Of a stretch of DNA of 64,000 nt, positions 1-64,000 are shown piece by piece. Position 1 is the stretch's first letter; each line of letters opens with the position of its first letter. Source of the stretch: Medicago truncatula (Eukaryota; Streptophyta; Magnoliopsida; Fabales; Fabaceae). The position numbers were made by a program, and so were the translations under genes. The DNA lies in assembly GCF_003473485.1 (NCBI RefSeq), contig NC_053042.1:12482501-12546500 (forward strand), given 5' to 3'. The notes under the pieces are model-generated. The model ran no database searches and had not been told where the DNA came from. It worked only from the letters and a program-made list of their open reading frames with translations.

Positions 1-156
1 TTACATATAGAAATGCGAGTAAAAACAGAAGCATAGTCCTTTAATTAGAAAACTAGAAAGCAAGTAGTCTACAATATTCTACATGAGAAGTAGCTCCTTT
101 GTTTTTGGCACATCCTTATTTCTTGTATTGTACAGCTAACTTCCACAATAATGGTA
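1..156 (-). repeat. 3' flank of RFL-PPR gene, inverted copy of 5930-6120
   Basis: Read on the minus strand, this stretch aligns with the sequence downstream of the PPR gene at 4626-5864. Both contain a matching run around 'gaatattgtaga', then 'tgctttctagtttt', then a 'ggac(c/t)atgcttctg' block. The duplication that produced the two PPR genes therefore included the 3' untranslated region. The copy runs off the window edge. Confidence 0.75.
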
Positions 157-1359
157 TTATTCCAGAAAAGGTTTGCAAAATTGCAAACTCAGCTCTTCCA
201 CTTTTCTTGCAACCTTAACTCTTCCACCTTTGTATAGTCCACCAACCACAGATTGATAGCTAGCGAGATGAGGTTGGACACCACGTTTTATCAGCACACA
301 CAAGGCTCGTTTAGCAGCTTTGACCTCATGTTCTGTACCTAATTCTAAAGTGGGAATACAAGTACTTGTGTTGATGTTTTCTATTGCCTTCAATTCTCTA
401 AACATGGCAATTGCTTGTTTAAATTGACCGGTGATGCAATAGCCATAGATTAGACGGTGATGCAAGCCACGATTACGCATAACTCGTTTGTTCTTAACAA
501 CTATTTCAGAAAATAAAGCATAGGCTTCGTTTACAAGTCTATCTTCGCAGAGCCTAGATATGACTTTTGCATACACCACCATGAGGCGAACAAAACAAGT
601 AACAGTATCATGTTCACATGGTCGCTGTCTCAACAAGTGTGTGGCCATTTTAATTTCTCCTATCCCACATAAACAATGAATTAGAATATCATAACTACAA
701 TCGTCCAACTCAAAACCCTTTAAGATGGAGTAATTAAAAAACATAATTGCTTTAGAAATCTGGCCTCTATCACATAAACCTTGTAAAAGATAATTCAAAG
801 TGGAAGCAGTAGGACGATGACCGGCTTTAATGATATTGTGGAATAGACAGAAAGCCGAGGACATGTTACCAGTGGCACAATGACAGTCGATGAGGATTTT
901 CCAAGTATCAACGTTTGGGAAAACATTATTATGGGTTTGGGATTCGTCCCACAGACGACCAAGTCTAAGAATAGTATCAGACAAACCCTGGGAGCTAAGG
1001 GAAGATAAAATGTAGTTATAATCAGATATGGAATAGAGACCCCTAGTACTAGTAGATAGCATGGATTTGAACTGTGAAACAGCCATACCTGTAAGCTCGC
1101 ATGAGATAACAACCATAGGATTAATATTGTTAGACTTAGAGGAGGATGATGATGTTGTAACTGGGGGAGAATTTCGGAGATTTTTTATAATTTCTCCAAA
1201 AACAGAGGATGTTGTTGAATTTGAGGAGAAGGAACGAAGGTATGAAACACAAGGACAAGAAGGAGGAAACAATTTGTTGTTGTTTTTGGAAATAATAGAG
1301 ACAGAAGAGGAAGCATAGTACCTTATTAACCTTGACAACATTGTTGTTTGTACTGTCAT
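157..1359 (-). CDS. RFL-type pentatricopeptide repeat protein (short, degenerate)
   Basis: This is an intronless 400-residue frame. The first 55 residues are rich in Ser, Arg and Asn with few acidic residues, like a mitochondrial presequence. PPR repeats start near residue 145 (NVDTWKILIDCHCATGN) and recur about every 35 residues. The signature 'AFCLFHNIIKAGHRP', 'GLCDRGQISKAIMFFN' and 'VNEAYALFSEIVV' resembles the restorer-of-fertility-like clade, which binds mitochondrial RNA. It has far fewer repeats than a standard RFL protein (10-20) and its middle repeats are irregular, so it may be a decaying gene. The paralogue at 4626-5864 starts at the second Met (MLSRLI, position 1341), so the start may be 1341 rather than 1359. 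Family is clear; function of this copy is not. Confidence 0.8.
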   Translation of the reverse strand: MTVQTTMLSRLIRYYASSSVSIISKNNNKLFPPSCPCVSYLRSFSSNSTTSSVFGEIIKNLRNSPPVTTSSSSSKSNNINPMVVISCELTGMAVSQFKSMLSTSTRGLYSISDYNYILSSLSSQGLSDTILRLGRLWDESQTHNNVFPNVDTWKILIDCHCATGNMSSAFCLFHNIIKAGHRPTASTLNYLLQGLCDRGQISKAIMFFNYSILKGFELDDCSYDILIHCLCGIGEIKMATHLLRQRPCEHDTVTCFVRLMVVYAKVISRLCEDRLVNEAYALFSEIVVKNKRVMRNRGLHHRLIYGYCITGQFKQAIAMFRELKAIENINTSTCIPTLELGTEHEVKAAKRALCVLIKRGVQPHLASYQSVVGGLYKGGRVKVARKVEELSLQFCKPFLE

Positions 1360-1410
1360 GTATGTTTTGCAGTCAACACAAGACAGATTGTTCTACCGTA
1401 CGGCTACCAG

Positions 1411-1428
1411 AACCCTAAACCCTAAACC
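1411..1428 (-). promoter_or_regulatory. telo-box upstream of the PPR gene
   Basis: The run 'aaccctaaaccctaaacc' is two telomere-type units, 52 bp upstream of the 157-1359 start codon. Short telo-boxes (AAACCCTAA) are known in promoters of plant translation and organelle-biogenesis genes. Here it may be a promoter element or an interstitial telomere remnant; its position near the start favours the former. Confidence 0.5.
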
Positions 1429-1429
1429 T

Positions 1430-2374
1430 TGATTTTTTATTTTATTTTTAATTTTATGTATATATTTTATAAATGGAAAAGTCTGAATAAATTAGAATTC
1501 ATTTGTTAAAAACATGCGGCCAATTAAGGATAAGAATCTAACATATTCTTTCATCTATAATTTGTTTTGGATGTTATCTATCCCTCCCGTTATGTTACGA
1601 GGGGGAATGGGTCTATAATCCGGAGTTCGATCGGAAATCAAGTAAATTGTGACAGAGAAGTGTTCCTTGAACTTGATTGTTTTGGATTATTCTTTGTTCT
1701 ATTTGTTATTTCATTCTTCAAGTTTTCCTTTCAAACCTAGGGATTGTCATGGTGGTGTAGCCTTATCGAGATTAGCTTGGCTACTTTTCCGCCCTATATG
1801 AAGATTAGCTTCACAGGTTACTTTTTTCGGCTTCAGTCCAGAGATCTAAAAACATACGATAATCAAACCCCTGGGTGAAGTGAAGTTCTCTTAAGCGGCT
1901 GGCTTCCTCCTGAGCTCTAGTTCAAAGACATCAGAGTGTCATCCTCTCTAAATCTAAGGTTCGAATTATTCTAGTGCTAACAACTCATGTGTTGGATCGG
2001 TTCATGCATGTTTGCTTTGGTTTCAATTGACCCCCGTTAATAAACGGTGAGATTGGTCTCTAAATTAGTTGGTCACGTCAGACAAATATCTATTTTTTTT
2101 AATGTATTCCTTTCATGTTTTCTCATTGGACTTTTTTTTAAAGAACATTGAACTTTTTTTTAAAGAACATTGGACTTTTTATTTAATTTCAGATTAAACT
2201 TAAATTCTATTTTTGTTTTTAATATTCCAAAACATTTTTTTCAAATCCAATTACATTATCTTCGACGTTGGCATTTAGCTATGGGTGGATCCAAAGATCT
2301 CATGAATAACACTTTTAAAATGTTGTTTAGTAAAGAGATTTAAATTTTCATTAAACTTTACTACTTCCATGCAG
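1430..2374. other. Intergenic DNA, no gene recognised
   Basis: No coding frame or splice structure is convincing here. The stretch 1560-2050 is less AT-rich than its surroundings and reads like the untranslated or broken part of an old repeat, but I cannot assign a family. Confidence 0.5.
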
Positions 2375-2600
2375 TGGCGGAGCCACGTCGGGTTCAGGGG
2401 ATGCACCTGAACCCCCTGACCTTCTTTAATTTAAATGTGTGTGATGCTATGCAATTTCTATATTGAACTTGAATCCCCTACTTTTCCGACGTGGCTCCGC
2501 CAGTCGGGTTCAGGGGATGCACCTGAACCCCCTGACCTTCTTTAATTTAAATGTGTGTGATGCTATGCAATTTCTATATTGAACTTGAACCTCCTCTGCA
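2375..2600. repeat. Palindromic-ended MITE-like element plus partial tandem copy
   Basis: A 128-bp unit (2375-2502) starts with 'tggcggagccacgtcgg' and ends with its exact reverse complement, 'ccgacgtggctccgcca'. A second, partial copy of the interior follows at once (2503 to about 2590), repeating 'gtcgggttcaggggatgcac' almost without change. The near identity implies a recent local duplication. Terminal inverted repeats suggest a small non-autonomous DNA element; the superfamily is not clear. Confidence 0.6.
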
Positions 2601-3077
2601 CCAGTTCTCTCTATCTCACTCTGCAGTTGACACATGATCGACAAGCACAACAAAACACTAACATTAAGGTTAATTTCTTTTTTAACAATTTAGAGATTTG
2701 AATATAGTTATATTTGTAGGTATATGTACTTTTCTATTTTATGCTATTGGCTGTTGTGAGTTTCTTCGCAGATTTATCTTTTTGTTTTTAGCAACTTTGC
2801 ATTTATATTGTATTGATGTACTCTATCAATTTGAATAAATTAATATCATTTATTTTTATAAAAAAATGTGATGTTAAAATTCTTGTAGTGGTTGGTGCAA
2901 AATCATCAACAAAATTGGGTATAAAATTTATCTCTATTCATACACTAAACCACATACCTTGCACCTAAAATAAATTATATATAGTATAATTATTAACAAA
3001 CGTGGTAACATAATGATAATCATGGATAATAATTATTCATACACTAAGCCAGCATAAACATGGATAATAATTATATT

Positions 3078-3091
3078 ATTTAAAGTGTGCA
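3078..3091. repeat. Left target-site duplication of the LINE
   Basis: 'atttaaagtgtgca' recurs exactly at 4165-4178, just after the A-rich tail of the LINE remnant. A perfect 14-bp direct repeat flanking a poly(A)-ended insert is the mark of target-primed reverse transcription. Confidence 0.8.
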
Positions 3092-4164
3092 TGGATAATT
3101 CTCACATGCATGTTTATGGCCGTTGGAATCTTATTTGGAAGTTTAAAGTGTCTCCTAAAATCAAGAATTTTCTTGGCGTTTATGTCATGGTTGTTTTTCA
3201 ACACGCGCTTGCCTAAGTAGTAGAGGAGTCTCTTGCCCAATTGAATGTGTTCAATGTAAAAACAATTATGAAGATAGCATTCATATTCTCATTGAGTGTT
3301 CTAAAGTTGTTCAAGTATGGCGGAATGCGAATTTATGGGACACAATTGACAGGGTGATTCGTCAAGATTATAATAGTCATGCTCTCATATTCACTCTTTT
3401 GCAGTATCTTTCTTCAGGGCAATGTGAACTATGTCCACAATTATGGGACACGGATTGATAACTAGCAAGATCAGGTTTGACACCGCGTTTTATCTGCACA
3501 GAATAAAACCAATTCGTAGGTATCTCAACGTGCAACTCAACTTCTAGAAGAATGGAGAGCAACCCAAGTTATTAGGCCTTGCAACAGCACCCAAACCACC
3601 GTACCACAGGTGCGACCCATAAGGCAAGAAAAAGATAATTGGAAGAAATCGGCACCTGATAGGTATAAATGCAACACTGATGCATCATTTTCCTCTTCTC
3701 TTAACTGGGTTGGTCTGGGCATGTGCCTTAGGGATGACGATTGTGCTTTTGTTCTTGTAAGAACGAAATTGTTTGCTCCTCTTTGCAATATAGACGTGGG
3801 GGAGGCTGCTGGTTTGCACACAACTATTGATTGGATTTCCAATCAACAGTTTGACAGCGTCGATTTTGTTCTTGATTGTAAAAGAGTTGTTGATTGTGTT
3901 AATGCTAGCCTAGATGATAGTAGCGAATTTGGGTGTATTATTACTGCTTGTAAACAGTTGCTAGTGGTGTAAACAACTGTTAGTGGATAGATTTCAGAAC
4001 TCTCATGTCGAGTTCAACAGGAGGCAAGCAAATAGGATAGCTCACGAGTTAGCTGATGCAGCCATGTCTAATCCTAGCCCCCATATTATTGATGATGTAC
4101 CTACATTTATTTGACATATTTTAGCTAATGAAATGCAATGAATTTCTTCCTTAAAAAAAAATAA
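3092..4164 (+). mobile_element. 5'-truncated LINE (zf-RVT and RNase H remnants)
   Basis: Positions 3120-3430 encode, with frame breaks, a zf-RVT domain (LIWKFKVSPKIKNF, then SCPIECVQCKN, then DSIHILIECSKVVQVW). Positions about 3610-4112 encode an RNase H-like domain (CNTDASF, GMCLRDD, GEAAGLHTTIDW, then RQANRIAHELADAAM in another frame). This order is the C-terminal end of plant L1-type LINE ORF2. The element ends in an A-rich tail near 4153-4164 and is bounded by 14-bp target duplications, so it inserted already 5'-truncated. It has several stops and frame changes and is dead. A 53-bp foreign segment lies inside it at 3449-3501. Confidence 0.85.
3449..3501 (-). pseudogene. 53-bp fragment of the RFL-PPR 3' end inside the LINE
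   Basis: On the minus strand this encodes IKRGVKPDLASYQSV, matching the last PPR repeat of the 4626-5864 gene (IKRGVKPDLASCQSV). Base by base it matches the complement of about 5708-5760 with three differences in 53. It lies between the zf-RVT and RNase H parts of the LINE, where no such sequence belongs. It is most simply explained as filler DNA copied from the neighbouring gene during break repair. Confidence 0.85.
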
Positions 4165-4178
4165 ATTTAAAGTGTGCA
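4165..4178. repeat. Right target-site duplication of the LINE
   Basis: Exact copy of 3078-3091, directly after the A-rich tail. Confidence 0.8.
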
Positions 4179-4625
4179 AATTACTCTCGTGACCTGTTCG
4201 GGAAGAAGTGTCTCGCGACAACGAATATTATCTATAAGAAAACACATTGCACAAAGGTGAAAAATCAAAATAAATGAAAGAAGGCTGAAAATATGTGGAA
4301 ATCATTTATTTAACTAAAGTAGAAAAGAAAAATTTGAAGGGTGATTTCAAGTCAAAATTGAAGCTAAATCATCCTCTTTGTTAGGTCAACAAGAAGAATT
4401 ATGGTGACGGCTAGGATTTGAGAAAGAGAAAAGAAGTGAAAGAGTCGAAGGTCATATATGGTTTCAAATACAATAAAGGAGTATATATTATTTAACCATT
4501 AACTATAACATTTTTCATTAAAAAATATTATATAGTAGGGGTTAGCTAGGGTAGCGGTAGTAATCTTGAATCTGTGTTGTTACTTCTGTTGTGCGCAAAA
4601 CATACATTCAGTGCAAACAACAACA

Positions 4626-5864
4626 ATGTTGTCAAGGTTAATAAGATATGTTGGTACCTCTTCTGTTTCTGTTTCTGTTTCTGTTTCTTCTTCTATTATT
4701 ATTCCCAACAATAACAAGCTGTTTCCTCCTCCTCGTCCTTTTGTTTCATACCTTATTCGTTCCTTCTCTTCAAGTACAATTACAGAACCCTTGTACTTTA
4801 ATCTTGAAACTCTTGATCATTTTTCTGCTATTCGTATATTCGATCTGATGCTCGATTACGATGGCTTCTATTCCATATCCGATTTTAACTTCCTTTTTTC
4901 TTCCCTTATCAAAAAGGGTTGCCTCTTGACTGTTTTTCAACTTGCTCAACGATGGGAGGAATCCCTATCCCGTAAGTGTTATGATCGTGTATATCCAAAC
5001 ATTGATACTTGGAAAATCCTCATCAGTTGTCACTCTAAAAAAAAATCAGGTAACATCTCTTTTGCTTTCTCTCTATTCCACAGAATAATTGAAGACGGTC
5101 ATCGTCCTACTACTTCCACATTGAATGATATTTTTCGAGGTTTATGTCTCAGAGGCCAGATTTATAAAGCAATTATGTTTTATAATTACACCATACTAAA
5201 GGGTTTTCAGTTGAACCTTGAGACTTATTCTATTATAATCCATGGTTTATGTAAGATAGGAGAAACTAAAAAAGCAATACACTTTTTGAGAGAGGCACCG
5301 CAGATTCACAAGGAACAAAATAATGGTTTATGTGAGATTGGAGAAACTAAAATACCCTTTCACTTTTTGAGCGAGGCGGAGCAGGAGGAAGATGAATTTG
5401 AGGATATGTATGATGCGATCATAATCACACTCTGCATGGAAAGACATATAAACGAAGCCTATGATTTATTTTCTGAAATGATTGTTAAGAAGAAGATCAT
5501 ACCTTGTAATGACATATATTGCTGTCTAGTCTATGGCTATTGCATCACTGGTCAATTTAAGCAAGCAATTGCCTTGTTTAGAGAATTTGGGGAAGCACTA
5601 AGAATAAGAAACATCGGTGCTTTAGATACAGAACATATACAAGATGTGAAAGCTGCTAAATTTGTTACAGAACAAGAGGTGACAGCTGCTAAAAGAGCAG
5701 TTGCTGTTCTGATAAAACGCGGTGTCAAACCTGATCTTGCTAGTTGTCAATCCGTGGTTGGTGGACTATACAATGGTGGAACAGTTAAAGTTACAAGAAA
5801 GATGGAAGAGTTGAGTTTGAGATTTTCTGTTTGTTTTCTGGAAAATCATTATTACTTAGGTTAA
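4626..5864 (+). CDS. RFL-type pentatricopeptide repeat protein (short, degenerate)
   Basis: Intronless, 412 residues from the ATG at 4626. That start is chosen because MLSRLIRY matches the paralogue at 157-1359, and the frame upstream has no ATG. Residues 1-50 form a Ser/Val/Ile-rich presequence with a simple run of SVSVSV, consistent with mitochondrial import. PPR repeats include NIDTWKILISCHSKK, AIMFYNYTILKGFQLNLETY and INEAYDLFSEMIV. Two internal oddities are visible: a repeat core is duplicated (GLCKIGETKKAIHFLREA then GLCEIGETKIPFHFLSEA), and a short tract near residues 340-360 is repeated (DVKAAK, then EVTAAK). About 420 residues is short for an RFL protein; whether it is functional is uncertain. 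Confidence 0.8.
   Translation: MLSRLIRYVGTSSVSVSVSVSSSIIIPNNNKLFPPPRPFVSYLIRSFSSSTITEPLYFNLETLDHFSAIRIFDLMLDYDGFYSISDFNFLFSSLIKKGCLLTVFQLAQRWEESLSRKCYDRVYPNIDTWKILISCHSKKKSGNISFAFSLFHRIIEDGHRPTTSTLNDIFRGLCLRGQIYKAIMFYNYTILKGFQLNLETYSIIIHGLCKIGETKKAIHFLREAPQIHKEQNNGLCEIGETKIPFHFLSEAEQEEDEFEDMYDAIIITLCMERHINEAYDLFSEMIVKKKIIPCNDIYCCLVYGYCITGQFKQAIALFREFGEALRIRNIGALDTEHIQDVKAAKFVTEQEVTAAKRAVAVLIKRGVKPDLASCQSVVGGLYNGGTVKVTRKMEELSLRFSVCFLENHYYLG
5242..5390 (+). repeat. Internal tandem duplication within the PPR gene
   Basis: The segment around 'ggtttatgtaagataggaga' (5243 on) recurs from about 5324 as 'ggtttatgtgagattggaga', a period near 81 bp, in frame. It duplicates the first helix and turn of one PPR repeat. 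The paralogue at 157-1359 has only one copy, so the change is specific to this gene. Confidence 0.7.
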
Positions 5865-5929
5865 TTATTATGATTATATTTATTTCATGTGTGTTCTTGC
5901 TTGACCTTAGCTTTCCTGATAATAATATG

Positions 5930-6120
5930 GGTCTAGCTGTACCATATTGAAATAAGGATGGATCCTTCAAAGGAAGGACGGAAGGAGCTACGTCCTGCCG
6001 GTGGAATATTGTAGATTACATGCTTTCTAGTTTTTTAATTTAAGGACCATGCTTCTGCTTTTACTTTCACTTCTACATCTTTGCTTCCAAGTGTGTGCAC
6101 TGCAAAATAATAATGCTTAA
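5930..6120 (+). repeat. 3' flank of RFL-PPR gene, inverted copy of 1-156
   Basis: Contains the blocks 'tctagctgtacca', 'aaataaggatg', 'gaatattgtaga' and 'tgctttctagtttt' in the same order as the complement of 1-156, with small indels. This defines the outer limit of the inverted duplication seen in this window. Confidence 0.75.
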
Positions 6121-6649
6121 TTAATGTAATTCTAATTTGTTCATGTGTTTCTTGTTTTATATTTTCTCTTTGATTATGCCTTATCATTGTCTTGCCTTGT
6201 GACATTTTCTTTGGATGGATCTTACTCTTATGATTCGGTAATAGACCATACAATCTAGGATTGAGTTTCTCATTCATGTTTTTGGCTATGATCAAATAAG
6301 TTTCCAACAGTATTATAAACCTAGTTTAGCTCATAACAGCTACTTGAGACTGTCTCATATTGCTTTCACTATATAGAGAAGCTTGTGTATCATTTCTGAT
6401 TCTGATTTCTTCATACTTTCTTTCTTTTATATATGTATGATAGTTGTCATTCCACACTCTTCATATTTTATTTCTGCATGATGTGTTGGACTGCTTATTT
6501 GAAACCGAGATTAAGTTTTAAGTCTCGGTCAGAAGTAACTATAGTTGGACCGCAAACTGAAAAACATTGTTACGAAGATAACTCTAACATCTTTAATATT
6601 GATCCTAAAATTGTTCACGCATGCAAGCATGTCTGTTTTGCTGTACTAT

Positions 6650-6840
6650 GTTCAATATCATGCTCTCTAATGGTATCTCTTCTGTATCTGATTATAACTT
6701 CATGTTATTTCCCTTCACAAAACCAGTCATTCCTTTATTGGTGTCTTTCACTTTCTCAAAAATGGGAAACATCCTCGTCAATTGTCATTGTCTTGCTATA
6801 AGATTATGTAATATCTTCTCAGCTTTTTCTTGATTTCAAT
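6650..6840 (+). pseudogene. Third RFL-PPR copy, heavily decayed
   Basis: Across shifting frames one reads NGISSVSDYNFMLF, then LLVSFTFSKMGN, then ILVNCHCLAIRLCNIFSAFS. These correspond in order to the paralogues' FYSISDFNFLFSS, then KILIDCHCATGNMSSAF. Only about 190 bp is recognisable, with deletions, frame changes and stops. It shows the cluster once held at least three copies. Confidence 0.65.
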
Positions 6841-7772
6841 AAATATTTGAATGCTCGAATGTTTCTATTCGATACAATTCTTGGTGAAAATAAAATCAAT
6901 ACTACTATAAAAATGAACTTAGAAAAACAGGGGGAACAAAGGAGAGACTTGGTCCTTATCGTCATAGTAATTCTTGATAATTTTTGTTTCTATTTGAACA
7001 CAATTTGGTTCTTTTGCTCTTTCAAAATCATTTTGTCTTTTATTTTGATAGAGGTCGGAGATATACCCCCTTTGATTGAATTTGTATTTTGAGTTCAAGA
7101 ACCGGTCAGAAAACAAAAATTATTTTATGTTTAAGTAACTCGTATTTTTTTTTTCATACAAAATTAACTATGCCAAAGTAGTATTTAACTTTAATAAAGC
7201 ACAATTAAATATAGGCAAAAAGTTCGCTTGCTCCAAAGCGGGTGTTAAGAAATGTTGAAGAGACCCCCTTATTTATAGAAAATTACGAATTATCCAACAT
7301 CAATGTTTAGGTTAGCATTATCTTATAAAAATCTTTGTCATCGAGTCAGATTGCGATTACGGATTGCGCTGGCATCAGCATTTACGTCAGTGTTATTCGT
7401 AATCACGATCAGATTTGAATTTGATGATTCTGATTTGAATAAGATAACTCTAAAGTAAGCGTTTTTGTGAGATTGTTCGTAAATTTGTATAAATTGTGAG
7501 CCTCTTTAACATATCATAACACACATTTCACGCACTCACGTTCATGTTGAAAAAAATAAACGCCTCTATCCTCTATCTCTTCCAACATAACAAGTTCAAT
7601 CGGTCAATCAACCAATCATTTGAATTTAAGTCAATTCAACCATGTGACCCCTTTTGGTGACAATGATTTTATGAGTATATATCTTGTTCGAATTTAGCTG
7701 CTCAATTGAGGGCATATGAAATATAAAAATTAGGGTTCCATTAATAAATAAATAAAAAAAACACAATTATTA
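6841..7772. other. Intergenic DNA, nothing recognised
   Basis: AT-rich; only short frames of no recognisable family. No RNA gene or clear repeat is seen. Confidence 0.5.
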
Positions 7773-8530
7773 AAAGGCTTAGTTCTTTGTTGGTCCATTT
7801 AAAATTTATCACGTGATGTTTTTTAAGGGAGTTCAAATTTCTAATTTGCAAAAACAACATTGCAACGTATAACGCAATAGAATGGCATATGAGTGAAAGA
7901 CAAAATTGAAACGACATTTAAAGAGAAAAAGGGTGCTAGTGACAGCTTCATCGGCGAGCATGATTCAGGGGCTATTATGCTATTCGTTTTATTTCATTAT
8001 TTATCGTAAAATGTTACCGCAGAAACATGCATCTGTTAGTGAAAAAATGAGGAAAAAAATGTGTTACAACCTACATAATCACAAAAGGGAGCAATAGATA
8101 AATGTGTGTGTGTAAACGAGCACAAGAGCCTTTGAATAATGATTATGGAAGGAGATTCGAATATGGAAGTGACTTGGGAAGGAGATTTGGAGTGAGAGAT
8201 GAAGTTTTTGCTGATGTGAAAATTTGGGAGAAGAGTAAACCCTAGAATCTAAAGCAGCTATCACGTGCCAATCTCTTTTATATTTTCTTTTTCCTTTTCT
8301 TGAATTCATGTGTTTACACGCCTGCCTTTTTTTTTTATTTTTTATAAACAAACAGTAATATATACATGTGGCGTGCCACGTTCTTTAATGAAGTGTCAAA
8401 TAAGCATTGATTTGGTGAAAATTGCAAAGGGGTTAATTCATTAGGGGGCCAAATTTTTCATTTTTTTAATAGGGACCAAAATCGTAACATTTTAAAACTT
8501 AGGAACCAAAGATACACTTAAGTCTTGTTT
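7773..8530. mobile_element. Possible non-autonomous DNA element with diverged inverted ends
   Basis: The left end ('aaggcttagttctttgttgg') and the complement of the right end ('caagacttaagtgtatcttt') resemble each other and the legume MULE-like ends that mention 'tttggtcc'. Interior frames at 7906-8097 and 8079-8351 match nothing I know. No clean target duplication was found, so limits and class are tentative. Confidence 0.35.
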
Positions 8531-9323
8531 ATACCACAGGATTTGGAAATTTGGGTATGGGTAATGAAATGAAAAGCGATATCACATCTTGATCAAAGGT
8601 ACATGCTCTGTTGTTGAAATGCTTAAGAAAATTTGTTAAAGTAGATAGATTTGCATTTTTTTTTTCCTTTTCCTGAAAATCTTTATCCATCCAAAGATGT
8701 TATGGAATAACTTAAAAAATGTTTTTTGTAAAAGATATACAACAAGCAAACGGTTAAATGTTGCACATGATGTATAACGGAAGAAAATTCAAACTATTTC
8801 AATAGTTGAAGCCAATAATGCTTATGAAAAAGCTACATGGTTTGATGCTAACAACACAACAAGCATGCTTGAAAATGATTATTCATTGGAAGAGTGATAC
8901 ATGACTTGCTTCTGAAGATGAACCCGTCAAGTTATAGTCAGTGAAGAAGCACTTGAATGCTTCCATACATATATAGTCACTCAAGGTAAATATGCAATTG
9001 CGTTCTGTTGCTCATCAAATTGCAAAATCAGAAAAGTATAAAATCTTGTGCTTATTTGCCAATAAATACAAATGTTGTACATTTAGATCTATAAGTATAA
9101 GTAGCTGTTAGTCTAAGACTTTTCTGTTATTCGGTAATTAAGAACATAGGATATTATTCTATACTATACAATATATCTTATACAATGCCACTGTCATATT
9201 ACAGTATCATATTAAAATTTAGCCTCCTTCTTAACACGATTTATGTTTTCCTGAATGTTGATGATTACATAGAAAAGTAATATTAATAGACAGATTAGAT
9301 TAGATACAAAAATACAGATCTTA
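8531..9323. other. Intergenic DNA downstream of the oxidoreductase gene
   Basis: No gene is supported. A short readable stretch near 8805-8900 (VEANNAYEKATWFDANN) ends in a stop and has no splice partners; it may be a relic exon of unknown origin. Confidence 0.4.
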
Positions 9324-12300
9324 TTAATATCGATTCTTAAATTCCTGCAAAACAATACGTGCAGCATTTCTTCCCGGTGCGCCCATGACACCCCCTCCAG
9401 GATGAGATCCACTTCCACATAAATACAGGTCTTTGATTGGTGTCTTATGATTTGACCTATTCCAAAAAGAAAGGGAAAAAAACATTTCCTTATCCTACAA
9501 TATCATTTTGATTTAAGCCAAATATGAAATTTTCTATAGCATTTCATGTACCAAACAAACATACCAGCCTTTGACAGGTCTCATCACGAAAAGTGAATCC
9601 AAACCCATAGCACCATGGAAGATATTTCCTCCTGCACACATTTGCTAATTTCAGTTAAATAATATAAAAATATTGTACTTCAATACAGAACATGTGATTT
9701 TATGAAGACTGGGAAAAATTGAACATAATTTAATTTAGTAAAATATTGAACTTCAAAAAGAGTCTGTAGGGACATCATTTTCATTTTCCTTTTTTAATTT
9801 TTAAATTGAATAAAACATGGGAGCTGAAAGCAAAAAAAGGAATCAAAGGATAATGCAAAATCAAGAGGAGAATATTCAACCTAGCTCTATCATATGAATG
9901 ATGAGTCCAAGACAGAAGAATAGAGAAACCCTTGCCAAGTTAGGCAAAATATGATTGGGATTGACAGTAACTACTAAGAAACGAAGAAGTTTAGTTAAAT
10001 AATAACCTATTAACCCTGTGCCTAACATGGCACTACCCTTCAATGGAGAACTTCCAAATAAACTCTTGGAAGTCAAAGCAATCGATAGTTTTGACACAAT
10101 AGTTTAACGCGAAATTTAAGGATGGTTTCACAATACTCCGCTTCTTGTGATTGCACCATGTTATTAGGAACCCAGCTGTCTCAACTACATATTCTTAGAA
10201 TTTGGAAATATGAGTCTCTCAACACAGTCCCTTGCAGCCAAGACTAAATGTCTAGAGTGCGTGTTTGTTTGACTAGACTTTGCGACCGGTTCAAAAGTTT
10301 GAGTCTAGACACATAATTTATTTCAAAAAAATGAAACCATATGCTAAACCAGTGACATATAATTTAAGGCTGAGCTAATGATATCTCATTATATCATATT
10401 AAGTAGTTAACTAAGCAAAACACTTGTTTGCTTTCTTGAAGATTTGCTCGGTTGTCATTTGTCGATATTTTATTGGAATGACATGATTAAGACCATGGAG
10501 AAGGACAGACAAATTGAGGTACACATAGTTCAAACCTTTTTTTTTTAACAAACTGGTTCAAACCTTTTGTTCAACCATACATGGGAAACCAAATCAACCA
10601 ATAAAATGTAATAACTATGTTGAACTGCAAAAACCACTCAATTAGGTTTGCACCGTAAATAAGTTATATAATCTCATGAGACCGTTCACCTATTGTCAAA
10701 TAAGGAAACTACTCTATAAGGCACATCGTATGTGACATTTTATCTTCCCATTCACTAAAACCATCTCAAATCATGACCAACATGAGTATTGAGTTTAAAT
10801 AAATCTTAATAACTGGTGCAGGCAGGATAAAAAGCAAGAATGAAACTTCTTAATAGTCAATATAGTGTATAATCTTCCAATTGTCACATAAGTTTCAAGT
10901 TTCTACATGAAGATTCTCTTGATCATTTTTCCCAGGCCAAAAGAGGTGTAGACTTCATACTGTAAAAGGTAATTCAATAATCTAAAGGCTTATTATAATA
11001 CACTATCAATAATCTAGTATATCACTTAATTGCTACATAAGTTACAAACTATGATACGTTCTAGAAAATTATATCAATTTTTTTTAAAACAATGCAAGTT
11101 TGAAGCATCTAAAAAATATAGAAAAAGAAAACGTGATAAATCAATAACTATAATATGTTATTCACAATAAGGCACTTTCGTAAAAGGATACCATAAAAAT
11201 GTTACCATGTCAAATTCTTAGTGTTAGTCTTTAATTATACAGATTAATTTTGTAGATTACCTGTCAGTCCAATTTCCCTTTCCAAATCTGGTGGTGTTAG
11301 CATGTCATAACCTATGACGGATGAGCAGAAGCCAGGCGCATGTTCTTCAATCAAGTTAAAACATCTTTGTGCATATGATTCCTACAGTTGACAATTAAAA
11401 TAAATTGCTGCAACTGTTTTTAAATTCCAAACAACTAATTACCCATGCTAGAATGAATAAGAGAATTCAATAATGAGGTTAATAGAGGAACATCATGGAC
11501 TATTCATTTATGTGTTGAATACATATAAACAAGATCAGAAAGATATACTACCACTGCATTGTTTCTCAGAAAATAACAATTCAATGAATTATATAAGATC
11601 ATTTGTGCAAGTGCAACTTACTCTGTATGCAGCATTGTCCCAGCTACCGTTTGAGGGTTTGTAAGGTGTATATTGCGTAAATAAGCTGATGACATGCTTA
11701 CCTACAAGACAGCACATATGTTGACTGCTGCACTATTTTAATAATACATAAATATGAAGCATACCTAAATTGAAAAAAGGAGCCAAATTCAATAAAAAGA
11801 ACATGTAATAAAACATTGGAATAATTCTTAATAGTCAACATTCGTATTGTGTTCCTCTGATCCATGACTAAAAGATTCTGTCTCCGTGAAAAACATTTTT
11901 GTCGCAGGTTTGCTTTCTATATTTCAAATGATTATAGGTGAAGTTCTTGAATTTTCTTTCATGGGATTCCTTTGTAAAATAAGAGAATTGAACTAAAAGG
12001 TGTTAGTCAAGAAACAGCAAAACAGGTTAATCTATTTGATACTCCGCTTTATTACCAACACCGATCGGTGCAAGTGGAAGGAGCTTGACTCTCCTTAAGT
12101 GAATCCACTGGGTTCAACTAGAATTAATTGGGGTCTACAGTGATATAGGTCAATATTGTTAAATAGCGGCCAAAGCACCGCCATGATATAATGGCGCGGC
12201 AGATTTTTTGACAACTGCCAGAGGCCACAATTGCATGTTTATATGGAGGATTTTTGTCCTTCACCATCGACAACTCTGATATCGCATACTGAAGGTTTCA

Positions 12301-15300
12301 AACTAAAATAACAAGATCAAATGATCCTATTTTCTCTATGTGAAATAGATGAAGGGTAGTTGAGACTTATGATGTCATACCAGGTGGAGATATGGTGTCG
12401 TCCAATGAAGAAGGGATTGTCATCTCCATCACAGGCCTTTGTGATGGTATGCCATTACAAGCATCTTGGCAAGCTGATATAATCTCCTCCATACTGGAAT
12501 AGCAATCGATATAAAAGGAAATACAGTAGCTAAGTTTCAACTATTATTACTATTATCACATAAGTATAACGCTAGCACTTGACCATGGGAATAATCTCAA
12601 AATTTCCATTATTTAACTGAATAAAATATCCAGTACAACAATAGTAGCAAGTCTCTTAATGTTTGGTATGCCAAAACAATCTCTGTCCATTATATATTCC
12701 TAAACATGCTAAATGCTTTTGCTGACAGCTAGGGGTGTCAATGGGGATTTTTCAGAGCGGATCCCCGCGGGGATTCCCCGCTTGGGGCCCCAGATTCGGG
12801 GATTTTTTGCCCCGCGGGGACGGGGCGAAATGTTCCCCCGTAAGCACTTCGGGGCGGGGATCAGGGAAGTATCCCTCGCCCCGCGGATTCCCCGACCCCG
12901 TTAAAAATACAGTAATACCCTTGCATTTTTAAAAAGTCCTATTATTTTCTATTGGTTTTTTGGACTTTTAATATAGTTTTATAAAATAAAAATTAGAAAA
13001 AAATATATAATGTTTTTAGTTGTTACTGGAGAAACTCAGTCTCATGAGTTTGGAGAAACTCAAACCCTAGCTGCGCCTCCATTTTCCCATTTCAGCATCT
13101 CCATCTCAATCACAGATCTCAGGCCTCTCAAATCTCAATCTCACGCCTCTCGATCCTAGCCTCCTCCTTGTCAATCTCAATCTCAATCTTGGCCCCCATT
13201 TTCACTCTCGGCCTCTTAACTCGCTCTTTGTCTTAAAATCTGTAAGTTTTCCTCTCAATCTCAAATTTAATCTTATATTTACCTCTGAGTTAGTTCGATG
13301 TTTATAGATTCTGTTAAAACTATGCAGTTCATGTCCAAAAAAATAATTCTGTTAAAATTTTGAGTAGATTGTATCTTTCAAATCCAAAAAAAATTATGCA
13401 TTTAAGATTTATGCTGTTAAGATTATGTTAAAATGATGCAGTTTATGTCCAAAAAAATTATGTTAAAATCAGTTCATGTCCAACAAAATTATGCTGTTAA
13501 GAATATGTTAAAATTATGCAGTTCCTATGCTGTTTGCTTACTATGTTTAGGTACGAAATTCTGTTCATGTTTAGATTCTGTTTGCTTACTACCTGAGTTA
13601 GTTTGATGTTTATAGATTATGTGAATGATTAGATTTAAGGCTACTATTTTTGTGAACTGAATCTATGTTTGCTTACTATTTTTGTCCAACTTCCATTTAA
13701 CTTTTTTTCCTTCTGTGTGTATGTGAAGGTTTTTACCTTTGAGTTAGTTCGATGTTTATAGATTCTGTTAAAACTATGCAGTTCATGTCCAAAAAAATAA
13801 TTCTGTTAAAATTTTGAGTAGTTTGTATCTTTCAAATCCAAAAAAAATTATGCATTTAAGATTTATGCTGTTAAGATTATGTTAAAATGATGCAGTTCAT
13901 GTCCAAAAAAATTATGTTAAAATCAGTTCATGTCCAAAAAAATAATGATGTTAAGAATATGTTAAAATTATGCAGTTCCTATGCTGTTTGCTTACTATGT
14001 TTAGGTACGAAATTCTGTTCATGTTTAGATTCTGTTTGCTTACTACCTGAGTTAGTTTGATGTTTATAGATTATGTGAATGATTAGATTTAAGGCTACTA
14101 TTTTTGTGAACTGAATCTATGTTTGCTTACTATTTTTGTCCAACTTCCATTTAACTTTTTTTCCTTCTGTGTGTATGTAAAGGTTTTTATCTAAAAATGG
14201 CTATTGAAGAAGTTCAATCATTTGATGTTCCACCGACACAAGAAACTCAAACGATTCTGAATCAGACCAATGTGGAAAGTCAAGAACGTGAAGCTGTTCG
14301 TGAGCCCAGCGTAAGTCCTAACCAAAGAGGACTCAAATCTGATGTTTGGTCCCATTACAAAAGGCAGAAGATAGACGGTGTATTCAAGGCTATATGCAAA
14401 GAATATAAGAAAAAACTTGGTGAGAAAGGAAATGGTAATACTCATTTACGGGACCATCTTTGCATACGTGCAGCTCGCAATAAAAGAAGTCCAACACATG
14501 CCTTGCTAAAAACGTCTGAAGTGCCGGGAAAGAGTAAAGAATCATTCGTGGCTGGAACTTACATTTTTAATCAAGATTTTTCTAGAACTGAACTTGCAAA
14601 GATGATTATTCTTCATGAATATCCCATCATGATGGTTAACCATGTTGGTTTTAGAAGTTTTATACATTCTCTTCAACCTTTGTTCAAGATACCTTCTCAC
14701 AATAACATGAAGAATGACATCATGAAGTTGTATGAAAGCGAGAGGACAAAGTAAATGAATTCACTTGGTAAGAATAAAAGTCGCATTGCGATAACTACGG
14801 ATATGTGGACTTCTAGCAATCAAAACAAAGGGTATATGGTTGTCACAGCTCATTACATTGATGAAAATTGGAATTTGCAGAATAGAATCAGCTTATGTGA
14901 TGTTTACTTCATACTATAATTTAGATTCATTATGTCTATATTTTAGGTTCATTTATGTGTTTGCACCACATATTGCAGAAGTGATCGTTGATTATTTGTC
15001 AAAATGTTTGTTTGAATGGAATATTGATAGAAAATTTTCAATATTAACCATTGATAATTGTAGCAACAATGATGCTTTAATTGATTATGTGATTAATAAG
15101 ATTGGACTTGTGTCTTTTGTTTTGAATGGTGAATTGTTTCATATGCGTTGTTGCGCCCACATCTTAAACTTGATAGTTAAATATGGCATACAATGTTATG
15201 AAACAGTTCACCATTCAAAACAAAAGACACAGGTCCAATCTTATTAATCATATAATCAATCAAAGCATAATTGGTGCTACAATCATCAACGGTTAATGTT

Positions 15301-18300
15301 GACAATTTTCTATCAATATTTCATTCAAACAAACATTTTGACAAATAATCACCAATCGCTTCAGCAGTATGTGGTGCAAGCACATAAATGAACCTAAAAT
15401 AAGGCAATGCATAAGTAAACATCACATAAAATAACCATGTTAAATTAGAATATTTACCTCATGATTTGATTCTGCAAATTCCAATTTTCATCAATGTAAT
15501 GAACTGTGACAGCCATATACCCTTTGTTTTGATTGCTAGAACCACATATCAGTAGTTATCGCAATGCGACTTCTATTCTTACCAAGTGAATTCATTTGCT
15601 TTGTCCTCTCGCTTTCATACAACTTCATGATGTCATTCTTCATGTTATTGCGAGAAGGTATCTTGGACAAAAGTTGAAGAGAATGTATAGAACTTCTAAA
15701 ACCAACATGGTTAACCATCATGATGGGATATTTATGAAGAATAATCATCTTTCCAAGTTCAGTCCTAGAAACATCTTGATTAAAAGTGTAAGTTCCAGCC
15801 ACGAATGATTCTTTACTCTTTCCCGACACTTCAGACAATTTTAGCAAGCCATGTGGACTTCTTTTATTGCGAGCTGCACGTATGCAAAGATGGTCCCGTA
15901 AATGAGTAGTACCATTTCCTTACTCACCACCAAGTTTCTTCTTACAGTATTTCCATATTGCCTTAAATACATCGTCTATCTTCAGCCTTTTGTAATGGGG
16001 CCAAACATCAGATTTGAGTTCTCTTTTGTTAGGACTTACACTGGGCTCACGAACAGCTTCGCGTTCTTGACTTTCCACATTCATTTGATTCAGAGTCATT
16101 TGAGTTTCTTGTGTTGGTGGAACATCATTGGATGATTGAACTTCTTCATTAGCCATTTTTAGATAAAAACCTTCTCATACACGGTTGGATTTTTTAAAAA
16201 CGTAAGGGTATTACAGTATTTTAAACAGGTCGGGGAATCCGCAGGGCGGGGGATACTTCCCTGATCCCCGCCCCGAAGTGCTTACGAGGGAACATTTTTC
16301 CCCGTCCCCGCGGCGCAAAAAATCCACAAATTTGGGGCCCCGAACGCGCTCTGAAAAATCCCCATTGACATCCCCAGTGTTTAAGGCTTGATATAACATA
16401 TCTGGTAGTTTAGTTGTTTCCCATTATCTTGAGAAAATTATTGTGAAATAACTAAGGAAGGAAGTGTGTACAGATTTAATTTGGGACACAAAAAATATGG
16501 GGATCCGCGGGGATGGGGAACGAATTCACCAACGGGGCGAGGATTGGGGAAGTTCCCCCGTCCCCGATCTGCCCTATTGACATCCCTACTGACTGCAATG
16601 TCAACTGTATGGTTACAAAATAATGGCAGGTTACAAAATAAATAATGGCAATGAATCCAAACAAAAGTTAAAAGATTTGTCTTTCAGGTCTTATGCATAT
16701 ATTAGCATACCTTTCAAAACCAATATGGATCGTAGCAGTATGTTGTGGACCTACTTCTGTATTATTTATCTTGAAACAGGGAAACTGAGGCAGCTTATCA
16801 ACAGCTACATTGATTTTTGTTGTTCCCTGCTCCAAATGATGAGAGAATCAAGAACATAAAACGAGACAACTCCAAGCAAACAGAAAATTTCTATTTAACC
16901 AAAGCATATATGAATGCCAAATGTTAAATGCTCCCAGAGAAATGGTCTATGGTTCAAAGAACTTTATTCTTCAAAAGAAAAATCTCTTTTACCATTCAAC
17001 ACAAATTACTTCCAAAGATATTATCTGGTACGGTGCCGGCAAGACCAGTAAGAAGGATTTGGATTTAAATTCTCTCTCATTTTATACGTTTTATGATAGC
17101 ACATTATGCCGTTATCTGATCCGTATAACTTATCCAACCAAATTAAGAAAAGGCTATCTTGGTTGTTTTGTAGTTTATCTAAAAGCAACCCCTAACAATA
17201 AAAACTCTCATGGCATTACTCTGCTTTGTTCAATAATAGTAAGTACAAAAAAAATTAAACTATTACGGCATTACTCTGTTTTGTGCATTCAGTTATGAGT
17301 GAATATTAACAAGAAAAACTAAATATTCATGCCTAAATGGCAAATTGCACAACAGAAGAAAATGCTGAAAAACAAAAACAACATAAAGCCAATATTCTTG
17401 AAACAAGTACCGAGATTTTTCTCAAAATAAAAATTTCATGTTCAACAGAAAGTATCTTACAGAGCTGTAGTCGGAATGCTTAATTGCACAAAGAAATTCA
17501 ACAGGAAGAAAATCTCGAGGTACCAGTTCCTGCCAGACAAATCCAGCATTCGGTACTTAATATTTGACTATTAGCAAGTATTGTAAATTATTGTGAATCA
17601 TGACATGAAATTTAAAACTGCTTACCATAAAGGTCTTATAAGGAGTTGCATTAGACAAAACAACTGAAGAGTGCACTTCAGTCCCATCAGCCAGCAATAC
17701 CTACAAAATCATCAGTGAAGCATAATTAACGATAGAATATTATAACAAATTGTTTTGTATGTTAAAAGCCAAATCAGGAAGCAAGCCAACTCACTCCATT
17801 TGCCCTGCCAGATTCTGCCACCATCACCTTTAAAACCTATTTCAGTGTTGAACGATGAGAGACCGACACGAAGATGGGATAACAATTACAATGCTGGAGA
17901 AAAAACTTGTTTCATTTTTTTCTCTATTGAAGTTACTCTGACTAATACTTTTAAATCGAATAAATGAAAACCCGTTAAATACATTCTTATGTAGAAAAAC
18001 AAAATCAGACACCAACGTTATAATAGGGCTCACGAGAAATCTTGCAACTACCAATAAGAAGGATAGGGGTCGCAAGAAACAAACCTCTTTATCTGTTTCA
18101 ATATGAACACCTGCTTCTTTAGCAGCTCTACATATAGCTAAGGATACTGCACCCATACCACCCTCTACATGCCTGCATATGGATGAATTGAAATTAAAAA
18201 ATAATTTCTTAATAATTGGTCGAGACTAACATATATGCATGCCTGGCTTCTGAACCCTAAAATTGATAATAAAAATGTTTCAATACCAATTAAACAAAAC

Positions 18301-20755
18301 AGAGTAGATATACTCACGACCAAATATTACGATCACCGTCAGTTTCACCCATTATGTGGTGTAGCAAAACATATCCACTTCCAGGAGTGTTGATGTTCAT
18401 CTATTAAAAAGAATTAGAAAAGAGCATGAAATAAGATGAAAAAGATTGGTAGCACAGGCTGATAAGTACCAATACAAAAAAAAGAGTGCTAAACAAAAGA
18501 ATGATAAAGCAGTCTCCGTGAGCACAGCTCAGTTGGTAGGAACATGCATTGTTATATGCAGGGGCCGGGGGTTCGAACCCCGGACACCCCACTTATTCAC
18601 TTTGAAAAAGGTGAATTCTAGCCACTAGGCTACCTGACCAAAAAAAAAAATGAGAAAGCATGCATGTAAAAAGAAAGCATATTGTTTTTGAATAAGTGTG
18701 CATTCTTTCAAAACATGTCTAACTAAGATGCTAACTATATTAGAGTAAACCCTGCAAAAAAAATTAATAAAACAGAAAACTCTTACCATACTCCCAATGA
18801 TAGCATCTCCTGCAAGTGTTCCCTTCAACAAATTTGACTGCACTCCGAGATTATCGATAAATATTAGGAAGATTGAAGGCCATATTCATTGTTCAAGTGA
18901 AAAATGCTTAACATTTGTTCATAAGTCTGTACCTGTGAAAAATAATAAATTATTGAATACTTCCAAGCTACAGGAGGAAATTAACGTAATAAACAAACTA
19001 ATTGATTTCAGTAATAAAAAACATGTTGAAAAGTCCTCCAGAGTCTTGCTTGATTTAAGTTATTACAAGTGTATAGACAAACTTGAATAAGTTAGACAAA
19101 AAATTAAGTGCAATAATCTATACAACATAACATCATTAACATATTGAAGATACTATATACCAAATTTATTATGCAATAATTAAGTAAGTAACAACCTCAA
19201 ACCATTTGTCCAGGACCTTCGAGGTTGGAGACAGTAATAATTCCATTAAGTCCCTGGAGAAGCATTTTCCTACAAATTAGATTTTAAGACAATCTCCATC
19301 CTCCAGAAGATGGATTTGCAGTTCCAAAAACTTATAAGCACAACAGAGAGATGATCTTACACCATGCCCTTTTGACCCAAGGAGAGAGTATGCCCCAGAC
19401 ACTGAGCCCAAAACTTAGATCTCTGCAATTTATGCCTCAGCAAGTCAACTGTAGAAGCACTGCCATGCAGAATTTCAGGGGTAGGCGAATCCAAAACGAA
19501 ATCTAGTAACTTACTGAACTTCTGGAGTTGAGCTTCATATCTACAATTACCAACACGAGAAAAATAAAAGTGTTCACGTTAATTACAACAATTGAACTAT
19601 TTCAAATCAAAACACCATTATAACTGTTTGGTTACACACTTGGACTTCAGAAACTTCGAAATGTAGCAGAGCCATGCCTAAAGCAACAAATCCGTTTTTA
19701 CATCTTATAAAGACTTTTATTGCTGAGAGAAGGCAGTCCAATGAAATGCACATTGCACTAAATAAGACATCGATAACAAAATGTCAAGTTGGTTTTGTTA
19801 AAATTTTAGAACCAAAACAATCAGCAACAGAAATGTTATTAAAAAACCATTTCTTTTTCTCCCTTTTACATTATCAGTTTAAATATTCAACATTATACAC
19901 AATGGCATCAAATCAACCTCCAAAGCAATAGCAGTTGGCACTTTTAGCATTTGCCAAAAAAGCCAAATCCTTCACCTTTAGTGAAAATTGCAGGACTAAA
20001 TTGACTGATTCGAAACTCGGTCGCACCGACATGTCCGGACACATGTGATTACATTCACTTTAGTAATTTTCGTTCAGTGCTTCATAGATTCAAAATAAGT
20101 ATTAAAGTACCTGAAATAAGCATCGGCGTCTCTTTTGGAAAACTTAGAAATCTCAGAATGATCCATCTCATCACTCTGTCCTAATAGCAAGTAACGCCCA
20201 TCCAACGACGGTGTAAACGACGACGCCATCGGTTTCAACAGCTTCAACCCGTGTCGTTTCAACTCCAACTCTCTATCATTTTCAAATCCACCAAAACACA
20301 CAAAATGAGCTTAAACAACAAGAAATAACATTTTTTATTCGTTGATTATATAAGAAGTATTGTTGTATTCCTTCTTGTAATCAACAATTCTCTCATGTTA
20401 TTTACTCAAATTATTATCGATATTGAAGTGTCGTGTTCGGTGTCCATAAATAGTGGTATGATCAAATTGGAATGGTGCATGAAGTTACGTGCCTTATGAT
20501 TTGAGGACGGAGGAGGCTGAGGAGGTAGCTGCAGCGAGAGAACTTGAAGCCAGCGATTATCTCCTCCGTGACAGCGGCACCGCCGATAATGTGACGGCGT
20601 TCGAGGACGGCGACTGAGAGGCCAGCGCGAGCTAAGTAAGCGGCGGAGATCAAGCCGTTATGACCACCGCCGATGACGATCGCGTCCCATTTCTTCTTCT
20701 GCTTCAATGCTGACGTGGCGACGGTGGAGGTTGTTAAGGTTCTTCGCCATATCAT
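9324..20755 (-). CDS. PYROXD2-like FAD-dependent oxidoreductase (16 exons)
   Basis: Exons: 20493-20755, 20111-20272, 19361-19540, 19196-19253, 18787-18837, 18318-18400, 18085-18172, 17795-17827, 17626-17700, 17461-17529, 16711-16826, 12381-12493, 11622-11701, 11261-11381, 9565-9631, 9324-9456. They total 1692 nt and give 563 aa, near the family length. Residues 1-22 form a Ser/Thr/Arg-rich presequence, then [12 protein letters not shown] (FAD Rossmann motif, 25-35) with Glu52 at the end of strand 2. The C-terminal [20 protein letters not shown] is the second FAD-binding motif. The family is phytoene-desaturase-like; the animal member is mitochondrial and its substrate is unsettled. Exon 8 is only 33 nt. 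All junctions fit GT-AG except exon 1, which fits a GC donor better (the GT alternative ends at 20489 and re-enters at 20268). The intron between exons 12 and 11 carries a 3.86-kb hAT element. Confidence 0.9.
12145..12240. repeat. Dispersed 'gttaaatagcgg' repeat, copy 1
   Basis: The 'attgttaaatagcggc' start recurs near 37000, 39207, 51908 and 51985. It lies in the intron between exons 13 and 12 of the oxidoreductase gene. Interior sequence is diverged; class unknown. Confidence 0.4.
12722..12729. repeat. Left 8-bp target duplication of the hAT element
   Basis: 'ctgacagc' here pairs with 'ctgactgc' at 16589-16596, 7 of 8 matching. Eight base pairs is the hAT duplication length. Confidence 0.65.
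13020..14196 (+). other. Leader and 5'-UTR intron of the hAT transposase gene, with a 454-bp tandem duplication
   Basis: Positions 13020-13241 look like an untranslated exon (CT-rich, 'aaaccctagctgcgcctcc') ending in 'aatctgtaagtttt', a good donor. The matching acceptor is 'atgtaaag' near 14182, just before the ATG at 14197. Inside, 13280-13733 is repeated at 13734-14180 with period 454 and few differences, seen by 'tagttcgatgtttatag' at 13291 and 13745. The complementary arm has lost nearly all of this region. Confidence 0.65.
14197..15225 (+). pseudogene. hAT transposase fragment, BED finger and start of the DDE domain
   Basis: The frame starts MAIEEVQSF and includes a BED-type region ([20 protein letters not shown] ... 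[12 protein letters not shown]), then [23 protein letters not shown] and [15 protein letters not shown] stop follows at 14752-14754 where the other arm has Gln, and reading resumes with [21 protein letters not shown] second stretch encodes [18 protein letters not shown] and [15 protein letters not shown], the standard hAT sequence after the first catalytic Asp. In the BED finger only the first Cys of the C-x2-C pair remains (CKEY). The third catalytic residue and the dimerisation region are absent. Confidence 0.8.
15200..16156 (-). pseudogene. hAT transposase fragment, opposite arm
   Basis: Read on the minus strand from ATG 16156: [19 protein letters not shown], then [19 protein letters not shown]. 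The BED pair is WKYC, with the second Cys kept and the first lost. After a stop-bearing gap ([11 protein letters not shown] resumes near 15907), [20 protein letters not shown] and [20 protein letters not shown] follow. It extends through the same first-catalytic-Asp region as the plus arm, broken, and stops at the fold-back centre. It is not a simple copy of the plus arm: many silent and replacement differences are seen. Confidence 0.75.
16589..16596. repeat. Right 8-bp target duplication of the hAT element
   Basis: 'ctgactgc', partner of 12722-12729. Confidence 0.65.
18500..18660 (+). mobile_element. tRNA-derived SINE with target duplication
   Basis: The body, 18512 to about 18648, has a tRNA-like head: A box 'agctcagttggtagg' and B box 'ggttcgaaccc'. 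A non-tRNA part and an A10 tail follow. It is flanked by 'aatgataaagca' (18500-18511) and 'aatgagaaagca' (18649-18660), 11 of 12 alike. It lies in an intron of the oxidoreductase gene. It does not fold as a complete tRNA, so it is not called a tRNA gene. Confidence 0.8.
20005..20100. repeat. Dispersed 'accgacat...gtgcttcatag' repeat, copy 1
   Basis: 'gtcgcaccgacatgtccgga' through 'cagtgcttcatagat' recurs, diverged, at about 24155-24295, 28105-28245, 39470-39610 and 54185-54265. It is a short gene-associated repeat of unknown class. Here it sits in an intron. Confidence 0.45.
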
Positions 20756-21021
20756 TCTCGCTCAGTGTTCTGTCACCTTGTGAATGTGAATTTTTTTTTT
20801 TTAACATGAAGAATTTGAGTAAAGCTGTGAAGAACACGTGACGTGAGTGGAATATCCAGTAATCTATAGGTCAACGGAAGTTGACCATTTTCTTTACAAT
20901 TTTCAATGATTGGTCAATGGTGTTTTTAAATCAATTTTTAAATTAAAAAACAAAATATATGTAATTGAATCAAAAAGATGTAATGAATATATATAATGTA
21001 AATGAAATAATATTCATCAAT

Positions 21022-21093
21022 GGTCCCATGGTCTAGCGGTTAGGACATCAGACTCTGAATCTGGTAACCCGAGTTCAATTCTCGGTGGGACCT
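21022..21093 (+). tRNA. tRNA-Gln (anticodon CUG)
   Basis: A 72-nt cloverleaf. The acceptor stem GGTCCCA pairs with TGGGACC. The D arm is GTCTAGCGGTTAGGAC. The anticodon stem TCAGA/TCTGG closes loop CTCTGAA, placing CTG at 34-36, which reads the Gln codon CAG. The T arm contains GTTCAATTC, which is also the B box. Seven or more T residues follow and act as the Pol III terminator. It lies about 270 bp upstream of the oxidoreductase gene, divergent from it. All stems pair, so it looks functional. Confidence 0.95.
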
Positions 21094-21099
21094 TTTTTT

Positions 21100-22921
21100 T
21101 TATTTTTTTCCTTTCTTACTATTCTCCTTTTTCTTTATGAAAAGGAAGTAAGTTACTCTAATATTTATTGAACTTTTTTTTTTTTTTTTTTCAATTTCTA
21201 TAATGTGGTTTTTCATTAAGATACATGAATTGGAAAAAGCAATAAATGATCTTTGAACACAATATTAAAATCGTTAAATTTCTATTGTGCAATCGAAAAA
21301 GCAGATAATGTCTTTGCGATCAGACATTATATTCTTGTGCACTTATTTATCTACTTTATAACCAGATCTGCTATTTGAACATATTTAATATTTTAATCAA
21401 GGTCTACACTGTGCGAAAAACATGATTATAGAAGACTCGTAATATCTTCAAGGGCAGCTCTTGAAATTGTGCAATCTCACATCCAGTCTCAACACCCAAA
21501 ATGTTTTTCACATTAATTTTCACTACAATCACAAACACATTATCTTATTGGCCATAAATCAATAAACTTTGAGTGCCTCGCCTTCGTGTATTTATAATAA
21601 CTGAGGGTAATCTTGGCTAGCAGAAGGATAAGATCAAACGTTATAGTATTTGTTATTTTTGTATCTTAGAACTTGAGTTGGGACCTAACCTAACCACGAA
21701 AGCTAACTCATGAGGTGAGTGTTTCCCTTTACTTATAACCACTATCTCAGCCAAGGATTGAACAACCGGAGCATAGCAATTTAGGCTTTATATCATCTTA
21801 AAATTAGAATTTTGATCCAAACTCAACCCCAGAAGCTAATCCAAGAGGTGAGGGGCTTCCCTATACTTACAACCAAAATGTGGGATCTCTATCATGTACA
21901 TTGGACAGTTCACATATCTACAAGTCTTGGTTGTAAAGTTATTTACAATTCAAATACCAGAATTTGCAATTGGAGCATCGAACACAGAATGGATTAGGAT
22001 TATTGGGAATTTTGAAGTTGTCATATTTGATATTAATCTTGGCTAGAGGCGTTAGGTGTAGCTTGAGGTTTTCATAAACACACGCGACATATGATGACCA
22101 GAACTTACTTGAGTTGAGCACTAGCTGGTGCTTCTACTTCAAGTAAAGCTACTCAGCTGTCCCTTTCTCAATCATCGCATACAACATCGTGATAGACGAT
22201 GGCGACTCAAACATGTCATAAAATCGGGAAGAACCACTCACAAGACTAGTACAAAATCTGAAAAATAGCCTTTCAAGCGTTTCATCCTAAAACCTGTCCA
22301 TTTTGGTTTCTGACTCTTGTATTTATTGTCATTCCCTGATTCAAGTTACGGCTTCTGAAAGTTACATAATTACATTGACGAAAAGAATAAGATACATGTA
22401 AAGGGTATCATGGTTAAATCCAAAATCTAATGGTTTTATGCACAGCGAATCAAAAAAGAATCACTGTTCCAGAAATTCACAAAGAAACAATAAAAATACA
22501 GATCAATTTTAACTCAAAACTGAAGAAAATCTGGAGGAGTAACATGTTCAAGATGGCAAACCAGAAGAGTAATCAGAAACTGGAATCACAAACCGTAACA
22601 TGTGGAGAATCTGAAAGAATATTGTCGACAGAGAGAGGGGGTGGGAGAGAAATTAAGAAGATCAGTGAACTAGGTAAGAGAGAAATTTTTTTACCAACAA
22701 ACAAGAAGGTAAACACAAATAGAAGTTACATTACCGAATATAGTTACAAACATTATAACCCTAGAGTCATGAAAAGAAGTCTTAGCTTCTTACATTAGCG
22801 CATTGTACTACTACAAAAAACTAAGTTTGCATAACTGAAAATCATGAAATTTCACAAGAAACAGGAATAAATGAATTATAAAATAACAGTTACTGGTTGA
22901 CAATACAGAAAAACGGTGTCT
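21100..22921. other. Intergenic DNA, no gene
   Basis: Two related motifs, 'aagctaactcatgaggtgag' (about 21699) and 'aagctaatccaagaggtgag' (about 21834), recall a common legume repeat. Nothing else is recognisable; the longest frame (22430-22798) has no known match. Confidence 0.45.
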
Positions 22922-24037
22922 TCACTTGTGGGGAAGTTTAACAATTTTTTGTAGTACCACGGTCCTTGCTCTTATGATGTCACGGCTACATGTATCAGCT
23001 TGTGCTCCTAAATCTTCGACATTCTTCATAAAAACTCCCAACTTCTTCTTGATTTCTTCTATTGCAACCTTCACTGCTCCTTCTTCCTCAATGGCATAAC
23101 CCACATTCGTTTTTAGAGACTCGATCTCAACTTCAAGTCGATTAACTAGAACCCGGATATTGTCCAAATCCTTTATAGCTACATAGGATCCAACTTCCAT
23201 TGAGATAGTTACTTCCTTATGACCTTTCAATGCATTTTCATAGTTCTTCATAAGTGAGTCGATCCACTTTCCCATTGAACCAATTGGGATAGCAGTAACA
23301 GCAGCTACAGCAGCTGCAACATGTGGAGAAGCAACAGCTGCTGCTACAACTGAGCAGATCAAAACAGAAGCAACTGTGGCTACAAATATGATAAACGACA
23401 CCTTCCTCCAAATACGGATTTGTTTTAGTTTCTTGTCAAGCTTGCCTTTTCTGAGTTTCAATTTCTCAAGCATGAGTACTTGCTGATTATAAACAGATTG
23501 ATATATTTGGAAGAATTCTTCAGTGAAAGGATCACCGACAGCCTTAAAACTCTTCAGCTCCTGTAACGTCTTCACGTAGCAATTGTCTCCCGACACAGTT
23601 TCCTCATCAAACTTTTGAAGAGCTACATCAATAAGCAATTGACTATCCCTGGCTCTCTTCAGACACTTCTCTAAAGCATTGCAGAAATCTAGAGTCTTCA
23701 AGCTATTATCAAAGTACTCCTCAACAAGCTCAAACAGTTCTTGACTCTTCCATATATCTTTCTTACAGTCTAAGATTACCTTCACAACTTCCTGATTCAT
23801 CTCGAGAAGGCATTCTGTTACTTGTTTGAGGGAATCAAACGAAAGGGATCGAACTTCAACTCCAACTGCAAGAGAATTTATGACCTGATTTGTTCGAGCT
23901 TGAAGGTTATTGTCGAATGACTGCAAATCTGCGTCATGCTTGCAGGCAGCCGCATATGACCTCAGTTCAGTTGCCATTTCAACATTAAGGTTGATATCAG
24001 ACTGAGTTTCAGGGGTCTTACTCATACAGCCTCCCAT
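22922..24037 (-). CDS. UPF0496 (DUF677) family protein
   Basis: A single coding exon of 371 residues. It starts MGGCMSK: Gly2 with Cys4 is a plausible N-myristoylation and palmitoylation site. A long alpha-helical region follows ([49 protein letters not shown]), typical of plant UPF0496 proteins. A hydrophobic stretch at about 213-253 ([21 protein letters not shown] ...) is the expected membrane segment, and a coiled-coil tail follows ([16 protein letters not shown]). Length agrees with the family (350-400). The role is unknown; related Arabidopsis proteins include At14a-like proteins implicated at the plasma membrane-cell wall interface. An acceptor 'attacag' sits 2 bp upstream of the ATG, so a 5'-UTR intron is predicted. 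Confidence 0.9.
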
Positions 24038-24154
24038 TGCTGTAATTAAACAAAACTTGGTTACAATACAAGTAAAAAAGAAAGAAAAAAAACAGAATCA
24101 GTTTCCAATAAGAACTACTTACTCCCTCTGGAATAAAATATAAGCAAAAGCACT

Positions 24155-24295
24155 ATCGCACCGACATGCGTGTCCTAGACTCCTAGTGTCAAACCCTGAC
24201 ACTTGTGATTACATTTAACTACTATGTCATTTTATCAAAATTTTATCGGTGCTGACGTGTCAGCGTCGTCGTCTTTGATGTCTGTGCTTTGTAAA
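24155..24295. repeat. Dispersed 'accgacat' repeat, copy 2, with a Stowaway-like end at 24120
   Basis: 'tcgcaccgacatgcgtgtcc' to 'gtctgtgctttgtaaag' matches the family described at 20005. Just upstream, 'actccctctggaataaaata' resembles one end of the Stowaway-type element seen whole at 33759. Both lie in the UPF0496 5'-UTR intron. Confidence 0.4.
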
Positions 24296-24798
24296 GCAAA
24301 AGTGGTAGTTAAAAAGTCATTGTATGTGATTAAAAATTTAGTCCATATACATCAACTTTTCAACTACCTTTTTTGCTTATATTTCATGTATATTTCAAAA
24401 AAAAATTAAAATTACTGAGTTCCAATCCTAACCGGAACAATCTTTGGTCAACTTTACTTAGCGGTCAAACTCCGGATTATGAGGACTTTTTCCTATGAGA
24501 ACTAGAGGGTTAAGAAAAGAAAAGGAAAAAACACTTTTTGAGGGAAGGAACCACAAGTTTCTCCTGATTTGGTAAAGTGAAACCCTAATTTATGATAATG
24601 AGTGCAACTATCTGAAAACAAAAGAGGTAGCTTAATGGAAAAATCTCAACCTAATGTCAAAAAGATTGAAGGAAAATAAAATGATCTAGTTCAACAAATC
24701 AGTGAAAATTATAGCTATTTGCAGTCATTTACAAATAGAACAAAACCACAATTGCAATATAACAAGAACAACTAAACAAGACACCCCATGTTATGACA

Positions 24799-24987
24799 TT
24801 GATGAAGAAATAAAATGAAGCAGACCCAGAAAGAGATTTTGAGTAAAGTTCATATCTTTGAAAACTTCACACACGAAAAAACACCAATTGCCATAAACAG
24901 AAACCCTAGTTGATGAAATTGAAGAACAAGTGAAATGAAACAGACCCAGATGAAGAATTGAGTAAAGATCATACCTTTGAAAGCTTA
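24799..24987. repeat. Duplicated leader and splice donor of the UPF0496 gene
   Basis: 24799-24866 and 24919-24987 are imperfect copies about 120 bp apart, both containing 'cagacccaga' and 'gagtaaag(t/a)tcata(t/c)ctttgaaa'. On the minus strand the right copy has a proper donor (CAAAG^GTATGA). The left copy has CAAAG^ATATGA, so its donor is broken. Confidence 0.65.
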
Positions 24988-25105
24988 ATGGAGAAGAAAA
25001 CGCGTCCCAGATGAAAATGTGAAACGTTGGAAGGTGATAATCGATTTTGTTACTATTTTTCACTTTTTCAGGAAAAGAGAAATGTAGAAAGTAAAGAGAA
25101 AACAA
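24975..25105 (-). other. Predicted 5'-UTR exon of the UPF0496 gene
   Basis: Runs from a likely start near 25105, about 25-30 bp below the TATA box, to the donor at 24974. The intron then runs to the acceptor at 24040, about 935 bp. There is no in-frame coding content. Confidence 0.6.
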
Positions 25106-25128
25106 CAAGGTTTGAAAGAGGGGTATGC

Positions 25129-25140
25129 TTATATATATAA
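25129..25140 (-). promoter_or_regulatory. TATA box of the UPF0496 gene
   Basis: On the minus strand 'cttatatatataagc' lies about 30 bp upstream of the inferred leader exon. The site is strong and palindromic, so direction rests on the downstream gene. Confidence 0.55.
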
Positions 25141-25567
25141 GATCTTAAAAACAACAATGGAGTTGTTACAACATAGTACAACTGTACAAAATGTTACTTG
25201 CGAGTTACGAAGAAATGTTTGTGTGTTGAAATTTGTCGATAACTTGCACGCACGAAGAAAAAAGACAAATAATATTTTGGAGTTGAGTACGGAAAACGCG
25301 GGAACATTGTACTTTCTTTTTCGTAACAATTTTATTTGATGAGAATTATTGATCAATTTTATTGATAACTAATCTCTTTTACATAACTTAACCGATTATC
25401 TTTTGTGAGATTTTTCTATCGAAACATATCTTTCATTTATAAGATTCCTATGTGAAATATTGTTTAAGAAATTTAAATTTAGTTTCATTCGGATAAATGT
25501 AATGTTGGTGTTTTTGGTTTTATTTTAGATGATAATAGATAATTATATAAAATTTGTTTTAATTAAT

Positions 25568-26118
25568 CTTAAATATAGGGATGGCAATTGGACCTAGACC
25601 CAATGGGTACCCGTAAAAAATATCCATAATAGGTAGGGTAAAATCCCGTTTTTATGGATATGAGCACAAGTAAGGGTACTATACTGCCCAGACTCGCAAC
25701 CCCGCATATACATATTTATATAATATCATAAATTATTTATTTATTTTTTATGTATAATTAATTAATTTATTTAGCTATTTAAGCCTAAATCTAAACTTAA
25801 ACCAAACAACTGCTTAATACAATAACAACTCCATCATGTTGGTGTATAATTTTTTAAGGATATTTTGGATATTTTCTATTTGACTAAATACCACGATTCA
25901 TATTATTTTATGAGTTAATTTTAAAAAATTGGGATCGTAGTTTTATTTCATTTGTGATGTTTTTTTTGTTTTTTCATAGTTAAAGTGCGGGTATGGGACT
26001 AAAGTTGTTGCCCATGAGGATACGGACACGGGTACGGGTATTTTTTATAAATGCGGGTATAGGGACGGGCACTATAGTACCTACCTATTGGGTACCCATT
26101 GTTATTCCTATTTAAATA
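25568..26118. mobile_element. Non-autonomous hAT element (535 bp)
   Basis: The body is 25576-26110, with ends 'tagggatggcaat' and 'attgttattccta'. The next blocks are also inverted (cccaatgggtaccc at the left, ttgggtaccca at the right). The flanks 'cttaaata' and 'tttaaata' form an 8-bp target duplication, 7/8 matching. No transposase frame is present. Confidence 0.7.
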
Positions 26119-26834
26119 TTAAAGTAAAGGAGTTTTTTTTTTATGCTTTGAATACTAGTGCAATTTTTTAGACTAAAATAAGTTAAGGGTCTGTTTGGAA
26201 AAAAAAAAAAAACTAAGTTAGCTTATAGTTTATAAGCTCGTTTGAGAAAAATAAATCAATTTTGTGAAAGTGCATTAGAGCTTAACGCGCAAAGCATTGA
26301 TTAGTAACAACTAACAAAAAAAAGGAAAAAGGATTGTTGGTTGGACTTGGATGAATAGATTAAGCTCAAAGTAGGTAGCACATGCTTCCACTTTAGGACT
26401 TTTGAGAACAAAAAGGGAATGTTTTTTTCATTTTTGTTTGACAAGTTTCAACATGAAAAGGATATATAAGGAATCTTTTTTATTTTTTCCAAAAATTATT
26501 ACTAGATCTATTTTGATGGATATTTCCCACTTAAAATAAACAATATCATTAATAACGCAATTAATTAGGGATCTATCTTTTTAGAACAATAGATGTTTGG
26601 GACTGGTTAGAACATAAACATTGGGTAGCTTTGCAAGTTTGAGTCTACGTGTGACAACTCTTTCAACGAGAGATGGATATTTGATTAATATTTTGTAGCT
26701 TTGCTTGACCACGGTTTCAACTTCAACAATCACTATGTTTATATATTTTGACTATGTTTATTGTGTTTTTCTTTATGACATAGATGCGGGTGCTCTTACT
26801 CACTACTATATTTGTACATTTTGAATGATAGTAG

Positions 26835-27250
26835 TAATTTTTTTAAACGCCAAATTTGTTAATAATAAGTTCATGAACAAGATGAGCCGAGACCGGCAAG
26901 ACGGAAACAACAGAGTAAAGGGTGTCGTGCACAGACAAAACATCCAAAAGAAAACTCATACACATCGTACATCAAACAAACATCAATATAAACACCACCC
27001 AACTGATGGCCACCATCAACATCAATAAAAACTAACCATCAAAACCAAAGGCAACACCAAAAATCAATTAAACCCCCATACAATTGTGGAAGTCAGAGTC
27101 AAGTTCCGAAAACGAACAAGTTCAAACCTCAAACTTCACCTCGAATGACCACATAAACAAGTTCCAGACACCTATCGGAAACAATCAAGTGATAGTACTT
27201 GTTTGAAAAAATTAAAAACAAGTAAAAAAGAAGAAAAAAAAACAAGTTAT
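26835..27250 (-). mobile_element. Possible LINE 3' end
   Basis: On the minus strand this reads as a TG-rich, non-coding tail ending 'gccggtctcggctcatcttg' and then an A/T-rich tail at 26835. It resembles the 3' untranslated part of legume LINEs. There is no coding evidence and no target duplication, so this is tentative. Confidence 0.35.
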
Positions 27251-27942
27251 AAAAATGTGAGAACTGTTATCTTTTGATTTCAGAGAGAGAGAGAGACAAG
27301 TTATGAAATCTCAAAACGTAGTAGGAGTGTGAGTGCGATACGAATAAGTGAATACGTAGAATTTTGAATTTTAAGATACAATATGTCTCTAGAAGAAAAA
27401 ATGTTCTATACCTACACTTTGAGTTTGGATGTAATGTTCCAAACTGAGTTGGCAAGGGATTGATTAGGATCCAAATGGACCATAATCATTTTTTTTGTGT
27501 GTGTTTTTTCTAATATCAATTCTTATTTTGCTCATTTTTCTCTGTTCAAATTCATCAGCCAAATTGGAGTAAAAATCATCTATATTTGCTTACATAATAA
27601 TGAGCTCAATTTTTTAATGTCCTTGAGCTACTAAAGGAAACAAGGGAAATTGGCAGACTCATACTCTTAAATCTTGCTCATTGGTGGTGAATATTTTCTT
27701 TAATACATGGTTATCTCTTGGTGACAGATGATTAACCATGTGTAATATTAAAAAATCTGAATGTAAAATTAAGAAAAATTACTGCATTTATATTTTAAAT
27801 AATTGAGTTTTTGTATACTTGTATAATTTTTAAATTTTGGAAATTCGCTTACAATTATTGGTCAGTGGTGCCTACATAATATAGTAGAAAATGTTCCTGC
27901 TACACTTACAATTCATGGCCTACGTGCAATTTGTTTGGTCTG

Positions 27943-27944
<2 letters not shown>

Positions 27945-27996
<52 letters not shown>
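27945..27996. repeat. (TA)n microsatellite
   Basis: An uninterrupted AT dinucleotide run of about 52 bp. Confidence 0.95.
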
Positions 27997-28000
<4 letters not shown>

Positions 28001-28104
28001 CAATGTACAATCAGCGTGACAAAACATAGAAACCAATCACATGTCAATTATCAAATCATCAATTAAATAAACATAATTAGTGTTCTTTCCTCTTAAATAG
28101 TGAT

Positions 28105-28245
28105 AGCACCGACACTTCATACTAAAAGCATGTCAAATGTTCGATTGTGATTACATTCGATTATTCCATTTTAACTGATTATTATTGGTATCAATGTGTC
28201 AGCGACATGTCTAGTAGTGTTCGTGTGTCAGTGCTTCATAGCACA
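28105..28245. repeat. Dispersed 'accgacac' repeat, copy 3
   Basis: 'atagcaccgacacttcatac' to 'gtcagtgcttcatagcac' has weakly inverted ends. It is the best preserved copy of the family first listed at 20005. Confidence 0.5.
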
Positions 28246-28733
28246 CAACACTCACACAAATTATTATTGGTATCAATTTCTTTTCCATAGAGTGTGGTCT
28301 CTTACCAATTTTGTGTTTGTTTGACATGCTCCTATCTGAATAATTAGAAAGAAAATCCTGGCTTCTCATGCTGAGACATATAACCTGTTTATTTTGTACT
28401 TTCTAAATTCATATCAGAATGGCCTTAACTGAGATAGTCTTTAGAGCAGTTTAGCACATGAAAAAATTTCTCCAGCCATGAAAAATTTAGCTGAGACAAC
28501 AGTATATCTTACAGAAATTCAGAAGATTACAAAGCAGAAACTAGACAACAAAAAGAAGGGACAAAAAATAGAAACATCTTGGATAATCAAAATAAATATG
28601 GACAGAAAATTTCGCTCTTACGGAAGAGCATGGATGACTGAAAACAATAATTTCTTTTCCAGCATTCAGTTACCAGAAAAAACAATGGATACTCTACAAG
28701 AGACAAGAGTTAATGATAACCAAAGTAGTCTTC

Positions 28734-30538
28734 TCATTTTGCCTTTAGTGAGCCTTTTTTAGATTTCTTTAACTGCCACGGTGGTAAGCAACCTTTATAG
28801 TGAGAGTGCAGAAACAATGAAGGCATTGATACTTCCATTTGCGGCATTGAGATTGATGACAGACAACTGAAAGCGGTTCGAAGCCTCTTTTTTTCACTAT
28901 CACAGCCTTGAAAATCGGGATCATGCTGAACAGTGGAAGTTTTAAGGGCTTCAGGGAGTATGCAATTGCAACAGGAACCTACAATGAAGACAATAATTTC
29001 AAATTCTTAGTCAAGGTGGTATTTGAAATTCTCTAAAACAGAATTCGAAAAAAGTATCTAAACGCGAAAGAGTGTATCTTATATTTGAAAACATGTCATA
29101 TATATATATATACCTATTCTTGCAAGACGATTGACCCATTTCGGTATTGAATTCCCTGTTAGCTTGTAACAAATATCTTCACAGAAATGGTTGCAATTCT
29201 TCACAATCAAGTGATAACTATCACCATTGTATTTTGCAGACTGGTTCTCCATGAACTCTCGAATCTGGAATGGATCTAAGTTAGTAGTTCCCATGAATAT
29301 AGACTTCCGGAACTTGAATCCAGGACACTGCCTAGGTTCAACTTCAAATACACCACTTGATGGATAGTCATGGGCTCCAAATGCATATTCTACTCCATAA
29401 ACTGTCAGCATAGTAACTTCATCTTAGAAAATATTCCAAAGTCCAAAAATAATACTAACTTTCACCATATTAAGAAAAGGAGAACTTAGTTACACCAGAT
29501 ATAAGTAACATGCACATGAATAGATATCCCTTTCTCTAAGTTTTAAAGATATATCAGTTGACACCTTTTCCTATGAATGTGATCAAACATTCATCTAATC
29601 TAGACCTTGAAAGTAAGGCTGCATTCTCACTAAATGATCTTAAATTAGTATGCGGGATTAAAGGTCTTTTTTTTATAAGCCAGGATTAAAGGTTATTTCT
29701 TAGTCCATGATAATTAGAGGTTAGGTAAGCTAATAAAAAGTCTGTTTGAATTGACTTATTTGAGCTTATATACTGATATAAGCACTTGTGTGACTGTTTG
29801 GGAGAGCTTACGTATATAGCTTATGACAAGTCAATAAGTTGTTTTCAGCTTATTTCCATAAGTTCTCCAAGATAGCTTATGAAAACAACCTATACCTTGT
29901 ATGAAACGGTTTGACTTTAGGTTATCTTTTGTTATAGAAATTGTATACACACAAGCGCTCGTGCTATAAGCACTTCAGTTGTTTATACAAATAGAGCCAA
30001 ATTTGAAATATGAGTTACATGAACATACAAAAACAACTAAGCCTTATCCCACAAGTGGAGTTGAGTATTTAGATCAGATGTTGTAATTAAACGATCAAAC
30101 AATACCATAAACCAAATAATGTAAGTTCATGGAAAGGGAAGTTGGTAGCTTGGAAACAGTAACATAATATGTTGGGGAGAGCCTATAAAAACAGCTAACG
30201 CCATGTCCATAAGCTGTTTTCAGCTTATTTCCGTAAGCACTAAAAGATAGCTTATGAAAACAACTTATAGCTTATATGAAAACAGTTTGGCCTTTACTAT
30301 ACGCGCTTAACTGTGAAGTGAACTGACCTTCAACTCCAGTATGGAAAATACCAACACCAGCCCAATACATATAGCCATTAACTGTGGTCAAATCATACAC
30401 ATTGAGATAGACAGGAGTATTTCCGGGTATGTTTCCAGCTGATTTCACTTTAGAGAATATGCAAAAGGGTGTCACGGATTTGTCTTTGAGACGAAGACGA
30501 ACGATAGAGGGCCATCCATTTTTGAATCCTGATTTCAT
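28734..30538 (-). CDS. PPPDE/DeSI-like thiol peptidase
   Basis: Coding exons 30328-30538, 29114-29401 and 28734-28978 total 744 nt and give 247 aa. The PPPDE fold is shown by VYLNVYDLT (43-51) and the catalytic His66 in GIFHTGVEVYGVEYAFG. FEVEPRQCPGF follows, then the catalytic Cys140 in YHLIVKNCNHFCED. IPKWVNRLARIG closes the domain. Family members are papain-like desumoylating or deubiquitinating isopeptidases; both catalytic residues are present, so activity is likely. Residues from about 167 to the end form a low-similarity Lys-rich tail. The ATG at 30538 is the first in frame after the leader acceptor. An untranslated exon lies about 2 kb upstream. Two MITE copies occupy the first coding intron. 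Confidence 0.92.
29737..30295. mobile_element. Two MITE copies of one family in the DeSI intron
   Basis: Copy A (29737-29998) and partial copy B (about 30170-30295) share 'ttttcagcttatttcc(a/g)taag' and 'gatagcttatgaaaacaac'. A further copy with clear ends is at 58672-58922. Copy B abuts the coding exon at 30328. Confidence 0.65.
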
Positions 30539-31274
30539 TTTATGAATCACCGAATCCAGGAAGCACTCGATATCTATTTCCTACCTGCATATAAATTAAG
30601 AGAAAAAGATATAATCATTTGTACACATACCATATAACTGACAAAACATCAAAAGGAAGCACATAATAATTATGTGTTACGATAACATATATAAATAATG
30701 GCCAAAACTTCTTCCTTTTTGAACAAATTAACTATGAAAGAAAGGATATCTCTTCAGCCTTATAGTTTTGTCTAGTTAATATCATTACCGAATTTTATGC
30801 ATCGTGAATCGTGATATGAAACCAAATGACATTTTTACTATAGATCTCATATTTACTCCAATAGTAATTGCATAAATACACATCACATGCCTTCCATTCA
30901 ACACTAGTCAACACTTTAGATGCAATAGAGTAGTTATGAAATGTTCATGAATGACTATGACTTTTTAATGTAAAGCTTGCTTCAATTTTGGAAGGCAAAA
31001 AATGCAATACTCTTTTGAATGAATTGCTGATTTTCCTTTCGAATCAGACTAAGATATAGAAAATTTGATCGTAGCATCGGCTTTTTTCTCGTTTTACCAT
31101 CATTTAATCAAACACAGGTAAAAGTTCAGAGTACTCCCTTCTACATTTTACTCAACATTTGGTCATTAACTTATTTCACTCGAAGGTTAGTAATTTACTC
31201 AACATCGGCTTTTTTCTATGTTTTCACATGCTGGTATTTCTTTTGAATTACAAATGTTAGTAATTTTAGCATTA

Positions 31275-31365
31275 TCCTGAGGATGAAGGTCGAACTCTCG
31301 ACCTCCAAGGCACTCCGTCTCTCATCTCCCCAATCTCAACCACTAAGCCAATCTTATATCTCCAT
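31275..31365 (-). mobile_element. Possible tRNA-derived SINE fragment
   Basis: On the minus strand 'tggcttagtggttgagattg' resembles an A box, followed 45-50 bp on by a B-box-like 'gagttcgacc'. No clear tail or duplication is seen. Confidence 0.4.
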
Positions 31366-31614
31366 GTGTTGGTAATTGATTCCACTTGACCAACATCTCA
31401 CTCCTCCGGTTGCACCTCCAACTTGTGCATTTCTGATAACATTTGAGGTAAAGGCCGGGATTGCTGATTAGGCACGATATGATAGCCTTCTTCAGTAATT
31501 AGACATGGAAAACTGGACGGATTTTGTTATAGCCTGTTAAACCAGTCTATAAGTCACTTGTCCTATCCCCACTAGCCGGTTAACTAACAGAACTTAAATA
31601 ATTGATCCCTCGTT

Positions 31615-31952
31615 AAGATTCAAGATGTGGCATCCATGCTCTTACTATCACATCAGTGAGAAAATTTCAATATCAAGCTTCACTGTTAATAAATTTTCGC
31701 TCACATGTCTTAAACAGAAGCTATAGGTCCTCACTCAGGGTTTTATCAATACTCCAGCTATAATATTTGGACACATACAAGCTTTCTTGGATACCAATAA
31801 TAACAACAAAAATTATGTATAGTAGACTATGAACTTAAACCAATAATTCTATATTTGGACTTACATATGTGATATACCTTTTTGGGTACCAATAATAACA
31901 ACCACAAAAATTATGCATTTAGTAAGAGCATGGATGCCACATCTTGAATCTT
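31615..31952. repeat. Perfect 33-bp inverted repeat with 272-bp spacer
   Basis: 31615-31647 and 31920-31952 are exact reverse complements (33/33), beginning 'aagattcaagatgtgg' and 'tagtaagagcatggat'. The spacer holds an imperfect tandem duplication ('taccaataataacaac' near 31791 and again near 31886). All of it lies in the 5'-UTR intron of the DeSI-like gene. Confidence 0.9.
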
Positions 31953-32580
31953 GACATCATAGAATACAAACAAACAAGAAGCAAAAAGTTCAACTTCAAC
32001 ATGTCATAAGGTAAGAAACTAAATTGGTATAAAAAACAATTACCATGTTATACAAATTGAAACAAAATTAACTATAATCTTACATCATTATGCCTCCCAG
32101 ATTTCACAGTAATAAAATGTCCAAATTTTCCTCATTTAAAAAATCTAAATCTAATTACTAAAGAAATGAATTAGCAACATGAGAAGTTCCAAATTCCAAC
32201 TACCAAGACAAAAATAAAAACCAATCAAATTTACAGTTGAAGCATTAAGAGTGATTTAATAAACATATTTCAAGATCTAACTCAAATCTGAGCTCAACTT
32301 CATGACATGAAACTGATAGAAGAAAAAAATTAATAAAACATTATCAAAGGTAATAGATCAGATTAGTAAACAAATTAACAAAATTAACACAAAAATAAAT
32401 AACATTAACAAACAATGGAGTAGCTGATCTTATACAAGCAAAACAACAATTAGAAAAAGAAAATACATAAAACATGCAACAACAAAAACCAACTTAAAAT
32501 AAAATAAAAATTAAAACCAAAAGGTAAAACCATGCAAGACAAATAAAAGAAGAACAACAAAAACAGAAAGACAAACAAAC

Positions 32581-32710
32581 CTTTTAAGAGTGAAGTGAAG
32601 AATAACACCAACAAAATATGAATGAATTATTATTATTGGTCATAGTTGGTTTTTGAAAGAGAGAAAAAGAAGAGAATGGAACAATGTGTGTGACTGAAAC
32701 TCACACATTG
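32581..32710 (-). other. Predicted 5'-UTR exon of the DeSI-like gene, with a hairpin at the upstream end
   Basis: The donor AAAAG^GTTTGT is at 32580 and pairs with the acceptor ATGCAG next to 30585, giving a UTR intron near 2 kb. The transcription start is not visible. At 32680-32712 'aacaatgtgtgtga' and 'tcacacattgtt' can form a hairpin at the expected start region. Confidence 0.5.
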
Positions 32711-33758
32711 TTTTGTTTTCTGAAGTGCAAGCTGGTTGTGTTGTGTTGTTAACTAGTTATAGTTAAGAAAGCAGACACAAACTACTATGTCTTTTTTTAT
32801 GCTTAATGAGCAAATCATAATCATAAATAAACCATTATTTTTGGAAAATGAGAAAATTTGAAAAGTGAAAAATAATAATAATGGACAAAGTTTTGCAACT
32901 CAAAAAGTGAAATAAATTAAAATAACTGTGAAAGAAATTCTGTCTGGACTTGACACTTTGACATTGACTGTCATCATTGCATTTTGCTTTGAATGGATGG
33001 ATTATTCTCTCTCTTTCTCTTTATTGAATTTTGTTTCTTTTTCTTTTTTCAAATACTGTGTGTTTGTTCCTTATTAGCAAAAAAAAAAATACTAGTTTTT
33101 TTTTTTAAACACTAGGTTATATTTTTATTGTAATGTTGATTTTTTTTATACTCAAATTAAAAATATATATTAACAAAAATTGGATCTAACTAGTTAGACT
33201 CTTACAACATGATAAATCATTGTTTAAATTTTAATTATCAGAACTATTCATATTTAGTGTTTGAACTGTTTTAAATAGGATTCTTCTAATAAAAAAAACA
33301 TAATAAAAATCCATAAAAATAGATAATTTACTATCATCGTTGAAGTAAGTAGTCAAGAAAAAGGATTATCATCGTCCATTATACATTTATATCAATAAAG
33401 AATAATGTTGGTAACATTCTATCACAAATTTTTCAACACATTTTCTTTATTGATTTAAATTAATAAGACCTTCATTCAATTTATGTTAATCACTTAGTTA
33501 CTGGTCCTTAAACAATTTTGATTTGAGCATCTTTCCAAAACTATTCTCCTTACATTATTACTTAATGCTCATTAATACGAGCTGGCTTAGCAGCTTTTGG
33601 TCTCTTAGGTGAGAAATTATTGCAGCTTTGTGATGCATAATGTATCATTATGTTTATTTTACGGGTTTCCTAACTAACCAGACAAATGTCCACAAATTAT
33701 TGATTGATTACAAAAATGAAAGAAACATTCTCCCTGCACGTCAAATTAAAGTCATTTA

Positions 33759-33903
33759 CTCCCTCCGTTTTAAAATATAAGCAAAATTCACTTTTTAAAT
33801 TCATTCATTTTAAGGATGTATGTGGTTCATAATATGGACCACATACATCATTAAATGAGTGAACCTAAAAAGTAAATTTTGCTTATATTTGAAACGGAGG
33901 GAG
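33759..33903. mobile_element. Stowaway-type MITE (Tc1/mariner)
   Basis: 145 bp with inverted ends 'ctccctccgttttaaaatat' and 'atatttgaaacggagggag', flanked by TA on both sides. The two halves are largely complementary throughout. Confidence 0.9.
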
Positions 33904-35011
33904 TAGTCATGTTTTCTCACAAAGTGTCAATTTATATTTTAAAATTTTAATAATTAATTTTTTTTAATAAATACTCATTATTTATAGAATCTTTAATATA
34001 TTCTTTAAAATACATGTTAGCGTAACTCAAATAATAAATATATAGTTTTTTAAAAAGCAAAATTGATAAAAATTGATAATCATCTAATGTCTACCATAAA
34101 TTTCACAGTGAAAAATTGCAGATCATGTTTTGAAGAATAACAAAGAATAACACAAAGATATATATATCAGGCCAATTTAGAACGTGGATCTAAATATTTC
34201 TAAAAATTCACATTCAAAAAATATATATTCAACCGTTTCATCTCTTCCACAACCTCGTGCACATAAAAGTGAGCCAGAGTATGAAATATGGTACAAATAG
34301 TCATTGGATAGATTGAACAATATGTACTACATGATTGTTTGCATTTGTTTGAACATGATCTCTTTTTTATCCCTAGCTTTTTTAGAGAATCATATCATTG
34401 TACTTTAGAAGATCATTCTACACCTAAGATAACAAAGCTTTGAGACTTGATATTCAACTTGATCAATTTAGAGGATCTTTGTATCCCGACGATTGCTTTG
34501 AATTCTATGTGGATTAATCAGAGGATTGTTCATGTCATACACTTGATTTCGACTTTCTTATCTTTAGGTTATTCAATGAATTGTCGTGTCCAAGCGATTG
34601 ACTTTTACATGCATATGTGCTTATCATACAGAGGATTACTTATGCACAGACAATGTGTTTAGCTGATTGTTGACTTTGTGTTGACTAGATAATTAGTTGC
34701 ATATCTTTAATTTAACTTGACTTGAGCTTGGTCGTCTTTTACCATGTGTTCATACTCTAAAGGTTCAGTGTGCTTCTGATAGTTTGGATTCCTTGATTCT
34801 TCTAATAATACTGTGTTTAGCTAGTTATACTTGATGATTGTTGAGACACTAAAATCATGCACACTTGAACACATAGTAGATAAATTATTCCTTCCTATGT
34901 TAACATCAAAACATCATATGATGTTCCTTTGATTTGTTATCATCAAAATATACGGTGTGAAGCATTGTGACAAAAGCAAATTGTTTCTAACAATCTAACC
35001 CTCTTCACAAA

Positions 35012-35187
35012 CTAGGCTTTTAGACAGACTAATAGGCCTGGTCAGGCTTTTAAAAAGGTCAGGTCAGACTTAAAATAAAGCCTTTAACAAGTAAAAGGTC
35101 AAGGCTTAGACCTTAGTTTTTTCAACTAGGCCTAGCCTATTTAAGCAAAGCCCAGCTCGGCCCAGCTCATTCGCATCCCTACCGTTA
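35012..35187. mobile_element. hAT-derived repeat fragment
   Basis: 'ataggcctggtcaggctttt' through 'cattcgcatccctacc' matches the style of legume hAT MITEs that alternate 'aggcctg' and 'caggctt' motifs and end in 'gcatccct'. Target duplication not found. Confidence 0.45.
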
Positions 35188-35272
35188 TTAATTCATGAAG
35201 AGATTGATTTTTTTCAAAAAATTGATGAAAATCAAAAGAGGTGACCGACCACAAAAAAAAAAAAACGAGGAC

Positions 35273-35722
35273 AACTCTATTATAATGGATAGTGAAGATG
35301 AAGAAACAATTTCACTATGATATAATTTTATAGTGCATCAACACTTTTTTTTCGGTCTATAGTGCACTAACATTTTATAGTGCATCTCTATTTTATTTTA
35401 GGGAAATGTTAACTTGTGCCCTAAGGGCACAAGATAAAGATCTTAAAATAGAAACAAACAATAAATATTGTATTAAAAATATAAGTTTTTGAACTTTTAA
35501 GATTATGAATGCACAATTTTCAAGGTTAAATTTCTTTATTTAGTTTCTGCCCTTAGGGCACAAGTTAACAAGAGCTTTTATTTTAAGCTCTATTATGATG
35601 GATAGTGAAGGTGAAGAAACAATTTCACTACGATATAGTAATTTTATAGTGCATGAACACTTTTTTTCTGGTCTATAGTACACTAACATTTTATAGTGCA
35701 TCTTTATTTTATTTTAAGTTCA
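35273..35722. repeat. Tandem duplication (about 310-bp period) with a MITE in the first unit
   Basis: 'ctctattataatggatagtg' near 35274 recurs as 'ctctattatgatggatagtg' near 35587, followed by the same order of blocks ('aagaaacaatttcacta', 'ttttatagtgcat', 'ctatagt(g/a)cactaac'). The second unit lacks the 35408-35569 insert. Confidence 0.75.
35408..35569. mobile_element. MITE with self-palindromic ends
   Basis: 162 bp from 'gttaacttgtgccctaaggg' to its inverted partner 'cccttagggcacaagttaac'. The left terminus is itself a near palindrome around CCCTAAGGG. Class is unclear. Confidence 0.65.
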
Positions 35723-35784
35723 AACAAATGCACCCATATATATTTTTTTTTGTAAAAAAAATTATAGTTAAATTTTTTTGTTGG

Positions 35785-35855
35785 TAGCTGGAGTTTGAAT
35801 CTCGGACCTTGCATTAAATATATTACCAACTTTGCCAAGCCAACGAGTACAAATT
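35785..35855 (-). mobile_element. SINE fragment of the 18512 family
   Basis: On the minus strand 'ggcttggcaaagttggtaat' (A box region) is followed by 'gagattcaaactcc' (B box). This is the same spacing and flanking words ('atgcaaggtccg') as other family copies. Confidence 0.5.
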
Positions 35856-36389
35856 ATAGTTGATTTGATTCAAAATATAAAATCAAGATTAAATTAAATC
35901 ATTTAATTAAACAAAAAATATCAAGTAAGAAAATTTAAATAAAAGAAAAAAGTTACTAAAAGTCATCCTAAAAAAAAAGTCATATAGATTATTGAAAACA
36001 TTTCAATTTTTTCTAAAATGGAATACTTTATTCCGGAAAAGGACAAGTTATAAAAAACAATTCCACAAAAAAAGTTTTAAAAAAAATATCTTATGAAGAA
36101 AAAGATTTGAATTAAAGTAATTTAATAACATTCCAAATTTATGAAGATATAATATCACCAGACCAGAATCCCATGCATCAAAATAAACACGCAGCGAAGA
36201 AATTCAACCGTCAATATTACTACTTTATCAAAATGAAAATCTATCCAACGACCCAGATTTAGCGCAACGAAGGGTACAAGCGTAATGAATCAAAGTAGCA
36301 TGAAGTGTGCGAGTTTGAACTTTGAAGATTGATAAATAAAACAGTGTTTGGGCTTTATCGGAGTGAGTGAGAGTTACATTACACAAACG

Positions 36390-36443
36390 TGTGTTTCGCG
36401 CTCTTTCTCTTCTCTCTCTCACCGTTTCAGTTTCATTTCTCTG
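36390..36443 (+). other. Predicted 5'-UTR exon of the bZIP gene
   Basis: CT-rich leader ending TTCTCTG^GTAATTT at 36443. The next acceptor TTCAG at 37339 opens the exon with the start codon. The transcription start is not visible; the upstream boundary is a guess. Confidence 0.45.
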
Positions 36444-36999
36444 GTAATTTTCAAACCTTTTCTTCATTTCAATTCCTATTTGCTTTAATATTGATTCATT
36501 CATAGGTGTCGAGTTCGAATCCTATCGAAAACAATTATTTGTCCGACTTTATTTTCATCTGAGATGAACATCGGAGGGTTAAGACTTCAAATTTTGACAA
36601 TGTTGTACTCGTTGTGTAACGTTTTTATTTTAAAAAATATGATACTATTTTTTAGGTTTTCTTGTTGATGGTGGATTGTGTAATTGAAATATTTAATACA
36701 CGGTTTAAATTACACTGTGTTTTATTGGGGGAAGATGAAGGATTATTTTTAATGTCTATTCAATTTTGATTTTTTTTTTCAAAATTGGGGGATTTGTAAT
36801 TGTAGGAGTCTAGTTTAGGAGAGAAGTAAAATTCTCAAACAATTTAGTGTTTTAATCACTGAAATATTTTTACATTAGATGTTATAAGAGTGTTAAAAAG
36901 AAATTACCACTTTTTCTCTCCTTTTCTTGTTAATCAAGCAAGAAAAGGTTTATCTTCGCTCCTCGGTTCTTGTACAAATCTTTATTGTTCTGCGATAAG

Positions 37000-37090
37000 T
37001 TAAATAGCAGCAATATATCACTATAACTATTGCATTGCAGAATTTGAACAAACTACCATTTTCCGCGATTGTGATTGAAAATACTGGTCA
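37000..37090. repeat. Dispersed 'gttaaatag' repeat, copy 2
   Basis: 'agttaaatagcagcaatata' to 'cagtattaaattgaagg' closely matches 51985-52090. It lies in the 5'-UTR intron of the bZIP gene. Confidence 0.5.
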
Positions 37091-37372
37091 GTATTAAATT
37101 GAAGGAAATTTTTTCAATTTGGTATTGATTGAAAAGAAATAGATCACTTTTGTTATTTTTATATATAAATTCTTTGTTTCTTTAAAGTTTGAACCTATCG
37201 AACCTGATAAACCATTATCTGGTCTGGTATGGTTGGTCCAGTTGTTGATGAACTTTTAATGTAACTATTCAGATAGTCTGGCAAATATTCTGTGACGTTT
37301 ATGGTCATAATTGTACATTATCTTGCTGTTTTGGTTCAGGAAGCTACTGGATTCACAAGTTTCTCGAGCTTG

Positions 37373-39054
37373 ATGAGGAAGGAAGAATCCACTCCGTTTG
37401 GCAGACCTTACAATTTCATGGCGCCTCAAGATGATGTCAGTAAATCATGTTATGGCTATCTTAATTAATTTTCTTTATGTGCAATGTGATCTGCTTATAT
37501 CTGATATGCTCTATTTTACTTTGATTTTTCTCTCTAACAGCAAACTCCAAACAAACCTATGTTACCACATTGGACTACAGCTATGCAGGTGTAAAACATT
37601 TTCTACTCTGAACCAATTTGTGATGGTATCTTGGTCGTGTAACTTCGTCTTTTACATAGAGAAAAAACTGACTCGTTTTATCTTCTTTTAAATTTTAAAC
37701 AGGCTTATTACAATCCAGGGTCTACTCCAAGCCCCTTTTATAATCATCCACTTGCAGCTGCTCCTTACTTGTATCATCAGTACATCTTGCAAAATCAGGT
37801 AATGATATACATATTACTGCTTTGTATGACATGTTTCTTTCTTAGACTACGATAGAGGGACCAGTCACCTGCTTCACTTTCACATTTTTTGTTGTTTGGT
37901 GCAGGCAAACAATGTACTACTTCAACGTGATGCTCTACATGATCCCGTGAGGCTCTCCAATAAACCGCACGTAGTTGTTGAGGTGAGCCTAAACCTTTCA
38001 ATAGATATATTAATTGCACTTCATTAATTTATTTTTTCTATCATAATGTCTATGGAATTCATTTTATGGTTAGTATATATTTAGTGGAATTTTCATATTT
38101 CTTTAGGGTGTGGGGTTGGGGTTACCAATTACTAGTGGAATGATTTAATGAACATTTCTTCATCTTAGAACAATTTCCATAATGAATTGTGTATGAGTCT
38201 GTATATTCATATATGAATGTTTATGCATTTTGGTCAGGATGCTGCAAAGGCTTTTTCAGAAATGGTACACAGAAATTTTGGCCAAAAAAACCAAGATTTC
38301 AACTTATTTGCTAGAAACTCACAACCTGTAAGTTTAATGACTGGCGAATCAAGAGAATTTGGAAACCAGTCTTCTGCACCCAAAAATGACAGGGATGGAA
38401 CCTCAATGAGGTACAATTTGTTCTTGTTCTTCTGCTAAACTTGTTGGTAGTAATTTCCCAAGTCTGAATAAAAAATTATGTGTGCACAGTGCAGCAAGTG
38501 GAAGCAAGAGATCACCAGATAGAGATCAAGATGACAGTAACAAAGTATGTTGATCGTTTAATTTTTTATATAAAAATGTGGGTGATGAATGTAACGTGTT
38601 CTGCCACTGTTATGTTTCGGTTTCGAAGTTAGAACACTTAAGAAATGAGTAGTTTATTAAGGCTTTAAAATTATTTGTTAGTATGGTTAAATTCTTCGAA
38701 AAAAAGTCTAATTACATCCTTTCTGTGGCAGAATTCTCCTTTAACTAAGAAGCATAAATCTAACATGATTACTGCGGATGGTAAGATTTTTCTTTTGATT
38801 ATCTTATGATAAAAATTCATTTTTTATTATGATCTATAATTTGAATGTTCAGAAGGTGAATGGTTCCAAAGACATGAACTACAGCTCATGTGACTAACAG
38901 TTTTGCATCTTGTTTCCTTGTAGAAAATTCATCTGGTCTGGCTCAGAATTTGGGGACAGTCATCAAGGAATCTGATGCCGACATTGTTAATGTCGATGCT
39001 CAACTTAAAAATATGGTATTGTAACTTTTATGCGTTTTCGTAGCATGTTTGAAA

Positions 39055-39092
<38 letters not shown>

Positions 39093-42000
39093 TGGATTAG
39101 CTAAACTAGAAGAATAATCAGTTTTTTACTAAGATAACTAGTAAAATCTCTTTTGAATCATTATGATATGCACACACTTGGAAAATCTCATTCACACATG
39201 TTATAGGTAGTGTTGTTAAATAGAGGCTCTGTAGCATTGTTGCGTAGCCGAATTTGAATGAACTGCCATTTTGTGTAATCTGCGATTGAAAACACAAGTT
39301 ACAGGCGCTGTTTGATATTGGAATTAACTCAAACTCGTAAGGCAAGGAATGTCCTAGCTTTATAAGCACTTATTAAGCACTATCTGTTGCAGTCAATGTG
39401 GGACTCGTCTTTTCCAATAAAACCACACTACATCGTGTTACAACATAACTTTTTTAGAACTATAAAACATAGACACAAACATGAAGACACCAATAATAAT
39501 TTAATAAAATAGAAGTGTTGGAATGTAACCATAGGTGTTAGTTTCGTACAAGTGTCGGTCACTGACAAATGTCAAACACTCGGACACGCCTTCAATTTGA
39601 AGCGTCGATGTAACATAGATTTAGAAAAATGGAGGTCGCAAAAATAAAACTCTAAGGCCAGATTCTCTTGAAATCTTAAGCTATTATGCAAAGTTACCGT
39701 CATGAGATGCCCCATCGACATATTGTATGTATAGAGATTTAAATTGTTCATTTTCCATCTCGAATCTTGCTAGATATGCTTAAATTTGTTGGCTAGCATA
39801 GTTGCACCATCTACCTAGTCCTATAAAAATATCTGTATGATCCACGACGCCATGCCGAATTGGCAATAGTTATAGAATGTTTACCTGCGTGGGCAACTGA
39901 TCTTGTAAGAACTTCAACTTCAACTTGTCTAAAAAATTTCTTTTGTTTTAGTTTGCATTTTAGCTAAATATATACGGGGAATACATTTCAGATAGTAAAT
40001 TTCTTCTTAAGGTTGCTAAGTTTAATTCTTAACTATCTAGCACAAAGTCTAGCATTTCCTATTTGGCTGCATTTCTTTTGACAGGAAGGTGATGACATAA
40101 GAAAAGAAAGAAAAAGGTTGTCAAACAGGAAATCAGCTAAAAGATCAAAGATAAAGAAACAGGTACATACTAGACCATGACTGGTGCAATGCAGCAGGTT
40201 TTGTGGTTCCGTTATAAATAGTTATCCTCATAATTACAGAAAATATTGAAATGTCTATGAATTCGATAATGGTTTAATCGCACATGATTAAAATGTAAAA
40301 AGAAAAAGATGCTGGTTATTTTCATTATTGGATCTCATCGTTTAGTCCCAAAAAGTTTTTTTTTTCAACTCCTCACTCTAATTTTATTTAATAAATTATT
40401 AAATGTTATGCTGATCTAATTAACTTATTAAGTAATTGAGATAGCATAAAACAGCTGTGTTTGGTTGATGTCCTATTTTTTCTAATTGACTTTTTATCAC
40501 TTTCTTGTTTCTATTTTCCTTTGCTTTTTATCATGACCTTATGTCCTAAACATGCATTTAAATGGCAGTGACAAATACAAAATTAATCACGTGCCTACCC
40601 AATATACTTGTACCTATTTGGAATTTTAAAACCACCTATTTATTAAAGCACATAACAGAACTCTAGGAGCTAAGCTGCATTTTAGACAGTAATGGATATA
40701 CTGACAACTATTGAGAGCTAGATAGCAAAATATCCAAGAAACGATGTTCTTAACTTGATTGGTTATGCCACATGGCCAGCTAAGTTGATCAAAAGGACAA
40801 ATCAGGTCTTAGTTTCCTTCATTGATGATCAGTTTCAATGACATGTTTATATTAACAGTATAATTTTTTAAAAAAAACGTAAACTAATGGTTTCTTTTTT
40901 ATCGACTTATATTCTTAACAACCTTTCCCTTTATTTGGAACATGATTGTAGGTACATGATTATGATTATATATGATAGGGCTTTATGTCATCGATTGATC
41001 CATGTAATTTGAATCCACCTAGTGCTAAAAGAGCAGACTTTTGTTGTTATTGTTGTTGTATGATCATAGGATCTTGGCTTCCCAAACAGCCAAATATTAT
41101 CTTCCATTACTATTGTGGAAGTTGAAAATTTTACTTGTGCTTCTTGTTGACGTTTCTTACATCTCTTGTGAATTTGTTGTAGTTTCCTCCTGGATTACAT
41201 AATTTATAAAACTTTATCATGTTCTTGAACTTTGTATTTCATTTGATGTTCTCATTATTTGTGCCTTGCCAGCAAGAATGTGAAGAGCTATATAATAAGA
41301 TAGACACTCTTAAGGATGAAAATTCTGTCCTAGCACAAACGCTAGCTAAGCTTTCTGAGGAATGTCTGGAGCTTGCCAATGAAAATGATTCCATTGAGGT
41401 CCATCATTTTAACTCCCCTCTTTATTTGTTCAGTTTTATATCATTCATTCAACTAAGATACTTGTTTTGGTTGAGAAAATATTTTCTGTTTTCGCTTTTC
41501 ATTAGAAAAATGCCATCTTGTTTTCTAATATTTGCATGAGAAACAATTAAATAAACTAAAAACTAGGTGATACTTTCGTAATTAATAAAAGGAAGAAATG
41601 AAAACTGTTAGGAGGTCAGGTGGAGTCGAAAATTGAAGATGAATCCCGTCAATTGGCAAAGAGGAACCCACAGTGTGCTTAACACCATATATCATCTCAA
41701 AATCTTAAGGCAATTATTATTAACTGATAGGAACTAATTCTGAATACAGAAAAAAATAGTATAAATTGATAGAAAAGTATCTATATAATAACTGAATCTC
41801 TCCCATTTCTAAAAAAGTAGGCCTCTCTAATCTCTTCTACCTATTATTTATAACCTATGATCTCTCTTTGTAACAAACTTTCTAATTAGGTAGTACAATT
41901 AATTATCGAAGTTACCTAACATGAAGGTAGGCAAGTTAATTTTGTTAGATGACAATTATTTATTTAAAGCTTCTGATATTGGTTTATGAAGAAGTTAGTT

Positions 42001-42145
42001 CTGAGTATTGTATTGTGGTTCTCAATGCTCTATTTTCAAATATTGCTACTAATTTGAGTGTGATTTGGTGGTAGAACAGGAAGAGCTAGTTAAGAAGTAT
42101 GGACCAGAATCAATTGCAGATCTATTGCTCATTAAGCCTGCTTGA
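37373..42145 (+). CDS. GBF-like bZIP transcription factor (group G type)
   Basis: Exons: 37373-37435, 37541-37588, 37703-37798, 37905-37982, 38238-38410, 38490-38544, 38732-38780, 38924-39015, 40085-40162, 41273-41398, 42080-42145. They total 924 nt and give 307 aa. The N-terminus (PHWTTAMQAYYNPGSTP, then HPLAAAPYLYHQYIL) is a reduced Pro/Tyr-rich MFMR region, as in G-box binding factors. The basic region is at 224-244 (RKERKRLSNRKSAKRSKIKK). Heptads follow at L250, L257, L264, L271, L278 and I285. It should bind ACGT-core DNA as a dimer in the nucleus. Two oddities: Lys234 replaces the usual Glu in NRES, and Lys240 replaces the near-invariant Arg, giving N-x7-K. The start is the first Met in the second exon; the frame is open upstream to the acceptor. 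Confidence 0.9.
39057..39091. repeat. Poly(T) tract of 35 bases
   Basis: An unbroken T35 in bZIP intron 8. It could be the tail of an inserted retro-copy on the minus strand, but no clear body is seen next to it. Confidence 0.9.
39207..39305. repeat. Dispersed 'gttaaatag' repeat, copy 3
   Basis: 'gtgttgttaaatagaggctc' to 'gcgattgaaaacacaagtta', in bZIP intron 8. Confidence 0.5.
39340..39420. repeat. Unclassified repeat fragment, possibly LTR-like
   Basis: 'gctttataagcacttattaa' and 'caatgtgggactcgtc' resemble words seen in old terminal repeats, and similar words occur near 46600-46865. Only a fragment; family not assignable. Confidence 0.25.
39470..39610. repeat. Dispersed 'accgacac' repeat, copy 4 (inverted)
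   Basis: 'tgtcggtcactgaca' and 'aacatgaagacacca' match the complement-oriented family seen at 20005 and 28105. In bZIP intron 8. Confidence 0.4.
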
Positions 42146-42332
42146 AACTCTGTGGTGGAGCCAAAAAATAGTTTAAGACAGGAAGCATATCAAAGTGTAC
42201 AATTCATTTTTTCTTTTTCTTTTCAAGAAATGTACAATTCTTTTTATTTGAATTTTTGACCCTGCTTTCAGTTTTTAATCAATATTTCACACTAGACACA
42301 ATGATTAGATTTGTAAATCAACATAAAAGTAA

Positions 42333-42717
42333 GGCTTAAATATGTCTTTCGTCCCTGTAAATATAGGCCATTTGAATTTTCGTCTATGAAGTTACTAATC
42401 ATTTCAATCTGCCCCTGCAAATATTAATCATTTGACTTTTGGTCCTAATTAGGTTTTTTTGCTGAGGTGAGCTGTCATTAGCGACGTAGTGCCCATGTGG
42501 CAAGTGATGATTGGGCGAGGTGGTTTGCTTAAACAGGTCTTTCATCCCTGCAAATATAGGTCATTTGAATTTTCGTCCCTGAAGTTACTAATCAGATGTA
42601 ATTAGGACCAAAAGTCAAATGATTAATATTTGCAGGGGCAGATTGAAAGGATTAGTAACTTCAAGGACGAAAATTTAAATGACTTATATTTGCAGGGACG
42701 AAAGACCTATTTAAGCC
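42333..42717. mobile_element. Fold-back MULE-like MITE (385 bp)
   Basis: The ends 'ggcttaaatatgtctttcgt' and 'acgaaagacctatttaagcc' begin long inverted arms, each over 120 bp, with 'tttgcaggg', 'catttgaa' and 'cgtccctgaagttactaatc' blocks. The family is common near legume genes. The right part holds both orientations of the motif, so the element is itself rearranged. No clear 9-bp target duplication was found. Confidence 0.7.
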
Positions 42718-44189
42718 TAAAAATAACCTTTTATTGGTAAAATTAAATTGAGATTCTAAAAATTTAAAAGTTTTAGAGATATATTAAAATATCTTATTTA
42801 TATTTTAATTAATAATAAATAATAATTTAATCAGTTAAATTATTCCTTTTTAATTTTAATTTATCCTGTTTTTGGTTTTCATTTTATTTCACAAAAAGTG
42901 TAGTTACTTCATGTTTGACAAAATCACGCTAACTCTGTTATTTTGTTGAAATTTTAAAGTGTAGTTTTATTCAAAAATCATGTGGTTCATAGTGATTCTT
43001 TCAAACTCATTGTGAATACAAACATACACAAAACAATGAATTTGAATGCATGTTTAATAATCTTTTTTGAAAATGTCAACCCCTCTCTTTTTAGATGTGT
43101 TGTTTTCTTGAAAATCACTTGATTCTTCAATTTGCCAAAAAAGAGGTTTTAAGTAGTGAACACAGATTTTGCCTATGTGTTGACACGGTTCGACAATACT
43201 TATGTTTCCATGTTGCAAACTTGCAACAATTTCACAAGGGTATTAGTGGAATTAAAATAAAAAAGTGGACTTCTCTCTTTCTTCTCAATTTTGGAGAAAC
43301 TAAAAATAACTGTGGGTCCCGTGTGTTTTTATCTCTCTTCCCTCTTTCTCTTTGCAACCAAACAAGAGAAGTTTTGAACTTCTCTCCTATTTCTCTCTTC
43401 TCTATTTCACCTCAACCAAACACAATGGTAGTGTATATGGTAGCTTTAACCGCATAATACATGCTATAGTTGGTCATTCAAGTGGTCCAAGTGGGATTCA
43501 AAGTTTAAGGGGTGCAAACTAAATTGAATCACCGAAAATTATTAAGGAGTAAGTTAACAAAAGAAATCTTTTCAATGTTGATTCTATAAGAAGATGAAGA
43601 AGTATTTTCAACGTTGATTCTATATATAGAATGAAGGAAGAAAAAGGAAGTGGGAACATCTTTCTCCTTTAAAAAAATAAATTCTTATGAACCAACTAAA
43701 TTAAGTTCAATTATTGTTTTTCTTTTGCCCAAGTGGCATCTTATATTGTTTATTTTTCTTTTTTGAGGAAAACATATTTTTTATCGATGGTGTTGAGCTG
43801 AAGTTATATTTCTCACTGCATTCTTGCATGTCGAGGAAAAGTAGATAAAAAATGTGTACACAATTTGAAACCAGTTCTATAATGCTGTTGTTTGTTCTGT
43901 CATCTTAACATGTCAAGAAACTTAACAGTTATAAGCTTATATCTGTCTACACTAATGCTCGAGTAGACATACAAGATTATTAAGAGGCCAATTTGGTGAT
44001 AATTAACTAGAGTAAATATTTTTACCAATTTAAGATATTCTCATGAAAAAACGATTTAATTCATAAGTTGAGCACAATTACAAAAGAGGAATCACCCTTG
44101 GTCTGACAAGAGCTCATGACAAAACTTCATATTTAATTTTCAATCTTATCATCATAATTTATTGTGTTATCGCACAAATTCTGTCTACG
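42718..44189. other. Convergent intergenic space between bZIP and METTL5-like genes
   Basis: The two genes converge on this stretch, and both 3' UTRs end here or nearby. The frame at 43095-43457 has no known match and no partner exons. Nothing else is recognised. Confidence 0.5.
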
Positions 44190-47100
44190 CTAAATGCCTC
44201 TGCTTTGATGACTTGCAGGTACAAAACGCCAGAGATCAACAGCAATATCTACCTCTTTCTTCTTATGAAATTTGTACAATTTCGGTACATCAAACCGAAG
44301 CTACAAAACCATACAAAAAATATCAGATTTCAATAGTATTAGAAAAGGTCCACAATTGCACCATGGTGGTTACTATACAGAAAACTGGAACATGAAAGCT
44401 AATATGTCAACAATACTTTAAAAAGGTGATTTTGATATTCAATCTTGCATTTGTGACAAGGAAATGACTACAGTATTATTTTTTATGTACAAATATTAAC
44501 ATTTACCATAGGACTCCCAAATATCAAATATATAGTAAACTGCACTCACCTCACAGATAACTTCAGCACTTCTAGCATTGAAATCCCTCAAGGCTGCACG
44601 TTTCACATGCTGCAATCATATAAAAATGAACCCATGGTATTGTTACATATGTGGCGAAAATTTACTTACGCTGTTAAGCTACATAGATTTAGGGTAGGTT
44701 TGTTATAGAATATAAAAGTGATTTTGATATTTAATAATCTAAAAATTATGTTTTAGAGATTTTTTTAAAAGCAGAAGCTATCTGTATTTATTTACCATGA
44801 TATAAATCACTTTTAAAAATTATCAGTTATCAAGAATGACTTTCATTTGAAGCTGCTTAAAACATCTTCTCATTTGAAGCCGTTTATAGATTTTACTTTT
44901 TAGATTATCATTTTTTTATAAATCTGTAACAAATGGATGATTACTCCTAAAAGTAATTTATTTATTTATTTTCATAAAAAACAGTGATTTTTCCACAGAA
45001 AAAACTGTAACAAACAGGCCCTTATACATGTGCATCGTGGCTATCCAATAATTGAAACCAAAAATACAAAACATATTGGTGGTTGTCAAAATCAATCTAA
45101 TGAAGCTCGCAGAACCAAGTTACTCATTTGAAAAACTCGAATTTAAGATGCAACTGACTTACATCTCTTGTTGAAGTCTTATGCAAAGAATAAACAGCTT
45201 GAGAAGCAACCTAATGAAACAAAAATATGGAACAATATATTAGAGTTCGCATCAGTCAGATCATATGTTTATATTTTATAAACAACATCAATGCTATTGC
45301 TTACCTTCATAGCAACAGAAAGAAAATCCAAATCTGCACCCTTTTTCCGAGTTCCAAATGGAGGATTCATAATAACTGTATCAACAATTGGACCTGGCGA
45401 AAGTACCAAGATGATCATATCATATGAATTTGTTGCAGAAACAATTCTCAGCAACAGATAAATCTAGATTATGTTGTTTGATAACCACTAGAATGAGTCA
45501 CTAATACACTGAATACCAGTAAATAACATGCATTTTTTATAGGTAAATGTTAGAGGCTAATTTGTTCGGGGGAGGGGAAATTTGTTAGCAGCAGAGATCA
45601 TATACTGGACCTCCTTCATACGATACAATACAATACAATGAGGATACAATTCAGAAATGTAGTTTCATCTATTATACTCTCAAGTAGGATCCTGGAGACA
45701 TAATTAGAAGCCATTTTAATTTGCACTTCCTTAAGAGCAAAGCAGGGAGAGGCAAAAAGCGAAGAGAGAAAAATCAGCAAACTGAACTTGCCAGTAAGCC
45801 TTCATTTCATATTGTTAGAAAATGTCAAGGATAATTACAACAATGTAATCAACATGATCAAAAATCATGTTCATTTTGAATCCCAAACACGATGAATGAA
45901 AGCAATGTAATCCTAGGCATGTGTTATACAACCACAAGAGTTCAAACATAAACCAGTTTGATACGTAACTTGCAAACAAAATATTAAGTCTTCAAAAATG
46001 GAAAAGAAAAAAAAATTAGGCCCATCATCAACTAGTATTTTATATGACATGGAATCAAAGTGCTTATAAACTTGTTTAGACGCAGTTCTCCAATATTTTC
46101 CAGAAATAAGGTCAGAATTTATATATCCAAAAATATTAGTTATGTTTCAAGACAAAAACTTGCACAATGTAACGGTATCATACTACTGAAGGAGGACAAA
46201 GATGACGTTGAAAATACCTCTCCATCTCAAGTCCATGATATTAGATTGAATAAAATCCATGTCCAGCTGCAGTTTTAGTTGAATAACAAAATTAATAGTT
46301 GTATTAGTTAGTAGCAGCCAACATTAAAATAACGATTGCTTCAAATAAAATATACAAATTTAAAGCGCTTATGAAATTGTTCAAATAAAAATCAAATTGA
46401 GCATGATTATTCTTTTTCTCTAACAAGAGACCTGGTTATAGATAAACCTAAGACTTCATTCATCAAATATAATGAGCAAAAGAACAATACCTCAAGTTCC
46501 TCAGCATTAAGAGATGCTATTTCAAGAGATTCTGGATCAATGTCAATGCTGAGAACATGTCTGATCAACGCTAACACAAATCAAAAGAATATTATAGTAA
46601 TATTAAAATATTACTCGGTTGAGAGGAGAAAAAGCATTTGAAGCTTGAACTTGGCATCTGAATTTGGTTTAGGAAGGAGGGACTCTAAGTAAGGTGAGGG
46701 CTGCCCATGCTTTATAAACACTAAACATGCCATATCTTTGGGCAACGTGGGACTAAATCCACCCATTTCACACCCAACACAATGAAGGTGTTGGAAGCTG
46801 AAACAAAGGCAACCCAAATGCCGGACTTAGGCGGCTAGGGGAGGACCACAATGGAAGTGGAATTTCCAACAAACCGTGTATGCGAAACAGTGTATAGTTC
46901 AGAAATTAGGAAATACAAATTCATTCAAGAGAGCTTACGGGGACGGATTTGGATTCCACACATTGGATGTGTGAGGAAGTAATTGATTTTGACTGTCCAT
47001 TTTCAAATCAATCATGTAGATTATTTAAAGGTGATTTGATGAAGCTCTAATTTGTGCCAATCTATCTCAAATCAATTGTCGAGATCAATTAATATGTATA

Positions 47101-49184
47101 AATGTGTATTAGTTAATGCAGGGAATTCGGATCCTTTTGTAGACTGTATAAAATAGTAGTTCAAAATTTTAGTGTACCTATTATCAATGTCATTATAGTC
47201 TCAGCTCTGATTTACATAGCATAAAGTAAAGGAAATTGACTGAGAAAAATAAAAGACAAACTGGTGAAAGATCCAAGAAAGAAAGCTGAAACTTACTCTG
47301 CACTCAAAAGGGCAGCTGCAATGCCTAAAGTACCACAACCACATCCAAAGTCAGCTACTACTTTGTTGCTCACATCATCAAAAGAATTCTCAGCCTGATA
47401 CACAAGAATCACAATAGAAACATGACTTTCAGAATGTAGAATTATAATCAATATTCTTAGACTAAAAAAACAAAACTGCACTCATCCATAAGCTTATTAT
47501 TTGCAAATCAACACATGCTTGCTCACCATTGGATTGATTTTCTACAATATCCTAACCACCTTATCTTCCTCCCTAATCTCAACCATAAAATGAAAACTTT
47601 CCATAGGATTATCAGAGCACAAAAAACATCAACAGACCAGTGAGGAGCAGAGTTAGCACCTAGAATTTTTCCACTGACTTACATACGGCACATTTTCCTT
47701 TAATATATATATAGTCCTAGTTAATATTCAAGTTTCCTCTCTTATGGTCTAGTCAAGTTACGTAACCAATTAATTTCAGTTTGTGGAATTCTGTATTGCA
47801 TGTTCTTGCACAAATTTACAGGAAAAAACGTTGCGCAAACATTTATACTTTCACATGGGAAATAATCTTCCAAGTCACCAGTTCCTAAATGTGGGAACTA
47901 ATGCTAGCATCCAACTTAGAAGAGATCAAGTTCATTCCTTGAAAGAAGGAAAGTTTGAGAAATTGATCATGTCATACTATGTATATAGCATAATAGCTCA
48001 ACCCCTCTTAGATAGAGATATCGTATGGCAAGAACGGTGACATCAAACTCTTAATATTCCATTTCTACGTACCAAAATTAATTACACTTGTTATAGATAG
48101 ATCCGGAAACAACAATCTTCTTAATCAAATTAAGACTGATGACTTTAGAAAACCTTATGGATGCGTATGCGGGAGCTTTAGTGCACCAGGCTGCCTTTTA
48201 AAGAATCATAGGAGAGGAGTTACAAAAATGAATGCTATACACCACCACGGGAGTGAATATGAGCGGAACCTAGTTGTAGTGGAGCATAAGAGAAACGGGG
48301 GGGTGAAAAGCATTGGGCAGTGACCGTGGTACACACTATTATGCTGTTAGTAAACACACTTTAATTCGTAAAAAACAATATGATGTTGGGCTATCAATAG
48401 TGGTAGCTATTAGAGTGAAGGGTCTTATAACATCCTTCTTTTGCATTGCTTCAAATGTTTCAACAAGTTTCTAGAACATGAACTTGGAAGTGGAGGACAT
48501 GTTCTCACTGTGCTGCTGAAACTCAGAGGAGGCAACATAACGATATGAAGGGGCAACAGGTTGGGAGTGAGACCGAGAATGATGGTAAAGAAAGAAACTA
48601 TCGTCAATGGTGTAGGCAAATTGGAGGAAATATTCTTTCGAATCAGGGAGCGGTTTTCTCTGTGAATCAACTTATCATTAGAGGAGGATAAATATCTCAC
48701 GGGGGTACCTTTTTTTTTTTTTTAATTATACACCAATAAATTGTATATAATGATTTGACAAAAACCTAGGATGTCATATATTTAATCTATGGTATCGTAC
48801 TAACATCTGCAATTTCAATTCTTTTATCTGTAATATACTAGTATTGAGAACCTGTGCAAGAAAATCTTCAAAAGAATATATGATTTAGTTTGAATAGCAC
48901 AAATGTAGCAAGAAGTTCATAGATGAATATAACAAGGGAAACAGTTATGGATTATTTCACTGAATTAAAACATGTGAGAATGAAGATGGAACAAGGCAAA
49001 AGAATGAAACTTGAGCATAATTAAAGAGTAAAGTTTAAAGGGAAATAAAAGAAGGGAAGAAATTTACAGTGAAAAGCATACGAGAAGCGATGTGAGGTCC
49101 AGTTGGGTATTGTTCAAGCTCAATCTTTGGTTGAGGGAATTGGTCAAGAGAACCAAGGTGACCTTCTAACTCTTTCAGCTTCAT
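44190..49184 (-). CDS. METTL5: METTL5-type 18S rRNA adenine-N6 methyltransferase
   Basis: Exons: 49068-49184, 47297-47394, 46491-46560, 46218-46266, 45305-45393, 45163-45210, 44550-44609, 44190-44300. They total 642 nt and give 213 aa, close to human METTL5 (209). It starts MKLKELEGHLGSLDQFPQPK, then LEQYPTGPHIASRMLF. The SAM site is VVADFGCGCGTLGIAAA (51-67) with Asp78 in SIDIDPES. The catalytic NPPF is at 121-124, followed by GTRKKGADLDFL. The tail LYKFHKKKEVDIAVDLWRF matches the family C-terminus. The enzyme installs m6A in a conserved site of small-subunit rRNA, in animals with TRMT112. All catalytic residues are intact. It is divergent from the PPR gene at 49372 across 187 bp. Intron 1 (49067-47395) holds unrelated low-complexity DNA. 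Confidence 0.94.
44692..45022. mobile_element. MITE in METTL5 intron 6
   Basis: 'agggtaggtttgttatagaa' and 'aaactgtaacaaacaggccc' give short inverted ends, with complementary AT-rich interior around 'aaaagtgattt' and 'aaaagtaattt'. It lies between exons 7 and 6. Confidence 0.5.
46600..46865. repeat. Old repeat, possibly a solo LTR fragment
   Basis: Contains 'ctttataaacac', 'gtgggactaaatccaccc' and 'cacacccaacacaatgaagg', words that recur in plant terminal repeats. It lies in METTL5 intron 2. No internal region is present; class uncertain. Confidence 0.3.
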
Positions 49185-49371
49185 TTTCCTGCGCAAAACT
49201 TTACTACTCTTTCAGTGATACTTCTCTGTCTATATATATATATATATATATATTGAGATTACGGTATTACCCCTCTTTTCCTCTTTGGTCAAAAAAAAAA
49301 AACACTCTTTTCCTCTCTCTGAAGCGCACATTGCAATTTTGCATAGTTTCAATCTCCACTGAAACATAGCT
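49185..49371. promoter_or_regulatory. Shared divergent promoter of METTL5-like and PPR genes
   Basis: Only 187 bp separate the two start codons, so both leaders and core promoters must overlap here. A (TA)n run at 49231-49252 can serve as a TATA element in either direction. Short CT-rich tracts follow on both sides. Confidence 0.65.
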
Positions 49372-51360
49372 ATGAATTTGAGAAATGGTTGTTCCTTATT
49401 GCTAAAACCACGCAAATCTCCAACCCCATTTGTTCTTGCCACAAACCCAAATCCTGAAAAAGCCAACAGCCTTAACGTTTGTCCTGTTTCAGAATCCCAT
49501 GTTGTTAAAGTGTTGAGACAAGAACATGATATTGTTTCATCACTTGAATACTTCAAATCTTTGTCAAATTCAGGTACTTTCAAACACACCCATTTAACAT
49601 ACGAAACTATGATTGATAAGCTTGGTAGAAACAATGAAATGGATGGTGTTTCGTATCTTTTACAACAAATGAAGTTAGAAAATGTACCATGTTCTCAAGA
49701 GTTGTTTCAGTTTGTTATCAAGTGTTATAGGAGATCAAATTTAGGTGAACAAGGTTTGAAAATGTTTTATAGGATTAGAGAATTTGGTTGTGAACCTAGT
49801 GTTAAGATTTATAATCTTGTTTTGGATGCTTTGCTTAGTCAAAACTTGTTTAAGATGATTAATGCGCTTTATAATAACATGAAAAGTGAAGGGTTGGAGC
49901 CGAATGTGTTTACATATAATGTTCTTCTTAAGGCTCTTTGTCAAAACGGGAAGGTTGATGGTGCATGTAAGTTGCTTGTTGAAATGTCGAATAAGGGTTG
50001 TGATCCGGATGATGTTAGTTATACTACCGTGATCTCTTCTATGTGTAAATTGGGGGATGTGGATAAAGCGAGAGAGTTGGCGATGAAATTTGAACCTGTT
50101 GTGCCGGTTTATAATGCTTTGATTCATGGAGTGTGTAAAGAGTGTAGGTTTAAGGAGGCGTTTGATTTGATGAATGAGATGGTGGATAGAGGTGTTGATC
50201 CGAATGTTATTAGTTACTCGACTGTTATTAGTTGTCTTTCTGATATGGGGAATGTTGAATTGTCGCTTGCAGTTTTCGGCCGAATGTTTGTGAGAGGATG
50301 CAGACCTAATGTTCAGACATTTACTTCTTTGATAAAAGGTTTTTTCGTGCGAGGGAGAGTAGGTGATGCTGTTGGTTTGTGGAATCTCATGATCCGAGAG
50401 GGAGTTAGTCCAAATGTCGTCGCATACAACACTCTCATACATGGTCTTTGCTCCGATGGGAATATGGATGAAGCAATATCTGTATGGAATCAGATGGAGA
50501 AAGATTCTATTCGTCCGAACGTGACCACATATAGCACTATCATATATGGTTTTGCAAAATCGGGGGATTTGGTTAGTGCTTGTGAAACATGGAACAAGAT
50601 GATAAATTGTGGTTGCCGTCCAAATGTTGTGGTGTACACCTGCATGGTGGATGTCCTTTGTCAGATGTCTATGTTCGATCAAGCTTTTGATCTTATTGAT
50701 AATATGATTTCTGATGGTTGTCCTCCAACTGTTATTACATTCAACAACTTTATCAAGGGTTTATGTCGTGCCGGAAGAGTAGAATGGGCGATGAATGTGC
50801 TTGATCAGATGGAGAAATATGAATGTTTACCTAATATCAGAACGTATAATGAATTATTGGATGGTCTCTTTCGGGCGAATGCATTCAGAGAGGCTTGTGG
50901 ACTTATAAGGGAGTTGGAAGAAAGGAAAGTGGAGTTTGATTGTGTCACTTACAACACTATCATGTATGGTTTTTCTTTTAATGGAATGCATCAACAGGTT
51001 TTGCAGCTTTTGGGGAAAATGTTGGTAAATGGAATAAAGCTGGATACCATTACGGTTAATACAACTGTTAATGCATATTGTAAGTTGGGTAAGGTTAAAA
51101 CTGCTATCAAGGTTTTGGATAATATCTCTGCTGAGAAGGAATTTCGTGCAGACATAATAACACATACCATTATTTTGTGGGGTATCTGTAACTGGTTAGG
51201 CACTGAAGAGGCTGTTGTGTATCTTCATGAAATGTTGAAGAGAGGAATCTTTCCCAATATTGCCACTTGGAATGTGTTGGTTCGAGGGTTCTTTAGTAAG
51301 TTGGGTCATATGGGACCAATCCGCATTTTGGATGATATTATTGGGAGCTCAATAATGTAG
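49372..51360 (+). CDS. P-class pentatricopeptide repeat protein (662 aa)
   Basis: Intronless. Residues 1-30 are basic and Ser/Asn-rich (MNLRNGCSLLLKPRKSPTPF), consistent with organelle import. From about residue 75 there are roughly 16 PPR repeats of 35 residues. The clearest are VFTYNVLLKALCQNGKVDG, VAYNTLIHGLCSDGNMDEA and VVVYTCMVDVLCQMSMFDQA. There are no E, DYW or SMR additions. P-class proteins bind specific organellar RNAs to stabilise, splice or translate them. It resembles the Arabidopsis At3g48810 group by recollection. It is full length with well-kept repeats, unlike the RFL copies at the left of the window. Confidence 0.93.
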   Translation: MNLRNGCSLLLKPRKSPTPFVLATNPNPEKANSLNVCPVSESHVVKVLRQEHDIVSSLEYFKSLSNSGTFKHTHLTYETMIDKLGRNNEMDGVSYLLQQMKLENVPCSQELFQFVIKCYRRSNLGEQGLKMFYRIREFGCEPSVKIYNLVLDALLSQNLFKMINALYNNMKSEGLEPNVFTYNVLLKALCQNGKVDGACKLLVEMSNKGCDPDDVSYTTVISSMCKLGDVDKARELAMKFEPVVPVYNALIHGVCKECRFKEAFDLMNEMVDRGVDPNVISYSTVISCLSDMGNVELSLAVFGRMFVRGCRPNVQTFTSLIKGFFVRGRVGDAVGLWNLMIREGVSPNVVAYNTLIHGLCSDGNMDEAISVWNQMEKDSIRPNVTTYSTIIYGFAKSGDLVSACETWNKMINCGCRPNVVVYTCMVDVLCQMSMFDQAFDLIDNMISDGCPPTVITFNNFIKGLCRAGRVEWAMNVLDQMEKYECLPNIRTYNELLDGLFRANAFREACGLIRELEERKVEFDCVTYNTIMYGFSFNGMHQQVLQLLGKMLVNGIKLDTITVNTTVNAYCKLGKVKTAIKVLDNISAEKEFRADIITHTIILWGICNWLGTEEAVVYLHEMLKRGIFPNIATWNVLVRGFFSKLGHMGPIRILDDIIGSSIM

Positions 51361-51589
51361 TGTGCAATTTTCAGAAATTGATTCCTAGCAGTCAAAAAGT
51401 GGCGGTAGTGTGGGGAGATCTTGACTGCTGATAATATTGTGATGTTTAAAACTGATTTGTCAAATTATGATGTGGGCCGTTTGATCTTGCACGAGTGGTG
51501 GTGATTCACCCAGCTGCATGAATGCAATGGTCCAGTGGATCGAAACTGCAGAAAGTCCAGGTACACAATTTCCAGATTCGTCTATGGTA

Positions 51590-51835
51590 GACTTTTGGCC
51601 TTCAAGTATGGCAATTTTCAACAGTATGTAAGAGATTACCACATTACAAACGTGTATTTTGGAGCAGTGAAAGTGTGGAGAATAAATGCAGTAAGGGGGT
51701 GGAATCTCTGGTAGATTTACAGAATTCAATTTTGGTTCTCTCCACATGTGACATGGAAAATAATGGATATAATGTTAGCATGATTTGCTCATGTAATTTT
51801 GTATTTTTAAGTGTACCATAGTTTTTTAAATTAAA
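51590..51835 (+). repeat. PPR 3' flank, copy A of a direct duplication
   Basis: From 'gtagacttttggccttcaag' to 'tgtaccatagttttttaaat' this is matched by 53195-53430 in the same orientation, at roughly 85% identity by eye. Copy A lies directly after the PPR gene. Confidence 0.8.
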
Positions 51836-51907
51836 ATCACTCGTCTCTACTCCGCTTCTCTCCGCTCTTTCGACCAAACAGATCCTAAGCTTTATGATTG
51901 TCACTAT

Positions 51908-52090
51908 CAGTGTTGTTAAATAGAGGCTATAGCGGCATTTGAACAAATCTCTATTTCTCCCCGATCGGCTATTTATTACAGGGTATTGTTAAATAGTGGC
52001 GTTATAGCACTGCTGCATCGCAGAATTTGAACGAACCACTATTTGCTGCGATTCGCGATTGACAACAGTGGTTAGTATTAAATTGAAGGA
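51908..52090. repeat. Dispersed 'gttaaatag' repeat, copies 4 and 5
   Basis: A partial copy (51908-51960) is followed by a fuller one (51985-52090) ending 'ttagtattaaattgaaggaa', which matches the bZIP 5' intron at about 37090. Confidence 0.5.
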
Positions 52091-52139
52091 AATAATATTG
52101 GGGTCAAGATTTTTAACTTTGTATTGATTGAATTGAAAT

Positions 52140-53100
52140 AAATTACTTTTATTTATTTAACTTTGTATGGTGAATACATTTCAGAAAGTAAATTACTTAA
52201 GGTTGCTAAGTTTAATTCTTAACTATCTGTCACACTGTCTAGTATTTCCTATTTAGCCACACTTCTTTTGACTGGAAGGTGATGTTATAGGAAAAGAAAG
52301 AAAAAGACTGACAGGGAATCAGCTAAAAGATCAAGGATAAAGAAACAGGTACGTACTAGACCATGACTGGTGCAATGCAGCAGGTTTTTGTGGTTCTGTT
52401 ATAAATAGTTATCCTCATAATTACAGAAAATATTGAAATGCCTGTGAATTCGACAATGGTTGCATATGATTAAAGTGTAAAAAACAAAAAAAGATGCTGG
52501 TTCATTTTCATTATTGGATCTCATTGCTTAGTCCCAAAAAGTTTTTTTTTCAACTCCTAACTCTAATTTTTGTTAAATAAATTATTAATTTTTTTTTCTG
52601 GTGATATTGACTTGGGATCTGTGAGTGTGCTCCTCCTCGAGGTCTCAGGTTCGATTCTCTCCGGTGCAATTTAGGTGGGCTAATTTAGCTTCTTCAAAAA
52701 AAAATTAAGATAACATAAAACAGCTGTATTTGGTTGATGTTGTCCTATTTTTTCTACTTGACATTTTATCACTTTCTTGTTTCTATTTTCCTTTGCTTTT
52801 TCCTTCGGCCTTATGTCCTAAATATGCATTTAAATGGCAGCAACAAATACAAAATTAATCACATGCCTACCCGATATACTATAACATCAACAAACCTTTA
52901 TCATTTTCTTGAACTCTGTTTATTCATTTGATGTTCTCATTATTTGTGCCTTGGCAGCAAGAATGTGAAAAGATAGACACTCTTAAGGATGAAAATTCCG
53001 TCCTAACACAAAGGCTCGTTAAGCTTTCTGAGGAATATCTGGAGACTGGAACTCATCAAGGAAAACGATTCCATTCAGGTCCATCATTGTAACTCCCCTT
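52140..53100 (+). pseudogene. Broken duplicate of bZIP exons 9-10 and intron
   Basis: 52140-52345 matches 39965-40162, 52350-52590 matches 40165-40400, and 52710-53100 matches parts of 40445-40600 and 41210-41410. Introns are kept, so this is a DNA-level duplicate, not a retrocopy. The exon 9 acceptor is changed (gacag to gactg), 4 bp are missing in the basic-region codons, and about 600 bp of intron are lost. Exon 10 (52957-53080) has small deletions. The basic-region codons still read R-E-S-A (52313 on) and R-S-R (52331 on), where the intact gene has Lys at both sites. Confidence 0.88.
52600..52702 (+). mobile_element. SINE insertion in the bZIP pseudogene
   Basis: A tRNA-like head ('gacttgggatctgtgagtg', B box 'ggttcgattctc') is followed by a short body and an A9 tail. 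The matching spot in the parent gene (near 40405) lacks it, so it came after the duplication. A small flanking deletion blurs the target site. Confidence 0.7.
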
Positions 53101-53194
53101 ATTTTCCAATTTTACATCATTCATTCAGCTAAGATACTTGTTTTGTCTTAGAAAATATTCAGCTAATATTTTCTAAAATTTTCAGATTATTCTA

Positions 53195-53430
53195 AGGTAA
53201 GACTATTTGCCTTCAAGCACGGCAATCGTTTAACAAATTACCACATTACAAATATGTATTTGGGAGCAGTGAAATTGTGGAGAATGAATGCAGTAAGGTG
53301 GTGGTATCTCTGGTCGAATTACATAATTCAATTTTGGTTCTCTCCAAATGTGACATGGAAAATAATGAAGTTAATGTTGGTATGCATGTCTCATGCAATT
53401 TTTTATTTCTAACTGTACCATAGTTTGTTA
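53195..53430 (+). repeat. PPR 3' flank, copy B of a direct duplication
   Basis: Matches 51590-51835 in block order ('gccttcaag', 'attaccacattacaaa', 'tttggttctctcca', 'gtgacatggaaaataatg'). Together the copies bracket the bZIP fragment. Confidence 0.8.
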
Positions 53431-56400
53431 AATTACCACATAAGCTTTATGATCTTCAGGAAGCATCAATATGATTAGTATAAATGGCTTCTTTTTTCTG
53501 ATGAAAGAATTCAATTCTAAAAACAAAGCATGTTGTATACAGTATGAACAGAAAAGTGACCGCTATGCCTGTGATTGATTTTGCCAATTGCAACATAGGA
53601 CAGGTCGTGGATGCATATGTACACCTATCTATTCATCAAATTTCTCTCTTAAGTGCCATGCTATGTTATCATAAGCTTGTGGCTGTTTATTTACTATTTA
53701 AAATGTGCTGTTGAATCTCTTTTGGCGGCATGAATTTCAATTCCGGGTTGGATAGGAAAGCATGTCTTTGTCTTACGAATTTTCAACTACTTTTGCCATT
53801 CTAATTTATTTTTTTATCTAGTTGGTTTTTCTCAATTATCAATTGAGGTGCAGTTTGTATGTTCCATTCAAAAGAGCAACAAGAGAATATTAATGATTTG
53901 CATTAATACCAAATGTTACTTTGGTAAATTCTATTAGTATGTCAATCTGCTAGTGCAGCTTTGAAATTTGTTTGACGTGTATATATTTGAATCATTGTAG
54001 CTTTGTATCACAATCTCTTTGATACTTTCAACATTGCTTTAGCAAGCCTCTTTTCTTAAAGCTCTGTTTGTTGCCTAGTTATCCAGTAAGCTTGAAACCT
54101 GATTTTATTTTTGGTTAGTGCATTAGGCTGCAATACTGATTCTGCAATTGAAACACATATCTTCCTCCAGAAAGTAATTTTTGATATGTGGCAATGGTCC
54201 GATACGAACGCGGACACCAAACACATAACTGATATGTTGATATAAAGTGTCGGTACTACATGCGTCATAATTGTAAAAGGCAAACTAGATTGAGGTGATT
54301 GACTGCTTTAAGTCATGGTGTGCCAGATTAATTCATCTTTGAAGCTAATGTTGGATGCAAACCTTCCTACTAAAGATATCAACCACTATGTTAGTCTTCC
54401 ACAATTGGTCACTGTACTATTAGTATCTCATGTTAAGATTTAATATTTCATTTTTATGTTGGTGAGTAATTTATTTGTTGACAAGTTCAATTACAAAGAT
54501 AAAGTCTTAAGGAACCAAACAAATAAACCACAACTAATAACCATAATTTCATCTTTTCACATCCATTGTTTCTCTATATTTTGTATTTTAACTGTTCTTC
54601 CATCCTATCAAGAAAACAAATTAATTCGCTAAAAACTATCATGATAAAATCATCATTAACACCACAATCCCTTTTTGTTACTATCCCTTTTTGTTTGGAT
54701 CAGCGTTGGTTTTGATACTCTTACATCCCATTAGCTTAACGAGAAGACCTCTCTTCTATTAGAATGGAGTGTTATTTGATAAAATAAAAAAATAAAAAAT
54801 AAAAAACAAATTATTGCATACCTAGGTTACTAGGTATTATTTTGTCCACAAAAAAAAGAAAAAAAGATACTACATACATGTGTATTATTTTGATTCAGTA
54901 ATTAATAACTTCAGTAATTATGTTGGAACCGTAAATGTATGTTTTCTTGAGAACATATGCCTAGAAGAAGTGGTTTCTTTCCAAATGCTTCATGGAATCT
55001 AGCTAGGATGACAAATGTGTGGCTTCTGTCTATATGTATATATGAGCATAAAAGGTCAAATGGGGGTATGATTCTTTTAAACTTCTCCCAAAACCAATTA
55101 AAGTGGCTGTTATAATTGGGCAAGCTTCAGATATTATGTTTGGTGTAGGGGATGGAAGGAGAGAGACACATGTGTGAAACTTCATTTTGTAGCTTCTGCT
55201 CAATTGTGTGGTTGCTCACAATCCAAAGTTATAAAGGGGTCTTAAACTGTTAGTTCTAACAAAAAGGGTAGAAGTAATATAGATTATCGAAATTGGAGTC
55301 TCTCCGGTCAGAGATACAACGAAGTCGTGTATTTGAGACATTGGTAGTCGTCCGATCAAAATCAAACGATGTTAAAAAAAATAGATAAATTAATATTTAT
55401 TTTTTTAAAATTCAAAATATTAAATTTAAATTTGAATCGTCTAATCTTACTCGAATGGCTACTGATATTTGAATGTGTGAATGCATAATTCCCAATAAAA
55501 AAATATTTTAATCAAACATCACATTTGTATAACATTAATTTGACTTTAGCTAAAGTTCATTAATCATTAGATTATAACCACTTGACAATTAGTTTAAAAT
55601 ACAAATCAAAGTTAGACAAATAGGAAAAACAAATATCTACAACTTTTACTATCCAAATCCAAATGAAATAAACTTCAATATGACTAGGTTTTATCATTAT
55701 TTTTTAGAGCAGGTTTTATCATTTATTTGTTGCCAATTTATTTCATTTGATCATATCCACCTCAATTTTTTCTCACAGAGAAATGACAATATATCATCAT
55801 CTGGTAACTTTCTAAATGATTCTATAGAAAGCTAGCAACCTCCCAACCATAAGTCTTTAGGACAAAACTCGCCTGAACAAAGGCTAACGAATTATATAAC
55901 ATAATGGAAATGATAACATGTGTCTCCAGAGCATTATTTCAAAATTAAAAGTGGCAGATATTTATGAAAATACGTGTATTCAATGCATTGAAAATCAAAA
56001 TATTTAACTTTTTTTAATAGATAATTGTTTAATTTAAAATGCTTAAAGAATGTTTCGTAGACACTCATTAATAATTACGTTTCTTGTCTTTTCAACTGCA
56101 TTCCCCCCCACTTCATAAACAACAGCATTTGATCGATGTGGAATTCATTGTTATGACTCAATGTAATCAACGGCATCTAGAAGTAGCTCTCACATAATCA
56201 TAAACAAATTTTCAAACCATTAACTTGACTTTATTGGCTATACTATGCATCATTAGATTGTTTATTCAGCACACATTAGATAGGTTTCTAATGAGGTAGG
56301 GTGGTAAGTTTATTACTTCCTCCATTTTAAAACGAGTGTCGTTTTAAGTGTTTACACACATGTTAAGATATGCAATGATTAAAAGAAAGATAATGATTAT

Positions 56401-57100
56401 TTTACCAAATTATCCTTATTAACTATTGGTTAGTTTTAAAAATAATAATTTGAAAGTAGTGTGCTGAGTATTAATTGGAGGGTACAATTGAAAAGAAAAA
56501 GTTATTATTGCATTGGAAACTAAAAGTGACATTCATTTTAAAACAAATTATTTTGACTAAAGTAACACTCATTTTAAAACGGATAAAGTTACTTTAAGAA
56601 AAAATTAATAATTTAGTAATTGACCAACTATCATTCGCACCAAACTTTGACAAATGCACAATGAACCATTGAAAGTTGAAACTAACTTCCTGATATTGAC
56701 TGTTTTGAGTCCTAGCTTTGGAAAAAGCACAACACTATCCATGGTTTTTTATTTTAATATCACATGCTTAGAATTAATCCCTAGTATTTGAATGGTATTC
56801 CAGAAAACCAAGTTCAACATTAAACACCCATTCAAGTCTAATCGTGTACCACCATTTTAATCCTTAGAAGTGTAATTAACTGTCACATTTATCCCATAAT
56901 GCATCAAAATTGTGTACACATTAACAAGTGTCTCTTTCATTAATCTTTTTGGTCCTCATCAAACATCAAATATGTTTTTAGGTAGTTAAACTTTTCCTAA
57001 ATAGTGGTCTTTCTTGGTCAATTTAATCCATAAAATTGCTAACAAATAAAAAAGCACTAAAGATGTTTTTGCAATTTCGGTACATTTAAGAAAAGTCTTT
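53431..57100. other. AT-rich intergenic DNA without a gene
   Basis: No frame has splice partners or a known family match. A diverged copy of the 'accgacac' repeat lies at about 54185-54265, and a Stowaway-like region is listed separately at 56313-56590. The rest is featureless. Confidence 0.55.
56313..56590. mobile_element. Diverged Stowaway-like MITE
   Basis: 'acttcctccattttaaaacg' at the left and 'cactcattttaaaacggata' at the right resemble mirrored ends of the family seen at 33759, with two further 'cattttaaaac' blocks inside. Ends are too worn to define exactly. Confidence 0.45.
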
Positions 57101-57183
57101 TTTTTTTGGTAATCGAGGTTTGAACATCGGACTTTATATATATTATGCATTATTCCTACCAACTTAGATAAACTCACGCCGAA
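57100..57183 (-). mobile_element. SINE fragment of the 18512 family
   Basis: On the minus strand 'gcgtgagtttatctaagttg' and 'gtaggaataatgcat' match the head, and 'gatgttcaaacctc' the B box, ending in a T-rich (A on the minus) tail at 57100. It abuts the rDNA fragment with no gap. Confidence 0.6.
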
Positions 57184-57185
57184 TC

Positions 57186-57333
57186 AGCGCGCGCTGTAGC
57201 CCACAATCGTGATGATGACGTCTCCGCGAGCATTTCAACAACCCAGGCTTGGGCCACCATCACAATCCGCGTCGGTCAATGTCCCGAGCCGATTGGCGGA
57301 CCGGCACAAACCGTTCCACATCCGACCGAGACA

Positions 57334-57389
<56 letters not shown>
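57186..57389 (-). rRNA. Fragment of nuclear 25S rRNA gene
   Basis: On the minus strand it begins 'gagagtcaaagagtgcttga', then 'aattgtcgggagggaagcgg', 'atgggggccggcgatg', 'cggtcggatgtggaacggtt', and ends 'gtgggctacagcgcgcgct'. This is an internal part of the 5' third of plant 25S rRNA. It is about 204 bp, lacks both gene ends, and carries several C-to-T and G-to-A differences from the form I remember, as expected for methylated, non-functional rDNA. It is a dead fragment, not a working gene. Confidence 0.88.
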
Positions 57390-57711
57390 ATTTTTTATCT
57401 CAAGCTATGATGATGTAATCAAATATAAAAAAACGGCTTGTATGTGAACAAAAATAAGATTATGATACAAGACAAACACAAAATTAATTGGCACTAAAAA
57501 AAATCACCCAGTTATTGTATACAGAAACAGATGGAATCAAAACTTTGAATAAAGTAATCTCACAAATTCCATGTCGACATGCAAGTGTCTCGCCTAATAC
57601 TTTATTTCTCAACCAATAACTACTTCCACGGCTATAAAATGTTAAAAACTAAAAAACTAAAATGTCACGCCAGAAAATTCTTAAAAGAATACAACTTCCA
57701 AAATGTCACAT

Positions 57712-60700
57712 TCAGAGTGATGAAGTGTTGCCGGAAGATGATGACATGGCAGTCAGAACTTCGGTAACGGACCCCATGACGCTCAAAGCTGCTTTCAGAA
57801 CCTCTTGAGGGCACCCTGGCTTTACAATGGTTCGTACCTAGCAACAAGACGAAATTTTCATGAGAAAGAGAAACATAATATTAATTTCAAATATTACAAT
57901 AAATAGTAACGTGCACAACAAGAAATGTGGATCAAGGGTAATTTTGATGTCCAAGGCATTGATGTTTGAGTTTATTTTAATGACGCACTGACAATGAAAA
58001 TTTTGTTCGACTATAGGAAGTGATAAACAAAGAATATACCATAAGATTTGAACTTTTCGATGAGATTATTTTAATGAAAATGTTTATCGAGATATTTTAA
58101 GAAGTGATCAACAAAGTGGTATTGTAGTGAAATAAGATTGAATCATTATATTAAAAAGTTTACACGATTAGTGTATATTAATTTGTACTTTAGTAGGTCT
58201 TTACCATATCATTAAATGAGATTATCTAGACTATTCAGTGTTTTGAAATGCTAAGAATATACCGTAAGATCTGAATTTTTCGATGTGAAACACTGAATCA
58301 CAATTTTTTGTAAAGGTTTTTGTGCTGTTAAATTGTCAGTTAATTGTCAATACCTGTTCAAGGTATTCCTGAAGTTTCTTAATGCGACCCATGTAGTCTT
58401 GGTCTTCAACATTAAGAGTGATAGGCTTGGCATCTGCACCAGGACCATCAAACTGAAGTGGGCCTGGATTTCTATAAATATCGTCCATAAGAAAGCTTGT
58501 CGCATTTTGTCGTAACAGCCTGCAATCAATAACATGCATCAGTGCCTTAACTACCAAGCAATATGACTGTAATTTAGAGAGAAAAAGAAAGAGAAAAAAA
58601 AACAAGTGTGCATGTTAACAGCGAGGAAAAAAGCAAGTATGGATCAAGTATTAAAATCAAGTAAATAAAGTCAAGAGTCTGTTTGGACTGTCTTAGCATA
58701 TCAACAAACAACGGCATATGCACTTGTGAGACTGTTTGAGATAACATAGGAAAATGGCTTATAACATGTGCATAAGTTGTTTTCAGGTTTATTCCATAAG
58801 CGCTCCAAGATAGCTTATGAAAACAGCTTATTTGAAAGCAGTTTTATTTAATCTTTTGTTATAGAAATAACAAAGATTTATGCTATACCCACTTAATTAA
58901 GCTATTTATCCAAACAGGGCCCAAAGCATAAACAAATACGTAAAACATGACAAGAAGTCTTACTCATATGCTTTGCCTCTCAAATCCACAGTAGCTGGAT
59001 GGATAGCAGGTTTTCCGATTGATGTGGCTCCAGGATTAGGAGACCAACGCTTCACCGTCATCATAGCCTAAAGTTCATTGCAAACACATAAAACTGTCAA
59101 AAACATTATCTAATATGGACTCCGTAGATATATTATATAAAACCATCATGAATGAATAACCACTGAACACGAGAAATAAACAAAAATAAGAAAAAGAAAC
59201 GTACTGAAATTGGAGCAGCACCACATTTCCACTTGTTTACAGGATTCTTCAAGTTAGTTACAGTTGCCAGGTATCCATTCAAACCAGCAGCTAGTATATG
59301 GTAGCAAATGTGTCCAAGAACCTGCAATAATATCAACAAATTATTATCATCAAACACTGATGCTGATTAACTAACCTAATACCTAATCAAAGGATAGTAA
59401 ATCAACATACATATGCATAGTCACAGTCAAACTTTGATGGAAGGGATCCTCGAGCTTGATATCCAAAAAAGTGGCAAATCGCATTGAATTTCTTTCCCTT
59501 GTATGTGCCTTCTTTCTGGCGCTTGTTTATCTCTACTTCCACAAGGTATGCTAGAAGTTTCTCAGTCTCAATCTACAAGGCATTGCATAGAGAGAACAAA
59601 GACATCAAGGAACTGAAATTCTAGCAAATTATATGAATAACAAAGCATCTGGTGATTATTACCTGAGACAACTGTGCTGAGTCATCTGATTCAGGATAAA
59701 GTAGAAGCTGCAGCATTGAAGTTCAAGTCAAGTTAGATTTTTCGCTGCATTCATTAGAACAAACTTGACTCGAGTCGAGGCCATATTTAAACAAAATATA
59801 TACAAGTTTACCTGTCTCCTAATAAATGGTGGTAGAAATTCAAATAAAGCAGAAGCCCATGGCGAAAGCTGACTAGCTATCTTCTCAACATCAACACCTT
59901 GTCTGAGTAAACCATGAATTTCCTGAGATGCAAAAGGTTTTTCCAAGAATGGATTAAGATTACATTCTTTACCATATTCATAAGAACAACTAACATCAAT
60001 GACAAAAGGCCTATTTGGATTGACTAATTTGAGATTAACTATTGACAATAAACACGGGTGGGGGCATACTATTGAGCAAGAAGGCTTACCTTCAAAAGTG
60101 CATACACTTCAGGAATGCTCTCAATCAGACCCTCTGGAATAAGGATTACTCCATGATATTTGTCTGAACAAAACATAATAATGTGATATCAGATCTCAAA
60201 AGACGGGGGGAAAAGGAACAAAAAAAGGAAATGTGAAGACTGGAGAGAGATAATTCAAACCTTGTTCTGATCTAGCCTGAACTGCATCAGCAATCTTTCG
60301 TGAAATTTCAAAAAGGGTAAGCTTTGATTGAGCAACCTCCTCACCAAGAATTACCTGAACAGAGCATAGTAAATAATAGTTAGTCAGCATCAAACAATAG
60401 AACAAACAGTCGGATATAAATGATGCAGGACATTAATTCATACCATGTTTGGATGGGACTGAAGAGTGCATTCCAATGCAACATGTGATGCTTTGCGTCC
60501 CATAAGACGAATGAAATAATAATACTAGAAAGAAAACTCAGTCAGAAAGGTACTTCAAAAGGAAATGCGTTTGTTTCATATGTATTTACAAGGATGTTAG
60601 ATTTCTTACCTTCTCTGCAGAGAGAGCATCAGTGCAGACATTGCTGATGAGCTGGGAATTCACCTGAGTAAACAAACAAAAAAAATCAAGATTATTCGTT

Positions 60701-62834
60701 TGTTCAATAGTGTTTAAATAGGAGTCACAACCCTGATAGGAAATATACCTTAGAAATTGTGTCAAAGCCAACATTTGTTTCCACAAACTGGTTTTTAAGA
60801 TCTCCATTCAAAGTCACAGGAACACCAACTACCTGCATAATCACAATAACCATAATCAGTAAATTTATTGCTGAAATTGTACACTGAAACTAGAGTAATA
60901 TAAAACATAAATTCATTGATCAAATAATAATTATGATAATAAGATATTCCGTTTCAGATCATTGGATAAACGACAAGTTCCAACAAGTTCCAAAACGACT
61001 GATTATATACCTTTGTAGGGCATTTTGCAACAGCAAATGTTTCTGCAAGCTGCGCAGCATCTGTGTTTGATGTCACACCTGATAAAATACAAAATTCAGC
61101 ATTTAGAAATGCCTTTTAAAGATGTGACTGTTGCCATAGATGAAGATCCAGGAAGAATTATACCTCCAATGATGACAAGGCCATCAAGTTTCAAATTGTT
61201 GCATGTAGCAAGAGCAGCATTAACTTGTTCAGTGGTCCTAATTTGATCTTTTGTCCGCCCAAGCAAATCATAACCACCTAATAAAGAACATCCATCGTAT
61301 GATAATAACATGTTAAAAAAATTCCGAGAAATAATCGATTAACTAATATAACAATGGCTTCTTCAGTCACAACCAACCTTGATTTTTGTATGTGGATAGA
61401 ATATCGTCAGTTATCTCCAAAGTTTTCTGAGAAAATAGACCTTCTGACCCACCTGAAGAAAGGAAAAAGAGCATGCAGACTTATTTACTCAGTTTTCTAT
61501 CAAATATCTGCATTACACGGTCAATATAATAGCATGTGTTCGGCTAAAATTAAAAAACAGTGATCCCGTTGGTTAGCAAAATTCTCTAGTTCGTGCATGT
61601 TAGGAATCACAGTGAGTTTCACTGTGAATTATTTTAAGCTCCAAAGTGTGGCTTTAGCAAAAATCACAATGGTTCACCGCTGTCAACCCACCGCCAGTCG
61701 AAACCATAGTATTTTTTAAAAATAATGGTAATTTTTAGTCTTGGAACGCGAGAAAATTGATTGGAACAAATCTAAACACTAACTGCCAATCCAAGCATAC
61801 ATGGTTTTTTAAAAATCATGGCAATTTTGGTCTTTGATAGCAATGAAATTGATTCAAATGAATCTTAACCAAAACACTAATATAATATATTGCATCAAAG
61901 AGATATCAATCAAAGCAATTAACAAACAAAGTTAAGATCAGTCATGCAAATTACCAAGAAATCCAAGCAAAACACTCTTAGGATTGTGAATCTTGAGAGC
62001 AGAGTGAAGACCCCAAATAACATTGTGTCCACCAGGAGATTGTCTTCCAGAAAAAACAATTCCAACCCTGCAACAACGAAACTTGTGAGATTCAAATCAC
62101 ACACAAACAAATCAAACAGATTCACAACAATGCCAATTAAACATCAACAAATCAAAACAAAATAGATTAACTAACCTAATAGGAGGGTGTTCTGTTATGA
62201 TCTGAGCATCAGGAACTTTAGCTGTAGCCCTAAGAAAATGAGCCAAAGGGTGTCCATAGGTATTAGGGAAAGATCTACTTATAGTAGGCTCATCAGCTGG
62301 ATCAGCAGTTGTTGTTCCATCACCAAATTCAACCCTAACAGTTGTTCCCTGCACATCAAAACAGTAACAAATCAACCTCATTACATCCAAATTCATCACC
62401 ACCCACCTCAAAAACAAATCAAAAAGCAAAACTTTATAAACCCAAAAATCCATAAACCAAAAAACAAGTCCACCTCATTTCATCAAAGTCAAAACCGAAG
62501 TCAAAAACAAATCAAAAATCAACACCATTACATTCAAATTCATCACCACCCATCTCAAAATCAAATCAAAAACCAAAACTTTATAAACCCAAAACTCCAA
62601 AAACATAAAAACAAGTCCACCCCATTTCATCAAATTCAAAACCCAGGTCAAAAACAAATCAAAAATCAAAACTTTAACAAATAAACAAAAAACCCAAGAT
62701 CTAAATCACAAAAAAAATTTAAAAAATTGTTCATGAACACTCACTTGAAGACAAGGAGGGAGTTCAGGTTGGTACAAAGATCTAAGCTTTTGAAGATCTG
62801 AGAGTTCTCTAGGAATACCATAATCAGAATCCAT
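57712..62834 (-). CDS. PFP-ALPHA: Pyrophosphate:fructose-6-phosphate 1-phosphotransferase, alpha subunit
   Basis: Exons: 62745-62834, 62176-62348, 61955-62067, 61378-61452, 61164-61277, 61011-61078, 60749-60832, 60610-60663, 60444-60524, 60261-60354, 60090-60163, 59812-59922, 59663-59707, 59411-59572, 59205-59321, 58964-59067, 58354-58519, 57712-57837. They total 1851 nt and give 616 aa, the usual alpha length. Landmarks: [30 protein letters not shown] (126-130), [46 protein letters not shown] and [22 protein letters not shown] is a cytosolic, reversible, PPi-using glycolytic enzyme activated by fructose 2,6-bisphosphate. Alpha is the regulatory subunit: the catalytic TxDGD of beta is TLNGD here (218-222), with Asn for the catalytic Asp. 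All junctions are GT-AG. Confidence 0.96.
58672..58922. mobile_element. MITE in PFP intron 16
   Basis: 'agagtctgtttgga' at the left and 'tatccaaacagggccc' at the right give inverted ends around 'gtctgtttgga'. The interior repeats 'gatagcttatgaaaacagct' shared with 29737-30295. Confidence 0.7.
62379..62670. repeat. Two-unit tandem repeat in PFP intron 1
   Basis: 'cattacatccaaattcatca' at 62379 recurs as 'cattacattcaaattcatca' at 62525, period 146. Later blocks ('actttataaaccca', 'aacaagtccacc') keep step. It fills most of the 396-bp intron next to the first coding exon. Confidence 0.85.
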
Positions 62835-64000
62835 GGTAGTTGTTGTTGGTGGCGAGAGATACTATGTTCTACTATGGAGAGTGAAGTGTGAATAACGTTT
62901 GTGTTATGTTTGTTTTGAGTGTGTTGTGTTGGGTAACCCTTTTTATGTTGTACCTAAAACAACAACTACTTCAAAACAAAACCTACCTAATTTTTTTTCT
63001 TTGGATTTTCAATTTCAAAATCAATGACCAAATTAATATATTTTTTTATTCTTTGAAGAGAAAGTTACCCAGCCCATAGAATTCATGTACTTTTATCTTT
63101 TTATTCTAAGCATATTCTTTGTTTTGGAAAAAGATTTACCCTTTTCAAATCCTATTTTTATGCCTCCTTTGACGCCACTTTTTTATCTTTTTTATTTTTT
63201 TTCTATGGTTTGTGATTTTGTCAGTTTTCTATGGAGAATAAAAGTAGGACAAAAGAGTTCAAATTCAGTTTTTTTTACTAAAGATAAAATGTGGTTTTTT
63301 TTTTTTTATGATATGAATGAATAAAATATGAATGGGAATTTTGAATAGATAGGAATATTGGTCTTTTTAGACTTATGCTTGGATTTGAGATTCTTTGTTT
63401 TAGGGCTCACAATCACAATATTTGGTGTTGAATTAATATTTGAGTGGACCACAGTTATTGTCCTAGTGTATCACATGCAAGACCAGTGATTTTGATAGGT
63501 AATTTTATTTTACAAAATGCGAAGAAAAAAAAATTATTGGTATTTTATTACTAATGGTTAATATTATATTGCTATTAATTATTAAGTAATTAAAATATCT
63601 ATATATTGAGATTGACTTTTTAGGTTAACATGGATATTGCAATACATATGAGCTCATATTCCTCGTTTATTCACTTTAAGTGTGAATTTTTAGTTAATAG
63701 ATAGATTACTTAAAAATATATCAAAAAACAATATGATAAGCCTCGAATAGGTGCTATTGGAGGGGGAGCATCAACTCTAATGTGCACTGGTCTGAGTAGT
63801 CATTCAGAAACTTTGTGATGATAACGACAATGTATTTTTTTTAGTCACTAACGACGGTGGTATTAGAGAGTGTGATATTGACACAGAAATATTAAGTGGA
63901 ATTAAAAGTTAAAATCAAAGGACAAGGCAGTCAATCCTTAAAAAAAAGGGCAAGGCAACGAAGGTGGTTCAACCTTAAAGACGTTCTCACATGCTTTTTA
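62835..64000. other. Upstream region of PFP alpha, no second gene seen
   Basis: The first 100 bp should hold the leader and promoter on the minus strand; no clear TATA box is visible. Further right the DNA is AT-rich without recognisable coding or repeat structure. Confidence 0.5.

Follow-up and report, generated by a model that had tools for sequence, protein, structure and literature searches.

How a plant comes to recognize a transposon that is new to it has yet to be settled. Few natural triggers of silencing are known; inverted duplications, Mu killer for one, belong to them. In maize, derivatives of the hAT element Ac/Ds, including double Ds, where one element is nested inside another in inverted orientation, and the products of gap repair, are inverted partial copies generated by transposition-linked repair. 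According to the available text of one study, antisense transcripts in plants with Mu killer silencing originate at an internal, undefined promoter of the element, read-through transcripts from a flanking gene were found in non-silencing plants, and whether minor longer transcripts act as hairpins was left open by the authors (PMC3440606). The Mu killer transcript is described in the accessible part of another paper as a hairpin yielding 21-22-nt RNAs (PMC8224964). Long inverted repeats of rice were associated with 21-, 22- and 24-nt RNAs, as stated in an excerpt of that report (PMC7649420), and MPF, a non-autonomous hAT element near FLC in Arabidopsis, was found to have abundant 24-nt siRNAs in one ecotype, again as given in part of the paper (PMC2289841).

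The 64-kb stretch of DNA analysed here (the window) carries an intronic transposon of 3,859 bp, at 12730-16588, with TAGGGRTGTCAAT at both outer ends. This element is probably non-autonomous and derived from a hAT-type transposon through inverted duplication, and the structure described below and in Table 1 is itself nearly certain. The preliminary description had placed the outer limits at these same positions, which the end motifs and the flanking duplication confirm to the base. It had also proposed an intronic location and two transposase 5' halves meeting head to head on opposite strands, and both are borne out, by the intron bounds and by the arm alignments, respectively.

Table 1. Features of the intronic element and its host gene, with positions counted along the window.
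Feature	Position	Strand	Details
Left target-site duplication CTGACAGC	12722-12729		7/8 bases identical to 16589-16596
Left end: terminal inverted repeat (TIR) TAGGGGTGTCAATGGGG and GC-rich subterminal region	12730-12939	+	End-motif scan, alignment
Candidate TATA box TATAAAATAA of transposase leader	12980-12989	+	By eye, inference
Candidate leader intron	13242-14182	+	GTAAGT at 13242, AG at 14181-14182; by eye
Left arm: transposase 5' half	14171-15145	+	ATG at 14197; in-frame stop at 14752-14754
Asymmetric centre	15146-15194		About 49-53 bp between arms, depending on cut
Right arm: inverted transposase 5' half	15195-16182	-	Nonsense changes and 2-bp gap in frame
Inner second copy of left end TGGGGATGTCAATGGGG and its GC-rich region	16187-16376	-	End-motif scan, alignment
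Filler	16377-16497 (121 bp)		Between inner left end and right end
Right end: TIR TAGGGATGTCAATAGGG and GC-rich region	16498-16588	-	Inner limit approximate, by eye
Right target-site duplication CTGACTGC	16589-16596		7/8 bases identical to 12722-12729
Host intron	16710-12494 (4,217 bp)	-	GT at 16710-16709, AG at 12495-12494
Host gene span by homology	9342-20695	-	Matches on both sides of element

Both outer termini fit the pattern TAGGGRTGTCAATRGGG without a mismatch and form short terminal inverted repeats. With up to three mismatches allowed, the pattern occurs four times in the window, three of them inside the element, while 0.20 occurrences are expected by chance and four were reached in 0 of 100 shuffles. 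The target-site duplication is 8 bp long, a hAT-type length, and the empty site before insertion would carry a single copy of CTGACNGC. Because a second left end sits internally, the element has three ends rather than two: a left end, an inverted inner left end, which differs from the outer one at 19 of 190 ungapped positions, and a right end. The filler next to the inner end has only chance-level matches of 13 and 16 bp elsewhere in the window. The filler was also searched for the left host flank, of which it has no copy; copying of the inner end in place, past the left end, was rejected because the sequence beyond it is unlike that flank.

The ends, which we take to resemble Ac-type ends, and the target-site length support the earlier claim of a rearranged hAT transposon, and the hAT assignment of the transposase halves would rest mainly on the same two features. 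TTDMW and CxxH-like motifs are presumably characteristic of hAT transposases. A zf-BED profile match was obtained for the right arm only (E 8.8e-4; 19.7 bits, below the cut-off of 20.6). No family was hit by the left arm in the Pfam search (E threshold 10) or by the separate arm frames in a profile search (E threshold 1). Counted against the cysteines that we assume for a BED zinc finger, one is missing from each arm. Neither arm has a Pfam match to the RNase H-like catalytic core or the C-terminal hATC dimerisation region, and the transposase 3' half is absent from both. Sequence search of the PDB with the right arm gave two matches that are not credible (E 1 and 1.2), and the AlphaFold model of the left-arm piece has a mean pLDDT of 37.7. 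From 19 pattern matches to the left-arm frame in viral_contigs and 56 to the right-arm frame in genome_contigs, 0 transposase relatives were confirmed; these collections by description hold viruses and prokaryotes and no plants, so the search is silent on plant copy number. One copy of the element was seen, and in the Rfam scan of the whole window the gathering score was reached by tRNA alone.

The arms are the longest inverted pair found in the window by BLASTN, and pairwise alignment with BLASTN, MAFFT and an affine method puts their identity at about 90-92.3%. BLASTN gives 891/994 (90%) with 29 gaps, MAFFT 881/968 ungapped columns (91.0%), and the affine alignment of 12730-15145 against 16376-15195, which takes in the GC-rich ends, 1058/1146 ungapped positions (92.3%), with 175 21-mers and 137 24-mers perfectly matched. 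The earlier estimate that the arms differ by about 10% thus stands when gaps are counted, while substitutions alone amount to 8-9%. A gapped intron region lies within the alignment at 14892-14948 of the left arm. The left-arm frame continues into the asymmetric centre, which adds 11 residues.

The two arms are not of equal extent. From the stretch 12940-14170 (1,231 bp), 1,227 bp are missing from the right arm, and the left side carries a tandem duplication of 454 bp (13278-13731 and 13732-14185, 7/454 differences), which the candidate leader intron overlaps. An apparent leader region is likewise present in the left arm only and might itself drive transcription of the hairpin. With a possible promoter of its own in the left arm, transcription from the flanking gene would not be the sole route to hairpin RNA.

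The host gene span, mapped by tblastn with one oxidoreductase homologue as query, matches a Sphingobium NAD(P)/FAD-dependent oxidoreductase, and we take the gene to be PYROXD2-like. The host intron would measure 350 bp if the element and one copy of the target site were taken out, and the exons on either side of the 4,217-bp intron join in frame. Taken by itself, the exon adjoining the element on its upstream side matches the bacterial homologue only at E 1.6, and its assignment rests on gene order and the in-frame splice. Two tblastn pieces were set aside: 23194-23033 (E 6.3, outside the gene) and 16405-16337, which as a host exon (grouped E 3e-6) was out of order and was rejected; a fitting exon, identified by a stretch of 12 residues, was located by eye near 17530 instead.

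With gapped codons excluded, dN/dS between the arms is 0.81 (286 codons, bootstrap 0.46-1.83), which lies within the 2.5-97.5% range of neutral simulation (0.37-1.29), and the arms appear to have diverged neutrally. Pairing-tolerant transitions show no strand bias (29 vs 25, P 0.68), so no preserved pairing is seen on either strand, and selection for pairing on one strand was rejected. Divergence is 4.6-4.9% in 14421-14890 and 9.6-10.0% elsewhere. The core count of the affine alignment covers 1107 positions with 85 differences and excludes only 14892-14948. Homogenisation of 14421-14890, the middle of the arms, by gene conversion was not significant, the observed value being attained in 23 of 200 permutations (1103 positions, 85 differences; 14892-14948 and the few aligned positions of 12940-14170 excluded). 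CG and CHG sites carry more transitions than CHH sites do (odds ratio 2.36, P 0.005), a pattern expected of methylated DNA. The transitions are unpolarised, and any methylated transposon would have the same excess.

The predicted fold energies of 12730-16588 are -2053 and -2018 kcal/mol for the two strands, compared with -894 (SD 10) kcal/mol for 10 dinucleotide shuffles and -867 (SD 75), lowest -1034, for 10 other stretches of the window. In folds of 12731-16587, from which pairs and helices were counted, 904 arm-to-arm pairs on the plus strand and 894 on the minus strand are predicted, with 16 and 17 helices of at least 21 bp, respectively. The suggestion that transcription through the intron could give long hairpin RNA holds to the extent that a long duplex is predicted for RNA of either strand.

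Several histories and fates could be proposed for this structure. The strong duplex predicted for both strands would suit an active silencer of the Mu killer kind, whose hairpin small RNAs silence related hAT elements and whose role is or was selected, and the layout closely resembles that of Mu killer, in which, going by the available text, the transposase-side end is present twice and a partial duplication, about 1.3 kb long, is inverted (PMC3440606). However, the neutral divergence of the arms and the even split of pairing-tolerant transitions speak against such a role, the symmetry has been broken by the later 454-bp duplication and the 1.2-kb difference, and no target elements are known, which makes this account improbable. 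There is no sign of maintained function in the sequence, and dedicated trans-silencing today is unlikely. Another possibility, although a rather doubtful one, is that one of two separate related elements was nested in the other in inverted orientation, as in maize double Ds, and the centre was then deleted, in which case part of the arm divergence would be older than the join. The extra internal left end, followed by sequence that was not copied from the left host flank, and the large indels between the arms are what nesting would leave. However, the arms stop at almost the same transposase position around a 49-53-bp centre, which random deletion rarely gives, and divergence between lineages that were both active should bear the mark of purifying selection, unlike the observed dN/dS, although that value would fit two copies that were already dead.

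It is also quite possible, if short of an even chance, that the element is an inert relic, with its intron spliced and degraded, its hairpin never reaching Dicer and the element without effect. The neutral decay is consistent with this, as are the in-frame host exons around a seemingly tolerated insertion. Against it, genic hairpins in maize were reported to carry small RNAs at about 89 times the level of non-hairpin regions, and 76% of them are intronic, yet these hairpins are short, with a median of 25 nt (PMC10760457, as far as its available text goes). The same text gives low proportions of small hairpins for maize hAT elements, which counts against a hairpin source at this locus (PMC10760457).

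In outline, the element consists of its left end plus half a transposase, then the same half inverted and bearing a left end of its own, then the filler and the right end. We infer that it arose by aberrant copying, either fold-back synthesis or gap repair that aborted, that its arms were nearly identical at the start, and that neutral decay over millions of years presumably followed; the arms could instead stem from two separately decayed copies. If minus-strand RNA is made from the host gene, or plus-strand RNA from the left leader, it would form an extended, nearly perfect duplex. Such a duplex would be a likely substrate for Dicer, and the 21-24-nt products would target chiefly this same locus, together with whatever close relatives survive. 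The locus could thus feed Dicer as an old inverted-duplication derivative, but splicing and decay may precede dicing of the RNA. The chance that some hairpin small RNA is made is about even, while silencing of relatives at present is hardly to be expected.

The element might, at long odds, be a natural intronic hAT counterpart of Mu killer whose hairpin RNA is made both by transcription of the host gene, on one strand, and from the left-arm leader, on the other; if so, an ordinary enzyme gene would be a constant source of small RNAs against a transposon family. An intronic hAT element with the Mu killer layout would make it possible to examine whether such triggers arise repeatedly in different superfamilies and whether their transcription is maintained by ordinary genes, and even as a relic it shows that rearrangement of this type occurs outside Mutator. 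Among the matches listed from the open-licence PubMed Central literature, no earlier report of an intronic hAT case was found.

Compared with known systems, the derivatives of Ac/Ds resemble the present element as hAT transposons rearranged into inverted partial copies, a likeness of general arrangement. The rice long inverted repeats also have kb-long arms and a short spacer and were read as probable hairpin precursors; their small RNAs were measured, and the part of the report available makes no claim of an intronic hAT (PMC7649420). MPF is likewise a hAT relic by a gene, with an 8-bp target duplication; unlike the present element, it is 220 bp long and sits beside a promoter, and no large inverted duplication is described in the text available (PMC2289841). 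Mu killer is a Mutator element derived from MuDR, whereas the ends and the target-site length mark the present element as hAT; given the short hAT-like ends and the 8-bp target copy, it cannot be counted as a Mu killer and may only work like one. The analogy drawn in the preliminary description is apt for the inverted-duplication layout and calls for caution over the mode of transcription, as one study linked Mu killer silencing to internal antisense transcripts and not to read-through (PMC3440606, in its available part). From the same text, Mu killer is newly arisen and was shown to silence in trans, is flanked by the genes amy4 and acm1 and not shown to be intronic, and has a centre that was never fully sequenced (PMC3440606), whereas the present element is intronic, is at most a putative silencer, has arms that differ by 8-9% and retains a right end as well. 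As far as that text describes Mu killer, the two have in common an internally deleted, partly duplicated DNA transposon with two transposase-side ends, and the inverted transposase 5' duplication measures about 1.3 kb in Mu killer and about 1 kb here.

The longest inverted pair found by BLASTN in the 64-kb window is formed by the arms of a rearranged hAT-type transposon relic of 3,859 bp (12730-16588), in which two transposase 5' halves stand head to head. Both outer ends fit TAGGGRTGTCAATRGGG with 0 mismatches and are surrounded by an 8-bp target-site copy (CTGACAGC / CTGACTGC, 1 difference). Between the inner copy of the left end and the right end lies a filler of 121 bp. Together with the arm alignments, the ends and target-site copy confirm the preliminary description of an element with two opposed transposase halves at this place; the interpretation given there has partial support. 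Target-site length and ends fit hAT membership. The protein evidence is weak, consisting of a zf-BED match in the right arm only (Pfam, E 8.8e-4, under the curated cut-off) and of hAT-like motifs (16 protein letters); the left arm matched no Pfam family and its structure model (pLDDT 37.7) was not usable, and the right arm had no credible PDB match. As well, 25576-25592 (+) reads TAGGGATGGCAATTGGA, which matches the end motif of the element with 3 mismatches; GGGTACCCG comes next, and the site is possibly another hAT or MITE end.

Features of the element and of its host gene (window coordinates)
Feature	Position	Strand	Remark
Left arm	14171-15145	+	transposase 5' half, facing right arm
Right arm	15195-16182	-	transposase 5' half, facing left arm
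Inner copy of left end	16187-16376	inverted	inside element
Candidate TATA-like box	near 12980		left arm's extra 1.2 kb; by eye
Putative pyrimidine-rich leader	within 12940-14170		left arm; by eye
Candidate leader intron	13242-14182		left arm; by eye
Oxidoreductase exon matches upstream of element	20695-20495, 20271-20107, 19255-19196, 18391-18320, 18171-18082, 16826-16776	-	tblastn
Oxidoreductase exon matches downstream of element	12444-12379, 11381-11259, 9632-9342	-	tblastn

Matches to a Sphingobium NAD(P)/FAD-dependent oxidoreductase mark exons to either side of the insertion, and the host gene resembles PYROXD2. The last upstream exon piece, which by itself has an E of 1.6, was accepted because it lies in order and its frame continues into the next exon. 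Another piece, 16405-16337 (grouped at E 3e-6), was set aside as out of order and overlapping the filler and the inner left end, and 23194-23033 (E 6.3) was excluded from the gene. The host intron extends from 16710 to 12494 with GT/AG borders, and its flanking exons form one open frame, which bears out the intronic location proposed earlier; with the insertion and one copy of the target site removed, the intron would measure 350 bp. Near the oxidoreductase gene's 5' end, a tRNA-Gln (CTG) gene (21022-21093, +) is encoded on the other strand.

The exact arm identity, which the preliminary description had left to pairwise alignment, is 881/968 ungapped columns with MAFFT and 891/994 with BLASTN, gaps counted. 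Including the GC-rich ends, 1058 of 1146 ungapped positions are identical, with 175 perfectly matching 21-mers and 137 24-mers. Neither arm is an intact gene: the left carries an in-frame stop, the right nonsense changes and a 2-bp gap, and the transposase 3' half is absent from both. Only the left arm has the additional 1.2 kb at 12940-14170. A 454-bp tandem duplication (13278-14185) overlaps its candidate leader intron and looks younger than the inversion, since its copies show 7/454 differences, compared with 85/1103 between the arms.

The arms end at almost one transposase position around an asymmetric centre of 49-53 bp, which makes aberrant copying in gap repair a better explanation than a nested insertion that later suffered a random deletion. 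The sequence past the inner left end differs from the present host flank, so the copy did not arise by mere extension in place beyond the left end; either the composite was built elsewhere and then transposed in one piece, or the filler belongs to the element.

The predicted folding energy of the whole element is -2053 kcal/mol for the plus and -2018 kcal/mol for the minus strand, compared with a mean of -894 (SD 10) for ten dinucleotide shuffles and -867 (SD 75, lowest -1034) for ten equal-length stretches elsewhere in the window. In the fold of 12731-16587, there are 904 arm-to-arm pairs on the plus and 894 on the minus strand, 175 and 173 pairs linking the GC-rich ends, and 16 and 17 helices reaching 21 bp, respectively. 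From these energies and pairings, a long duplex is predicted for transcripts of either direction.

Across 286 codons, 13.5 synonymous and 44.5 non-synonymous changes separate the arms. The resulting dN/dS of 0.81 (bootstrap 0.46-1.83) falls within the simulated neutral distribution (median 0.65; 2.5-97.5% interval 0.37-1.29), which argues against the arms diverging as two working transposase lineages, although two already dead copies would fit equally well. Divergence was not significantly uneven along the arms (segment score reached in 23/200 permutations). Transitions, which are not polarised, occur at 27/142 CG and CHG sites versus 27/298 CHH sites (odds ratio 2.36, P 0.005; CG alone versus the rest, P 0.053), the pattern expected of methylated DNA. 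Selected pairing should leave an excess of G-U-preserving changes on the transcribed strand; this weak test (54 transitions) gave 29 plus versus 25 minus (P 0.68) and no sign of such selection, nor is there any sign of a maintained silencing role. With a neutral rate of ~7e-9 per site per year, the 7.7% divergence suggests an arm age of ~5-6 million years, if the arms were identical at birth.

Elsewhere in the window, PPR-like open frames at 157-1392 (-) and 4539-5864 (+) are inverted, with ~76-77% identity in the longest stretches that match; Pfam PPR repeats occur in the latter, the only one scanned. Smaller near-palindromes or inverted pairs at 33757-33905 and 42332-42718 (151 bp, 87%; 97-196 bp, 78-93%) are possibly MITEs. 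Direct repeats of 83-90% identity (39973-41483 / 52166-53159 and 51567-51833 / 53177-53435) are perhaps duplicated genes or repeats, and open frames at 3159-3972 (+) resemble, by eye only, a retroelement RNase H tail.

The nearest layout is that of maize Mu killer, a MuDR derivative with an internal deletion and a partial duplication, which has two transposase-side ends and a ~1.3 kb inverted duplication (PMC3440606); PMC8224964 presents its transcript as a hairpin that is processed into 21-22-nt RNAs. Intron transcription leading to silencing of hAT relatives, as suggested in the preliminary description, is plausible yet not a settled route, because PMC3440606 instead ties silencing to antisense transcripts that start at an undefined promoter within Mu killer itself, reports flanking-gene read-through in plants failing to silence, and leaves open whether minor longer transcripts act as hairpins; the long duplex itself is predicted. 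According to other reports, one long inverted repeat in rice (arms ~1.3 kb, spacer 343 bp) is associated with 21-, 22- and 24-nt RNAs (PMC7649420), and maize genic hairpins carry more small RNAs and are mostly intronic, but they have a median length of only 25 nt, and hAT elements contained them at low proportions (PMC10760457). Most likely, the element is an old inverted-duplication hAT derivative able to supply hairpin RNA, which may be diced. It belongs to a known kind, the inverted-duplication transposon derivatives, and although not Mu killer by descent, since Mu killer is a Mutator element, it may by analogy work like it.
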